DNA of 64,000 bases, from positions 186,001-250,000 of the forward strand of contig JABYQN010000014.1 in the NCBI GenBank assembly GCA_022606135.1, in the 5' to 3' direction. Below the pieces are notes generated by a model. It worked only from the letters and a program-made list of their open reading frames with translations, was not told the DNA's origin and searched no databases. Both the position numbers and the translations under genes were made by a program. Each line of letters begins with the position of its first letter. Positions within the stretch are counted from its first letter, which is position 1. Shown piece after piece: positions 1 through 64,000 of the stretch. The stretch is from Fomes fomentarius (taxonomy: Eukaryota; Basidiomycota; Agaricomycetes; Polyporales; Polyporaceae).

Positions 1-475
1 CCGTATTGCTCATAAATGAAGCCAGCGGCGACGGTGATGAGGGTGGCGCCGCCCATGGGATATGTCCCGATGTAGAGACTTTGAGTGGGATGTTTCATCA
101 TCGTGCCCCACATGTCGGGGAACATGATGTGACGGGCGATGGTGAGCGCATTGAAGAGAACGAAGAGGGCGAGGTTGAGGAAGAAGAAAATCCAGGTCAA
201 CACCTGCATTACTTGCCAGTCATTCGCGTAGGGAAAGTTGTGTAGTAGCAGAGCTATGGACCCGGTGCCTAGAGTTGTTAAAAGTAAGAAATCGTTACAA
301 AAAACGACCAATGGATTGTGTACCCATAATCGTGGCATACCATGCGGGACTAAAATGCCTATTATAATATCGACATAATCAACGACTATGCCCAAGCAGT
401 ACTCGAAGGACTAAGCTGATATGCATACCGCACGCAATTCTTAAGTGAATTCCGGTGTATTTCCCTGGAGGTCAT
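1..475 (-). CDS. SSU1/TehA-type (SLAC1 superfamily) transporter, 5' part
   Basis: This is the N-terminal part of a membrane transporter of the TehA/SSU1/Mae1 (voltage-dependent anion channel) family, whose fungal members export sulfite or carry dicarboxylates at the plasma membrane. The exons join in frame: 429-475 (ATG at 475), 324-358 and 268 down to the window edge, with GT-AG introns of 70 and 55 nt. The product begins with MTSREIHRNSLK, followed by HFSPAWYATIMGTGS, which is the family's first-helix signature. A hydrophobic helix (WIFFFLNLALFVLF) and a YIGTYPMGGATLI motif follow, the latter like the WGTYPMG of yeast Ssu1. About 116 residues are visible and the rest lies beyond position 1. 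Substrate is not decidable from this part; sulfite efflux is the best guess from the TYPMG motif. Confidence 0.85.
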
Positions 476-1190
476 GCTTTGAGAAAACAGAATGGCACGT
501 ATAGTTCGCATAGTAGGCGGGTTGAGTGAGTTTTCAAGGGAGAAAGCAGGAAACCAGGGCCACCTGATGGGGAGGGCGAGGCATGTAGCGCCGATTGAGT
601 TTGAACTCACGGTAATTCCTCAACATGTGGCTGCAGTTCTAAACCTATCGCAGATTCCGGGTGCACTTTGGCCAGTGCGAGGCATCATCAATCTCCGAGA
701 GACGGCAACAATATCCTCTTTTAGTAAAACTTTTTTGAGCCCGCTTTTCGGGCCGATGCCGCGGAGTAGTGGTTCGGCGTCTGTCGGCTGTCGAGTGCAC
801 CTCGACGGCCACGACGGAATATACTACCTGACTAGTGAGTAGGATTAAGCTCAATAAACTACGGTGGAAAGTGTGCTTACACATGCTGGTCAATCAGCCT
901 TTCTCACAAAATTCTAGCTCGCTTAATCTTCATCTCATCGTCTGCAATGGTCTTTGAGTTGAATCTTGCGGTTATATATCAGGCTTACTCTCAAGACCAC
1001 CAGCATTCAAGATCGCCCTTCCGTCATCTTCAGTCTTGCGTTACACGTTTCTGGTACAGACCAAGATACCAGATACCAGATGTCATCATTTTACACTGAG
1101 GTATGAGTAGTACACTTTAGCTCCCTGCGGCTGACGGACTCGTTGTAATGTAGGATGACTGCTCTGAAAGTGGCTCCTTGTGTGCCTCAC
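476..1190. other. Intergenic, no gene seen
   Basis: Only short overlapping open frames with no recognisable domain. The left part should hold the promoter of the minus-strand transporter. Nothing else could be supported. Confidence 0.5.
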
Positions 1191-1197
1191 AGGCATC

Positions 1198-1563
1198 CGA
1201 TGCTTTCAACGCCGAAGTCAACGTTCTCGGGGCTGCTCCTCCGCCTCTACAGAGTCGCACGCCATCACTCGCTCATTCCCCCCAGCTCGTGGTGCATCCG
1301 CCCCGATCTTGCGACTTCCTAATGAGATGCTATGTGACATCTTCCATCACTTGGTTCAAAGCATGGAGGACCTGTCCGATGCGGACTGGACAATCGAAAT
1401 CTTGGATTCCAAGGGATGGTTGCGCCTCATGCTCGTGTGTCGTCACTGGCGCGAGGTCGTATGTGCCACCCCTACTCTCTGGCGTTTAATCAAGTTCTGG
1501 GGCGAAGGCAATCCCAGATGGCTCAAATTGGCGTTCCATCGCTCCGGGAACCTGACGGTCTGA
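1198..1563 (+). pseudogene. Truncated F-box protein (F-box only)
   Basis: An F-box-like domain reads LPNEMLCDIFHHL, then LMLVCRHWREVVCATPTLW and WLKLAFHRSGNLTV, the usual start of Agaricomycete F-box/LRR proteins that act as substrate adaptors of SCF ubiquitin ligases. The frame ends at 1563, about 80 residues after the F-box, where 350-450 residues of leucine-rich repeats are expected. There is no good ATG: the frame opens after a possible splice acceptor near 1197. The truncation lies about 65 bp before the start of the duplicated segment, so duplication or rearrangement probably removed the 3' part. Unlikely to be functional. Confidence 0.7.
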
Positions 1564-1975
1564 CAATACGTGGCGTGAACCTGACAATGCGTGGTGTAGA
1601 GGAAACCATCCCCGAAGTGATCCAAGAGGGAGACTGGATACGCATAAGCGACTGATCTTCCGCCGCACTGCGGCCAATGAATGTTGGATGCGCACACGAC
1701 CTACCACGGCGTGTCGTCTCCCCTAGAAGGAGAGGTTCATGGAAGAAGCTGGGCGTAGGGGAGGCAGGTCGACCGAGTTGTGTTTACCGGCTGCTTGAAC
1801 GCAATGACACGACAGGGTTGCCCAGAACACACATCAGGTCGAGTTGCTCGCCACACGACCCCGAACGAGGCGCATGAAAGATACTATCCAGGCAGAAAGG
1901 CTCGATGATCGGCAACATAATACGACAAAACGCGAGAGAATCGCCCTCTTCGGTCCGAGCGTAGGTCTACAACGA

Positions 1976-2769
1976 CTACAACGAAAGCGCAGCCATGACC
2001 AACCCAACGGCGGCCGCGACACTTCCGGACGCGATCGCGATGGTAGTCGCGCCCGACGAGCCAGGCTTGGACAGTTGGATCGGCTTGAGGTCGACGCCCG
2101 TGAAGTTCAAGCACGCCGACTCGTAGTCTGTTTGGAGAAAACAACAAACCAAGGTTTGCGCATTAGCCAGCATTCCGAGGTTAAGCTCGGTCGGGGTAGA
2201 GCGAGAGGGAAGGACTCGTGAGGGAGAGGGAGTTATGGAGGGAGAACGTACATGCGAGGTTGTCTTGTGCCTGACTGAACTTGGAGGTGTCGTTGGGGAC
2301 CAGGTCAACAGTGCACTGCAAGCAGGACCCGAATCCGTTGTGGAACTTATCGGTGCAGATACACTCGATGCTGGTGCACGCCTACCAGGAAGAGTAAATA
2401 GTGAAGACATGAGTATCCTTGTATTTTCCCCAAACGAAGAGGGCTCACCGCCATAATATTTATTTCATCCGCGCAGTCAGACTTGCACTATGCCACATAT
2501 ACAGTATTAGATGTGAGATGTCCCCTGATATCTCTGATATTGTCGAACGCGCACCTGCTTGGGTGGATCATCATCATCGGGGTCGGTACGTATCGCCAGG
2601 CTCCCAAAGAGGATGGTCGAACGGACTCTCAAGGCCAGCTCGTTTGCAGCGGCTACCGGTCACATTTCGGGGATCCTTCATAAGCATCGAAGGGCCCATA
2701 GAAGAGGAGCAAAAAACACTGACCGTGACCGGCGAGGAGTGCGACAGCAAAGAGAGGGAGGGCGTACAT
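1976..2769 (-). CDS. Small secreted cysteine-containing GPI-anchored protein, paralog 1
   Basis: Five exons join to a 152-residue product: 2724-2769, 2555-2652, 2449-2481, 2252-2381 and 1976-2127, all with GT-AG introns and continuous phase. It starts with a signal peptide (MYALPLFAVALLAGH). A small cysteine domain follows (SDCADEINIM, then ACTSIECICTDKFHNG, SCLQC and ESAC). It ends with a typical GPI-anchor signal: a small-residue site (GSSGATT) and a hydrophobic tail (SVAAAVGLVMAALSL). This predicts a protein anchored at the outer face of the plasma membrane or cell wall. The family is not one I can name; the cysteine spacing recalls small CFEM-like surface proteins but does not match CFEM. 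The paralog at 41251-42046 has the same exon layout, which supports the model strongly. Confidence 0.85.
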
Positions 2770-2900
2770 CGTTGTGAAGAGTGAGGAAAGACACTTGCTG
2801 AGAGAAAATAAAAGGCAGTCGTGGTTCAAAGAGCGGGTGTGCAGTGCCTCCAATAAGTATGAGAAGAGTGTGAGCCGCGTTTTCGATGCCGGAACCTGAT

Positions 2901-2908
2901 CTTATATA
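2901..2908 (-). promoter_or_regulatory. TATA box of secreted-protein gene, paralog 1
   Basis: On the minus strand the sequence reads agtatataag, about 130 bp upstream of the ATG at 2769. The same box at the same distance occurs in the duplicate (42177-42184). Confidence 0.6.
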
Positions 2909-3565
2909 CTGCAGATGCACGAGTCCATCATTCAGGGCTATGATAGAGGTGCCGACCAGAGCGGCGCGCTCGTCAGTCGTAACCTTCGAATTTTCGCATG
3001 ATACTTAGACTGGACCGTGCCAGTGGTGATGAGTCGCCAAGAGTCACCGCATGCGTTGCAATCCCATCGCTTAGCGTTGTATCATGAGATCTCGAAATGG
3101 CTCGGTTGGTTCATTCAATGGCGGTGTTCACGAAGCCGTACTTCCCCGCAAGCACAGATTTCTTGCGTGGATTATCGTTGAGTTACGTCATACTTCGAGC
3201 ACAAGTATAACTTATAAGTACTTACCTAGCGCTCGCTGGAACAGGAATCGCGCAAGGAGACTCGGAGTGGACCACAACGGACAAGTGGTGACACGAGAGC
3301 ACCACTACCCCGCCGGACACGGGCTCTTAGTGACATAGCATCCGACTCAGGGTGCAATAGGGTGCAATTGAAAACTTCGTCACGTACCGTATCGTCGGGC
3401 ATTTCGAAGTGAGTATCTGCTGTTTGGGCGCGTCCAAGCAAAGGCCGAGTGATGGCGACGTAAGATCACAATATTTACCTACTGATGTCGGCAGGCACAG
3501 ATACTGTATACGAGGGGGCGAGGCGCTCAAAATGAGCAACCTTGGCATCATCCGTTGCAGTACAC

Positions 3566-5342
3566 TAGCTTAGATTATTAATAGGAGTAACCACAAGTTT
3601 CATTCAGCATAGGCGACAATTGTTCGAGTTATGGGATTCATGAGGATGATGAACTCTGAACCTGTAAGGCAAGGAGCGACTGTAAGTCACAACAAAGAGA
3701 GATCTTCAGTCAGTGAGCGAACGACTATATTGCATAGTGAAGTACCTGTAAGTCACAACAAAGAGAGACTACAAGTACTAAGTCAGTAAGAGGTAATAGA
3801 GCATATGTATGTAAGAGACTTACTCTTCAGTCAGTGAGCGAATGACTGAAGAGCAGAGGCAAAGAAGGGACTGCTTATATACATGAGGGATGAGTACATG
3901 AGTCAGTGAATAAAGCAGTCACATGTAGCCATAAGACGATGAGTCAGAGTCTGTATCGGCATATGAGTCAGATACAGTCATAACATGAGTCAGACATAAG
4001 GTCTAGAAGAGTCCGGTGCAGTGTAGAACGCACTGGTATGCACAGGAATGCACAGTAACCATATGGTCATGGGAAAGTACAGTAGGAGAACAAAGAAAAC
4101 TATAAATGGTAAGTAGGAACACAGCCTATCTAATCATATGACCATAAACAAGTGTACACAACTCCAGTCCGAGCACAGCCGGTAGTCCAGAAGTTCAACA
4201 GAGGAAGCCAGATGCATATTCGGCTTGTGGGAATTTGTCAGGGATGTTCACATGGTATTCAGGCATTCTAGAACTTGATAATAGTTGCGAGTACATGCAT
4301 ACAGAGGCCTGTAAGTTTTGAGGCCAGTGGGAAGGGAACAAGTGATAGAATTGGCCATGGGGCAAAATGTCTGAACTTGCCAAAATCCATGTCTGAACTC
4401 TGGAATTCTGGGATGTCTGAAACATCTGAAATTGATGTCTGTGATGTCTGATGGCATCTGCAAAGTCTGTGACAGACATTTCAGAGATCGTGAGGATTAC
4501 TGATGCGGTGTACGTTGTGCTGTGGTACACGCAAGAGAATATGAGCTTTGGGATCGCAATATTGAGGCCCATTGAGTGAAGGTAGCATAGGGCATGCGCT
4601 TCCATGCTAATTGTGTGCTGAGTGACCTTGACTACATCAGGAGAAAAATACATGTCTTGGGCATGCTCTCGAGACTCAAGAGCAGTCTGAGTCAGATAGT
4701 CAAGTACCCCTCTTATGAGTTGCTGATAGATGCACAGCCAGTCCCGGTAGATCTTGAGAGCACTCACCGACACCATCGAGTTCACATAAATCTTTGTGAG
4801 ATGCACAGTAACAATCCCTCGAATCCATGAAAATAGACACAAGTGGCAAATAGATTGATGATAATACATGTTTTGCTACAACTACAATGACTACCACAAT
4901 GTCCTCCTCCACTACTGCATAGAGAACACGGCAACACTATGTGTACATTGAATACCTGTAGTAAAGAAGAGGACGGTCAGCTATGTCTGAGTCATAGAGT
5001 ACATCAAACAAGACTCACATCTGTGCACAGCAGTGGACAAGTCGTTCAGATCATGTGTTAATGTCACTGTTGATGAGTGAGTCAGTGACAGGCCACAACA
5101 CATCTGAGATTGCTTACCTGGCATACATGGAGAACACCAGGAGCCTTGTAGGAGAGATCAGCCTACCTTGAACAAGGGAATACCATCAGGCAACAATGGT
5201 CTTCTTAACGTGTATATGCAGACTGGGAGCAACATACCTGGGGCCCATAGTGTAGATGACCACAATATGTGTCGGATGGAGGAGTAGGGAAGAGAGAATA
5301 TGTAGCACTTATGGACTGTCAGAATTTCGACTTACCAGTAGT
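3566..5342. other. AT-richer interval with local direct repeats, no clear gene
   Basis: This stretch lies between the duplication and the retrotransposon. A 23-nt string starting ctgtaagtcacaacaaag occurs at 3680-3702 and 3746-3768. A second 23-nt string (cttcagtcagtgagcgaa...) occurs at 3704-3726 and 3824-3846 with one mismatch. Many copies of agtcagtga and gagtcag are scattered through 3700-4010. This looks like decayed repeat sequence, but I could not identify the element. Confidence 0.5.
4195..4869 (-). CDS. Uncharacterised 224-residue open frame, possibly a mobile-element remnant
   Basis: An uninterrupted minus-strand frame of 224 codons starts at ATG 4869 in a region with few other long frames. 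I recognise no domain. The composition (many His, Ser, Ile) is less biased than in random GC-rich frames, and the segment around VTQHTISMEAHALCYLHSMG looks like real protein. No signal peptide or clear membrane span is seen. It lies in repeat-rich DNA just upstream of the retrotransposon, so it may be a fragment of an older element. It could also be chance. Confidence 0.3.
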   Translation of the reverse strand: MYYHQSICHLCLFSWIRGIVTVHLTKIYVNSMVSVSALKIYRDWLCIYQQLIRGVLDYLTQTALESREHAQDMYFSPDVVKVTQHTISMEAHALCYLHSMGLNIAIPKLIFSCVYHSTTYTASVILTISEMSVTDFADAIRHHRHQFQMFQTSQNSRVQTWILASSDILPHGQFYHLFPSHWPQNLQASVCMYSQLLSSSRMPEYHVNIPDKFPQAEYASGFLC

Positions 5343-5848
5343 TGTTACAAGTTGATAAGTATGCGGTATTAGTGGTTAACTATGTAACTAGAATTATGGT
5401 ACTCGATTTCTGTACTTTTACTTTTAGGATTCTCATGCCATAGGATTCTTCGGTTATACGGTCATCCAGTAGTAGTCAGGACTATGGACTTAGTCAGCCA
5501 GACTGTACAGACTACTTCTGATTAGTCACCTTGACTGTGCAGTCTGTCAGGTCGACTGCGCAGTTAGTCAGATCGGCTGTGCAGCAGTAAGGACTTACTA
5601 ATACGCAGCTTACTGCTAGATTTCCGCAGTCTCATTACATGTATATAAGGGGAGGATGTCTCAGAGCAAACTCCCCAAGCTTTAGTCTCTTCGCGAATAA
5701 CACAGGCTACACTCTAGCAAGTTATCACTCGCTCTCTCAGACTCACTTCAAGATCTCCTTCGTATAAGGATCGATCGGACTAGCAAGGTGATAAGGAACA
5801 AGGGTTACTACTCAAGTAGAAGTTTAATAGTCACGCGAGAGCGTAACA
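5343..5848 (+). repeat. 5' LTR
   Basis: Length is 506 bp with TG...CA ends inside the short inverted repeat TGTTAC/GTAACA. A TATA box (tatataag) lies at 5642-5649, so transcription should start about 30 bp downstream, near 5672-5678. That puts the U3/R border near 5676. No difference from the 3' LTR was found by eye. Confidence 0.97.
5642..5649 (+). promoter_or_regulatory. TATA box of the 5' LTR
   Basis: The sequence tatataag in the LTR, about 30 bp before the caagctttagtct string that is complementary to the primer-binding site. The same box is present in the 3' LTR. Confidence 0.7.
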
Positions 5849-5850
5849 TT

Positions 5851-5863
5851 AGACTAAAGCTTG
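5851..5863 (+). other. Primer-binding site, probably self-primed (Tf1/sushi type)
   Basis: Two bases after the 5' LTR the sequence agactaaagcttg is the exact reverse complement of caagctttagtct at 5676-5688 in the same LTR. That string lies where the RNA should begin, about 30 bp after the TATA box. In Tf1/sushi-type elements the first ~11 nt of the RNA fold back on the primer-binding site and prime reverse transcription instead of a tRNA. The layout fits that mechanism. The string contains the palindrome aagctt, so part of the match comes free, but 13 consecutive bases is still strong. Confidence 0.75.
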
Positions 5864-5999
5864 ACTTCTCCACTTTTCTAAGTGCAGAGAACCCACAAGA
5901 ACAAGGAACTTCTTTCTCGCTCGAACGCTGAGAAAGAACAGAACAAGCAAGACGGCAGAGAACAGGATAAGCCATCCTCTTCTACAAAGGCCGAGGAAC

Positions 6000-8503
6000 G
6001 TGACGATACCAGGGTTCAAACGAGAGAAGTCCCTACCATCGTTACCAAGACTAGTCATCCCAGAAGTCACAGTTGCAAGACCACTGACTCCATATCCTGG
6101 ACGAAAACAACTCTCACAAACAATCCCATTTGTAGAGGACGTTTCATCCACGCATTTGAGTCCAGAGACCCTTGTAAACGACTTACAGAGGACGCAGGAG
6201 TGGCAGGAATATAGGAGTTCACTAGCCACAAGCAGCTTTACTGGAGTAGTACAGGATATACTCCCACAAGCACGAACAGTCTCTGAATCATCAGGAGGAA
6301 TCGATTCAGACAACAGAGAAACAGACCCAGACAGGACATCAACTGCAGGAATATTCTACAGGAAACAGCAAGTTCCAGTAGACGCAGTTGACGCACTTCA
6401 GATTATAATGGATAATCTTGAAGTATTAAGGAAGGAAGAAGTTACACGAGACTATCATTCAGCTTTCGACAAAGCATATCGATATCTCGTACAAACTATC
6501 CAGATTTCGGATACAGTCCCAAGAGAAGTTTACGGATCAATCCCACAGACCCGAAACTTTGCGGAATTCCTCGAGCAACAGTACCAGTACCTCAGATCTA
6601 GGGTTATTAGTCCAGCAAACCTAATAGATCCTGATCTACACGAAGATATAGCAAAACTTCACAGTAACTGTCGAGCAAGAAGGTTACATCAAGAGTTTCT
6701 ACATCGCACACAGCGTGTATGACTGCGAAGCCATACAGTTGTAATCGTCTATATCATCTGTTCGACAACAACAAAACCAGAGATATACACTATTGAGAAT
6801 CTTACGGCCGGTGGAACAACTGCACGCACGAACGTTGCCCACTAAGGTACAACACAAAAGAGATTCCGGTAACCATCTCTAGACCAGAAGGTACGGAAAT
6901 ACCAAGGCCGTCACAGGAATCAAGAATCGAACGATTGTACAAGAAGGGACCAAGAATAGAAACTACGCCAGCGCCGGCAGGAAGTTTAGCAAGTCCAAGA
7001 ATACCATCTAGTTCTCTGTCCAGTCCTCGAGTTTACACCAACGTTCAATTAAGCCCAATTGAAGCGGAAGCAGGACCTAGTACAGGAATAAACCTCTCAC
7101 GGACACAGAGTACAGAGGAATCAAAATCAGAAACAGAAAAAGCGACGGAACCAGGAATAGGGGCCAGCATCTATCTTGAACCACCGGAATATCCTGTTCC
7201 ACGACAGACAGAGCCATTTTATCCTGAACCATCAGAGGAACCTATCAGACGACATGCAAAGCCCTCTTTTGAAATGTCGTATGTCAGACCACCAAGTTCA
7301 AGCACATCCATTTCTGCCGCATTCTAGCATGCGTTCCCATCAGGGAGTGGGGTACCTAGTACACCGCCACCTAATCCACCAAACCCTCCGTCAGTAGGAG
7401 GTAGTAATAGTGGACCCTCGGGACTACCAGGAACGCCAAATCCTACACCACCACCAGGGGGTGGGGGTGGAGGTGGGGGTGGCGGAGGAGGTGGAGGAGG
7501 TGGAGGAGGAGGTGGTGGAGGAGGAGGTGGTGGTGGAGGTGGTCAACCTCCTGTTCCACCAGCAATTCCCCTTGCACCACAAAATCCTCCTAGAGGAAAG
7601 GGAAAAATCAAAGACCCAGAAGTATTCAATGGAGATAGGACAAAGACACGATCCTTTCTCAATCAGTTGTTTCTCCTTTTCACTGCAAGACTGGACGACT
7701 TTCCAAATGACCACACTAAGGTCGCAACAGCATTGTCATTCATGGAAGGAGACAACATCAACTTCTGGAAAGATACAGCCATACGGCGGGCACAAGAGGA
7801 AATACAGCCAGGCGTTCCCAGGGGACTAGAACCTTGGAATGTCTTTGTCAAAGATTTCCAAGATTCATTTGCCCCGATAGACGAGGTGGATGATTCCATG
7901 GTCAACTTAACCACCATTCAACTCCGAGACTATGCGTCAGTTGACGAGTTCAATGCAAGGTTTATGGACCTAGCTCTTAAGGGAAACATCCTCGACCCCG
8001 TATCACAGTTGGCATTGTATCGGCAGGCATTACCAGATTACCTGCTAAAGAAGATTGTTCTTTCGTACCCAGCACCGTCAACCATAGCAGAATGGATGAC
8101 AAGGACTAAAGAGTTGGACCACAGTTACCAACTCACAGAGAAAATTCTGTCAAACCGGAGGACGAGGAAAACAAAGACTGCAAGGACTACGAAGTCTAAG
8201 GCGACAGTTAAGGCGGTCAATGTTGAGGAAGACACAGAAGTTGGGGTAAATCGACTCAGCGAAAAAGAACGAAAAGACCTACAAGACAAAGGTCTTTGTT
8301 TCCGCTGCCGCAAATCCGGACATATAGCCAAGGACTGTCCTAGCAGACCTGTCAAGAGGACAAGACGACCTACGGCACGACAAGTTAGGAAGATGAACAG
8401 GGAGGTCCTGGAAGATATCGAGGAAGAAGAGTCAGAACAAGAATCAGAACAAGAACTAGAGATCAATGCCCTAAGGGCCACGGACTTTAACTCGGATTTT
8501 TAA
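6000..8503 (+). pseudogene. gag: gag of the chromovirus, interrupted
   Basis: Gag packages the element RNA into particles. The first open part is 6000-6722. The reading then moves to another frame that runs to 8503, with TGA at 6794-6796 and TAG at 7325-7327. Between 6722 and 6935 the frame is unsettled, and I could not decide between short introns and real frameshifts. The second part has a Pro-rich stretch, a run of 29 glycine codons (7457-7543), and a capsid-like region starting KIKDPEVFNGDRTKT. It ends with a CCHC zinc knuckle (CFRCRKSGHIAKDC, 8297-8338), then a basic and an acidic tail. It ends at TAA 8501-8503, directly after five Ts, with pol in the -1 frame. Confidence 0.8.
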
Positions 8504-8574
8504 ATGGGCAAGCAGAATCGACGCCTAACTTGCCTACAGACTTGCATGTAACAGTAATAACCAATACACAGTGA

Positions 8575-11500
8575 AGGCGGCATGCTTTGCTTATACCCGG
8601 TTACATGCAAGTTCGAGATAAAGCCGTCGAGGTCAAAGGGTTGATTGACACAGGGGCAGATGCTGTCATTGTCAATCAAAAAATTGTAGATCGATATAAC
8701 CTTCCAACGGTACGGCTGCCGAAACCCTTGACATTCCGGAATGCAGACGATAGCATCAACAAGAAAGGAACAATTACGCATCGGGTTGAGGGAACATTCA
8801 ATATCAAGGGAAGAAAACTGCCAACAAATTGGTATGTGGCCGATATTGGGAGGGATGACATTCTTTTTGGAATGCCATGGATTCGCAAGTACAATCCGAA
8901 TATTGATTGGGAAAGCGGAAGAATTGTATTCGAACCTGAACTCATCAAGAAACAGCAACAGATTTACAAGTATCAGTTGCAGCACGATCCACCGGAAGGA
9001 CAACTATGGGGGTTTCCAATAGAACCAAAGAACCAAGATCTTATCACATCATTCCTACACATGGAGACGGATGAGGGTGATGAAGATGAAGAAAGGTTAA
9101 CTCATAATCCATCACGGATTCTTCAAAGACTTTACCAGACACGAGAAGTCCGGAGGATCAATAAGTCAACGGAGATTGCAATAGCTGCAAAAAAGGATCA
9201 GAAGACAAGAACATTGGATGAAATCTTGCCAGAGTTTGTGCAAGATTTTAAACCAGTGTTTGAGAAGAAAGCAGCAGACCGATTTCCACCAGAACGACCT
9301 TGGGATCATGCCATTGAATTAAAGAAGGAATTTGATTGGCATAAAAAGAAGTCATGGAGGAAGATATATCCGTTGACGACCACTGAACGGATGGAACTTA
9401 GGAAGTTCATTGACGAAAATCTTGCCAAAGGATACATAAGGAGGTCAAAATCTCCTCTAGCATCACCATTCTTCTTTGTGACAAAAAAGGATGGAAGTCT
9501 CCGTCCAGTACAAGATTATCGGGCTTTGAATGAAGGCACAATAAAGAATGTATACCCATTACCATTGATCAGCGACATTCTAGACCGGCTTAAAAATGCG
9601 ACCATTTTTACCAAGCTGGACGTACGAGCCGGATATAACAATGTACGCATCAAAGAAGGGGATCAATGGAAGGCGGCATTCATTACTCCAGAAGGGTTAT
9701 TCGAACCACTCGTCATGTTCTTTGGATTGACCAATGCGCCAGCAACATTCCAAAATATGATGAACGACATCTTCTATGACATGTTACATGAAGGATGGAT
9801 TGTCATCTACATGGATGACATCCTAATCTTCTCTAACAATGTCGAAGAACATCATCAGAGGACACGCAGAGTATTGCAATGACTTCAGGAAAATGATCTA
9901 TTTCTGAAGGCCGAAAAATGTGAATTTGACATACAAGAAGTCGAATTCTTAGGATCAATTGTCCGTCCAGGAGTTGTGGCAATGGATCCGATCAAGATCA
10001 AGGCAATTGAGGAATGGAAAGAACCCACTACAGTAAAACAGGTCCAAGCATTCCTAGGATTTGGAAACTTTTATCGAAGATTCATCAAGGACTATTCCAA
10101 GCTAGTTCGTTCTTTGACAGAATTAACGAAAAAAGACAAACCTTTCGTATGGTCCAAAGAGTGTCAGGCGACATTTGACGAATTGAAAAGAAGGTTTACA
10201 GCAGAACCTATTCTGCACATCCCAGATCCGGAACGACCATTTCAGATAGAATGTGATGCATCAAAAGTGGCTACAGGGGCGGTACTACGACAACAAGGTT
10301 CTGATGGAGTATGGCACCCATGTGCTTACTTGTCTAAATCTTTCACCCCAGCGGAACGAAATTACCAAATTTACGATCGGGAATTATTAGCGATAATCCG
10401 CGCATTGGAGACATGGCGGCATTTTCTACAAGGATCGCCACATCCAGTTGAAATTCTTTCCGATCATAAAAATTTGACATACTTCCGTACTGCACAAAAG
10501 CTCAACCGACGACAAGCAAGATGGCATCTCTTCTTATCAGAGTTCAATGTATTGCTCAAACATCAGCCAGGAAAAACATTAACACAAGCTGACGCCCTTT
10601 CTCGGAGATCAGGGCATGAGAGGGGGGAAAACGACAACAAGGATGTTGTCATATTGGAAACAGAACTATTTGCTAAAGCAGTCAACACAGAGTTACAAGA
10701 ACGAATTCGTAACACCAAGTTGAGAGATGCGGCAATAGTGGATTTCATAACCAATAAAGGGAAAACTATTCAACGACCAGAATTTGGTGATCCTAAAGAT
10801 TGGTCCGAGGACGATGGATTACTCCTGTTCAAGGATAAAGTCTATGTTCCTCCTGATGAAGATCTCCAACGAGACATTGTCAAAATGTACCACGACGTCC
10901 CAGTCATGGGACATCCGGGAATTCAAAAAACATACGACCTGGTAAAACGAGAATTCATGTGGACAGGCATGCGCAAATTCGTAACTCAGTATGTCAAGGG
11001 TTGCGCAATCTGCCAGACATGTAAAGTCAACACACACCCTCTCAAACCAGGACTTATGCCAATTCCCCATAGCGGAGATACCCGACCATTCAGAACGATC
11101 ACAATGGATTATATCACGGATCTACCCGAGTCAGAAGGGTATAATGCCATCCAAGTAGTGGTGGATCATGATGTGTCCAAGGCAGCGGTGTTCTCTCCTT
11201 GCACAAAGAATGTCACAGCGGAAGAAGCTATGGATATTCTCCAAAGGGACGTATACAAACGGTTTGGATTACCTGCGAAGATTATATCAGACTGAGGACC
11301 ACAATTCATATCCAAGGCATTCAAGGAGTTACACCGAACTTTAGGAATTGAGACGGCTCTAAGTACAGCCTATCATCCTCAGACAGACAGACAAACGGAA
11401 CAAGTTAACCAGGAGTTGGACTTGGCCCTACGGATATATTGTGCAAACAATCCGGACAATTGGGTGAAACTACTCCCTCAATTTGAATTTGCACACAATC

Positions 11501-12150
11501 AGCGGACACACTCAGTTACCGGGAAGTCTCCGTTCGAACTTCTTCATGGGTATCAACCGGAGGCTGTTGGAACCGTTAGAACGGAACAAAAGCACCCAAG
11601 CACAGAAGAGAGACTGCGCAGTCTCCAAGAAGCCCGAGAGAACACCATCGCAGCACATGCGCAAGCTGCGGCAGCCATGGCCCAACGGCTTCCTGCCCTG
11701 AATATACCACTAAAACAGGGAGACCAAGTGCTTCTAGACACAAAGAACTTAAAACTTCCATATCCATCCCGGAAACTGACACCAAAACGGGTAGGACCAT
11801 TTGTAATCACCAAGGTCTTAGGACCAGTCACATTCGAACTGAAACTTCCAAAGACATGGAAAATGCATCCGGTGTTTCATGCAGGGCTTCTGACTCCGTA
11901 TACGACTACTAAGGAACATGGACCAGATTATACCCGACCACCACCTGACCCATCACCAGACGACACAGAAGGGAATGAAGAATGGGAAGTTGAAGCAATT
12001 CTGAATCATCGAGTCAGACGAAAAAAGAAACAATATCTCATAGCATGGAAAGGGTGGCCGGCAGCTGAAAATTCATGGGAACCGGAGAAGAACCTCAAAC
12101 ATGCGCAGACAGTGCTCAAAGCATATAAAAAGAGGCACAAGTTGACGTGA
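8575..12150 (+). pseudogene. pol: pol of the chromovirus (PR-RT-RNaseH-INT-chromodomain), with in-frame TGAs
   Basis: One frame runs through the whole region. Protease has the active-site motif DTGA at 8647-8658. Reverse transcriptase includes KLDVRAGYNNVRI and the catalytic YMDD at 9808-9819. RNase H starts at IECDASKVATGAVL (~10246) and includes YDRELLAIIRALE. Integrase has an HHCC zinc region (CAICQTCK), a D,D,E core (TMDYITDLP, SD.GPQFIS, and TEQVNQEL) and a GPY/F-like segment (RVGPFVITKVLGPVTFELKL). A chromodomain (EWEVEAILNHRV to WKGWPAAENSWEPEKNL, ~11980-12120) ends the protein and would target histone-marked chromatin. TGA codons at 9880-9882 and 11293-11295 break it; a third at 8572-8574 separates it from gag. 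All lie where arginine (CGA) is plausible. Confidence 0.9.
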
Positions 12151-12213
12151 ACATACCAACTCATTCCCCAGCGCTCACAGTAACCACCACAGCCAACCAG
12201 AACCTTCTCAACC

Positions 12214-12555
12214 ATGTCTTCTTTCCACACTCGCACCCACTCTCGCCGTAACTATTCCAACATTCACAATGTTCCTAAAGCCCCTCGTTTCATTCTGGAG
12301 CGTCGCCCTGTCCATTATTCCCATCTCCCACGCCATACCATCTCCACCGACCCTGATGGAAGCCTGTCCGACCGTATCGGATGGGTCCTCCTCCATAAGG
12401 ACCTTGTGGGGCACGTTGAGGCTCGCCTCCGTCACATCCCTCATGCCGTAGCTTCGGCTGGAGCATACCGGGCCCTTGCTCGGGCGGCACCTTCTTATGG
12501 GGTCCTCAAGAGATACGTCCCCAGGCTGGGGGCCCCAAGAAGGAGAAGACGGTAG
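12214..12555 (+). CDS. Chromovirus ORF3, N-terminal part (unknown function)
   Basis: A 113-codon frame starts 64 bp after pol. The product is basic, with an Arg/His-rich start (MSSFHTRTHSRRNYSN) and an Arg-rich end. It ends two bases before the ATG of the next, longer frame. The two may be one ancestral protein split by a frameshift. Position after pol is that of env in some Gypsy elements, but there is no signal peptide or membrane span, so an envelope role is not supported. Confidence 0.5.
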   Translation: MSSFHTRTHSRRNYSNIHNVPKAPRFILERRPVHYSHLPRHTISTDPDGSLSDRIGWVLLHKDLVGHVEARLRHIPHAVASAGAYRALARAAPSYGVLKRYVPRLGAPRRRRR

Positions 12556-12557
12556 CA

Positions 12558-13406
12558 ATGCAGGCTCTCGACGAAGCCTATCAGGCGACAATTCAGGCTG
12601 CGGAACAAGTCATCGATACCTTGGCGACACCGGTTGTTGCCCGGGCTCTTGCAGACCTCATGCCCCTCCGCAACCAGCATGTCACGCAGAACCACGGATG
12701 GATTCTCAATTTCCCAGAGCATTTCCAAGACCACCAAGGAAACACCCCAGAGCCACCATCCTGGTCGCCGGTCTCATGGGACCCATGGGGTCCTTCTCCA
12801 AACCATGCCGACAGGGAAGCGGCGTGGGGCCCTTCTCCAAAGCATGGCGACGAAGAAGCAGACACGCCGGAGTCTACCCCGTCCCTGTCGCCATCTTCGC
12901 TACCCCCTCTGGAGCGGCTCGACCTGCGGTCAGTTGAGGAGGTTGATGAGCAGGATACCGCTGTCGTTGCAGCAGGAGATCCCTCACCACCACCGACACC
13001 ACCGCCATCCGCGACCACACCACCTGACCACGGCATCCCACACTTGCGGCGGTATCGGATGATGCGCGGACTAGGCGACACACGGTTCCTCGTCGTCACC
13101 ACGGACAACGAGATCGTCTCTGTCACCGACCGAGGTTTTCTCTTCCCCTCAGAAGAGATGGAGTCAAGGTACCGGGAGTTATGGCCAGATGCAACGCCGC
13201 TGCACGCACGACGAGCCGCACTTATCATAGACGACATGGTAGCTAGGCACACCAACCCTCTCGCACTGCGCCAAAACCTTCTCGCTCCCATCGCTACGAT
13301 AATGCGTTACCGGAGTGTGATTGGAGTCTCAGAGGAAGAGGAGCGGTTCTGGGACGGGTGGGGGATCGAGTTACAACGGAGGAACAGATCACCGAAGCCT
13401 TACTAG
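12558..13406 (+). CDS. Chromovirus ORF3, main part (unknown function)
   Basis: A 282-codon frame between pol and the 3' LTR. The N-terminal 70 residues look helical, the middle is rich in Pro, Ser and acidic residues, and the C-terminal ~130 residues look globular (RYRMMRGLGDTRFLVVTTDN, later FPSEEMESRYRELWPDATPL). It has no transmembrane segment and no domain I recognise. It is uninterrupted although pol is broken, which would fit selection on a protein needed by the element, or chance. Confidence 0.55.
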   Translation: MQALDEAYQATIQAAEQVIDTLATPVVARALADLMPLRNQHVTQNHGWILNFPEHFQDHQGNTPEPPSWSPVSWDPWGPSPNHADREAAWGPSPKHGDEEADTPESTPSLSPSSLPPLERLDLRSVEEVDEQDTAVVAAGDPSPPPTPPPSATTPPDHGIPHLRRYRMMRGLGDTRFLVVTTDNEIVSVTDRGFLFPSEEMESRYRELWPDATPLHARRAALIIDDMVARHTNPLALRQNLLAPIATIMRYRSVIGVSEEEERFWDGWGIELQRRNRSPKPY

Positions 13407-13482
13407 CACTGACTCCCGAATCTCTTGCATCGATGACTGACTTGTCGTAAACTGTATATCATAGGGTCGAGGACGTCCCTAC

Positions 13483-13494
13483 AGAAAGGGGGAG
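13483..13494 (+). other. Polypurine tract
   Basis: The run agaaagggggag lies four bases before the 3' LTR, the usual place for the plus-strand primer of an LTR retrotransposon. Confidence 0.7.
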
Positions 13495-13498
13495 CTGA

Positions 13499-14004
13499 TG
13501 TTACAAGTTGATAAGTATGCGGTATTAGTGGTTAACTATGTAACTAGAATTATGGTACTCGATTTCTGTACTTTTACTTTTAGGATTCTCATGCCATAGG
13601 ATTCTTCGGTTATACGGTCATCCAGTAGTAGTCAGGACTATGGACTTAGTCAGCCAGACTGTACAGACTACTTCTGATTAGTCACCTTGACTGTGCAGTC
13701 TGTCAGGTCGACTGCGCAGTTAGTCAGATCGGCTGTGCAGCAGTAAGGACTTACTAATACGCAGCTTACTGCTAGATTTCCGCAGTCTCATTACATGTAT
13801 ATAAGGGGAGGATGTCTCAGAGCAAACTCCCCAAGCTTTAGTCTCTTCGCGAATAACACAGGCTACACTCTAGCAAGTTATCACTCGCTCTCTCAGACTC
13901 ACTTCAAGATCTCCTTCGTATAAGGATCGATCGGACTAGCAAGGTGATAAGGAACAAGGGTTACTACTCAAGTAGAAGTTTAATAGTCACGCGAGAGCGT
14001 AACA
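13499..14004 (+). repeat. 3' LTR
   Basis: Direct copy of 5343-5848, same length, no mismatch found by eye. It is followed immediately by GTAGT, matching the five bases before the 5' LTR. Confidence 0.97.
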
Positions 14005-15124
14005 GTAGTTTTCTCGTTATTGTTATTGTTCTTGTTGTCGTTCACTGGGTCCACAGTACAAGCACTTGCCGACAGGACAGCACTGTGAAGAACAATTCTG
14101 ATCCATGCTTAGGCTCAAGAGACCAAATCCCGAGCCCCGAGATCACAAGGAGGGAAGCTGGAAGACTGAAAAGCCCCAGGCCCAGAAGACGACGATATAG
14201 GGAAGACATAGAAGCTGAGAGAGGGCAGAGCAGGTATAGGGAGCAAAGGAGGACAGGCTGGGCCAATGCCAGCACACGGTGTAAATACTGTCAAGGTGCC
14301 TACTGATGACGCCATTTGGAGACTTTAGGGCAAGCATTGATTGACTTATTGCAATTGAGTAGTAAGTATCAAATCATCAACAGTCGCATTTCTTGGTATT
14401 TCATGCCTTGTTGCTCTTTTGAATGCACTGTTGCAGAGGTTATATTATGATATCTTCCATTTGACATCTGACAATGCATCTGCGAGCATCATTATCAGGT
14501 GGCTATGCCTCAAAAGCGCTCATGAGCATGCAAGAGTCTGGGTTGCATCTCCCAAGATCCTCAAGGTCTCACAATAGTGAGTGACTGCTGGTGAGATTTG
14601 GGTTTTTCCTGATGTATCCACAGTATGTTGAAGTAGAATGTTCTAATGTTGTGCATGCCCTGTAGAGGGTGTGTAAGGCCAATGATCAGCAACTGCTGGA
14701 AGAATCCAGATAGGTCCTATATGCATGTTAAGCTAAGCCATTATAAGAGGGCGGGAGATTGAAACACCTGTAATCTAACCCAGATATCATCCATGGTAGC
14801 TTCGGCAAGCATGTAAGAGGTAGTGTCATCAAGGTAGAGGCGCCCGACAACTTGTACTTTGTCTGTCGCCTGGAGGCTGGGCGCACCAACGGTGCTGAGC
14901 ACCCATGAAATGCTTGCTTCACTCGCAACAATCCTCCACCCCTACCACACTCTCCTATTCCATGAGCTCCATACCAATGCAATACAAAGTATTAGTCAAA
15001 TGGCTCTATCATGACAGACGTGACTACTGTAGTAGAATGGCGCTAGGTCCAAATTTAGGTCTCACGCTATGCACTGATACAGATGCCGAAAATGTGACCA
15101 AGAATAACACTAGCATTAACCTCT
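14005..15124. other. No gene seen; continuation of the retrotransposon's insertion target
   Basis: Short frames only. This should be the other half of the sequence interrupted by the chromovirus (5338 joins 14010). No domain is recognisable in the joined context. Confidence 0.4.
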
Positions 15125-16543
15125 ATGCCCGGATCCGATTTTGAAGACGATCAGCGAGGACTTCGCGAGCAGTGGGGTACGCTATGCGACCAACTTGTCA
15201 GAGCTCTTCGGCCGCAGAAGAATGCTGTCCGGCGGAGGATCGCAGACCTAGACGAGCAGCTCAATGGCATGATGGACATCAATCAGCTGCCCATGGAGAT
15301 CTTGCTCGAAATTCTCAAACTTGCTGTAGACATACCTCCCACACCCGAAGAGGCCCTCTCAGCTGGAGTGGTGGCAAGGTGGACTGAGAACATTCTCCCC
15401 ATATGCCACCATTGGTGCAGGGTGGTATGCTCCACCCCTAGCTTACGGCAAGTTATTGGCCTATGCTCCAACCCCAAATGGCTTGCTCTGTGCATGGCGT
15501 GAAGTGCTGAGCTCCACGTGGACCTTTCTCTTAAACAATGCGTATCTCGTCGCATGAAATTACTCCTCTGCTTGCTGTTGTCCAAGATACGGGCCCTTTC
15601 CCTCATAGGTGTCTCATATGTCTTTTCGTCAACCAGTCATTGGCCAGCTTTGGAAGATTTGTACATCCAGGCTGATCACAGCCCTTTTCTGGAGTGGGGT
15701 TTGGAATCACAGCGACTTCCTCAGCTACGCAGTCTAACTTTGTATGTCTGCGATCTTCCCCAAGACCTGTCGCACTTTCCTCCTCTCCGCCTACTTGACT
15801 TGCGCCATCATGTTGGGTCATTGCCATTGTCAGTAACATGATTTCTTTACATCGTGGAGTTGATGCAGAGCCTTGAACAGCTTTCCATTGACATTCATGG
15901 AACCCAAAACCCAGATGGGCCGTCAGACCCTGGACGTCTAATCACCTTGCCCCAGCTACAAAAGGCAAACTTGAGCTTTGGGAACTATAAGTACACCTTG
16001 CAGATCTTTGCTCGACTCCACATACCATCAGCCAGGTCTATTGTGATTGCAATTGACATTGCAGTATCTGACGCTGTTCCAAACAAGTTATTTACTGGGT
16101 TTCTTCCATCCGATCCATCAAGCATCCTGCCAATGGGGATGGACATGACCTCTGTGGACATGATAGTTGACACTCGAGACACTTCTTGTTACCCGCCTGT
16201 GATCGCTCTTCAAGCATGCAATTGCGACTATACAAATACATTCGACCTCTCCTTGACTGTCCGTGGTACTGGAGATGCCGGGAAGCTCCTTGATCGGGCT
16301 TGTCAAGAGCTCACCCACATTCTACCCACTTCCTGTCTGACATTGCTGTGTGTGCTTCAGATGCAAACCAGTCACATTGGTTGTGCTACAACTCTGGAAA
16401 GAAGCATATATATAACCATTGCATGCAAACGGCGAGAACCTCAGGATTTTGTTAGTGGAGACCCAATAAATGGGAGAATTCTTGCTGGCAGAAGATATTC
16501 AATATGGATGGGCTGCCATGTCATAGGTCCAGAGCCATTGTGA
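15125..16543 (+). pseudogene. F-box/LRR pseudogene with two in-frame TGA codons
   Basis: A single frame of 473 codons runs from 15125 to 16543 with only two interruptions, TGA at 15500-15502 and TGA at 15839-15841. Near the start is a coiled segment (RRRIADLDEQLNGM), followed by the F-box (INQLPMEILLEILKLA) and the usual ICHHWCRVVCSTPSL motif. LRR-like strands follow, such as LPQLRSLTLYVCDLPQDL. Both stops are at positions where CGA arginine would fit, so C-to-T change at CpG is the likely cause. Part of its 3' region (about 16199-16355) is repeated at 34559-34715. Confidence 0.8.
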
Positions 16544-17963
16544 CACAGATTGGTGGAGTATGATCACCGCTATTGCTGGACCTGGTGATGTCAGAGGCCG
16601 GATCATATCCACAATTAAGTCAGACTAAGTATTGATACTCAGGATAGATGTCACAATGCATAGCATACCCAGTGTTCACATCAATAGTGACAAGGTTTTA
16701 CTGGTAGTTACAAATGGACCATGAATACAGACACCAAGTCACAGTCACAGCCCAGAGATTGGGAAGAGACTGCATAGTAGGGTGCATGTTTGGATGATGA
16801 GAAAATTGGACAGCACTGAAGATGAGAATGACTCACCATCACCTAGAGTCATTTGGCTCAACATAGTCAATGCACACTACAACGCAGTCTGCACCCTCAT
16901 GGAAATATACCTTTTCCAGCTTCGCAATGTTGTGATATGCTTGTCCTGAAGCGGTCCTGTGCTGCCCATTGACAAGCTCCACAAAGAGCTCCCTGAGCTT
17001 GAATCTGACAGGCACCTTTGGCTAGCACTCAGCGGATCAATGGGATCCAACCAGCACGCATGGAAGTCCTGGAGTATGTGTGTCCATCTGGAGACAAAGT
17101 GCTTTCCTGATGCTGGAGATTCTGTGTAGTAGTACCCGTGTCATGCTGCCCTCCCACACAATATAAGCACAAGTACTTAGGCCGCTCTACAAGCTGTCAC
17201 AAACATAAGTAACACCCATTGAACTCATCAAAACTCCACAGGGCATATTTGAAGAATTGGGGCGGACCAAAACTTCTTGAAGTTCAACTTCTCAACTTAG
17301 CACCTTCCCATCCCTCCCATCCTTCTCAAGCCTCACATGCCTGAGGGTGATGCAAGATGCTATCCAGATGCCACACTCATGACGGCTCTCCAAGTCCTGC
17401 TCCTGAATGGACCTGCCATGCATATGGTAGACCTATACAGCGAGATACACCCCCTTCTGGCACCTTCAGCAAAGGTAGCATTCTTTGTCTGTTCCACATG
17501 TACTATCTAGATGCCCATTTCAAGACCATACAGCTCTATTGAATCCACCTTGATCGATAGGACGTCCTGGGAGTCGAAGCAACGCCATAGGCTGTAGCAT
17601 ATTCCAATATCGATTTGACTGTGGCAAGGTGGACTCTCATGCCCAAAGGACATATAAGATGTGCCAATGTATGTTGCTTCAAGAACACCAGCACATCCTA
17701 CCTCACCAGCGCTTGAGCTCCCAAATATTGTATCCAATTGTGCATTCACTGTCCCAACATCCTCATTTGCTGCCTCTCAATGAGTCTCCTTGTGCTCGTC
17801 TTGAAAGGCGTGCCAAGACTCGTCATCTCAGGACTCCTTCCACTGCATCCTGCAAGACTTTGCAGCTACTATGTACCATTGTTGTATCCAGTGTGAGTCG
17901 TGCATCCACTCGCCGCAAACTTCAACCTGCTCACATCATTCTTGAATGTCAGACCTCGGGGCC
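16544..17963. other. Intergenic, no gene seen
   Basis: AT-richer sequence with short frames. I found no conserved domain, repeat array or RNA gene. Confidence 0.45.
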
Positions 17964-18481
17964 ATGATTGTACTCAAGCCGGATTCGCTCTATATTTGCC
18001 TAACCCAGCTTTTGGTACCTGGCTTTTCACTGGTCCATCTACATCACCAATAGCAAGCGTACCGCAATGCGATACCACTGGCGCCAGGTGACCAACAATC
18101 GAGCACCTACGGACCCTGTCAAGGAGTTCACATACAAGGTCATCGACCTGGTCACTGAGTTGACAAGGGGTAACAACCTCAACCTTACTTTTATCAAGAT
18201 CACGGTGTATGCCACACCAAGAGACGGCTCTTCCAACTATTTTGCGTCAGTTCTCAAGGACATTTTTCCTGTCAGCTATTCCAGTGTCAGGGAGAACTGC
18301 AATAACCAGCTGACCTGCCGTACTTGGGTGATGAGTGTTAGAGAGGCTTCATGCTGCAGGCATTATTGGCCTCGATGCCGCTACTGTGGCCGGCCTGGAG
18401 GAGAGGATCAAGGCCGTCGGAAGTGCTGTCGAAGCCACAGTCACAAGCAGTGGTGCTTACACCAAGATCACATCAATGTAA
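17964..18481 (+). pseudogene. Broken copy of an unrecognised fungal protein family (tandem with next gene)
   Basis: Reading with two single-base insertions ignored, this stretch matches the intact gene at 18731-19231 along its length. Shared parts are LYICLTQLLVPGF at the start, a segment ending LNLTFIKITVYATP, and TCRTWVM near the end; the tail reads LDAATVAGLEERIKAV. The first extra base lies just after the GGCTTT codons near 18029 and the second near 18334, after TGGGTGATG. Two frame breaks make it a pseudogene unless the assembly is wrong. The family resembles uncharacterised short proteins common in Agaricomycetes; function unknown. Confidence 0.7.
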
Positions 18482-18730
18482 TGGCTAGGACTTGTTGAGT
18501 ACAATGATATTTGATTACCTGTATCGTTTCGGAATAGTATCGTGTACTCAGGCTTTTGTCTGCGTGTTTTAATTTTCTCAATAGAGGTCCAGATCAAGAT
18601 ATCCACGTGCTATGATTAATAATCCTTGGTGCACGTGACTTGGCATACTTCAACAGCGCCTACCATCGCTTCGCCTGACTTCTTGTTTCCCTCATAACTC
18701 CAGATCACCAGTAGACGCCGCGACAAGTCA

Positions 18731-19231
18731 ATGTCACTGATCCTTGAACCACAGGCTTTGTACATATGTCTTACGCTGCTGCTCGTCCCAGGCTTTCACT
18801 GGGGTCTGTATATTACGGATGTGCACGGCGTTCCTACGCGCCACGAATGGGCGGAAGTCAAGGGCACGGCTCCCGTCGAGGCGTACAGTGCCACCGTTGT
18901 CAGTCCGGTGCCCGAAAGTGACCAAGAGAACAGGTTCAATCTCGCTTTCATCAAGGTGCACGGGTACACGCCACGCGGCCTCGACGTTTGCGCGCTTTTC
19001 GCAAGCCTGGAACCTTCAGGCGGATCAACGAGCTGGCGCACGAATCGGAAGAATGGCCTGAGCTGCAGGACGTGGCTCATGCGTGCCTTGGCGCTCTTGC
19101 AGAGTGAAGGGGAGATCGCACGCGACAGACCCATTCAGGAGATTGAGGGGATGGTCAAGAAGATCAGAACGGAGGTTGAGCGGCGCCTTGGGAATGGGGA
19201 GGACGTTGGAACTCTGATCACAGAGGTTTGA
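18731..19231 (+). CDS. Uncharacterised 166-residue protein, intact tandem paralog
   Basis: A single-exon gene of 166 codons. The N-terminus (ALYICLTLLLVPGFHWGLYI) was at first taken for a signal peptide. However, the family pattern (LYICLT..LVPGFHW.LYITD..G...RH.W) looks like the first strands of a globular domain. Later motifs are FNLAFIKVHGYTP and LSCRTWLMRALALLQ, then a helical C-terminus. It lies 250 bp after a broken copy of the same family. I do not recognise a function. Confidence 0.7.
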   Translation: MSLILEPQALYICLTLLLVPGFHWGLYITDVHGVPTRHEWAEVKGTAPVEAYSATVVSPVPESDQENRFNLAFIKVHGYTPRGLDVCALFASLEPSGGSTSWRTNRKNGLSCRTWLMRALALLQSEGEIARDRPIQEIEGMVKKIRTEVERRLGNGEDVGTLITEV

Positions 19232-19321
19232 GAAATGGGAAATTGGTGTTGTACTATACGAGGACAAACCAGGCTATATACTATCGTGACCCCAGTGTTC
19301 GCCATGACCCCAGTGCATATG

Positions 19322-20123
19322 TTAGCCGCGAAGCACGGAGATGAAGGGTAAAGCGGAAGTCAGCTCGCCTCCGTCAATGATGGACTCCACAATATACAGA
19401 GTGTGGTAAGAAGCGAACAGAGTGACACAACCTTCACGCACACGAGCAACCTGCCGCAATCATCGCACCATAAGTCAGCCCTTCGGCTCGGGTCAATACT
19501 CAACCAACGGTGCAGCGACTCACATGAATATTCTCCTTCCCGAACTCCTTGTTCAGACTGACTGAGAGCCCTCAGTGCGGACTTGCCTGCCGAAAATATG
19601 CTCGTCGTCACGTTTCCGCGCACGCTCGCCGTCGCGCCTGTGAATATCAGCGTGCCCCGCTTCCCCTTTGTATCCAGCTCGTTCTTCTTGAACGCCGTGA
19701 TCAACTGATGGGAGAACGCGAACGCCCCGTGGATGTTAGTGTCGACGATGGTCTGGATATCGCGCTCAGTGACGTCGAGAAAGCCCTTGCGGACGCCCGC
19801 CCCGACATTGTACACGGAGCTCGACGGGCCCAGAAGGCCATTGGTGTGCCCGAATGGCGGAGAAGACATCAGTGAGCGCCTGGTAGCTGTACGATTCCAC
19901 AGGGAAAGTCGCAATCTGGACGGGGATGCATTCACGGCAGATATGAAGGTGAGGGGTGTCGCGAACAAGAGACCCGGAGTATAGAAGACGCACCGCCGCC
20001 CCGCTGACATCACCGACAATCTCGTCTGCAACTGTCTGTAGTTTCTCCGGGCCGCGGGCGATAAGTGCGACGCAGTAACCGGCTTTCGCGAAGAGACATC
20101 TGCAGGTCGATTCACGGCCAAGG
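19322..20123 (-). pseudogene. Short-chain dehydrogenase/reductase, exons 2 onward (split and frameshifted)
   Basis: SDR oxidoreductase sequence is read on the minus strand: LFAKAGYCVALIARGPEKL (start of the Rossmann fold after the glycine motif), later VYNVGAGVRKGFLDVTERDI, then TLIFTGATASVRGNVTT, FSAGKSALRALSQS and a C-terminal IIDGGELT. The first exon, with the glycine-rich motif, is not here; it lies at 34207-34258 on the same strand. Two internal deletions shift the frame, one between VELRV and VYNVG and a 2-base loss after LSQS. The C-terminus after IIDGG is short. Introns are still visible. A ~14 kb insertion separates the two parts. Confidence 0.85.
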
Positions 20124-20517
20124 TTAGCTTGAACGGTGCAATGCAAGATCACCAATTCTCCAGCGACGCAGAGAGATGTGGCCACGGGCAATATGCAAAA
20201 TACCAGTTCTCCGATATCGTCCGTCCGATACGTAGTTAAGGCGCGGCACTGCACCGACTGACGTCGCCCCCCACATACCGCACGGTCCAAACCTTGAGGT
20301 CACATTTCAAGTCTTGGCAAGACCCGGACCTGGCACTGGCAGGCGGCTCAAGAAAACAGCCTGAATGTATCAGCAGCCTGAGTCAGCTATCGCAATTGAC
20401 AGCACGGCCAGTGCACCAATACAGCGCTTGATGCGGAGAAACCATATGCACGCTGTCGCGCCACCAGTATATGAATGACCCCCCCAGACAAAAATGTTGT
20501 TGGGATGCAATATCGTG

Positions 20518-21065
20518 AATGATCACTCATGATCATTAATGATCACTCACTTTCACTCATGATCACTGATGATCACTGATGATCACTAATGATCACTCAT
20601 GGTCATCAATGATCACGAATGATCACGAATGATCATGCTCTGCCAATGTTGCAAGCTGCAATTTGGGTTGCTGCAACCATCGTGATTCATGGTGAATCAC
20701 AATGATTCACCATGAATCACGATGTTACATCATTTAGACAATAACACCATGCACACCCGAATCACGGTGTTTCATTATGATTCACCATGGTCGCTTAACA
20801 CCTGGAGCAGTCGGACCAAGTGCAGAGAGGTTATTACCAGGTCATTCACGATGAATCACGATGAATCACGATGAATCACGATGAATCACGATGAATCACG
20901 ATGAATCACGATGAATCACGATGAATCACGATGAATCACGATGAATCACGATGAATCATGATGAATCTCCATAATCATCATGATTTACCATGATGCACAT
21001 ATCCGAGTCCTCGGTGTGAACCATCGTGATTCACGATGATTCACGATGATTCACGATGATTCACG
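20518..21065. repeat. Left palindromic satellite block
   Basis: 20518-20640 holds many copies of TGATCACT/TGATCATTAATG-like units. 20690-20780 holds long palindromes such as gtgattcatggtgaatcac. 20851-20950 is ten perfect tandem copies of the decamer atgaatcacg. 21025-21068 is a run of the related unit atgattcacg. The coding part of the integrase gene starts ~90 bp further on. Confidence 0.9.
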
Positions 21066-21158
21066 ATGCAACAACCTTGGAGGCTGTTCTTCATACCTGC
21101 TCCTCAGGTCTGCCATTCGCCTTCAGTATTATCATACAGCTATAGACAGACAACCACA

Positions 21159-23027
21159 ATGGCTGATTCTAGCTCCCCCCCCCTCATCCTGGCCAATATT
21201 CGTTCAGCATATGCTATACTTGTGGAACGATTCTCCCATGCCATCCATACCCGAATTGGGGATGCACCTCACCTTGACGAAGTTCGGAGGCAAGCCTTAG
21301 AGCTTATGAGCCATGCTTCTCTGGTACTGTGATGCCATCTCACTAGTATAACTCAGTACTTATTCCTTTCATGTAGCATCATGAAGTTCTACCACCAGAC
21401 GAATATTCAGTTCTTCGCACTGCTGTTGCTGGTATGGTGCAGGCTCTCGACGATGCATGCCATGCCTCTGCAGATGCCATTGAGACACCTCCCATGGTGA
21501 TAACCTGGGAGTCTCGGACAGGACAGCGAGGCCGGCCTCGCAAGGATTGCGATCCCACATTTCTTGCTATGGCTGTCGATGTCTGTGGCCCCACCCAACT
21601 AGCCCCAGTTCTCGGTTGGTCATCGCGAACTATCTCTCGCCGTGCTGTCGAGTATGGTATTCGCCCACCTGGAGCTCCTGTCTTCAAGACGGTATCCGAC
21701 TCTGATGGAAGCACTACTCGCATTCACCAGTCGTCGACTCGTCCAGCTTCTACTCTCACAGATGCCGAGTTGGACCAAATTGTCGGACTCACATTAGAGA
21801 GCTTCCCCAACAATCACCAGCAGATGTTACAAGGACATCTTACAGCTATGGGTCACCGAGTCCCTCGTCGTCGGCTTCGCGAGTCTTTCCATCGTGTCCA
21901 TGGTGTTCCAGGGGTTTTCGGCAGTCGTCGCATCCATCGCAGAGTATACAAGGTGGCTGGAGCCAATGCACTGTGGCATCATGATGGCCAGCATGGTATG
22001 TGCAATACCAAATCAGCCTCCAGCAAAGTTAATCTGATGAATAGGTCTCATTCGGTGGAAGCTTGTGATCCATGGTTTCATCGATGGGCATTCGTGCTAC
22101 ATTACTGGCTTTCGTGTCAGTGATAACAACCGTGCAGCCACTGTGCTAGATGTCTTCCATGAGGCCATCTCCCACCATGGTTGTCCAAGCCGAGTACGTG
22201 GTGATCATGGTGGTGAGAATGTGCTCGTTGCCTCGTTTATGGAGGAATATCGTGGTACAGGTCGGGGGTCGTACATCTTTGGCCGGTAAGTGCAATCCCC
22301 TGTGATCTGACTTCTTAGAAAGCTCATCAGAATTGCATCTATAGCAGTGTTCACAATACACGGATCGAGCGCCTTTGGTGCGATGTGACTAATGGCTTTG
22401 GGCAGAAGTGGAAAAACTTCTTCACTGAGCTGGAGGCACACTGTCACCTCCAGGCACACAACGATTCCCATATCTGGCTTCTGCACTTCCTCTTCAAAGG
22501 TGCAATTAACCAGGATGCAGCAGATTGGGTTCGTGCATGGAACCACCATACGATGCAACTCAAAAGTAAGCGATTTCTGAAGTTGGCCACTATCTGCCTG
22601 ACTTAGATCTGCAATAGATGAGACGAATCGCAGTCCCTATGCTATGTACTTTGTCAGCTTGATCCGTGATGGTCCACGTGGGTTGGAGGGTGTAGCACAG
22701 GAGGAGGACATTGGGGACATTGCTGAGTATGGCATTGACTGGGCTGCAGCTGATGATCCCCACATTATGGATCATCTGCTCGGGCGTGAGGCTGATGCAT
22801 GGGACAGTGAGAATCCTTTCGCTGCTCCTCCCAAACAGCGTCCTCATGTTCCATGTGATGGTCCTGGCGATTTCTTTAGTCCTTGGGAAGTGCAGGAGCT
22901 TACCATGCGGCTGCACCAGACCCTTGGTGGGCTACTAGTGTCCCGCAACATGGAGGTCCGCAGACAGATTTGGATAGTTGCTTTTGAGATATGTGGAGAC
23001 ATTATAGCCAAGCGGATGCAGATGTAA
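21159..23027 (+). CDS. DDE integrase-core protein (rve superfamily), 551 aa
   Basis: Five exons join in frame: 21159-21323, 21377-21995, 22045-22285, 22345-22565 and 22618-23027. The N-terminal half contains a helix-turn-helix-like region (RGRPRKDCDPTFLAMAVDV, then LGWSSRTISRRAVEYGIRPP). The catalytic core follows with all three acidic residues: D in ALWHHDGQHG, D in RVRGDHGGENV and E in VHNTRIERLW. Spacing and surrounding motifs match the integrase core found in many basidiomycete and animal proteins related to retroviral integrase and Ginger-like transposases. It should cut and join DNA ends and is the best candidate to mobilise the surrounding block. No stop or frameshift is present. Fold assignment is strong; which element family it serves is inferred. 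Confidence 0.85.
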
Positions 23028-23157
23028 AGAGATGCTACCTTATGGCACAGTTTTATAATACTACTGCTACAGTGAGCTAATGACAGCTTGTTGGAACAGC
23101 TTGTCGGATGACAATGATCAACAGAAATAGATGTCTGAGTCCAACATAGCTTTTTTT

Positions 23158-23432
23158 ATAGTGGAGGTTCTGCCCAGACGTTCAGCATGAAAATTGGCGC
23201 ACACATAGCCATCCTGTTTCTGAGCCCAACGCAACTTGTTGCAAGGGAATACGGCCACCCGTTCCAAAGATACAGCCCTGGGATCCAAATGGCCGCACCA
23301 GAAGCGGCCAACATTTTTATAGTGGAGGTTCTGCCAGGACGTTCAGCATGAAAATTGGCGCACACACAGCCATCGTGTGTCTGAACCCAACGCAACTTGT
23401 TGCAAGGGAATACGGCCACCCGTTCCAAAGAT
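23158..23432. repeat. Tandem pair of ~114-bp units between convergent genes
   Basis: Copies at about 23158-23271 and 23319-23432 share tatagtggaggttctgcc at the start and cacccgttccaaagatac at the end, with a few substitutions. They are 161 bp apart start to start. They lie between the 3' end of the integrase gene and the 3' end of the minus-strand DSBH gene. Confidence 0.85.
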
Positions 23433-23583
23433 ACGGCTGTGTTCTGCTGCATCAGGTTATGTCCACAGTACCAGAGAAATTGCTTGAACTCATTAGGAGA
23501 TACAGAGTGATGCTCAAATCTCTCAGATGCAGGGAACACTATTGACCTTGTGCCAGAGGCTCCTATACACATTTATAGACCAT

Positions 23584-25462
23584 TCATTCATCCCCATCCT
23601 CGCTTTCATACTCATACTCATCCCCATGTGTGACCTCGCCCTCGTCCTCGTCCTCACCCTTGTCCTCGTCCTCACCCTTGTCCTCATCCTCATCCTCGCC
23701 CTCATCTGCACTACCGTTCATCTCTTCCATTATTGCAGCAGCAACTTCTTGAATGAAGGCTTGACCTGCAGCTGCGGCTGCCTGCTCTTCGGCAGTTGAG
23801 ATTCTACCAAAGGGTATGGCCTCTTGGGCAGCATGGAATACAGCACTGTGCTTAGCGGAAACTGTTGCGAGTCGGGGAGGGGTGACAAAGGAGATGCCTA
23901 TCTGCTGATACTCGGGGTAGAGATCCTCGGGATCATAATCCGCCAGGCTCGTAGCATGCCAGTGCCATGGCTGCCATGCAGTAAGAGTGTCTGTCGTGTT
24001 GATGATCTTCACCCCATAAGAGGATATGTAGAAGTGGCCACCTGCGGAGGCACCCTGGTTGCGGCGGAGGATCCACTGCACAGCAAACTTGTGGGGCTGC
24101 CGCTCGTGATGGACCCCACTGAACTACCTTAAGCAATGTTGGAATCATCAGTTGCTGGAAATAACACACCGAGAGTAATTTTGACCCATCATCCCACAAG
24201 CAGGGGCCAACTCCATGTCGTTGAAGAGAATTTCTGTTTCACCAAGGGACAATGATACCTCACCAGCAGTTGCCGAAGTACCAATGCCACCATCCATCCG
24301 CGGGAGTTGGTTCTTCTGGTTGAACTCGAGCCAGTCACCCATCACCTCAGCTGGCAGCCGCGATCGGCAGATATTCCAGGCAATAGCAAATAGACAGCTA
24401 GTGCGGTAGTCGGAGCTTGCAATGAAGTCTGGTGTAAGCTCCTGCTTGCGCAGGATGTTCCGAACCCATGCAAATGAGGGTTTCGAGCGCGCTCCTGCAG
24501 AGTAGCCAGTTTGAATGAGCTTCCCAGGATCCTCAAGCTGGTGGAAAGTGTCAATGCTATGGATATGAACGATAATTGTGCATCCGCACTCTGATTGACT
24601 GCCTGCCGCAAATGCCATCCTCGACAGCTTGGGCACCCCAGGCGAGGATTCCGAGGTTATCTGGCAGAATAAGTGTCGTTATCATCTAAGAAGTTTCGTT
24701 CACAGCCGTTGCAGATAGAGCCATACCTTCCTGCTCCACAGGAGTGGCGCCTGGAGTGTCTCCAAGTGGCGCAACCACTCCACGAAGTACAATCGCGATG
24801 AGCTCTTTGGTTTTGCGGTCGATGATCTTGCAGCTCGTCTCAGGCCCTATGACTGCCTGAAGCTTTGATGGTTGCACTTGATGTATCGGTCGCCGCTTCT
24901 GTCGTTTGTCTGGTTGAGGATCCTCATAGATCCGCTTCTTCCACTTCGCTGTGATAATCGGGTCTTCACTGAGATGTGTGTCTCGAGGAGGGTAGGGCTG
25001 CCTCAGCTTCGTAACCCAAACTGTCTCCAACGAGTTGACCCAAGCCTGCCCAGTCTCTGGATTGAGACCCAGCTGGTCGACAGCATATCTGGTACTGTAT
25101 AAAGAATATGGGTGGTTGTAGTTGACAGTATGTACTCACTTGTGAAGCCACCGATATGCCATTCGGTTTGCCCGATATTGCCCAACTGCTTCACTGACTT
25201 CGCCCTCAACCCCTGCAAGGTCCACATACTGCAAGAAGTCACGAAACAGAGAATTGTCGGTAGCATTGGAAAGGATTTCAAGCTCTGGCTGTTGGGCAAT
25301 GAGAGTGTGAAGCAGCTGAGTAAAAGCCTCTCGGGAACTAGGGACCGATGCATTCTGCAGCAGCATAAGGCCTTGGGGTGATGTATTGAGGCATATCGCA
25401 AGTTGGGCGAAAGCAAGCTTTCGAGCTCTCAAATGAGCACGAGGGGCACTGTTGTGAGGCAT
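23584..25462 (-). CDS. Double-stranded beta-helix protein resembling TET/JBP-like 2OG-Fe(II) dioxygenases
   Basis: Likely exons: 25140-25462 (ATG at 25462), 24727-25094, about 24170-24602 (start provisional) and 23584-24118. An N-terminal helical region is followed by a basic linker (KWKKRIYEDPQPDKRQKRRP) and a C-terminal domain of about 230 residues. That domain includes LEDPGKLIQTGYSAGARSKP, ELAPACGMMGQNYSRGVHHE, GGHFYISSYGVKI, LTAWQPWHWHATSL and IGISFVTPPRL. The GG-F...D-L...H...G-F-T pattern recalls the DSBH fold of fungal TET/JBP-type DNA-base dioxygenases, with HHE and HWHAT as possible iron ligands. The usual arginine before the last strand is glutamine (YQQIG). An acidic tail of Glu/Asp repeats ends the protein. 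Enzyme activity is unproven; a structural or pseudo-enzyme role is possible. Confidence 0.6.
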
Positions 25463-25589
25463 AGCAGCGATACAAGGGGAGGAAGGCAAGTGCACCAAGT
25501 GCCCCAGCGATAACGGCACACCCGACTGTAGCTTACTAATTTATGCATTGTATTACTACTTATGGAACCAACGAAGGTCGTGATATCTA

Positions 25590-26830
25590 TTGTAATAGCT
25601 ACAGCGCAGCCTATGCCGGTCGTACAGGGTCGTGGTGGTGTTCGCGTGGGGTCGCAGCTCTGGGGTTGTGCGTCGTTGAGGAAGGAGGCCGGCAGCGCTG
25701 GGCTGGGTTGCGAGGCCAGCGCAGGCGGGCAGTGCAGGCGACACAGAGGTGGCAGAGCACGATTTCTCGTGCTCTGCGGCCCCTGCGCCGGTTGTACGGC
25801 GTCGTGGGCATGTTGTCGCGGAGTCGGGGCCATGCGGTTGGCCGCCGTTGAGGAAGGAGGGCGACGGTGGGCGGCTGGGTGGCGGGACGGGCTTGGGCGG
25901 GCGGTGCGGACGACACAGAGGTCGCAGAGCACGATTTCTCGTGCTCTGCGGCCCCTATGCTGGTCGTACGGCGTCGTGGGCGTGTTTGCGTGGTGTCGAG
26001 GACACGGTGGAGGAGGTGGGGGAGGAAGGAGGGCGGCGGCGGTCGGCTGGAATGGGGAGGGGGTGGGCGGGCGGTGCGGGCGACACAGAGGTCACAGAGC
26101 ACGATTGCTCGTGCTCTGCGGCCCCTATGCCGGTCGTACGGGGTCGTGGGGGTGTCTTCGTGGGGTCCGAGGTGGCGGGAGAGGTGGCGGGAGAGGTGAG
26201 GTGGCGGGTAAGGGCGTGGCGGCGAGCAGGCAAGGGCGAGTCGTGGTTAGGCGCCCAGTGGCGCGCGCGCGCAACCACGCTCGGCCCGATGGGCCCGGAC
26301 ACGTGCCACGTTGCCAGCACATTTGGGCGCCTCGTCTCGCGTCACCGCCATCCACCCTACCACCACCACCACCACCACCCGTCCTTCCGGCTGTGGCCGC
26401 TGTACAGGCATTGGGACATGGCTAGGGGCATCCGTTTGGCAGAGCCAACGCGTACCTCGCCGATGTTGCAGTGTTTGCCAGTGCGAGCAGCCGGCTTGGG
26501 CACCCCCACCCCCTCCCCATTCCAGCCGACTGCCGCCGCCCTCCTTCCTCCCCCGCCTCCTCCCTCGTGTCCTCGACACCACGCAAACACGCCTACGACT
26601 CCGTACGACCGGTGCAGGGGCCGCAGAGCATGAGAAATCGTGCTCTGCGACCGCTGTGTCGTCCGCACCGCCCGCCCACGTTGGTCTCGCCACACAGCTG
26701 CCCGCCGCCGCCCTCCTTCCGCAACGGCGGACAACCGCAGGGTGACGACACCACGTGAACATGCCCACGACCCTCCACCACCGGCATAGGGGCCGCAGAG
26801 CACGAGAAATCGTGCTCTGCGACTGCTGTG
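25590..26830. repeat. ~171-bp hairpin repeat array in direct and inverted orientation
   Basis: GC-rich units each contain a hairpin made of gcagagcacga and tcgtgctctgc around a 4-base loop. Direct copies have hairpins at 25752-25777, 25924-25949 and 26094-26119 (spacing 172 and 170), plus a partial unit before 25750. Inverted copies lie at 26623-26648 and 26795-26820 (spacing 172). Between the arms is a short unique segment. The whole can fold into a large stem. Long open frames across it on both strands reflect GC content and are not taken as genes. Confidence 0.9.
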
Positions 26831-27088
26831 TCGCCTGCCCACAGCAGCATCGCGTGCCATGCGACCGACACTAAATTTGTGACTCAACGAATTCTAGGTC
26901 ACCGATGCCATTGTCCCGATGGGTTCGCTCACCATGCTGTACTACGAGGTAAGAGCAAGTCGGGCATGATATCCGATGATTTGCGACTGTTCTGCTGTAG
27001 TACAAGACAATCGTTTGTAACCTGTAGTACAGTGTCCAATGCAAGCTATTTAGCCACCCCGAGTAAACCACTGCGAGCATCACTGGTG

Positions 27089-28454
27089 TCAGTGATGGGT
27101 GCTTACTTTGCGAGAGTGCAACTTTACCTCTGCATATGTTGGTTTCTTCTTCAAGTTGCGACACAGAGCTGCGACCTTGTGGGCTTTGACATTGACTGCA
27201 ACTTGGTCCCATGCATTCTCGGCTCCTGGAGTGACCTGAGTTCTCGTCTTAAGAACCTCCTCTCCAACCCATCTACTGACGATCTCCCAAAGCCTTGTCT
27301 CCTCGGCAGAACGAGGGACCCCCCGAACCCCATTTACATCGAGTGCGAGCTGCGCGGCGACTGCATGGTTGTAGTTCGTGCGCCAGTTACCAAAAGTGCG
27401 CCACTTGGGCTCGCTTGCCAGCCAGTCCTTGACATGCTCAGGAGTGATGGTGACACCATCCATGACGATCCCTCCCGATTCATCGGGGCGAAGACCGATC
27501 ACATCCATGACCTTGACCCATTGCCGCACAAGCAAGAATTGCTTGTAACCTGTTTGATAATTAGCTCGCTCATACTTGCCCCATTCCACACGAAGCTCTC
27601 CAACACGATGATCGAGCACCTCGGAGGCATTCTAAATGTCGTAGTGAGCCTCAGTTGCATGGTCAGAGATAAGAACTGAATATGACCTGTGGAGCAACCA
27701 TCGTATGTGCCGATGCAAGGGGATCCTGAACCCATTGGGAAGACTGCCACGGAGCATTGGGCACCATTCCTGATTGATAGTAGGACCCAGGAATATCGCG
27801 AACATCACCAGTGTTTGCAGGAATGTCTGGCATGAAGGAGTCAGCGACTGGGGCACTGGCTCCCAAATCCTGCTTGATGGTGAGTCGGCAAGACCATACA
27901 GTCATGAACCACATAGACAACATACCTCATGCTCAGCATGGGTCAACCCTAGGGTGGAATTGGAGCGACTGAGGTGGCTATCTGGGAATAAGGGAGCATC
28001 GGCGACCACTGGTGTTTTCGTACTGTCACTGCCAGGTGAGGGAGGCGAAACAGACTCCTGTTGAAAGGAAATGAGAGTATGTAAGGCTCAGAACCCCGAG
28101 AGAAATGACCTGAACCCCAGCAGCATTGTGGGATGCACCGTCCCAAGCAAAGTTGAATTCAGGAAGGCCAGATTGACGACTTGGTTCTTGTAAGCGATCA
28201 ACTTCCTTTTGAGCCTCAGACTCAATGACCCGGTTCCAAGTGCCTGGTTCCTCTGACTGAGTCAAGTTACGAATTGTGTCCAGCAAAGCTGCATCGTCCA
28301 TCTCATCGGTACTTCGGTTGCCAACTTTGTTTAACAATACGACCATGGCGTGATATCGCTTAGCTTCACAAGTTCAGGGAATTAAATCTATTGCTCACCG
28401 ACCTTCGACATCTGACCCAACAGGGGATATGTTGCCTGAGGGCAGGTCAGGCAT
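27089..28454 (-). CDS. 375-residue protein with a possible Myb/SANT-like region
   Basis: Five exons join in frame: 28403-28454, 28110-28324, 27926-28057, 27687-27872 and 27089-27631 (1128 nt with stop). The first half is Ser/Pro-rich and probably disordered (ESVSPPSPGSDSTK). The second half is helical and well ordered (VLDHRVGELRVEWGKYE, then FLLVRQWVKVMDVIGLRPDE). The part VTITPEHVKDWLASEPKWRT followed by NWRTNYNHAVAAQL has the layout of Myb/SANT-like DNA-binding domains used by transposon proteins (x-W-x-x-x-L/I-x-x-x-P-x-x-K). The match is weak and by eye only. It lies between the DSBH and HECT-like genes on the same strand. Confidence 0.5.
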
Positions 28455-28763
28455 GGTTACCTGAAGTTGAAGGGGTAGAGAGATGGAAAGGAAGGGGCAT
28501 CAATAGGCGAGACTAAGCCAGGCACAAGTGTGATATCACACCGACTCTCCAGTCACATGAGCCACTCGAAGCAAGGCATATCATGCGATACCTAGGCAGT
28601 CTAACTGTTGCAATATCCTACACAAGTAAGAGCTACCAATGTGATAGATGATCGCCTCCCAGCCCTCAAGTACACCTGTGAACTAGAGAAACCCAAATTG
28701 ACATAATGCTGTGTCGGACCTGCTTCGCGAACCACCCACAATGACGACACTGTCGTAATGGAC

Positions 28764-31700
28764 CTAGATGTGATTGTATTGCATCGGGGCTGTCCACAGC
28801 AGCTGGTGGAGACTAGCATCAAATGCAGTGGCAGTCTCTGGAGGCGATGAGACATCGTTAGCAGTTATTAGCACATTAAGTGCTTCGGTAAAGCGAATGT
28901 CGATTGTCGCAGTGCAAGTGTGAATATGGAGCCAACTGCTGTTCGCCTCCACATCCTCATGCTGGAATTTGATCTACACAACTCCGATAAGCCATGCCTT
29001 GGCCTGGAGATGCAACCGAATTACTTACGAGAATTTGAAACCACTGATCAACAGGAATGAGCACCGAGTCCGAAACAGCTCGAAGCAATGCTGTCACTCG
29101 AATTGTGGAAGACTCTGCCTAATCAGCAGTATCAGATGACTCGGAGACTGTACGACTCAGACTGCATATGGCAACACATACCTCGGATGCAAACTCTTCA
29201 TCAGAGATCATGCATGCCTCACATAATCCAGGATAAGCAGGATGCCCAATACCTTGTGTGAGATATCGTTTGAAACGCCGGACAAACATGCGTTCCCGAA
29301 CAATCTGGAGTTGATGTACCCGCGACACAGAAGGGGTCTCCGAGCCATCTTCGTTCTTGCCCTTTGGCCCTGGCTCCTTCGTGAGAGCGAAAGCGATAAA
29401 CTTGACATAGAAATCTTTGGCATCCACCACTCGTCTGTCGTACATTGCCAGAATGAAACAAGGGATGTCATCTCGGTCCAACAGCTCAGACAAAGACTGT
29501 TAACATCCTTTAGTACCTCCCTGTCAAGCAACACAGGTATAGACCAGGCTCACACTGATGAGAGAACTGCCATTTTTCTCGCCAGCGACAGGGACTTGAA
29601 TGTTCAGGCCATCACGAAAGGCGATAAACTCGCCCATGCCTAGGATACTCGATGAATGGCCAAAGACAAGCTTGAAGATAGCCTTGAACAGCCACACATT
29701 GTGTGACTCAGGGGAGGGATCACTATCCCTGGTGTTCGTTACCTCAATGATCTGTATCGCACCATTATGGTTAGCTAAGACACTGAGTTTCTCGCATTGG
29801 ATACAACACTTACATTTTGTTCGAGAACCTCAATGATAAATTGTCGTGCAGGGTCACTATAGTCTGGTGGTAGTGGCTTATCCCATGGCAACAGCAGCCA
29901 GGGACACAGCTGCTGTGCAAGGTCCTTGTCAAGAGCTCCGAGGACCGAAAGCTCAGCGAATGGCAGGAGGACATCGGAGATATAGCGAGCATTTGTCCCT
30001 GCGACTGCAGGATGCAGGTCACGAAGATACTGAAATTTGAGATCATCGCTGGTGCCGAAGAGAGCGAGAAGAGCAGCCATGATGAAGAAGGGCGAGACAG
30101 GAAGTGGAGCCAAACCGAGACGAGCGATGTAAATGCCACATAGGGTGCCAAATGCTCGCCAAGTGTTTTTCCGATTGCTATTGCTGGTGCTGTCGTCGAG
30201 GAAGACTGGTTGAACATAGTCACCTTTCCTGGTCCAGAATGCAGCATTTGCACTCATTTCTTCGATCACTGCAACGAGGAGTGAACGAACGACACCACTG
30301 CCAAGTCCCCTACCACTGAATTGATATCAGTCTCACAATCCGAGCGACCATGTGAAGAGAATACATACACTGAGATAGTCGGTGACCAGCAGGCCACAAA
30401 ATCGAGCACCTCGAATGGTGTGAACTTGGTGACCCCAGCTGGTGCAGACCATGCATCGCGAGACCATTTGAGAGGTTGCTCGACAATGAGCTGCACATAG
30501 CTTATGAAAGCTGGAGCGAGCTCTTCAGGTGAACGAGCCTCCAGCTCAATATAGATTTTGGCTGCATCTTCCTCATCCCTTGCTTTCTCAAGTGCCCCAA
30601 ACCACTCAAAGAGTTGTTCACTCAACCCTTGTGCAGGTGCAACACTTGGGATGTCAGAGGTCCTCATCGACGACACTGTCTGGGTCGGATGGGGGTTCGC
30701 TAGTAAGAGCATGGGACTTAGGTGTGAGCTCGTCGGCCCTGAAGTGGAGTGCGAACTACTAAAGTACAAACCTGGAGTCTGTGAGCTGGACAGCGACAGC
30801 CCTGGAGTGAGGTGTGAGGTTGTCGACGACGAGGACAGCCTCGGAGTCAAGCTCGTTGAGGATGACAGCAGCCTCGGAGCCGGCTGCGAGCTCGACGACG
30901 ACGATGACAGCCCTGGAGTCGGGTGCAAGCTCGTCGACGACGACAATAGCCCTGGAGTCGGGTGCGATCTCGTCGACGACGACAACAGCCCTGGAGCCGG
31001 CTGCGAGCTCGTCGACGACGACGATAGCCCTGGAGTCGGGTGCGAGCTCGTAGAGGACGACGACAGTCCTGGAGTCGGGTGCAAGCTTGTAGAGGATGAC
31101 GACAGTCCTGGAGCCGGGTGCGAGCTCCTCGATGACGACGACAGCCCTGGAGTCGGGTGCGAGCTGTGCGAGCCCATCGAATGTGAGCTCGTCGAATGTG
31201 CGCTCGCCCAGTGCGAGCTTGTCGGGTGCAAGCTTGTCGAATGCGAGCTTGTCAGGTGCGAGCTCGTGGAGGACAATCTCGGAGTGGGTATTGGGAGGGA
31301 AGTACTGTGTTGGGATGTGCGACCAAGAGTCTCTGCCTCGAGTATGTCGCGGATAGAGGGAAAGTCGCCATCAGAATCGTTCGATCCATCGTCTACACTG
31401 TACACCAACAACATTGTGTCAAGTGCTGGAGTAAGAGACGACAAAGCCCCTGCGATGTTCAAGGGAGTCAGTGATTCTGAAGGGCGACGAGGCCGAAACG
31501 ATGAAGATTCAGTTCGTGCATATTTGATTGAGGGTGGAGTGGGTGGGGAGCGAGGGTGGATCCGGGATATCTGTGAGGGGCGAGGAGGTGTTATCTGTTG
31601 TGGAACCTCTGGAAGGTATCGTGCAGGCTCGCGATCGCAAAGAGTGCAAGGTGGACACTGGTTGTCGTCACACTCAATAGTCGCTGGAACTGGAACATTG

Positions 31701-33516
31701 GTGCGGCCACGGAACTTGATATACCGAAGAAACATCCGGAATGGAGTGCAATAGTGTGGCTGGTCATGGCAGGCACAGATGCGACCAGCTCCGACAAGAT
31801 CGTGTGAGAGCGGAAGTGCGAGCGAATGAAACAGAGGGCCTGCAATGGCAAGTTGTCAGGCAAGAGCTAAAGCACACACTAAAATGACTCACATATGAGA
31901 ATGAGGCACACATCCTTGTCCAATGGATGTGGTATCAACTTGAGCAACTTTCCTAAGGTCACCTCGACAGGATTGAGATCAGCCCATTCCAGATGATAAC
32001 TGCCTTGAGGAGCTCGGGTCTTTCGCATGACACCCCAGCCGAGCTCGTGGTAGCCAGCAGGAGGTGAGACTGATGCCGAAGACGACGAAGTTGGAGGCCC
32101 CAATGACGATGTTGTGAAAGGAGGGAGACGAAGAGTGGTAAGATGGGAACGAACAGCTGTATCAATCTCTGGGCAGATAGGCTGGGTATGTGGTGCTTCG
32201 AACTCGATATTATCGATCAGCAAAGCATGCTGTCGAAGGGCGAGCAGGATTGTCGGGATGTCGCTGTTTTGTATATTAAGATGGAAAGCTTTCAGGAGGC
32301 CATGACCAGACTTTCGGTGGTGAGAACCATCCTAATCAGTGTAAGATTAGCATTTGTCACACCCCACTAGAGCTTAATGTGCTGGACTCACTGCGATCGG
32401 GATAATCCCTATCTGAACCCGTGTTTTCATGCGCACAGAATTAGTCACGGTCGCTGCAGCAACTGCCTTGCCAGAACCTCGAGTCACATTGATCGTGTTC
32501 GCCGCAGCATGCTGAGGAAGATTGCGACGAGCACTTGCAGAGCGCAGCTGGGCAACATTGCGACCCATCGCCAATGGACCAGACAGTGCTGCGATCGGCG
32601 ATATGGCAGGAACCTCGTTCAGAGGAACACTCATGGCTGAGATTGGCCGGGCATTGAAAGAGAAGCCAGAGGAAGACATGAAGGGATTGTACATAGTAGC
32701 AGGAGAGGTGGCATTGGGCATATTTGAGGCTGGATTGGGGATAGACATAGAAAGTTGAGAGGAAGTGGGCATAGACAGAGTGGGCATAGATTGAGATGAG
32801 AACGAAGGCATAGATTGAGATGAGAACGAAGGCATAGATGCACCAGATGTAGACATAGACAAAGACTGATTGGGCGAAGGCACCCCGATAGATGACATGG
32901 CCGAAACAAGATACGAAGACGACGAGTAGCCACTGGTCGGGGTCGTACCCCCGAGTGGGTCAGAGACACTCGCCGAGTCTCCACCTGAAGTCATCCTGTG
33001 CTGTGCATGTCAGATTATGTTGGTGAGTATCGGACGAGACAGTCGCACCCAGGATTAGCATGGAGGCTTCGCTTCTGGCCACAGACACACACTGCCTCTG
33101 GATTAGGCTGGTCTGTGAGAGTAACCTGAAGCAATCTGACTCAGTGATGAAGACAGTAGAGCTCTAGATGGGGAAACGAACCGGGTGGTACCCTCCACAT
33201 GTCGTCTCCAGACATGACAGGTGGCCTGATAAGTACGACAGAGCAAGTTGTTTCATATTGGGAGTGAGCTCGTCGATGTCGACTTTATGCTGGAACCAAG
33301 GGTGTCTACACATCACACAATCGGTTTGTGGATAGGGAGGAACCTGTGAATGAGCAAGGACATGTAAGTATCTATCGGCCATTCCTTCGGTACTACAACA
33401 GATAAAGAAACAAACATGATAAAACTGGTCCTGCACTTGTATAATAAAGGCCCGACAGTTACACCTGCCACACTGGGAGCGAGGATACAGGGGGGCAGAG
33501 CAGTAGGGGCAGACAT
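28764..33516 (-). CDS. HECT-like E3 ubiquitin ligase-type protein, multi-exon
   Basis: The gene starts at ATG 33516 (MSAPTALPPC) and ends at 28764. Early exons encode a Cys/His-rich segment (CVMCRHPWFQHKVDID, with a later CLETTCGGYHP) and a Ser/Met-rich spacer (32374-32994). The 30266-31735 exon starts with a conserved block (CPPCTLCDREPARYLPE) and has a long Ser/Thr/Pro tandem-repeat region. The C-terminal third resembles a HECT domain: WRAFGTLCGIYIARLGLAPL near 30150, later FKRYLTQGIGHPAYPGLCEA, and a last exon (28764-28973) with LHIHTCTATIDIRF. The HTC there matches the catalytic-cysteine motif of HECT C-lobes. Such genes are expanded in Agaricomycetes. I did not settle every exon boundary between 28973 and 33164. 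No inactivating change was noticed. Confidence 0.55.
30790..31290 (-). repeat. Coding minisatellite in the HECT-like gene
   Basis: About eight tandem copies of a ~16-residue unit of the type SSSSTSSHPTPGL, followed by shorter SSHSTS repeats, are encoded on the minus strand. Unit length at DNA level is about 48-51 bp. The long frame on the opposite strand (Val/Asp/Gly/Cys-rich) is its antisense shadow. Confidence 0.8.
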
Positions 33517-33587
33517 TGGGAAAGGTATAGCGAGCGAGAAACGAAGGCGAGTAGACCCTGGGTAGAACTGGGGAACAATGCTTCGGA

Positions 33588-34019
33588 ACGATTCATTGTG
33601 AATCACGATGATTCACAGTGAATCGCGATGATTCATCATGATTCACGATGAATGATGCTTGGACCAGCACCCAAGGCCATGCACCTTGCACACAATATGA
33701 GATGCGAGCCATTGTGTTTCACAAGGATTCATGATGATTCATGACGATTCATCATGGTTCACGATATATCGCCCTTTGATGGTGTATTGTACAGGGGTAG
33801 CAGATCATCGCGAGCCATCGTGAATCACGATGATTCACGATGATACACGATGATTCACTATGATTCACAATGTGTGTCTAATCCTGTCCTCGGTGATTCA
33901 CGAATGAACACAAATGAACACGAGTGATCATTCGTGATCATTCGTGTTCATCCATGTTCATTCATGTTCATTCATGTTCATTTGTGTTCATTCGTGTTCA
34001 TTAGTGTTCATTAGTGATT
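33588..34019. repeat. Right palindromic satellite block
   Basis: Palindromic ATGATTCACG/TGTGAATCACG units occupy 33588-33650, 33710-33770 and 33810-33870. Units of the type TGATCATTCG and TGTTCATTCA run from 33905 to 34019. The order is the reverse of the left block: ATTCACGATG units inside, ATCATT/TTCATT units outside. The HECT-like gene starts only ~70 bp inward. Confidence 0.9.
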
Positions 34020-34122
34020 ACTTCATTCCAATTGTTTTTGTCCAATGGGGCCCTTCATACCAGTACCTGTATGAATGTGCGTTAATGAGATGCGGTGGCG
34101 CCAGTAGAAAAGAACGCAGGAT

Positions 34123-34166
34123 GCATGCGGCATGGGCCCTAGTGCCGGTGCCGCTGTGCCGCATGC
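34123..34166. repeat. 10-bp inverted repeat near the insertion junction
   Basis: gcatgcggca at 34123-34132 and tgccgcatgc at 34157-34166 are perfect inverted copies around 24 bp. They lie between the putative right end of the insert and SDR exon 1. The intervening minus-strand text contains GGCACCGGCACTAGG, which could be the remnant of the SDR glycine motif (GTG) that should open exon 2. Confidence 0.5.
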
Positions 34167-34206
34167 ACCAGTGAGCAGTGATAACATATGAATGAATACA
34201 CTTTAC

Positions 34207-34258
34207 CTGAACCGTTGCCCACGCCGGCGATCACGATGAGAGGGTGAGCAGTGGTCAT
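34207..34258 (-). pseudogene. SDR gene exon 1, separated from the rest by ~14 kb
   Basis: ATG at 34258 encodes MTTAHPLIVIAGVGNGSG and ends at a GT donor (gtaaag at 34206-34201). This is the cofactor-binding glycine motif that starts NADP-dependent SDRs and is missing from 19322-20123. Strand and order agree with a single gene. A TATA-like sequence (ttatataaat on the minus strand, ~34337-34346) lies 80 bp upstream. Confidence 0.8.
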
Positions 34259-34558
34259 AGCGTAGTACGAGTTCTGGGATGGGTTAGTAAGCTGCCACAA
34301 CGGTTGATTGCTCAGTCTCCCAGAAGTCATTGAGGATTTATATAAGCACCTACCAGGAGCGCGCCTGGCGAAGTACATATGGCTGCAAGGAATCTCCTGC
34401 TCACGTCAGATCAACAGACATACTATGTATGACCGTTCAGATGCCCGAGGGACATGCGGCTGAACAGGGACTCAGCGCTGCACATGTTCGCGTTACGCCG
34501 AAAATTCCCTCCTCCTCCTCCTCCTCCTCCCTGTTATCCCACGAAATGTTAACAGCCT

Positions 34559-35250
34559 GTCATCGCCCTTCGAGCGCGCAATTGCGACTATACGAATTCA
34601 TTCGACCTCTCCTTGACTGTCCGCAGTTCTAGAGATGCCGGGAAGCTCCTTGATCGGGCTTGTCAAGAGCTCACCCACATTCTACCCACTGCCTGTCTGA
34701 CATCGCTGTGTGTGCAAGGATACCATTCAGCCTTGTATCGAGAGCCACCTGGCAGAATCCGTTTGCGCACTATCCCGACCTGGAGTCGATAGCTCTAGCT
34801 GGATGGTCCTCCAGTCACAGATTTTGGGAGGCGCTCCAACCGCAGCCCAAGTCTTCCTCACCGGCGTCTTCCCTACCTTCACCGATGAACCACCACGCTG
34901 CGGTACCATGTCCGCGCCTCAAGTCCATCGGCATCGTGGTGTGGATTGTCGTACGAAAGATAGAGACCGAGTCTTGGGCCATGCCCAACGCCCTTTGGTT
35001 GCGGAAAGAGCATGGACACCCTTTGGCGACGCTAAGCCTGGACTGGAACTATCACCTTCCCCCTCGCGCCCCAATTCTCAAACCCAGCGATACGGAGTAC
35101 CTGCATAAGCTGGCGTCTTCCGTGAGACAAGTTATGTGTAGGTCGGTAAATCAACCCAAGTGGTCGTATGTCATCCATGCCATGGCTTGTTCAGTAAACG
35201 TCGAAGCTAATCAACCCTTCGTGGGCTCTACAGAAACGTGTTTTCTCTGA
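34559..35250 (+). pseudogene. F-box/LRR C-terminal fragment, frameshifted
   Basis: The first ~155 bp are about 90% identical by eye to 16199-16355 of the F-box pseudogene (shared strings include gggaagctccttgatcgg). The frame then changes, and an LRR-like end is read: FAHYPDLESIALAGWSSSHR and CPRLKSIGIVVW, typical of the last repeats of fungal F-box proteins. No F-box or start codon is present, so this is a relic. Confidence 0.65.
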
Positions 35251-36350
35251 TTGCACCAGGGCACCCGAGTCCCACGAGGTCTGACCGAGATCAGAACGTC
35301 TCTGCCGTCGGGCCTATGCCCAGCTGAGACAGGATCCTGGGATGCATCAGCGATGGACATGACCTCGTATACAGCAAGCGTCAGCTGACTCAGACCTTCC
35401 GGCTGCGAAGTTCTGTGCCTGGTATGTGATTCGCCCCAATTCCTCGTGCTGCCCTACCCGGTCTGCACCCTGCAGGCCCTAGCTACTGAATGGTCTGCTC
35501 GCGACCCTGTACGCGGAATGGGACATAGTGAATGAGATACCTTACACTTGTTCAAGCTTGTGTGGCGGTCACTAGGTTTCGTTACCGGTGTTTCATTTCC
35601 TCGACAGTCTGTTATAATATTCAATCTGTGAAACACCGAACAAGTTTCCACGGCACGCAAGTGGAAAGGTGCGAGGACTGCAATCCGATAAGTTTGACTG
35701 TGACTGCAAGCCCTGAGGCATCAGGCCTTCAGGCCTCAAGCTAGGCCGCCGAAAGTGATGACACCCGTGTTGACCACGCATCCTCTTGAGACCCTTGCTA
35801 AGCACTTATGTGAAGCGGTGTTTACCCCAGATCTCACTGTCTCCGCAATTCGCACAATCGAAGATAGATTGGTAACACTACACATTACAGATATTGCTCT
35901 TTGTTGAACCCTGAGCCTCTTGCCGGTTGAACGGGCATAGCGTCAATCCGCGCTGAACTGGTCGTTTGAGACCAGAGTGCGCAACTAGGTGAGTCCGAGG
36001 TCACAGTGCTGTTACACAAGACACGGTACACTCGCTGTGAGTCTTTCCATCCACAAAGTTATGCCCCACTGCCTGAGCAGTATCGCTGACGTCTCAATGC
36101 TGGAACACGATAAATGAATCACTGGACGACAGCGATGGTAAGTTCGAAGGAGAGAGGAGATTCACTGACACATATTGTCATCCTGAGTCTGAAGACAGCA
36201 GAGGTAATTCACTGCGACGTCAAAACATGAACGGTGTAAGCAAAAGAGTGTTCTGCCTTATCAAACACTTGCTTAATCAATCCATATGCATTTTTTGGAG
36301 ACTACATCGTTACAATACTCGTGAGACGTGAACTATGTTGGACGCAGGTA
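35251..36350. other. Intergenic, no gene seen
   Basis: Short frames only; no domain, tandem array or RNA gene recognised. Confidence 0.45.
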
Positions 36351-37998
36351 CTAATCAGGGGGTTCGCTTGTTTCTTCCCAGTCTGCATCCATGACTACGA
36401 GGTTGCAGTCGTTATGTTCTGAGAGCACTGGAGAAGTTTGGGCAGGCTCAGGATACATGCCCCCTGGATCAGCGTCCAAAGTCTCTTCAACAATTCCACC
36501 CGGATCATATGGAGTACCCACCCGACGGGGCATCCAGGGAAACACCTTGCTGTGGCCCTCTGGTAGCACCAACAACGGGTAATCAGTATCGTCTGGGCCA
36601 CCACTTCCGTTCACCTTGACGTTCCGCCAATTTTTCAGCTCCACACTGAGCATGCCGCAGCAGAAGCGACACTTCTTGGAAACACCGATGCGGATCGTCG
36701 ATGCCTGAGAAGGTCGGTCAGTGTTGGTGGTCACGACCTCGAGGCATTAGCGAGGACTCTAGGCACGCGACTCACAACCCGAGTACCGGTTTGATGTGAG
36801 TACACTGCACCCATGAGCGCTGCCTCCGCGTGTATCGAAACAGTGAAGCTCTTCTTGTTGTCCGGACTCCAGCGTGCCTGAAACAGGCTCTCTATACTCT
36901 TCGTCTTGCTCGGACTTGCCTTCATCAGTCCCGTCTTCAATTTCTCCACTACACCAACGTCGATTGTCTGCGAGTTGGCAGCAGTGAGAAACGACATTGA
37001 CAACTGCGCATTGGCCTCGCGGTATATCTTCACGAATCCCATGAGGAACCGTGAGGCAGAGTAAGGATAGCCAGAGTGGAGATGTAGCGGATGACATGGG
37101 CCGCGTTAGGGCCATCTTCGGACTCGAGGTCGGCCTGAACTTCTGCATGAACTTCTGTCCCATTTATCAATATCTGGTCACGATCGGATGAAGCGAGAAC
37201 GTGCCTGGATCCTCCTCGTTGGTGGGCACAGCAGCGCCTTGGTGACCGTCAGTAACTTCGATCAGTCATGCCACGGAACGACATCACCTGCAGCATCGCC
37301 GGCTTCACTTGAAGACGTTTCCTTGAAGAATGCTGTGCGATGGACAAGCACTACATGGATAGCCGAAGGTCTTGCCACACCTACCTTCGGGCTGGAATTT
37401 CGTGTGAAGTATATTCCGGGAGTAAAAGACACGAAGTTCCAGAGCGAGCTTGGGGGTGACGAGCTTGGCGACAATGTGCAAGCGTACAAACTCGTGTATG
37501 ACTAGAAGAGCACTACGACTATACGCAATGTTGGCGACAAGTTCCTGCCGTCGACTCTCTGTCTGGTCTTTTGAGAGCGGCTCGCCGTTGCCCGTGCGAT
37601 CTGAGAGCGACAACCTGCTTCTCTCAACGCTCGAGAGCGTCGAGGAGGACACGTGCCCATTGCTTCCCGTTTGATAAAGTCAAGGGAAACAATGTGTGGG
37701 TCGAGGTAGATTCCGAAGGGGCGATGCCAGCGTCCTTCAGCACACCGACGACATTTTGATCACGAACACGGATCGATGTGTCTTCATGCCAGTCATCCAA
37801 TGGATCGGTGAGCGGTGCGATTGCACCATTCTTGCCGGAGCGGTTCCATGCGGCCGATCGTCGCGACGAGTGAGCGAAGGTGAGCGAGGGTGGCCATGCT
37901 CGTAGATGGGTTGAGGAGGGGTCTGCGGTCACGGTCCATGCCTGGACCCGTATTGATGCATTGGACCATGGGGGTTCACGGTGACAGCTCGGTTGCAA
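36351..37998 (-). CDS. Deaminase-like protein (OTT_1508-type), model incomplete
   Basis: The C-terminal exons encode FTVSIHAEAALMGAVYSHQT and, after an intron, TIRIGVSKKCRFCCGML. The HAE and C-x2-C pair in that order is the zinc-binding and catalytic signature of the cytidine-deaminase-like fold. The context (IGxSKxxCxxC) is that of fungal OTT_1508-type deaminases, whose substrate is unknown. The last exon runs to 36351. Upstream, 37305-37652 (LVANIAYSRSALLVIHEFV) and 37624-37998 look coding on the same strand with probable short introns at 37330-37390 and 37040-37075, but I could not build one unbroken model. The gene could therefore be intact or decayed. Confidence 0.55.
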
Positions 37999-39040
37999 GT
38001 GGAGTCAATAACGAGTACGAATGGCTTCGGCATCACACAGTATCTGCATCATGTCGGACCAGAGCTGAGTGTCAGTTGTTTTGATTGGAAAACCAAACCA
38101 TGAAGCCTGAACGTACGTGCAAATTCCGTGCGTATCGCTCCAGTTTCGAGGTATTAGTACAGTGCCAAATGTGAGTCCAAGACCACCGACGAGACCCTGA
38201 CGTCAACCCATGACCATAGTGCGGTGGACGCGCCGGAAGCTGTGACTAGGACTCAGTGATATCGGATGGCGCACGGCTCGAGCAGCCCGCCTTCTGCCCG
38301 AGCTTGGTATGGCCAGACAAGTTCAGAGCGCGCTAGTTCTCGCCTAGGCAGTGAAGCTGCAGATTCAGTGTCAATTATCTATGGCACCTCGGGCTTACAT
38401 GTACAAGCGTTGGTCTCAGCTGGCTCACCAACGGCTCGTATCGACTCACAGCGTCACCAGTATATTCCTCCGTAAGGAAACCAAGAGTGCACCTCTGACT
38501 AGTCATCGATGGCCACCAGTCAAATTTGATGAGACTTGTAAATTGACCTATTCAATGACTATGCACCCAACTTTTCGTCAGACGCAGCAGCAGCACTGGT
38601 AGCTCGAGAGGAGCCGGTGGTGGACATGAAGTAGTAGTAGTTAACACAAAGGGAACTTGTAGCGCTCAGCGTGTCATCGCGACGCGATAGTCACATGATC
38701 GTGAGAGACCGAGAGACCCCGCGCGCTTCTGGCGACTCTGAGGCTCTACCAGTCTCCTCTGGTGCGCACGACGTTAACTTTCAGTCTCTGAGTTACAGTG
38801 AGTACTTCAAACTTCCACGTACGCATCCGATGTCCTCACGTACTTGGACGTAAAAGCCCTCAAGTTACAATAACCGTCGTCATATCTTTGGGTCAAAGTT
38901 GACGTCGGACCTGCGAAGCCCCTGTGTATGTCCCTTTTCTACTTATGGGTCTCTAATCTGTAACTCAAGATGATTGCCCTTGACACGAAGAGACAACTCA
39001 GCTAGGGATCCCATCCATAACTGTCTTGATTCTCAGGCGT
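37999..39040. other. Intergenic upstream of the F-box gene
   Basis: No convincing frame. The last part is AT-rich and should hold the promoter of the F-box gene that follows; no clear TATA box was seen. Confidence 0.4.
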
Positions 39041-40606
39041 ATGGCACACCAAGAAGACGAGCCTGCCCTGCCCAACATCAACATGACGGATTCGATCAAC
39101 AGTCTTCCCAATGAGCTGTTGGCATACATCTTTGCGCTTTGCGCTGTCGGCGAAGACATCCCATATCGATCCCGTCGCGGCGTCTCCGATCACAGATGGA
39201 TACACCTCACTCTAGTCTGTCGATATTGGCGCGATGTCGCACACACCACGCCGACCCTGTGGGCCAAGATCATCGTCGGACGGAAGGCAGAATGGTTGCA
39301 GCTCTGCCTCACCCGCTCGGCCTCGACAGCCCTCGACATCGTGTTCACAAGCGGAGCGTTCCCGTCCCCACAATTAGAATTAGGGGTCCTACTCCTTCAC
39401 GCGCATCGTATCAGGACCCTCCGGCTCGATATCCTAGTTGTGAGGGAAGAGTGGCACGCAGTCCTTTGCAGGTTGCTCTGCCAACCTATGCCTGCCTTAG
39501 AAGAACTCCACTACAAAGTTCTCGGAACTCATGATGATCTGGCCATATCGTCTGAGAGGTTTCCACGTCTTGAAGTGCTTCATCTCGTGGGCGCAACCGC
39601 CCCTCGCGATACGCAGACATATTCGAAGCTCAGTTCCCTGCGCCTTAAGGACTGCTCATGCGACCTGACCTACGATCAATTCCTCGACGCCCTCTCAGGG
39701 AGCGAAACGCTGCAGGAGCTACATCTAGACTGTTTCCTCGATCGGCTTGCCTTCGACACTCAGCCCTCTACTGATGCCCGGTTAACCCTTCCACGACTCT
39801 CCGATCTCACGCTCCGCAATCACCGTCCAGCCAAATCGAACATGTTCGTTGGCCACCTGGTTCTACCCTCTCTCACCCGTCTCAAAGTGCACTGTTACCT
39901 CGGTAGCATTGAGGAGCACGACCTCACTCAGACCCTCCCAAAGCTCCTGCCGCCAGATCCGGGAGCGTACTTCCCTCTTTTGCGCGAGATCACGAGCGTG
40001 GGATTGCGGGTACGCGAGGACTGCTACCAAATGACTGGATTCCTCGACGACCGTGGCATGGGTCGACCAAACATCCAACTATCGGTAACATCGGACCCAT
40101 ACGTGATTTGGGGAGAGACCTTTCCCATTGGGCTCCGTGACGTACTCGACGTCTTTCGCGATGCTCCGCTGAGGCACCTATTGGTGTACCACGGTGATTA
40201 CGAGGTGGATGTGGATCCCACGTTGCCCTGGGCCACCTTGTTGCGTTCGTTTCCGATGCTCGAAACGCTCAAAGTTGACGGGTGGGAGTGGGTCACGGGA
40301 CTCTGGCAAGGACTTGGGTTTGCTTCTTGCGCTCTTGAGGCCAATCCTGACGTCCCTGATCTCGTTGGCCCCGGGTCCGTCGTCTGCCCCGGACTCCACA
40401 CTATGCGCCTCGGTTACTGGTTGTTTGTGGACGAGCGGATGTTGGACGAGATTGCGGAATGTCTGCGCGTTCGGGCGGATCGCGGCACTCGGTTGAGGCG
40501 GCTTTACATGACTTTGAGTTATCACTCCTCAGTCTATGTTCAAAAGAAGGAGACGGCGGTGTCGCGTCTGCAGAAGTTGGTCGGGGAGGTATCAGTCCGT
40601 GTCTGA
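39041..40606 (+). CDS. F-box/LRR protein, intact, 521 aa
   Basis: A single-exon gene. I take the ATG at 39041 (MAHQEDEPALPN); a second ATG at 39083 is possible. The F-box reads INSLPNELLAYIFALCAV and continues LTLVCRYWRDVAHTTPTLW. LRR-like strands follow (FPRLEVLHLVG, KLSSLRLKDCSCDLTYDQFL, LPRLSDLTLRNHRP, LPSLTRLKVHCYLGS), and the end is FPMLETLKVDGWEWV and CPGLHTMRLGYW. It would recruit targets to an SCF ubiquitin ligase through Skp1. It is the only full-length F-box gene in the window; at least four relics of the family lie nearby. Confidence 0.85.
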   Translation: MAHQEDEPALPNINMTDSINSLPNELLAYIFALCAVGEDIPYRSRRGVSDHRWIHLTLVCRYWRDVAHTTPTLWAKIIVGRKAEWLQLCLTRSASTALDIVFTSGAFPSPQLELGVLLLHAHRIRTLRLDILVVREEWHAVLCRLLCQPMPALEELHYKVLGTHDDLAISSERFPRLEVLHLVGATAPRDTQTYSKLSSLRLKDCSCDLTYDQFLDALSGSETLQELHLDCFLDRLAFDTQPSTDARLTLPRLSDLTLRNHRPAKSNMFVGHLVLPSLTRLKVHCYLGSIEEHDLTQTLPKLLPPDPGAYFPLLREITSVGLRVREDCYQMTGFLDDRGMGRPNIQLSVTSDPYVIWGETFPIGLRDVLDVFRDAPLRHLLVYHGDYEVDVDPTLPWATLLRSFPMLETLKVDGWEWVTGLWQGLGFASCALEANPDVPDLVGPGSVVCPGLHTMRLGYWLFVDERMLDEIAECLRVRADRGTRLRRLYMTLSYHSSVYVQKKETAVSRLQKLVGEVSVRV

Positions 40607-41250
40607 CTACTCACGAACATACGTTCAGATGGTCAGTTCTCTGATATCGCTCAACTTTTTCCGGTGGGGCTTACATGTCACACAGTGTGTGTGCCTTATG
40701 AACAGAAGCCTCCTCAAACTCGGGTACTAGCATCACGAGCCCGAGTCGTGTAGCAATGTAGTGAACTGGGGGAAGTACTTATGTGTTCTGCTTAGCAGTA
40801 CTCTTTTTGGTCTCGAGTCATGCGGCCAATCCAAGGTAAGCAGGTTGGCGAGAGAGTGAAACGGTGTGGTGAAATTCGGAAGTTTGAGATACGAAGAGGG
40901 AGACTGGATACGCATAAGCGACTGATCTTCCGCCGCGTTGCGGCCAACTTGAATGAATGCTGGATGTGCACACGACCTGCCACGGCGTGTCGTCTCCCCT
41001 AGAAGGAGAGGTTGGAAGAGGTTGGAAGAAGCTGGAAGCAGGGGAGGCAGGTCGACCGAGTTGTGTTTATCGGCTGCTTGAAAGGAAAAACACGACAGGG
41101 TTGCCCAGAACAAACATCAGGTCGAAGTTGCTCGCCACACGACCTCGAACGAGGCGCAGAAAAGATACTATCCAGGCAGAGAGGCTCGACGATCGGCAAC
41201 AAAATACGACAAAATGCGAGAGAGTCGCCCTCTTCGGTGCAAGCATGGGT

Positions 41251-42046
41251 CTACAACGAAAGCGCAGCCATGACCAACCCAACGGCGGCCGCGACACTTC
41301 CGGACGCGATCGCGATGGTAGTCGCGCCCGACTCGCCAGGCTTGGACAATTGGATCGACTTGAGGTCGACGCCCGCGTCCTTGCACGCCGACTCGTAATC
41401 TGTTTAGGTAGACAACCAATCAATGTTCGCGCATTAGCCAACGTTCCGAATCACACTCGGTCAGGGTAGAGCAAGAGGGAAAGACTCATGAAGAAAAGGG
41501 GATTCGTGGAGGGAGAACGTACTCGCGAGGCTGTCTTGTGCCTGGCTGAACGTGGTGGTGTCGTTGGGGACCAGGCCAACAGCGCACTGCAAGCAGGACC
41601 CGAGCCCGTTGTGGGTCTTATCGCTGCAGAGACAGCCGACGTCGGTGACGGAGCAAGTCTACCAGGAAGGGTGAATACGGAAGGACATGAGTGTCGTTGT
41701 ACTTATCCCAAAGAAGAGAACTCACCTGCACAGTATTGATGGCATCCGCACAGTCAGACTTGCACTATGCCACATATGCAGTATTGGATTAGAGATGCCC
41801 CCAGATATCTCTGATATTGTCGAAGGCGTACCTGCTCGGGTATACTGTCGGGGTCGATACCAGCCGTGTTCGTCGCCCTGTCAAAGAGGATGGTCGAACG
41901 GACTTTCAAGGCATGCTCGTTCGCAGCGGCTACCGGTCACATGTCGGGAATCCTTCATGAGCATCGAAGAGCCGATAGAAGAGGGGCGACAAACACTGAC
42001 CGTGACCGGCGAGAAGTGCGACAGCAAAGAGAGGGAGGGCGTACAT
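41251..42046 (-). CDS. Small secreted cysteine-containing GPI-anchored protein, paralog 2
   Basis: Five exons join to 153 residues: 42001-42046, 41832-41929, 41726-41758, 41523-41658 and 41251-41399. Exon 1, 2 and 3 lengths equal those of the copy at 1976-2769; exon 4 is two codons longer. The signal peptide (MYALPLFAVALLAGH) is identical. The cysteine part reads SDCADAINTV, then TCSVTDVGCLCSDKTHNG, SCLQC and ESAC, and the GPI-anchor tail SVAAAVGLVMAALSL is identical. The central region differs much more (RATNTAGIDPDSIPEQ here against an Asp/Pro-rich stretch there). Conserved ends with a variable middle suggest both are expressed and the exposed loop has diverged. Confidence 0.85.
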
Positions 42047-42176
42047 CGTTGTGAGGAATGAAGGAAGGCACTTGCTGAGAGAAAACAAAGGCAGTCGTGG
42101 TTCAAAGAACGGGTGTGCAGCGCCTTCAATAAGTAGGAGAAGAGTGTGAGCCGCGTTGTTGAAGCCGGAGCCTGAT

Positions 42177-42184
42177 CTTATATA
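42177..42184 (-). promoter_or_regulatory. TATA box of secreted-protein gene, paralog 2
   Basis: Minus-strand tatataag, ~130 bp before the ATG at 42046, conserved with the box at 2901-2908. Confidence 0.6.
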
Positions 42185-43154
42185 CTGCAGATGCACAAGT
42201 CCATCAATCAAATTGAGAGAGGCTATGATGGAGGTCGCCGACCAGAGCGGCGCGCTCGTCAGTCGTAGCCTTCGATCATTCGCACGATAGACTACTAGAC
42301 CGTGGTGATGAGTCACCAGGAGTCACCGCATCGCATGCGTTGCAACCAATCCCATCGCTATCATGAGAGTCCGAGTGCCTTGATATGCCTCGGTTGGTTC
42401 ATTTGATGGCGGTGTTCACATTGAAGCCGAACTTCCCCGCAAGCACAGATTTCTCGCTTCGATCATCGTTGAGCCACGTCAAATACTTATTTTAGCGTTC
42501 ACCGGAAAAGGAATCGCGCAAAGAGACTCGGAGTGGACCACAACGGACGAGTGATGACAAGAGAGCACCACTACCCCGCGGACATGAGCGAGACGAGGTC
42601 TCCTAGTGATATAGCATCCAACCCACGGTGCAATAGGGTGCAATTGAAAACTTCGTCACGTACCGTATCGTCGGGCATTTCGAAATAAGTATCTCCTGTT
42701 TAGGGCGCGTTCAAGCGGCCCGCGAAGTACGATACTTACATATTGATGCGGGCAGGCACAGATACTGTGGCGAGGCGCTCAAAAAGAGTAACCTTGGCAT
42801 CATCCGTTGCCAAGGCTGAAATTGAAACTTAAAGAGGAGGCTGTGCCGTGCCAAGATGTCGCTCAGGGCTAAATTTAGATCATCATCTGAGCGGCGGACT
42901 CGGACTAAGTACATGCATATGTAGTGACGTGGGACCGACTTCTTAATCATGTTCAACTCATGTACAGTATGTAGTATCTGACAATTGAGTGAGGCTAAGA
43001 GCCGTTGCAACCCCCCTCCCCCGATACGACCACCCTCAAAAGCTAGCGGGCTCGCTTGTCGACGACGCATATTCGCCCGCTCGCTAGTTTTAGGATGTCG
43101 TCCACGCTTGCCTCCTCGCTCTGAGAGTTTGGCCACCTGGCAGGAGGATAGACA

Positions 43155-43193
43155 TAAGGAACTGATCTTCCGCCGCGTTGCGGCCATTGAACG
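43155..43193. repeat. Third copy of the duplication's left-edge motif
   Basis: The string ctgatcttccgccgcgttg with its continuation cggcca recurs here, as at ~1652 and ~40921. Only about 40 bp are shared, preceded by a related ggatagacataag. It suggests that the left edge of the duplicated segment derives from a dispersed repeat. Confidence 0.7.
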
Positions 43194-45228
43194 CCCACAC
43201 GACCTGCGAGGACACAAGCTCACGGGGGAGGCCTTTGAGCGTACCCTTGCACTTTGGACTCACCATCCGTCAGCCGCTACTCTGCCTCTTCTGACATGTA
43301 TTGGCTACAGACATTGGCAGTGGGCACGAGCGGCCGACGGTGACATACGTAAGTTCATAGGAGGTCCCAATAATGACATAGTAATGCAATGGCAACGACT
43401 CCCACAACCAAGACCGAGAGCTTGGTGTCCGCGGCAGTCATAGTAGCCCTCTTCGCGTTGTCAGCTCCGACTCCAGATTGGGTAGTGGCTTCATGATGTT
43501 TGATGATGTCTATGGAGGCCGAGTTGATGTGAGGTTTCGAGTTGGCGCTCTGTATGAGATGAACGTGAGCGCATGTCGTACAGGAACGGTGGTATGCCAC
43601 TGACCGCCGGGAGATCTGTAGTCCGTCCGGAGGGGATGCTAAACGTAAACGTGGCGTGAGATGATTGACGGTCGTGAGAACTAGTTTCGTATATTGGTGT
43701 GGAGTCGACAGGGGAATGCGCATATAATGCTGAGGACGTGGGGGTATCCTGATGCATGATGTCCGCGATTCAATGAAACTGAAACCTCCTAGAGAGGTAT
43801 CACATTGGGTTGACTCACGAGAGCAACAGGCGTCCCGATCGTAACATGCACTTGAGCGAGCAGAAACAATGCTAAGTAATTGGTGAGCGATTCACCATGG
43901 TCGAGTATCAGTAGCACTCACTTTGCACGAAAAGCCACAACGGGAGTGGGGACCACCTAAGGTACGGATACATTGCGAGCTAACACTGGGAAATTGGGGG
44001 AAAGGGAGGATGCGTCGTGGTCGTGGGCCAGATCTAGGAGTGCGAGGGGTAGCTGGGAGAGATGCAAGGCGCCTGTCATGAGCTTGACGGGTACAGGATC
44101 AATCTACACGTCGGAGGTAAACCTGCCTGACAGCGCACTCTGGAGGCTGGACCGTGCCTCCTAGCGACTTCCAAGCTTTGCGTTGCGTGGAAGCGGAGCA
44201 AAGTTCTGGCGCACCCACGTGGTAAGCTCCAAACTATCGTCTGCCAACGGGTCGTCAGAATTCTCGGGACCTCGATACAAACGGGATATGAGGGTTGAGG
44301 GAGAGACTCACGTTTGTGGACGGACTGAAAACCGCAGAGTCTCTCTGCCAATTGACCCGCCTATCGCGGCATATTACGGCATAGGAGCACGTTCGACCTC
44401 GAAACGGAAGTGCGTGTATCCTAAACTGAATTCCCTGCCCCGCCCTCGTGTGTCTCCGAAATGCGATGCCCGACGGTCGCACTTCGGATGTCGAAACGGG
44501 CAATGGCGTGAATTCAAGTTGCACGTGTTATGTGACTGTGAATATTATGACCAGTACAGTGAGCGATTGAAAGAGGAAGACCGTGGCATGTGCAAGCTCA
44601 CCCAACCACTGCGACGCATGACTGTTGTCTCTGTGCCACGGAACATATGGGAAACGAACATGGCGTTGGTGACCTGAAATTTTGACGGATGTGGGCGCTT
44701 GACATACCGAAAGCGGAATCCGGGGGCTGCCGAACTTCCGCTCTGTACGCGTGCAACGTGCCACCTTGTGCAACTTCTACAAGTACCACCACCATGAGTG
44801 TCGAGTGCTCACAGTAAGATGCACTGTTCAGACTTTCTAGCTTGTTCCGTCTACTAAGTTACTTGCCCAAGACCATCATCTCCGAGTCCTGGATGATCGG
44901 ACGACTCGAATCCTTCCACTGACGGTACCGTGACGAGAACGAACTTGCTGCAATCCCAGTACTAGAGTAATCAGTCATCGCTCCAGAGTGTAATACCGCC
45001 TCGGCACGTGTCGGGTATCAATGGTAAGTACCAAAATCTCGCGCATACAGAAGTCACCGCACGTCACACTCGTACACAGCACTTTCGTTGGTCGGCTTTG
45101 AGCCGCTGCAGTTCACCATTCCTGCGACAGCACATCCCACTGCAATGCGTACCCGTCCCGCCTGCTGCCGCCATATGAGTGGTCTAGGACATCTGCGCAG
45201 GCGGCAAGTTTGGATGCGGTGAGACAAA

Positions 45229-45280
45229 GTTCTTGTGATAGAGTATGGAGCACTGCGGTCTCCAACTCTATCACAAGAAC
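45229..45280. other. 52-bp perfect hairpin
   Basis: gttcttgtgatagagt (45229-45244) and actctatcacaagaac (45265-45280) are exact inverted copies. After one unpaired base, tggag and ctcca extend the stem to 21 bp around a 9-base loop. It is not linked to any gene I can identify. Confidence 0.85.
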
Positions 45281-47028
45281 GTGTCAATGGTGCACTGTCA
45301 TAGGTGTTCGCATCGCACGTTCCACCGCACTTCGACCCACGCAGTTTACATTTGGGACGCCCTCGACGCAACTATACGTGGACAATGCTTTTCTAAGTAA
45401 CACCACTACGGCAATACCACAGTCATCGACGCCTCAAGCTCCACTGCCACAACACTGCGGTCTCAGGTCTATCTATGGCGGAAACACTGGACTCTGCGCG
45501 TGCATTCCTCACGCCACTCGAATGTGGCCCCCAAGTTGTAACTTGCCCCACGGTCGCTACACCACAACTGCGTATCCAGGGCTGGCGTGGATCGGGAGCC
45601 CTTCATGGTAACGAAACTACTCGGGTGGTACGTCGGCTGCGGTGAGTGCGCTGCGTCCATGTAATACTACATAGTATACGGATCAGGATAATGCAGACCT
45701 GACACACCTTCCTATGCTCGCCAGAGCTGCCCAGGCTGCAGTAGCCGCGCCGCGAACGCAATTCGCATCCATCATCCATCCCTTCGTTCGACGTCGAGGC
45801 ATCCATCATCCCTTCGTCCGACGTCGAGCGACCAAGTATTAAATCATCATGTGTTCTCTCAGTCGCATCACAAAGACAACAAGTCGGCCACACCCGAGGA
45901 CGGCTATCCCACACAATACAGGGAAGACGATATTGCCGTGGATCCGGAGGTCGGTGGAATCGCGAATTAGCGCGGCTGCGGAGAAGCACCGTCACACTAT
46001 GCAATGCAGGCACTGGACAGGCTTTGTTGTTCGCCATTGCCTAGCCTCGGACTTTGACGTTGTATGTCCGCACCCGACTACCACGACCGACGTCAGGTGC
46101 GATTGCGCGCGATGAACACCGGTGCGGACTTAGAACGTCCGTACAAGACCAGTCACCACCATTAGTGGCTGCTTCCGAGTTGCTACCGGTCACTCTGTCA
46201 GTACTCTGTGTCGAAGGAAGGTTTCTGACACCCAACAGGCTATTGCACCTACTCCACTCGTCTACACAGCCGCAGCTCAGGTCGGCATTCCGACACACAG
46301 CGGGATGATCTTGCGCTCGCCGATAGCCACTGTCAAAAAGCGAGGCATCGCGCGATGGAAAAGTGATATCGCAACGGGACTGGTCAGAATGACGTCATTC
46401 GACTGCTGCGCTCCGTGTATCATACGCGAAGCCGCGCGTTTGAGAGGCGGCACATTGAAACCACCCGCGGTAGGATCTTCACCGCGAGGTACTATGCGGC
46501 TTTGGATTCGCGACTATGCGCCCTACAACAACTGCGGTCGACACTTCTTGAAATCATGAATAGTCGCACGAATGCGAAATACATGTTTATAGTACTTACG
46601 TGAGTCCGCAGCCGCATCAGTATACGCTAACTTCACGATGTTGAACAAGTGCGACAGATCTTCCAGATCCTGGGAAGGCAGAGGAAAGTACGCGAGCCAG
46701 AAATGCACCTCCCCCATCAATCCCCACTTTCCGGTCGTCGGACCCGCAGTCAAGCACCTGTGGAGCTGCTCATCGCATACCGCCGGTGTTTCTGTGCATG
46801 CAAAGTTCAAACACCCTATCGCAATGGCTATTAGCTGCTGCGGCGGTTATGACAAAGAATACTTTGCTGGCAGTTCTCGTTTACGCCCTCCGCAGTCAAC
46901 GCGTCGCAGGGGTATATAAGAAGCAGAGGTCGGGCATCCGAATTGCCAACCCAGCCCCTCTCTCCATCTCCTCTAATCGTCCATACTCATCCGTTCATTC
47001 CTCTATATAATCAATCATACAACCAGCC

Positions 47029-47952
47029 ATGCATTTCATCGCTACTGCTCTCATCGCCGCTGCCCTCGCTCTCCAATGTACGTTTTTGATCTATTTTACA
47101 ATTTCTCATCTTGAACGCAACACTCATCTACTTGAAATGGCTCCAGCGAGCGCTGCCCCCGCCAAGCGAGACGGCGTGGACGTTTCCGTGAGTGGCACAC
47201 CTACCTACCTTCTTCTTCAACGACTGAAACTTTCGCACGATGGATAGGCTGAGGCTAACGCGTCCTGGGCCCCGCCGCCTGGCCCCCGTCCCTCTGGCGT
47301 CCCATCCGGCATTCCCTCCGGCGTCCCATCTGGTGCCCCCTCTGGTGGCCCTGTTGGTCCCCCCGGTGGTCCTTCTGGTCCGTTCGGCTTCCCTTCTGGC
47401 TCCCGGGGCTTCGCCTCTGGCATTCCTTCTGGATTCCCGACCGCTTTCCCATCTGGGTTCCCGAGCGATGTCCCATCTGGATTCCCAAGCGGTATCCCAT
47501 CTGGGTTCCCGACAGCGTTCCCATCTGGGTTCCCGAGCGGTATCCCGTCTGGTATACCGAGTGGTTTCCCCTCTGGCAGCGTCCCCGTTGACCCGTCCAG
47601 CTTCCCCACCGGCAGCGTCCCCGTCCCGTCGGGCATCCCGACTAGCGTTCCGACGAGCATCCCCGTGGACCCCACCAGCGTCCCCGATGACCCGTCGAGC
47701 CTCCCGGCTGAGTCGTCCACGGTGACTGCCTCCTCGGAGTCCGTCCCTCTCAGCGGGACCGTCACCCTCTCCTCGACACTCGCCAGCGAGTCTGCGACCG
47801 TCACTGCGTCGGAGACCCCTGTCACTTCCGCCGTCGCCTCCGAGTCCGCATCTGTCGCCGTGCCCTCAAGCTCAGAAGTCGCTGTCTCTTCCGAGACAGA
47901 CAGCGCTGGCTCGAGCACCGTTGTGTCCATCGCGACCGCTGCGATCAACTAA
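47029..47952 (+). CDS. Secreted repetitive Gly/Pro/Ser protein, 264 aa
   Basis: Exons 47029-47077, 47147-47187 and 47248-47952 join in frame. A signal peptide (MHFIATALIAAALALQ) is followed by a Kex2-type site (APAKRDG). About 25 tandem copies of a 4-8-residue unit of the type SGFPSGIP or SGVP follow, then a Ser/Thr/Val-rich half (TVTASSESVPLSGTVTL). The protein ends with SIATAAIN, without a clear GPI signal. The product is probably a secreted cell-wall or extracellular structural protein, likely O-mannosylated. A TATA box (gtatataag) lies ~115 bp upstream. The repeats are at DNA level too, so copy number should vary between strains. Confidence 0.8.
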
Positions 47953-49073
47953 AGTGTTGACGTCTGAATTAGAAAATGAGGTGAGTAGTATGTCTGCTGC
48001 TCGGATACTAAGGCGACTGTGCAGAAGAAGCTGACTGGTGACTTTGTGTAGTCGGGCTCTTCGAAACTCATCTTCGGACTCAGTAAATTTCAGTGAAACC
48101 ATGCGCGTCGGTGATGTGATAGCCCATACAGAGTCCTAATGTACCACTCCGACACCGAACGATGGCAATTATTATTTTGAACGAAAATCCGAGTCGGGCT
48201 GTGCGTGAGCAAAACCTAAAAGTTGAAACGTAAGTGTCGAGAGAGTTGGGTGACACAGTAAGTGGTCAGATATGGGCAGGGTGAGGGTGTTTGTGCTGCC
48301 ACTGGCGGCGTTGGCTATCACCGTGGACGTGATATGAGTCTCAAATTCAACAGGGCGGGGCATTGACGACAGAAAGACTACAGGCCAAGGTACGACTTCA
48401 ACCTGTGTTACATTTACCATTGTATGCGGCTAATCCAAAGCCCGATGATGTCGGCGATTTTCGTCGCTGCCCCGCCAGGATTATGGCACTTTGAACATAG
48501 CCGGGAAAGGGTCCACAAGGCATGCCATTTACTTACCTTGTGACGTCCTTACGTACTTCGGAAGAGCTGATCCAACTTGAGCCCGATAGGTAGTATCAAC
48601 CAAGATGTCTGGTACGGATTGTAACAGGACGCGATGCGGTGCTGCGGAAACAACTGCGCGCGCAGTACTCACGGCCATGATTCGCCATGCCTGTCAGGCT
48701 GTCCTCGCCTAGCAACCCCCGCACGTGCAGACGTAAAACCACGCAGGAGTGAGGAACAGTGCTGCCGTAGGCCCGCCGTGGTGCTTTAGCTGTGCGGTGA
48801 GGGCATCACAGCCCGGTCTGTGTATAACTTTGCAGGTTTCCATGTCCGCAACGGACTCGGACGGGGACATGAGATAAATTCTGTATTCTGATGAAAGCAG
48901 CAGCAGGTATTACGATAACCTTGCAGCGACGATATAAGACTGGACGGCAGGTGTCTCAGCTCTAGTGCATTCTTCGCCTTCTTCTCACCTCCCTCGCCTT
49001 CCCCCGGGACGTCTTATTCATTCTCTTCACGCATTCAAAAAACCCCTACATCAACCCCAGCCTCAGCTCAACC
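47953..49073. other. Intergenic; promoter of the next surface-protein gene
   Basis: No gene seen. A TATA-like gatataag lies at ~48934, about 140 bp before the ATG at 49074. Confidence 0.45.
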
Positions 49074-49697
49074 ATGCGTTTCACCGTCGCCTCCGTCCTT
49101 GCGGCCGTCCTATTGGCTATGCAAGGTTAGTCCATGACCATCTGTTTGTACGCCAGTCGCCTGATGTATTTGCACCGTTCAATAGCTACCGCCAGCCCAG
49201 CCTTGTCCTCCACTAACACCGAAAACGGGATTCCGAGCTCAAGTGCCTTGCAAGGCGGGCAGACTACCAGCTCTGCTACTCAGTCCACCCGTATCACGAG
49301 CAGCGCCGCCACCCAGTTCACATACACGAGCAGCGCCGCCACTCAGTTCACATACACGAGCAGCTCTCCCACTACAGACACCACTGGCTATGTCAGTAGT
49401 TCCGCCGCCGTTTCCACCTACTACTACACCTCCTCTGCCCCGACTACGACGTACTCCCAGCCCGCCGCCACCGGCATCAGCAGCGCTGCTACGACTACTC
49501 CCGAGGCTACGGAGTCCGCGGGGCAATCCACTACTGGGACGATTACGATTGGGGGCTCGGTCACTGCGTTGGGTGCGAACGCCTTGAACCCTACCTCCCA
49601 GCCCAACGGGGCTCTTCCCGTTGCGTCGATCCGTGGGGGCTTCGCGGGCGTCGGGGCGGCGGTTGTTGTTGGGGCGGCGGTCTTGGTTGGGCTGTAG
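49074..49697 (+). CDS. Ser/Thr-rich GPI-anchored surface protein, 187 aa
   Basis: Exons 49074-49125 and 49186-49697 join in frame. A signal peptide (MRFTVASVLAAVLLAMQ) precedes a Ser/Thr/Ala-rich domain with two copies of SSAATQFTYT and further SS(P/A)TT motifs. The C-terminus has a GPI-type signal (FAGVGAAVVVGAAVLVGL). It would be an O-glycosylated wall or membrane protein. There is no catalytic domain. Confidence 0.8.
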
Positions 49698-51179
49698 GGG
49701 GTCAGTCGCATGGTGACCCGTGGTTCATTCTCGTATGATCCCGCGCCGGTCGACGGTCGTGCAAGCGGCAGTTGGCCTCTCTCTCGGACTCCACGGACTC
49801 TTAGGAAATTTGCTAGCAGATGGTGTATTGTTCTCCCTGACGTTCACGCCTGTGGATCGTCTGAATCACGATCTGCTGCGTTGTTGTCTCTGCATCTGAT
49901 TTATGGCCGGCACAGGCATGAGAGCTCATCGGGTCGATCTGCCATCGGACCACATAGGCCACTGTGAGTGTGAGTATGATAACACAGGTTAAGAGGAGTG
50001 TCTGGATATCCTCCGTCGTTAGTCAGTGGGGAAAACGGCCATGCCGCCAGTGTTGGCTGTCAGTAGGGCGGTATAGTCGAGTGCGGTCTAGCTCCTTCTC
50101 AACTGAGATCCTACTGGCTCCCCCGGCCGCTAGAATCCCCTCGGATAATCAGCACCAGCAACAGGCTTACGTACTCACCCCGTGCGGATATGGGGATGCT
50201 TCAAGTTCTTCCCCGACACGCGCATTGATGAGAGCCACACGATGTAGTATATGTTGAGATGGAACCCCGACACATTGCATCGACACCAGAGTTATTATTT
50301 CGTTTTTATGGAATATTCAGGTGACACTTTCCGAACGTCGATGTCGTCGAGAGACTCGGATGCGAGAAATCGATATATATCATGATTTGGTGGTCAGAAA
50401 GAAAGCAGCAGACGCCCACCGGTAGTTTCCGATCTTCCGATATCCAGATACGGTAACTGAGACGCCGGGTTTCGACAACTTTCATCTGAACTGGAACTAG
50501 GGCGATGATTCTGTGGTAAGCCTCCGTCCCGATGTTGATTCACGCTCATCCAATCTCTGGCAGCTGTAAATCATGTGTCCGCAGCTTGGCTGTGTGCACC
50601 AGTGGGCTGTTTTCACAAGCTTGGGCATTGATGCGCCAGCACAATGATTTTGCTCAGGCGATTCTCCGACCTGCGGATTGGATGCATACCCTGTGTATTG
50701 AAATTTGTCTCTACTGCATCTGTATAGATGCCGGTGCTTAGAAAGTATGAGTTTTCTCCTGGAAACTTGACCTAATTCCACACATCCACTGGAGAACAAT
50801 CAAGACGAGTCGTCTGATGTTTTTCACTATTCCCCTGACACAGCTCTTTTTTTAAAGTACCACCAACCCCTCACACGCGTCCATCATGCACACTGCCAGG
50901 CTCATCATTGACATCCTCGCCGTGAGGGCGAACGCACGGGGTACGTCCCCGGTCCACGCACCCAATTCAAATCATGACCCTCCTCTAGAGCATATTCAGG
51001 CTACCCGTACTGCCGGTACTACCCCGACGGCTCCAACGTTCTGAGCTTCTCCAGAGTTTCCAGCGTCTCCAGCACGTCTGCATCTACGGCTACCATCATA
51101 TTCATCGCGACATACGACTTTGGTAGCGATCGCAATCTCCACGTTCCGAATCGCGCCACCCCGACTGATAACAACACAG
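49698..51179. other. Intergenic, no gene seen
   Basis: Short frames only. A short hydrophobic start (MHTARLIIDILAVRAN at 50886) opens near an F-box relic, but I could not extend it. Confidence 0.4.
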
Positions 51180-52327
51180 TCGCGCGCGACGAGCACCTAC
51201 TAATCTCAAATCTTCATACGCTCTGCATCTCTGGTCTCCAAATCATTGAGGAAAGGCAGTATGATCTGGACTCATTCCTCGCATTCTGCAGAAGTGCAGT
51301 TCGCTCACTCACCTCGAGCTGGACCAGACCTTCCCATTGTTCGATGCCTACGATGAGAGTTCGCCGGAATCGAATCGCTGCGTGGACTGGACCTTCCGCA
51401 CCTCCGACGACTCCAATTTGTATCCGACATCCCGGCGCCGAACATCGGCATATTCATGTCCCACGTCCGCCTTCCACTACAAGCTCAGATTGGACTCAGG
51501 TGGAACCAGGAACCCGAAGAGGATCCTGATCCTGATCCTGATGTCCTCGCGTGGGGTCTTCCGTGACCTCGTATCTCAAAATGCGCACTGCTTACCTATC
51601 CTCCATTCCACCGTTGCCGCTAGCATCTGGTTCGCCAGCACGAACGCGCATAAAGCATCCTGGTGCCACACCTTCTACTTGGAGTGCCGCTCGTCGTTCT
51701 CGGAAAGCAGTGCCCCGGGGTCATTCGACGTCTTTTGCAACTTGGCCTTGAACGAACCTTCTCCTTCTCTTCTCTGAAATGGCGCTACACCTCGGACAAG
51801 CTTGCAGAAGACTTCTCGACCCTGTTCAGCGGCTCTCCCCTCACGCGACTCACTCTATACGCGCACAGCTACGAGGACGGGGAACGTGTGTCCAGGACTG
51901 CTTTGACTCGGCTCTTTGGGGCGTTCCCCATGATCTCCACCCCTACAATACGATTACGAGAGCGATAGCAGCCACGCAGACGACCTATTTGCCGCGCTCT
52001 CATCCCTTGCCAGCTCCGCCGAGGAAGACAAGCCGAGGAGCGCAAACCAAACCTCGAGGAATTATCCTCCCTAACCTAGGCGCTATGTGGATCACAGATC
52101 TGCGGTGGCGCAAGAACGTCTTACCTGCGTTGCTGGGGTGCCTGAGAAGCCGGCAGGAACATGGAGGGCGGCTGCAAGAGCTGCATGTTGAGTTGTACGG
52201 GCGCGAGCGGGGAGATCCTGAAGCAAACGAGGAACATGTGCGGCTTATCCGGGCCTTGGAGGTAGTGAGCGAGACGGTGACATATATCGATAGTGATGTT
52301 CCTGAAGCGGTAACCGGCTGTACTTGA
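51180..52327 (+). pseudogene. F-box/LRR relic with several frameshifts
   Basis: LRR-type sequence of the F-box family is readable only by moving between frames: YDLDSFLAFC near 51265, THLELDQTFPLFDAYDE near 51310, LAEDFSTLFSGSPLTRLTLY near 51800, YESDSSHADDLFAALSSLAS near 51955, and LRWRKNVLPALLGCLRSRQE near 52100. The last part is a typical F-box protein C-terminus. At least three frame changes make it a pseudogene. No F-box was found. Confidence 0.65.
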
Positions 52328-53824
52328 GAAAACCACGTACATGGTTATTGAGCCAGAGCCTTGTCAGTCTGTCATGATCTCGTCGTATGCCATCCAGAGT
52401 ACCTGGCAGACTCGTAGAAGTTGGCACGGTTGACTCGTACAATAGGTTATAGCCAATGCTGAACGTACCATTCGGATATCTACCGCTGTTCATATATGGC
52501 ATGGAATAGCACATCAACTATCGCTCACGTAACACCGCAACGAGGAGGCAGCATGGAGACAGCTTTTCTATCGTTTCCCGATGATTTTCACGCTCGAGGC
52601 CCGCTTCGATCTTCGCAAAAAGGATCACTAAGTACATTGAAGATATCCCTGCCCGTGTTACTCGGCGGTCACTGTCGAATTCAACAATGACTCGAATCCG
52701 GGGGACAGGTTCGGGGTACAAAATCTCCGGACACGAAGAGCTCGGGCACCTCGGAGGTGTCAGAGGAATCCGGAGTCATCGTACCTGCGCGTCCTTCGTC
52801 CGCTGACGTCCAGCACATCCTGCGATGGTTATCGGCGTGTCCGGATCGAAAGTCGCCTGGCCGAACACGTAGTGGAATTGTAAGGTCGAGCCTCCTCTGA
52901 ACCCTCAGGTCACTATATGCTAGCCTTGCGAACGATCCGAGTCAGCAATCATTTATACTGAGGTGCCTCAACGGTTTTGACGCCAACGTATAGCGTACAA
53001 TGTTCGATGCCGTCAGCTTCGAGGCTACTTGTCAAGAGAACGGACTCATTCATGAAACGTAGAAAAATGGGTTGGCCCTGGTTGTCATCGCGTTTCGGGT
53101 CAGAGAGACGAGAATGACTAGAGTCTGAAAATACTTACGTCGTCTTAAGGGTCGCAGTCATGAGGCGGGCGTGGAAGTGGTTCATCACCATGCCAGCGGA
53201 GGACCGCCCGTCGCCTTGCTGTCAGAAGCTTCGACGTCACGTCGTAGGGAGTAAACATCGCCGATTCACATCACTGCTGATTCATCCGTTTGGTTACATC
53301 GTCGGATGCATCAACAGTCAGTATAGCGACTTCTGTTCGTTGAAACACCGATGCGGTGCGCATGTACTATCATTGGAGAAAGGACTCTTGGTGAATACCA
53401 TCCTAGACCTTCGGGCTATGGTGGCTCAGCAGAATGAACGTGGGCGTGAGCTCCGTCCACGATTCGCCACGGTGCCACCTGGTCACTGTCTAGCAAAGAC
53501 TGGTCACAGTCAGCAATGGAATCAACGCCTAAACAGCCTGTACTCACTGTACATGCTCTCGTGCGCTGATCACGTCCGGTAGCGAAGCATTCTTTCCTCA
53601 AGACGCGCTCTCATAGCCTACCCTCGCCGGAACGGGTGATGTAGCCCCACACAGAGTTCTGCGCCTGTATCTAGGAACCGAGCGTTCGACCGCGTCTCCC
53701 TCAGGGAAGCACGGACATATGAGGTATAAGACCCTCGCTGGAAGGAGACCTTGCAGCCAGGGCAAGTCTCTACTGCACCCCTCATCCAAGTCAGAGCACT
53801 TTCCCCTACGACCTCGACAAGACC
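52328..53824. other. Intergenic, no gene seen
   Basis: No supported gene. The short frames at 53160-53582 and 53618-53977 (minus) show no domain. Confidence 0.4.
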
Positions 53825-54273
53825 ATGCAGCTCTCCCAATTTGTGTTCTCTGCCCTGCTCGTGAGCGGAGGTACGGGGCCCATCACTGACCTCCGACCAC
53901 ACCGACGAAACACTGATCCGCCGGTTTACCTGCAGCATGCGCCCTCGCCATCGACCGCCGCGCCACTGAAGCGCCATCGTCCATCGAGCAGGACCATCCC
54001 CGCTCTTCCGCCGTCCCCAGCGCGGCGGCGTACATCGCCCTCGATGGTCATCAGAGCCTATTCTCGAGCCTGGTCACGGCGCAGGGGACGACGACCAAGA
54101 AGGTCGCGGCGCCAAAGACAACATCAACGGCCAAGACGACGACGAAGCCAAAGACAACAACCACGAAGCCGAAGACGACAACCACGAAGCCGAAGACGAC
54201 AACCACGAAGCCAAAGACAACCACGAAGCCGAAGACGACGACTGCCCGTCCTGCGACGCGCACAACCGCATGA
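53825..54273 (+). CDS. Secreted Thr/Lys/Pro-repeat protein, 127 aa
   Basis: Exons 53825-53870 and 53936-54273 join in frame. A signal peptide (MQLSQFVFSALLVSGACA) is followed by ~60 residues without features. The C-terminal third is built from about six copies of TTTKPK-type units (KPKTTTTKPKTTTT), ending ARPATRTTA. Such basic, heavily O-mannosylated stalks are typical of fungal wall proteins. There is no GPI signal and no known domain. The same DNA read in another frame gives an Arg/Gln-rich frame that I reject. Confidence 0.75.
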
Positions 54274-54777
54274 TTGACGTCCCCTGCGCATGCGATACTC
54301 TGCAAGGACGTATGGATCATTCACGGGAGTCGGAGAGGTTATGGATAGGGAGAGCAACTCGAACCCGTGCCGAATGACTTGCATTGTTCATATCTGGATG
54401 TAATCTCATTATCAGTTCTTCAAGCGTATGCTGACTCGTGTGAGATGTGGAAAGCAAAGTCACTCACCCCAGCTAGAACACCCATCTCCCGCAAGGTCCC
54501 TAGAGCGATCGCCGGATGAGCATAACAGCGTTCACGAGCATGTGTTACAGCGCGAGACAGATGGCTTACGATTGTCATGAACCGTCTTGATTGCTAGCAT
54601 ACAGCGTACTATAGAGCGGATAGGGTCTCGAGCCGGGCGCGTCGACGCATACATACGTGGGACCTGAACCGGAAAGTGATACATTGGAAGTATTTCACGT
54701 ACGACAACAAGACGATGGTAAGGAGAGTGCAATGATACACAAAGATCTGACAAGAAACTGCGACCGACGATTCGACT

Positions 54778-55551
54778 TCACGATGAGCCCCCGACCTCTG
54801 AAAAGCAGAAAAGCAGAGAACGCGTCAGCACCGACACGATAGAGCAAGAAGCGGCCGATGTGGCCGATATGATGGTACATACGTTCTACCATGACATCGA
54901 TCGTATCTGCCAACGACAACTGGATGAGCAACTCAACGCAATAGGTCATTAGATGGAAACACACCGTTGTCATCCATCTCCAGCGATGCTGGTGTGTCAT
55001 CGTCGTTGATTCTCTGGCCGTCGTACAGGAACCTGCGCGTCCAAGACCGGGTCAGTTAGGAGGCTCTACAAACACAAGCGCCGGGGTGGTTCCCAAGTCC
55101 AGTTGCCCCTCGCCCTCGGCCCATACATACGAGGTCGAGCGAAAGCGAACGCGACGACAGCAGTGCGGACGCCGACGATAGAAGTCTAACGAGCGACACT
55201 CACCGAATACTGCTCACGTCCTTGCCGACTTTACTCGCGTACGCCCCTTGAAGCTTGCTCAGCTTCGTATTGCGCTTAATCTTGAAGAACACTTCCTCGC
55301 CCGTCTGGGTGACGACCTGCACGCGTCGAACCGCAACGATGGTACTTAGTTAGCTTAACCTTGTCACGACGTCCACCACAAGCGAGCACTGCCCGCCACC
55401 CCACAGGCTGGCGAGAAATCCCCGGAGGGACTCTCGCTGCTCTGCGAGGAATCAAGACAAACCGTTCACGTACCTTGATATTGATGGGCGCGTTAGCCTC
55501 CTCCATCTTCGGCTGCTCGTGCTGCGACGCTCCTGGTTCTTCGTCGGCCAT
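54778..55551 (-). CDS. SMT3: SUMO (ubiquitin-like modifier), 100 aa
   Basis: Five exons join exactly: 55474-55551, 55204-55316, 54965-55032, 54883-54906 and 54778-54797 (303 nt). The product begins MADEEPGASQHEQPK and has the ubiquitin-like beta-grasp motifs INIKVVTQTGEEVFFKIKRN, GKDVSSIRFLYDGQRI and TPASLEMDDNDTIDVMVEQ. It ends GGSS, so a protease must remove two residues to expose the di-glycine used for conjugation. SUMO is attached to lysines of nuclear proteins through E1 (Aos1-Uba2) and Ubc9. The N-terminal tail is short and lacks an obvious psi-K-x-E chain-forming site apart from the segment around QPKMEE. Two exons are only 24 and 20 nt. Normally essential and single-copy. Confidence 0.96.
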
Positions 55552-55911
55552 AACGTGTTTGTTCGCGGGGAAGGAGGGAGGGAACGGTTATGCAAGTGGT
55601 TCGCGAAGAAAGAGCTCATCCACGACCGACGCCCTCCTCCTTCCACGGGCGCCAACCACATTCATTACGTAATGCATCATCTCCTTCACACTCTGGGCCA
55701 ACGGTCTGAGCTCATGCAATGAACAACCGGACGGATGGGCTGGGTCTGTGTAGAATAGACGGATGGAAGGTACAGAACTATAGGTTCTTACAGGACGCTA
55801 AGCTAAAATAGTGATACCTATAATACACGCACTAGACGAAACGAAACGACCGCACCTCAGGCCTTAATAGCCGGATACCAGTAAGAGATAGAGAATGTCC
55901 GGGGACTAATG

Positions 55912-58900
55912 TTAATGTTCGTGCTTCTTCGACAGTCTCGACAACATCCACCTCGCCGCGCTATACTCCGCGTCCTCGTCGCTCGAGTCCTCCCACACAT
56001 CCCGCGCCCCGTTCTCCTCGATGCGCGTGCCCCACCCGCGCGGCACCAAGCTCCCGCCCCCGGGCGACGCCCACGGCGCGTGCCGGTTCTGGCCGGCATC
56101 ATCCTCATCCGTGTCCTCGATTGCAGGAGGCGTCGCAGAGAACGTCGGCGGAAGGGACATCCGGACGCTCTTCCGGCGCTTGGGCGGCTGGTCCCCATTC
56201 GTACTAGCGTTGAGGATCGTCGAGCTTGTCGAGTGCGATACCTCGCTCCCCTCTGCGACGTGTGTTTCTGGGGATGGCGCGTGGGTGACGGGTGCTACGA
56301 CAGGAGGCGACGAGATGGTTAGAGCGTCGGGCGTCGGAGGTTCAGAGTCAAGTTCTTCACGCCCGGTCTCGTATGAGGAAATGGACGAGATGTCACTCTC
56401 GCGGCGTTTCGACATGGACGGTCGTTCGGAGGGTCCTTGAGCGATGACTGGCGCTGACATAGAGACTAGCTGAGGAACAGCGATCGAAGCAGTCTTCGGC
56501 GAGCTCGACGGCGAGCCACCAACCCGCGTAGGCGGGTTCGGTGACGGTGTCCGACTTGAATTCCGCAACGCAGACCGGAGTGGCATCTTCACAGGAGTGG
56601 GCAGCGGCTTCGACGTATTGAGAGTAGGACTCGACGAACCCGCCGACGACTGCAATGGAAGCGACGGCGCCGAGGCCGACGCAGACATCAGCAACGAGTT
56701 CCGATAGTTGTTCTCTTCCGCATGCTGCCCGTTCGGGGTCTTCGGTCGTTCACGGCGCGTTGGTGTCGGAGACGCGCTCCGCGACGGCGAGCCGTTGGAG
56801 GGGCCCCGCACCATCACGACAGGAAGCTCGCTGATGCTATCGCGGAAGGCGATGTTGATTGGTCCAGGAGCCTTAGGGACGACGAGTAAACTGTCAGGAT
56901 CTTGTCTGAGCGCCGTCGCTTTGTTCATCCGCGAGAGCCCTTCGACGATGCTCATGAGACTCGGTTCGCCAGTCGTCAGTGTTAAACGGGTCGGAGTAGG
57001 CGTGTTGGACGTCGACACTGTGCGTTTATGGACAGAAGTCGAAGGCCCGGTTTTGGGCGGCGATGACGGAACATCGAGCGAAGCGGTTCGTTTGCGTGGC
57101 AGAGAATTCTGTCTTCCCGGAGTAGACTGAGTGACTACAGTCATTCGGGGTGGTGCGCTAGCCACGCTATTGATGGACTGCTTCGATATAGATGAGTTGC
57201 GAGACAACGAGGACGAGCCTTCCGCTGCGAAAACTGCATTGACGGCAGGAGACTTCTTCAAGCGACCAGTATTGGACGAACCCGCATTGCCGTTGGCTAC
57301 GCCGCCGCCGGCCAGTCTGAATGACCCGCCATAGCCATCGACAGTCGACCGTTTCGCCGCGCTCTTCTGGCTATTAGACTTCGCACGCGCTTTGCTGATC
57401 GACTCTGTGACGGTGTCGCTCGCGTACCCTTTCTCAGTGCCTGCGAGTTGACGCGTAGGTGGTTGGGGCTGCACGGAACTGCGCTTGGGCGATCTCTTCT
57501 TCAGCCGCGCCTCGCTGTCTTCTTTTCCTAACCTAGGCGAATTGAGCGAGACGGCTGAAGGAGGCGTCGAAGGACCAGCGTAGGACTGCGACACCTGTTC
57601 GTCATCAGAGCTGTCTCCGCCCCCGCCTCGTCGAGCCGCCGCAAGGTTCCTATCGATCCGCGTGTGCCACCCGTTCCGCGACTTTGACGGAGACCCGCTG
57701 GGCGAGCCTTCGGCCTCTTTGCGCGAACTTCCGACATGGAAGAGGGTAGCGAGACTGCCAAAGACCGACCCTGCACGGCCGCGTTTCTTCGTATTCGGGT
57801 CCCCGCGAAGCGACAACGACAACGACGTGGGAAGGTTGCTTTCGCTGGGAGAGGCCTTGGGACCTCGGACAGAGAACGAGATGTGTCGAGACGGAGGGGG
57901 GGATTGGGGAACGGGCTTGGCCTTCGGCTTACCCTTGGCGAAGCGCGGGTTCTCGTGGACTTCGACGGGGACGTCCTCGTCTTCTTCAGCACTGCTACCC
58001 GGCTCTTCGATTATGGTAGGATGAGAAGTGCCATTGGGCACCGCATATTCAGAGATAGAGTGTGCCGGGGGTATCTGGAGGGTATACGGCTTTGGCGGGG
58101 TAGGAATACCGGGAGTAGGGGATGATGAACGCCATGTGGATTCCATGGCAGCAGGAGTAGCAGCTGCGTGTCCAATTTGCGATGCGGACTGTGACGGAGC
58201 TATGGAAGACACATCAGATGGTGCTTTCTCGTAGTTGGGAAGGGGTTTCTGGTGCATATATGGGTGCATCGAAGGGCTCCCTATAATGGAGACATACTAG
58301 TTAGTTCATCCACGACCTTATCTCACTTCTAAACATATCCAACTGGAGTGTGCAGAGTCCTCCGATGCAACCATAGGTGCAATACTGTGAAGATGAAGGC
58401 AAAGTGAAACAGAAATACGACATACCATGACCGTTGGGCATGTCCAACGTCTCCAAAGCCCTGATGCCTTCCTTGCCCATCTCGCCCCACGCCCAGCCGC
58501 ACCCCACCATTGCCTTGCACCGCGCCTGCAGACCCGACCTGATCGTATGGGCGCGAAACGCATGCAGCTCCTGCTCCTTCGCGGCGAGATGCGCCTCGCA
58601 CGCCTGGAGCTCGGCCTGCGCAGTAGACATCTTCTGGCCGACCTGGACCTCGGGCTTGGTGACGCTCAACGACGAGCCCGAGGGCGAGCTGCCGATGATA
58701 GAGTCGCGGGAGGTGTGCTTCTGCTGCTTGGTCGCCTTGATGAGACGTGTCACCCTGCACAACGCACATATTCCCCGCCCTATGAACACCTCGGAGCGTG
58801 GAGAAAACCGGACGACTGCACTCACAGAATCTCCCTGTCCCGCATGATGTTCCCCAAGCTGTCCTCCATCGCCTTCAACGCCTTCAGCTGCTCCTGCCAC

Positions 58901-59130
58901 TGCTCCACCGCCGCCGCATAGTTGCGCAATGCGTCATCCGCGCCCGCCAGTGCCCCCGCTACGGCGATGATGACCTGCGAGGTCGGAGGCGCGGACGCCG
59001 CTGCATAGGCTGAGAACGACGCGAGAGACGCTTGCGAGTGGTCGAGGAGGATAGAGAGGTGTTTCGAGTAGTCCTTCTCGTGACTCAGAAGGTTGGTGAG
59101 CAGGCGCGAGTCCGCCGGCCGGTGTACCAT
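55912..59130 (-). CDS. BAR/IMD-like membrane-binding protein, ~1000 aa
   Basis: Exons 58826-59130, 58426-58754 and 55912-58280 join in frame to 1000 residues. The first ~210 residues are helical and look like a BAR/I-BAR-type dimer: LLTNLLSHEKDYSKHLSILL, VEQWQEQLKALKAMEDSLGN, AQAELQACEAHLAAKEQELH and GWAWGEMGKEGIRALE. Such domains bind and bend membranes. The remaining ~790 residues are Ser/Pro-rich and probably disordered, with many basic-Ser phosphorylation-type motifs, and short conserved islands (EPSLMSIVEGLSRMNKATAL, KMPLRSALRNSSRTPSP, DVWEDSSDEDAEYSAARWML). The layout resembles fungal Ivy1-like proteins, but I give no symbol. No defect was seen. Confidence 0.7.
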
Positions 59131-60240
59131 GCGTCTTCAGTGCACTGCGACAACCGCTGAGAATACGTTGTACTTATGTGGTCTCGGTAGATCTAGTTCA
59201 GCGTGTATGTGTGGATTTCTTGTTGCCCGCGCTTTGCAACTGTTAGTAACGTTGAGAGCTTCGCACGAAGTACTACGGTGATGGCCGTCGCTGCTATAAG
59301 AGCAGTCAAAGTTTGGACAGCTGTTCAAGCAAGATAGAACGTCATCAAGAACGTACCAGGACAACTTGGAAATAACAGAGACAGCGAGCGGGAGGTCTGA
59401 GGTATGAGGTGTGATTTGTTGGAGCAAACCTATTCAACGCCCGCAGCGCTTGACCAACCTTCGCCGGATTTGGCAGCACCAGCCTTCTTTTTACGAAACG
59501 AGACAACGCTTACGTTAGCGAATCGTACCGCTATGTAACCACGATGCACACTGAGATTCTTCCCATGTGATAAACCCTGATGAAGCTTCGAAGGTGAAAA
59601 GACTTTTTCATTACTATGATTTTACGGAACAGGAGCAATCCAGGCAGGACTAGTACTAGTCAGTTAGTATGCACAACAAACATGGCAACTAGCCGCGAAC
59701 CGCTGAAGCACATCAGGAGCCAGGTATGGGAGGGTGTCGCGTAACGTATCGTAGGGGCGTAAGGTGGAGAGGACGTTTGAGTATGGTTTACAAACATTTT
59801 ATACGGCGGGCGGATCGAAGAAGACGTGGGGGACGCGGAAGGGAGGAGAAGAGGGATGGAAGGAGGTAGGGGAAGGGAAGATGGCGGAGGATTTGGGGGG
59901 AATGTGGGATGCACTATGTCACAAATGAACCGACGTTCTAGAGGAGTGAGATATGCAAAAAATAGATGTAAGTATAAACAAGTAAAGTGGTTCCAGCAAA
60001 TAAGATGGAGAGGGTCGTGAGTGCGTACGTGCGACGACGCAGATAGCAATTAGCAGAGTAGCGGTGCGATGCTTCGCGACTCGCGCAAGCCAATGTCTTC
60101 AACCAAGAACAGTCCAGTTCTAGGGCCTGTCCGTGTTACAGTCCAACTCCCCGATGTTCATCGAGCCGGATTCCAGGATAGCCGAGAGCGAGAAATTGAG
60201 GACAGAGACAGAGGCAACACGCTAAGGGAACTCAGGAAGA
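59131..60240. other. Promoter of the BAR-like gene and 3' flank of the membrane-protein gene
   Basis: No gene. 59810-59900 is purine-rich (ggaagggaggagaagaggga-type), probably part of a 3' UTR or spacer. Confidence 0.45.
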
Positions 60241-63200
60241 CTACACGGGGTGCCAATCGACCCCGTGCGTATAATGCTCCATCGTGTCCCACGTCCTGCG
60301 GGTCTGGCCCGAGCTGCTCGTGGTGTCCTCCCTGCTCGTCGGCGCAGTGATGAACGACTGCGGCGCCGTGCTCAGATCCATATTACTCTCCCGCGCGGGA
60401 ACAGGAACGGCGAGCGAACTCCGGCCTTGCTCCTGCCCGGCGATAGGCACACCTTCGCGCTCCGTTTGGATGCTGAACTCAGACTGATGCTCTGACGGCG
60501 CCGTGCGTGACATCACCGACGGGGCGGTGTGTAGTTCATGCGACGAGCTGTTCGACGTCACGCCGTGTGCGTGTTCGCGGTCGGAGTCCGAGTCCGAGTC
60601 GTGAGGGCGAGCTGTGACGGGCACTTGCGTCTCAGACTCTGCGATGTCCGACATCTCGTGCATACCCTCCTCGGCCCGCCATTGCTCGCGCAACGGGTGG
60701 CCAAACGTATGGTTCTCAGGGCTGCTGAGCACAGCCTCCGACGACGTCGACGCGTAGGGCGAGTCCGCAAGACGCTGGAGTGAGTTCGTGCGAGAGCGCA
60801 CAAGGTCGATGGACGAGCGCGACGCGGCCCCGATGGACTGGATGAGCGACTGCGCACGGGACCGCGCGACCTCTGATATAGACGTGCCCGAGTCGGTGCG
60901 AGAGCGCGAGTTCGAGGTGGAGCGCGACCCGCCGGAATGCGAGCGCGACCCGTTCGAACGTCGGTGCGAGAGCCCGCTGGCGCGATGGCGGAGGTTCGCA
61001 AGGGACGCACGCGGACTCGGCGCGGCTGACAGCAGGCCGACGCTGTCCTGGCGTTCTGCTTCCTCGATCGAACCTTCAGCTTCAGGCACTTCCATGAGCG
61101 AGTGGTCGTCTTCTCCGTCAGACTCGAACGAGCCAATCGGGATGGGGCCGAAGCTCGTGGACGGGTCTGTCGCCATGCTCTCCGTGCGTGTCCTGGCGCG
61201 TGGCCTGCCACCTGGGAAAACGACAGGAGAGGGCGAGCCAGGGGACGGTGGTACTGCAGCCGGAACCGTTCCTGCTCTCGCTCTTCTCTGTCCCTGCTGA
61301 GCCTGGGGATGCCTGGGGGGCATGGGAATGATGCTGCCACTGAAGCTCGAGTGCATCGGGCTCACGTTAGAGCTGGTGTTCGACCGAGGTGAGTGGGAGT
61401 CCGCCGACTCGACGTTCCCGGTGGACTGGGTGGACCGCGAATGGCGCGTGGACCGCGACTGCGTAGAGCGAGTGTGCGTTGAGTAGGGCGTCGATTGCGT
61501 CTGTGGACTCATGTGCGACGCGGATGAAATGCTACCTCGAGGACGGCGGAACTGGAATGGGTAGCGCGACACAACAGGGCGACCCAAGCTAGACATCGAT
61601 CCCGAGGTGCGTCTCTCCGATGACGGTACTTCGCTCTCCTCTTCCTCGCCTTCTTCCTCTTCCTCTTCCTCTTCCTCTTCCTCTTCCTCACCCTCAACTT
61701 CTGCTTCTTCTTCGTCCTCCTCTTCGCCAGTGTGGGGTGCCTCCTCGCCTTCGATCGGAACCTCCTTCTCCTCGATGGCGGGCGACGGGGGGAACGGCAC
61801 AACATCCTCCGAAGAGACTTGAGCGCCATACCCAGTGAACGGGTACGGGAGTTTCATCAACGGGCCCGATGGATCTGCACCCTGCTTCTCTCGCTGCTGG
61901 ACAGCAGGGATCGGCGGGACGAGGTTCGACAGTTCCGCTGCGGGCTTCGCCTTCGTACCCGTCTCTGTATCAAGCTCGGGCGTATGCCTCGGGCTCTCAA
62001 ACAACTCGTCGGACAGTACACCACGACGGGCGGGGGACACGGCAGAGTGCAGGCCTACGGCCGCGAAGATTCGCTCGAGACCTTCAACAATCGGGACGGG
62101 TGCCTGCTGATCTTGCTCTTTGGCCCCCTTGCCCTCCGTTCGTACCTGTTTGGGCGTGGTACAGAAATCGTATGCGTCTTTCACTCGTAAGATCGTGCAC
62201 TCCTTCCAAGACCAGGGTAGCGTGTCGAAGTCCGAGACATTATCGTTAATGGCCGCCGCGGCTTTCTCAGCGTCCTCTTCCTCCCAGCGATACCGTGGTC
62301 CACAGAAACCGGCGCAGCCTTGTCCGCTGAGGATCCAGAGACCGATCCTGAGGGAGGATCGCGTCACAACACTGATTCAGCGACATATCAGATATTACGC
62401 ACCAGCTGATCAAGAGAACCAGGATCCGCCATGCTGTCCATGCAGCGTTGGCAATGAGCACACCGCGGGCATAGTCCGTCAGCGTTCCATCAGACACGCG
62501 GAAGAACGTCCCGTCTCTACGGCTGATGCCAGCATCTGCGAGCGCAACAGCGCCCGGTTCTGGAGAGGAGAATGCGAAGAGCAAAGCCATGCACAGTGCC
62601 GCACGCGGCATCAAGAGCGCAACCGTTGGAAGGTTCTGTGAGTAGAAGTAGAACGACTCAGCGAGGCCATCCACGAGACTCCCGTGGTCGCCAGCAAAAG
62701 CAGACAGCCGGATATAGTACATGAAACAGAAGTTCACGTAAGAAGTCATCGCGGCAAAGTTGAACGCCGAAGAGGAGAAGTAAATGGGTAGTATCAAGGG
62801 CCGCTCTAGAAAGGAGCAGAAGCTGAGCGACGAGTTTCAGAAAAGACTGTTATAGCAAGCACTCACTGACTCGCCACCGACGGACGAAAGAATAGATAAC
62901 CTCGTACACAACGAACACTATCACGATCCAAGCGAACCAACATGCGATGTATGCAGCTGCACCTAAAGCCCAGTTGCGACCAGAGCCCGGAACGCCTGGG
63001 GCCTCAGGATTGGGGTGTTTCGCGACCCTGTGGGTGAATTGAGCGTAGAACGCAAGAAGATTGAACCAGGTCCTGCTTACGTGAGGAGGATGAATACAGC
63101 GTTGAAGTCGAAGAAGGTTTGAAGAGGTATGTGTGTGAAGACGAAGAGAGGAAACAAATAGTACCAGAGGCGCATCTGCCATGACGGGTTCCGGAGCAGG

Positions 63201-63736
63201 TCGAGGTTGAGCGCAGTCGTCCGGAACTTCGGACGCGGGAGTTGTCCTTCACCAGCTGCTGACGCAGAGATCAAGGTCGGTGTCAGAGCGGCACTTGTCG
63301 CGCGCGACCAGGCTCGTGCATGGCCAGCCCCAGAGAACGCGCGCGACTGATCCGTGGGCTCTCGACGTGTACTCTTCTCCGCCTGGCTCTGAAGACTGAC
63401 GATGCGTACCGATCGCGGCGTGGGCTTCCTGCCCACTGTGACGGGCTCGGTACTGGGGCCTGCTTCGCTGAACATGCCAGCAACCGAGGACTGGATGGTG
63501 GAACGAGGAGCAGGACCAGGAGGACGCTTGGGGAGCCAGGACGGGTAGCCTTCTGAACTTGACGAGACGCCGAGGGGCGACTGGGGAGCAGACGACTGGC
63601 CTTCGGATAAGACCGATGGTCCGTGCGCGGGGTCTCTCGACTGGTCGGTTGTGTTACCCGCAGAACTTGGCCTCGAGGCGGACTTTGGCGACGGTGATCC
63701 CGACGTGGAAGGGTCGTACTGTTGTTGTCGTGACAT
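60241..63736 (-). CDS. Multi-pass membrane protein with long disordered C-terminus, 1108 aa
   Basis: Exons 63081-63736, 62867-63027, 62403-62805 and 60241-62347 join in frame (3327 nt). The N-terminal ~180 residues are Ser/Pro-rich. Five or so membrane segments follow: YYLFPLFVFTHIPLQTFFDF, AAAYIACWFAWIVIVFVVYE, SAFNFAAMTSYVNFCFMYYI, PTVALLMPRAALCMALLFAF and TAWRILVLLISWIGLWILSG. A conserved cytosolic block (CGPRYRWEEEDAEKA, then PWSWKECTILRVKDAYDFC) precedes ~600 disordered residues with a Glu-rich tract (~61640-61720), Ser/Arg repeats and SDSDSDRE. I do not recognise the family; it looks like a conserved basidiomycete membrane protein of unknown role. No frame break. Confidence 0.75.
61620..61730 (-). 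repeat. Coding Glu-rich microsatellite
   Basis: Runs of cttcct/cctctt on the plus strand encode a nearly pure Glu stretch on the minus strand within the membrane-protein gene. Length variation by slippage is likely. Confidence 0.75.
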
Positions 63737-64000
63737 GGGCGTGGATTAGAGTGGAAGAGAGCATGCAAGTCAGGAGATTAGCTAGACAGTCGAAGAGAGC
63801 CCGTAGAGATTAGATGCGGTTTCGCGCGTGAGGAGGAGGGAGGCAGCGTGAAGGGACACAGCACGATGAGCTGAACAGGGGCTCTTGGGTGCTAATACTG
63901 CTGCAGTTGTGCCGTGAACGCGAGGGCCTCGTGTTATGACGACGGGCAGCCTCGTGTTGAGCGAGCAGTGGGAGAGGACGCGCGAGGGAAATCGAAGGGG
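63737..64000. other. Upstream region of the membrane-protein gene
   Basis: Promoter side of the minus-strand gene; no TATA box or other gene recognised before the window ends. Confidence 0.4.

Follow-up and report, generated by a model that had tools for sequence, protein, structure and literature searches.

The genome of the bracket fungus Fomes fomentarius (Polyporales; 40.9 Mb in 24 contigs) harbors a complete, gene-rich mobile element within the stretch of 64,000 nucleotides analyzed here (C14:186001-250000, hereafter the window). This element is, very probably and with the mechanism proposed below included, an autonomous DNA transposon that moves by cut-and-paste and belongs to the IS3EU/GingerRoot type. 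Apart from the transposase, it carries a gene for a probable DNA-demethylating enzyme, so assigned from its motifs, and two further conserved genes. The features of the element and its copies are collected in Table 1.

Table 1. Features of the element in the window, its copies elsewhere in the genome and the deletion derivative (plain coordinates are positions in the window)
Feature	Position	Strand	Details
Complete element, family A	20470..34059	+	13,590 bp; alignment breakpoints vs second copy, TIR + TSD; TSD CCAGTA, exact
Left target-site duplication (TSD)	20464..20469	.	CCAGTA, 6-bp direct repeat
Right target-site duplication	34060..34065	.	CCAGTA, 6-bp direct repeat
Left terminal inverted repeat (TIR) region	20470..20518	+	begins TATGAATGACC
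Right terminal inverted repeat region	34017..34059	-	ends ..GGGCCCTTCATA
Left outer subterminal array	20519..20635	+	10-bp period, consensus ATGATCACTC
Right outer subterminal array	33924..34016	+	10-bp period, consensus GTGTTCATTC
Left inner ATTCACGATG-type palindromic/tandem blocks	20678..21068	+	
Right inner ATTCACGATG-type blocks	33590..33872	+	
Gene 1, transposase	21159..23027	+	551 aa, 5 exons; D258, D315, E350
Gene 2, DSBH dioxygenase-like	23584..25462	-	554 aa, 5 exons; HHE (380-382), HATSL (431-435)
Long inverted repeat rich in GC, separating genes 2 and 3	25610..26838	.	arms 25734-26072 / 26500-26838, 87%
Gene 3, conserved (label "SANT-like" unsupported)	27089..28454	-	374 aa, 5 exons
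Gene 4, conserved (label "HECT-like" unsupported)	28764..32994	-	1275 aa, 8 exons; Cys1226 in IHTCT
Reading frame rich in Cys and His, upstream of gene 4	33164..33592	-	conserved in families A, B, C
Copy A_C8, family A	C8:1647420-1663329		TSD ACCTCC, exact
Copy B_C8, family B	C8:1633733-1647275		TSD GTCTGA, exact
Copy B_C14, family B	C14:309237-322568		TSD TTGGGC, exact
Copy B_C3, family B	C3:3028891-3041983		CGTCCT; TAA between left duplication and terminus
Deletion derivative	C7:432329-432507		179 bp; TSD ATGAGA

The ends of the element are defined by comparison with the second family A copy: the BLAST alignment with A_C8 stops precisely at the two outermost positions of the element, which coincide with inverted termini (TATGAATG..CCTTCATA) nested in the CCAGTA duplication. 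Read on the opposite strand, the right terminus starts with TATGAAGGGCC. As a control for chance, random 6-mers at a spacing of 13-13.9 kb were identical in 49 of 200,000 draws. A preliminary description of this DNA, which had proposed aligning copies in order to find the ends and the duplications, had already noticed a degenerate inverted repeat outside the satellites; this repeat represents the true TIRs, but the ends lie at 20470 and 34059 rather than at 20479 and 34050.

Immediately inside the termini are two kinds of satellites, the outer arrays and the inner blocks, which occur at both ends and correspond to the mirrored palindromic satellites noted previously. With at most one mismatch allowed, the first and last 700 bp of the window copy contain 22 and 10 occurrences of ATTCACGATG, respectively, and the interior contains none; in the other four copies, the corresponding numbers for the two ends are 9-14 and 7-11, with 0-2 located internally. 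The satellites, which had been thought to bound the element, are subterminal parts of it and not its boundaries. The 10-bp period of the outer arrays is constant across families, with a motif specific to each family. By analogy with the subterminal repeats of CACTA/Spm elements, a period of about one helical turn would fit repeated binding sites for the transposase or a helper protein.

The four genes are linked in identical order at five places in the genome, in copies that belong to two families, A and B. The preliminary description had considered that unlinked genes, or conservation at one fixed site, would speak against mobility; instead, the genes stay together as a group, and the five sites that they occupy are all different. 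All five copies have TIRs at both ends and share the terminal sequences TATGA..TCATA, and four of the five are flanked by adjacent, exact 6-bp TSDs, the duplication in B_C3 being offset by 3 nt on the left. A genome search with the terminus pattern (up to 2 mismatches) yielded 15 matches, compared to 0 for the same pattern written backward. Thirteen of the 15 belong to elements or their remnants, namely, the 10 ends of the five copies, the two ends of a derivative on C7 and a lone end on C18, where only a decayed relative of gene 4 is present; the other two are on C4 and C9. The C7 derivative joins the left end of the window copy (78 of 78 bases) to the right end (97 of 100 bases), retaining part of the outer 10-bp arrays, with the inner ATTCACGATG blocks absent. 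If this derivative has moved since its origin, the outermost ~80-100 bp would be enough for mobility. The TIRs, the 6-bp duplications, the five copies and the deletion derivative show that the block is a single mobile unit, equipped with a transposase of its own, as originally proposed.

The gene models are our own splice predictions. In the window, they are open from end to end, in agreement with the earlier observation of four multi-exon genes without breaks; the window copy, on which the models were built, is the only one where all four are free of stops and frameshifts. In A_C8, gene 1 contains one stop, and gene 4 is interrupted by both a frameshift and a stop. Among the family B copies, gene 4 has a frameshift and two stops in B_C14, and in B_C3 gene 2 has a stop and a frameshift and gene 4 two stops. 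The gene 3 models of all three B copies contain one or two stops within a poorly conserved linker, perhaps an intron missing from the models.

The class of the element is predicted from its transposase and termini. The transposase matches the Pfam family rva_4 (PF24764; E 6.5e-64, 215.7 bits), whereas the match to rve (2.7e-07) falls just under the cut-off. The catalytic residues show the DD34E spacing, and the D, D and E are retained in all five copies. In a genome search, the transposase was detected at no fewer than five loci, all within the five elements. In the IS3EU/GingerRoot superfamily, as characterized in the consulted part of PMC10045372, the termini are TA..TA, the TSD is usually 6 bp, and the first catalytic D lies 100-300 residues from the N-terminus. 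The termini, the TSD and the position of the first catalytic D, 258, are the same in kind here; the difference is the three-gene cargo with a dioxygenase, which is absent from that part of the description. Thus, the PF24764 DD34E transposase, the TA..TA termini and the 6-bp duplications all fit an IS3EU/GingerRoot placement predicted from sequence. In the proposed mechanism, the DDE transposase would bind, at each end, the TIR together with the 10-bp subterminal array in phase with the DNA helix, excise the element and join it to a target whose two strands are cut with a 6-bp stagger.

Comparison of the two A copies shows purifying selection on all four genes, with dN/dS values of 0.19, 0.18, 0.27 and 0.28 for genes 1-4 (550, 545, 374 and 1114 aligned codons, respectively). 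Between A and B, the values are 0.08 for the transposase and 0.22 for gene 4, both rough because dS exceeds 2, and genes 2 and 3 yield no defined dS. The eight comparisons among the B copies are uninformative: two were skipped owing to frameshifts, one was undefined, and five gave 0.29-1.29 on few changes.

The A copies differ along their length in a manner suggestive of a mosaic history. Synonymous divergence is 0.437+-0.043 for gene 2, compared to 0.159+-0.022 for the transposase and 0.188+-0.017 for gene 4, and the identity per kb, which is 0.91-0.94 in the two leftmost bins, drops to 0.69-0.85 over 22470-27470 and amounts to 0.86-0.95 beyond 27470. The raised dS of gene 2 suggests that the middle of the element has another history. 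This middle includes a GC-rich inverted repeat that is present between genes 2 and 3 in all five copies (arms of 267-412 bp, 70-88% alike). In a genome search that skipped simple repeats, the A-family arm matched the two A copies only; in family B, the arms are composed mostly of short repeats rich in GTC/GAC. The inverted repeat, together with the dioxygenase gene and the 3' portion of gene 3, might accordingly form a central module exchanged between related elements, a scenario to which we assign slightly less than an even chance: it involves a single pair of A copies, one block of gene 4 likewise reaches a dS of 0.40, and regional differences in mutation or codon bias could produce the same signal. 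Such an exchange is compatible with the explanation of the element as an IS3EU-type transposon.

In gene 2, the HxE motif and the downstream H are conserved in all five copies. At least seven database relatives were found at E<=0.001 (~8000 candidates scored), those named coming from Ganoderma leucocontextum (the best among those listed), Lentinus tigrinus, Lyophyllum shimeji, Paxillus ammoniavirescens and Fomes. The relatives share EDPG..GY[ST]AG, with HxExQPH in six of the seven and HGTSL in five; those that lack a motif end or diverge before it, the single relative without HxE being truncated ahead of it. According to the consulted part of PMC12730594, HxE is the hallmark of the PE-type TET/JBP dioxygenases, whose likeness to TET is indicated by structure-based comparison. 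With these proteins, gene 2 shares HxE in place of HxD, the downstream H and a location in mobile DNA of Agaricomycetes, the likeness being drawn from the described motifs. The earlier assignment of gene 2 as a TET/JBP-like DSBH gene holds as an HxE motif candidate, without confirmation from Pfam, profile or fold searches. Specifically, neither gene 2 nor two of its relatives matched Pfam Tet_JBP (PF12851). A genome-wide search for the same family gave a single sub-threshold match elsewhere (C18:387602), and hhalign found nothing in common between gene 2 and that host locus. A PDB profile search with gene 2 returned 0 matches. The AlphaFold model of one relative (P0001) is poor (mean pLDDT 53, below 50 over residues 233-389); with this poor model, Foldseek gave 0 matches at E<=0.001 and no TET protein among the 50 listed.

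It is about an even call whether the HxE dioxygenase would oxidize the methylcytosine of the element, or of its ends, such that host CpG methylation would neither shut off the genes nor hide the ends. The gene could instead encode a different 2OG-Fe(II) enzyme, for example, one that makes a new base or acts on protein or RNA, or else an inactive protein, within an element that would still be of the IS3EU type. Jointly, we regard these variants as rather unlikely. They accord with the Pfam, PDB and fold searches, none of which yielded a TET match, and with the partly consulted PMC12730594, which leaves other activities of PE-type proteins possible, but they sit less well with the combination of HxE and H[GA]TSL, the transposon association as in the published cases, the dN/dS of gene 2 and the decay of CpG in the copies, which points to a methylation mark available to act on.

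This decay is apparent among the three B copies, where copy-specific changes are those not shared by the other two. In B_C8, 27 of 51 such changes are CpG to TpG/CpA, and 5 are non-CpG C-to-T; the respective numbers for B_C14 are 36 of 56 and 2. Pooled over these two recent copies, 63 of the 107 changes are CpG C-to-T losses (1438 positions), against 7 at non-CpG sites (5205 positions). For B_C3, the most diverged copy, in which changes are undirected, there are 82 CpG losses and 33 gains out of 213, along with 36 non-CpG C-to-T changes. Differences of the CpG type make up 74 of 124 between B_C8 and B_C14 and 284 of 1655 between the A copies. The observed/expected CpG ratio is 0.72-0.87 in the five copies, and the flanks in the window have ratios of 0.76 (left) and 1.05 (right). 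DNA-methylase matches are present on C1, C2 and C3. The excess of CpG to TpG changes is read as a trace of 5mC deamination, as expected if the host methylates the copies, and suggests that an erasable methylation mark exists, with the decay rate derived from transposon copies alone. Given that CpG decays in spite of the carried gene 2, any protection is at best partial.

Genes 3 and 4 would provide accessory functions of the same element. Gene 3, the exon borders of which are less certain because of weak donor sites, has a conserved C-terminal region of ~160 residues with 41% identity between families. It had been called SANT-like, a label that no test supports: the A and B domains have no Pfam match at E<=10, and the whole A protein none at E<=1. 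A SANT/Myb identity thus has no Pfam backing, and the single-sequence structural model (mean pLDDT 40) is uninformative. In gene 4, the C-terminal ~440 residues are conserved, and the Cys of IH[TL]CT is invariant in families A, B and C; the Cys/His-rich frame upstream probably represents its 5' exon or exons. Relatives of gene 4 were absent from the first search, but the full protein, with the domain given as region, recovered at least three Fomes proteins (~8000 candidates scored). Phrases reminiscent of HECT (AFR.GL, LLR...D.LIP and IHTCT) can be picked out of gene 4 by eye only, with no supporting test.

The proposal that gene 4 encodes a HECT ubiquitin ligase-like protein is not supported by any of the comparisons made. 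Pfam was negative, the best sub-cut-off match being DinB_2 (E 0.05), and the HECT HMM, run on the genome exon by exon, matched C1, C3 and C5 only. Alignment of gene 4 with the three host HECT genes by hhalign covered 16 columns with probability 3. Shuffled profiles equaled or exceeded the observed score in 98 of 1000 cases with three host genes and in 93 of 1000 with two, and the reversed profile scored 22.7 against 31.9 observed (three genes) and 38.6 against 37.8 (two). None of the six PDB profile matches (best E 0.5) is HECT. An alpha-kinase is likewise absent from the Pfam matches of genes 3 and 4 and of three full-length gene 4 relatives, and PMC9741609, in the part consulted, has no bearing on transposon-borne ubiquitin enzymes of the kind suggested here. 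We consider it improbable, although conceivable, that the HxE dioxygenase, a DNA-binding partner encoded by gene 3, a large thioester-type ligase encoded by gene 4 and a swapped dioxygenase/repeat module jointly make up a counter-silencing kit. If they did, gene 3 may aim the dioxygenase at the subterminal arrays, and gene 4 would mark silencing proteins.

Other origins of the element have far less to commend them than a transposon of the IS3EU type. A self-synthesizing (Polinton-like) or virus-derived element would share the integrase-type (rve-type) transposase and the 6-bp TSD, but is highly improbable for a 13.6-kb element with four genes whose products lack any above-cut-off match to a polymerase, protease, ATPase or capsid family (a few chance sub-cut-off matches only). 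The KDZ and Plavaka readings were rejected alongside it. Like the element described here, Kyakuja, Zisupton, Dileera and Plavaka are fungal transposons with TET/JBP cargo, but they have other transposases and TSDs of 7-8 or 2-3 bp (8, 7 and 2-3 bp for Zisupton, Kyakuja and Plavaka, respectively), compared to PF24764 and 6 bp here. A chance cluster of host genes, or a segmental duplication, between satellites, as the gene-rich, intron-bearing character of the block might suggest, is refuted by the TIRs and TSDs and is further at odds with the five dispersed copies and the deletion derivative.

The closest published counterparts are the TET+ IS3EU transposons, which also carry an alpha-kinase, from rusts and Tuber indicum (Kojima 2025, PMC12730594). 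As far as the consulted part of that study extends, a PE-type gene within IS3EU is reported for T. indicum alone, and Kyakuja are the sole TET+ elements reported for Polyporales. The element described here resembles these transposons in its DDE transposase, TIRs starting with TA, 6-bp TSD and TET/JBP gene placed between the transposase and an oppositely oriented gene. It differs in the two other conserved genes, the lack of a Pfam alpha-kinase and the Polyporales host, and from the rust families, which end in TAYGG..CCRTA, in having GA instead of GG as bases 4-5 (TATGA). Ganoderma leucocontextum is reported to have more IS3EU sequences than the other species compared (PMC8955403, in part). In the mostly open-access main texts searched, no TET+ IS3EU was found for Polyporales or with this gene set, although an equivalent Repbase entry may exist. 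The initial impression that no element with this set had been described has to be qualified: the carriage of TET by IS3EU is published, albeit with a different gene set and in different hosts.

With this element, the range of IS3EU-type transposons that carry a dioxygenase gene widens to include Polyporales. Its gene set, which is apparently undescribed, includes two conserved gene families under selection without a known domain, and its 179-bp derivative illustrates how short the required ends may be. The element may remove the chemical marks by which its host silences elements of this kind. Because an intact copy, a deletion derivative and a record of CpG decay are all present in one fungus, the action of transposon enzymes against host silencing can be tested there.

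On C8, another contig of the same genome, one copy from each of the two families (A and B) of the probable IS3EU/GingerRoot-type transposon lie next to each other, separated by 144 bp, with their transposase ends pointing toward each other. The A copy of this pair holds a nested, solo-LTR-like insertion (5' sequence TGTAATGG), with CACCT repeats on both sides.

Several repeats are internal to the element. The GC-rich long inverted repeat occupies an equivalent position in all five copies and differs in composition between families A and B, and a direct duplication sits between the transposase and dioxygenase-like genes. The conserved large gene 4 contains an in-frame array, with 8 copies of the unit in the window element vs ~2 in the other A copy.

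Outside the element, the window has a pair of 510-bp direct repeats that may be LTRs, with a young retrotransposon between them, but neither TG..CA ends nor a target duplication could be recognised. The element is also flanked by a 169-bp repeat, both units of which are external to it, and the window additionally contains a diverged duplication.

Repeats and additional loci in the window and on contigs C8 and C18
Feature	Location	Unit or length	Identity
Direct repeats	window 5343-5852 / 13499-14008 (span 5343-14008)	510 bp	99.8%
Flanking repeat	window 16187-16355 / 34547-34715	169 bp	91%
Diverged duplication	window 1624-3558 / 40894-42810	~1.9 kb	83%
Direct duplication	window 23153-23434	121 bp	95%
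GC-rich inverted repeat	window 25610-26838		
Gene 4 array	window 30850-31165	39 bp	
Neighbouring B and A copies	C8:1633733-1663329		
Insertion in A copy	C8:1660388-1662758	~2.37 kb	
Tet_JBP match	C18:387602-387961		
Terminus and gene 4 relative	C18:249.2-254.1 kb		

Contig C18 carries, outside the described elements, a sub-threshold match to Pfam Tet_JBP (33.8 bits vs a cut-off of 34.9) in a region with an FHQD motif. Elsewhere on this contig, a single terminus accompanies a decayed relative of gene 4 that is disrupted by 2 stops and 4 frameshifts; this locus is a relic of a third family.
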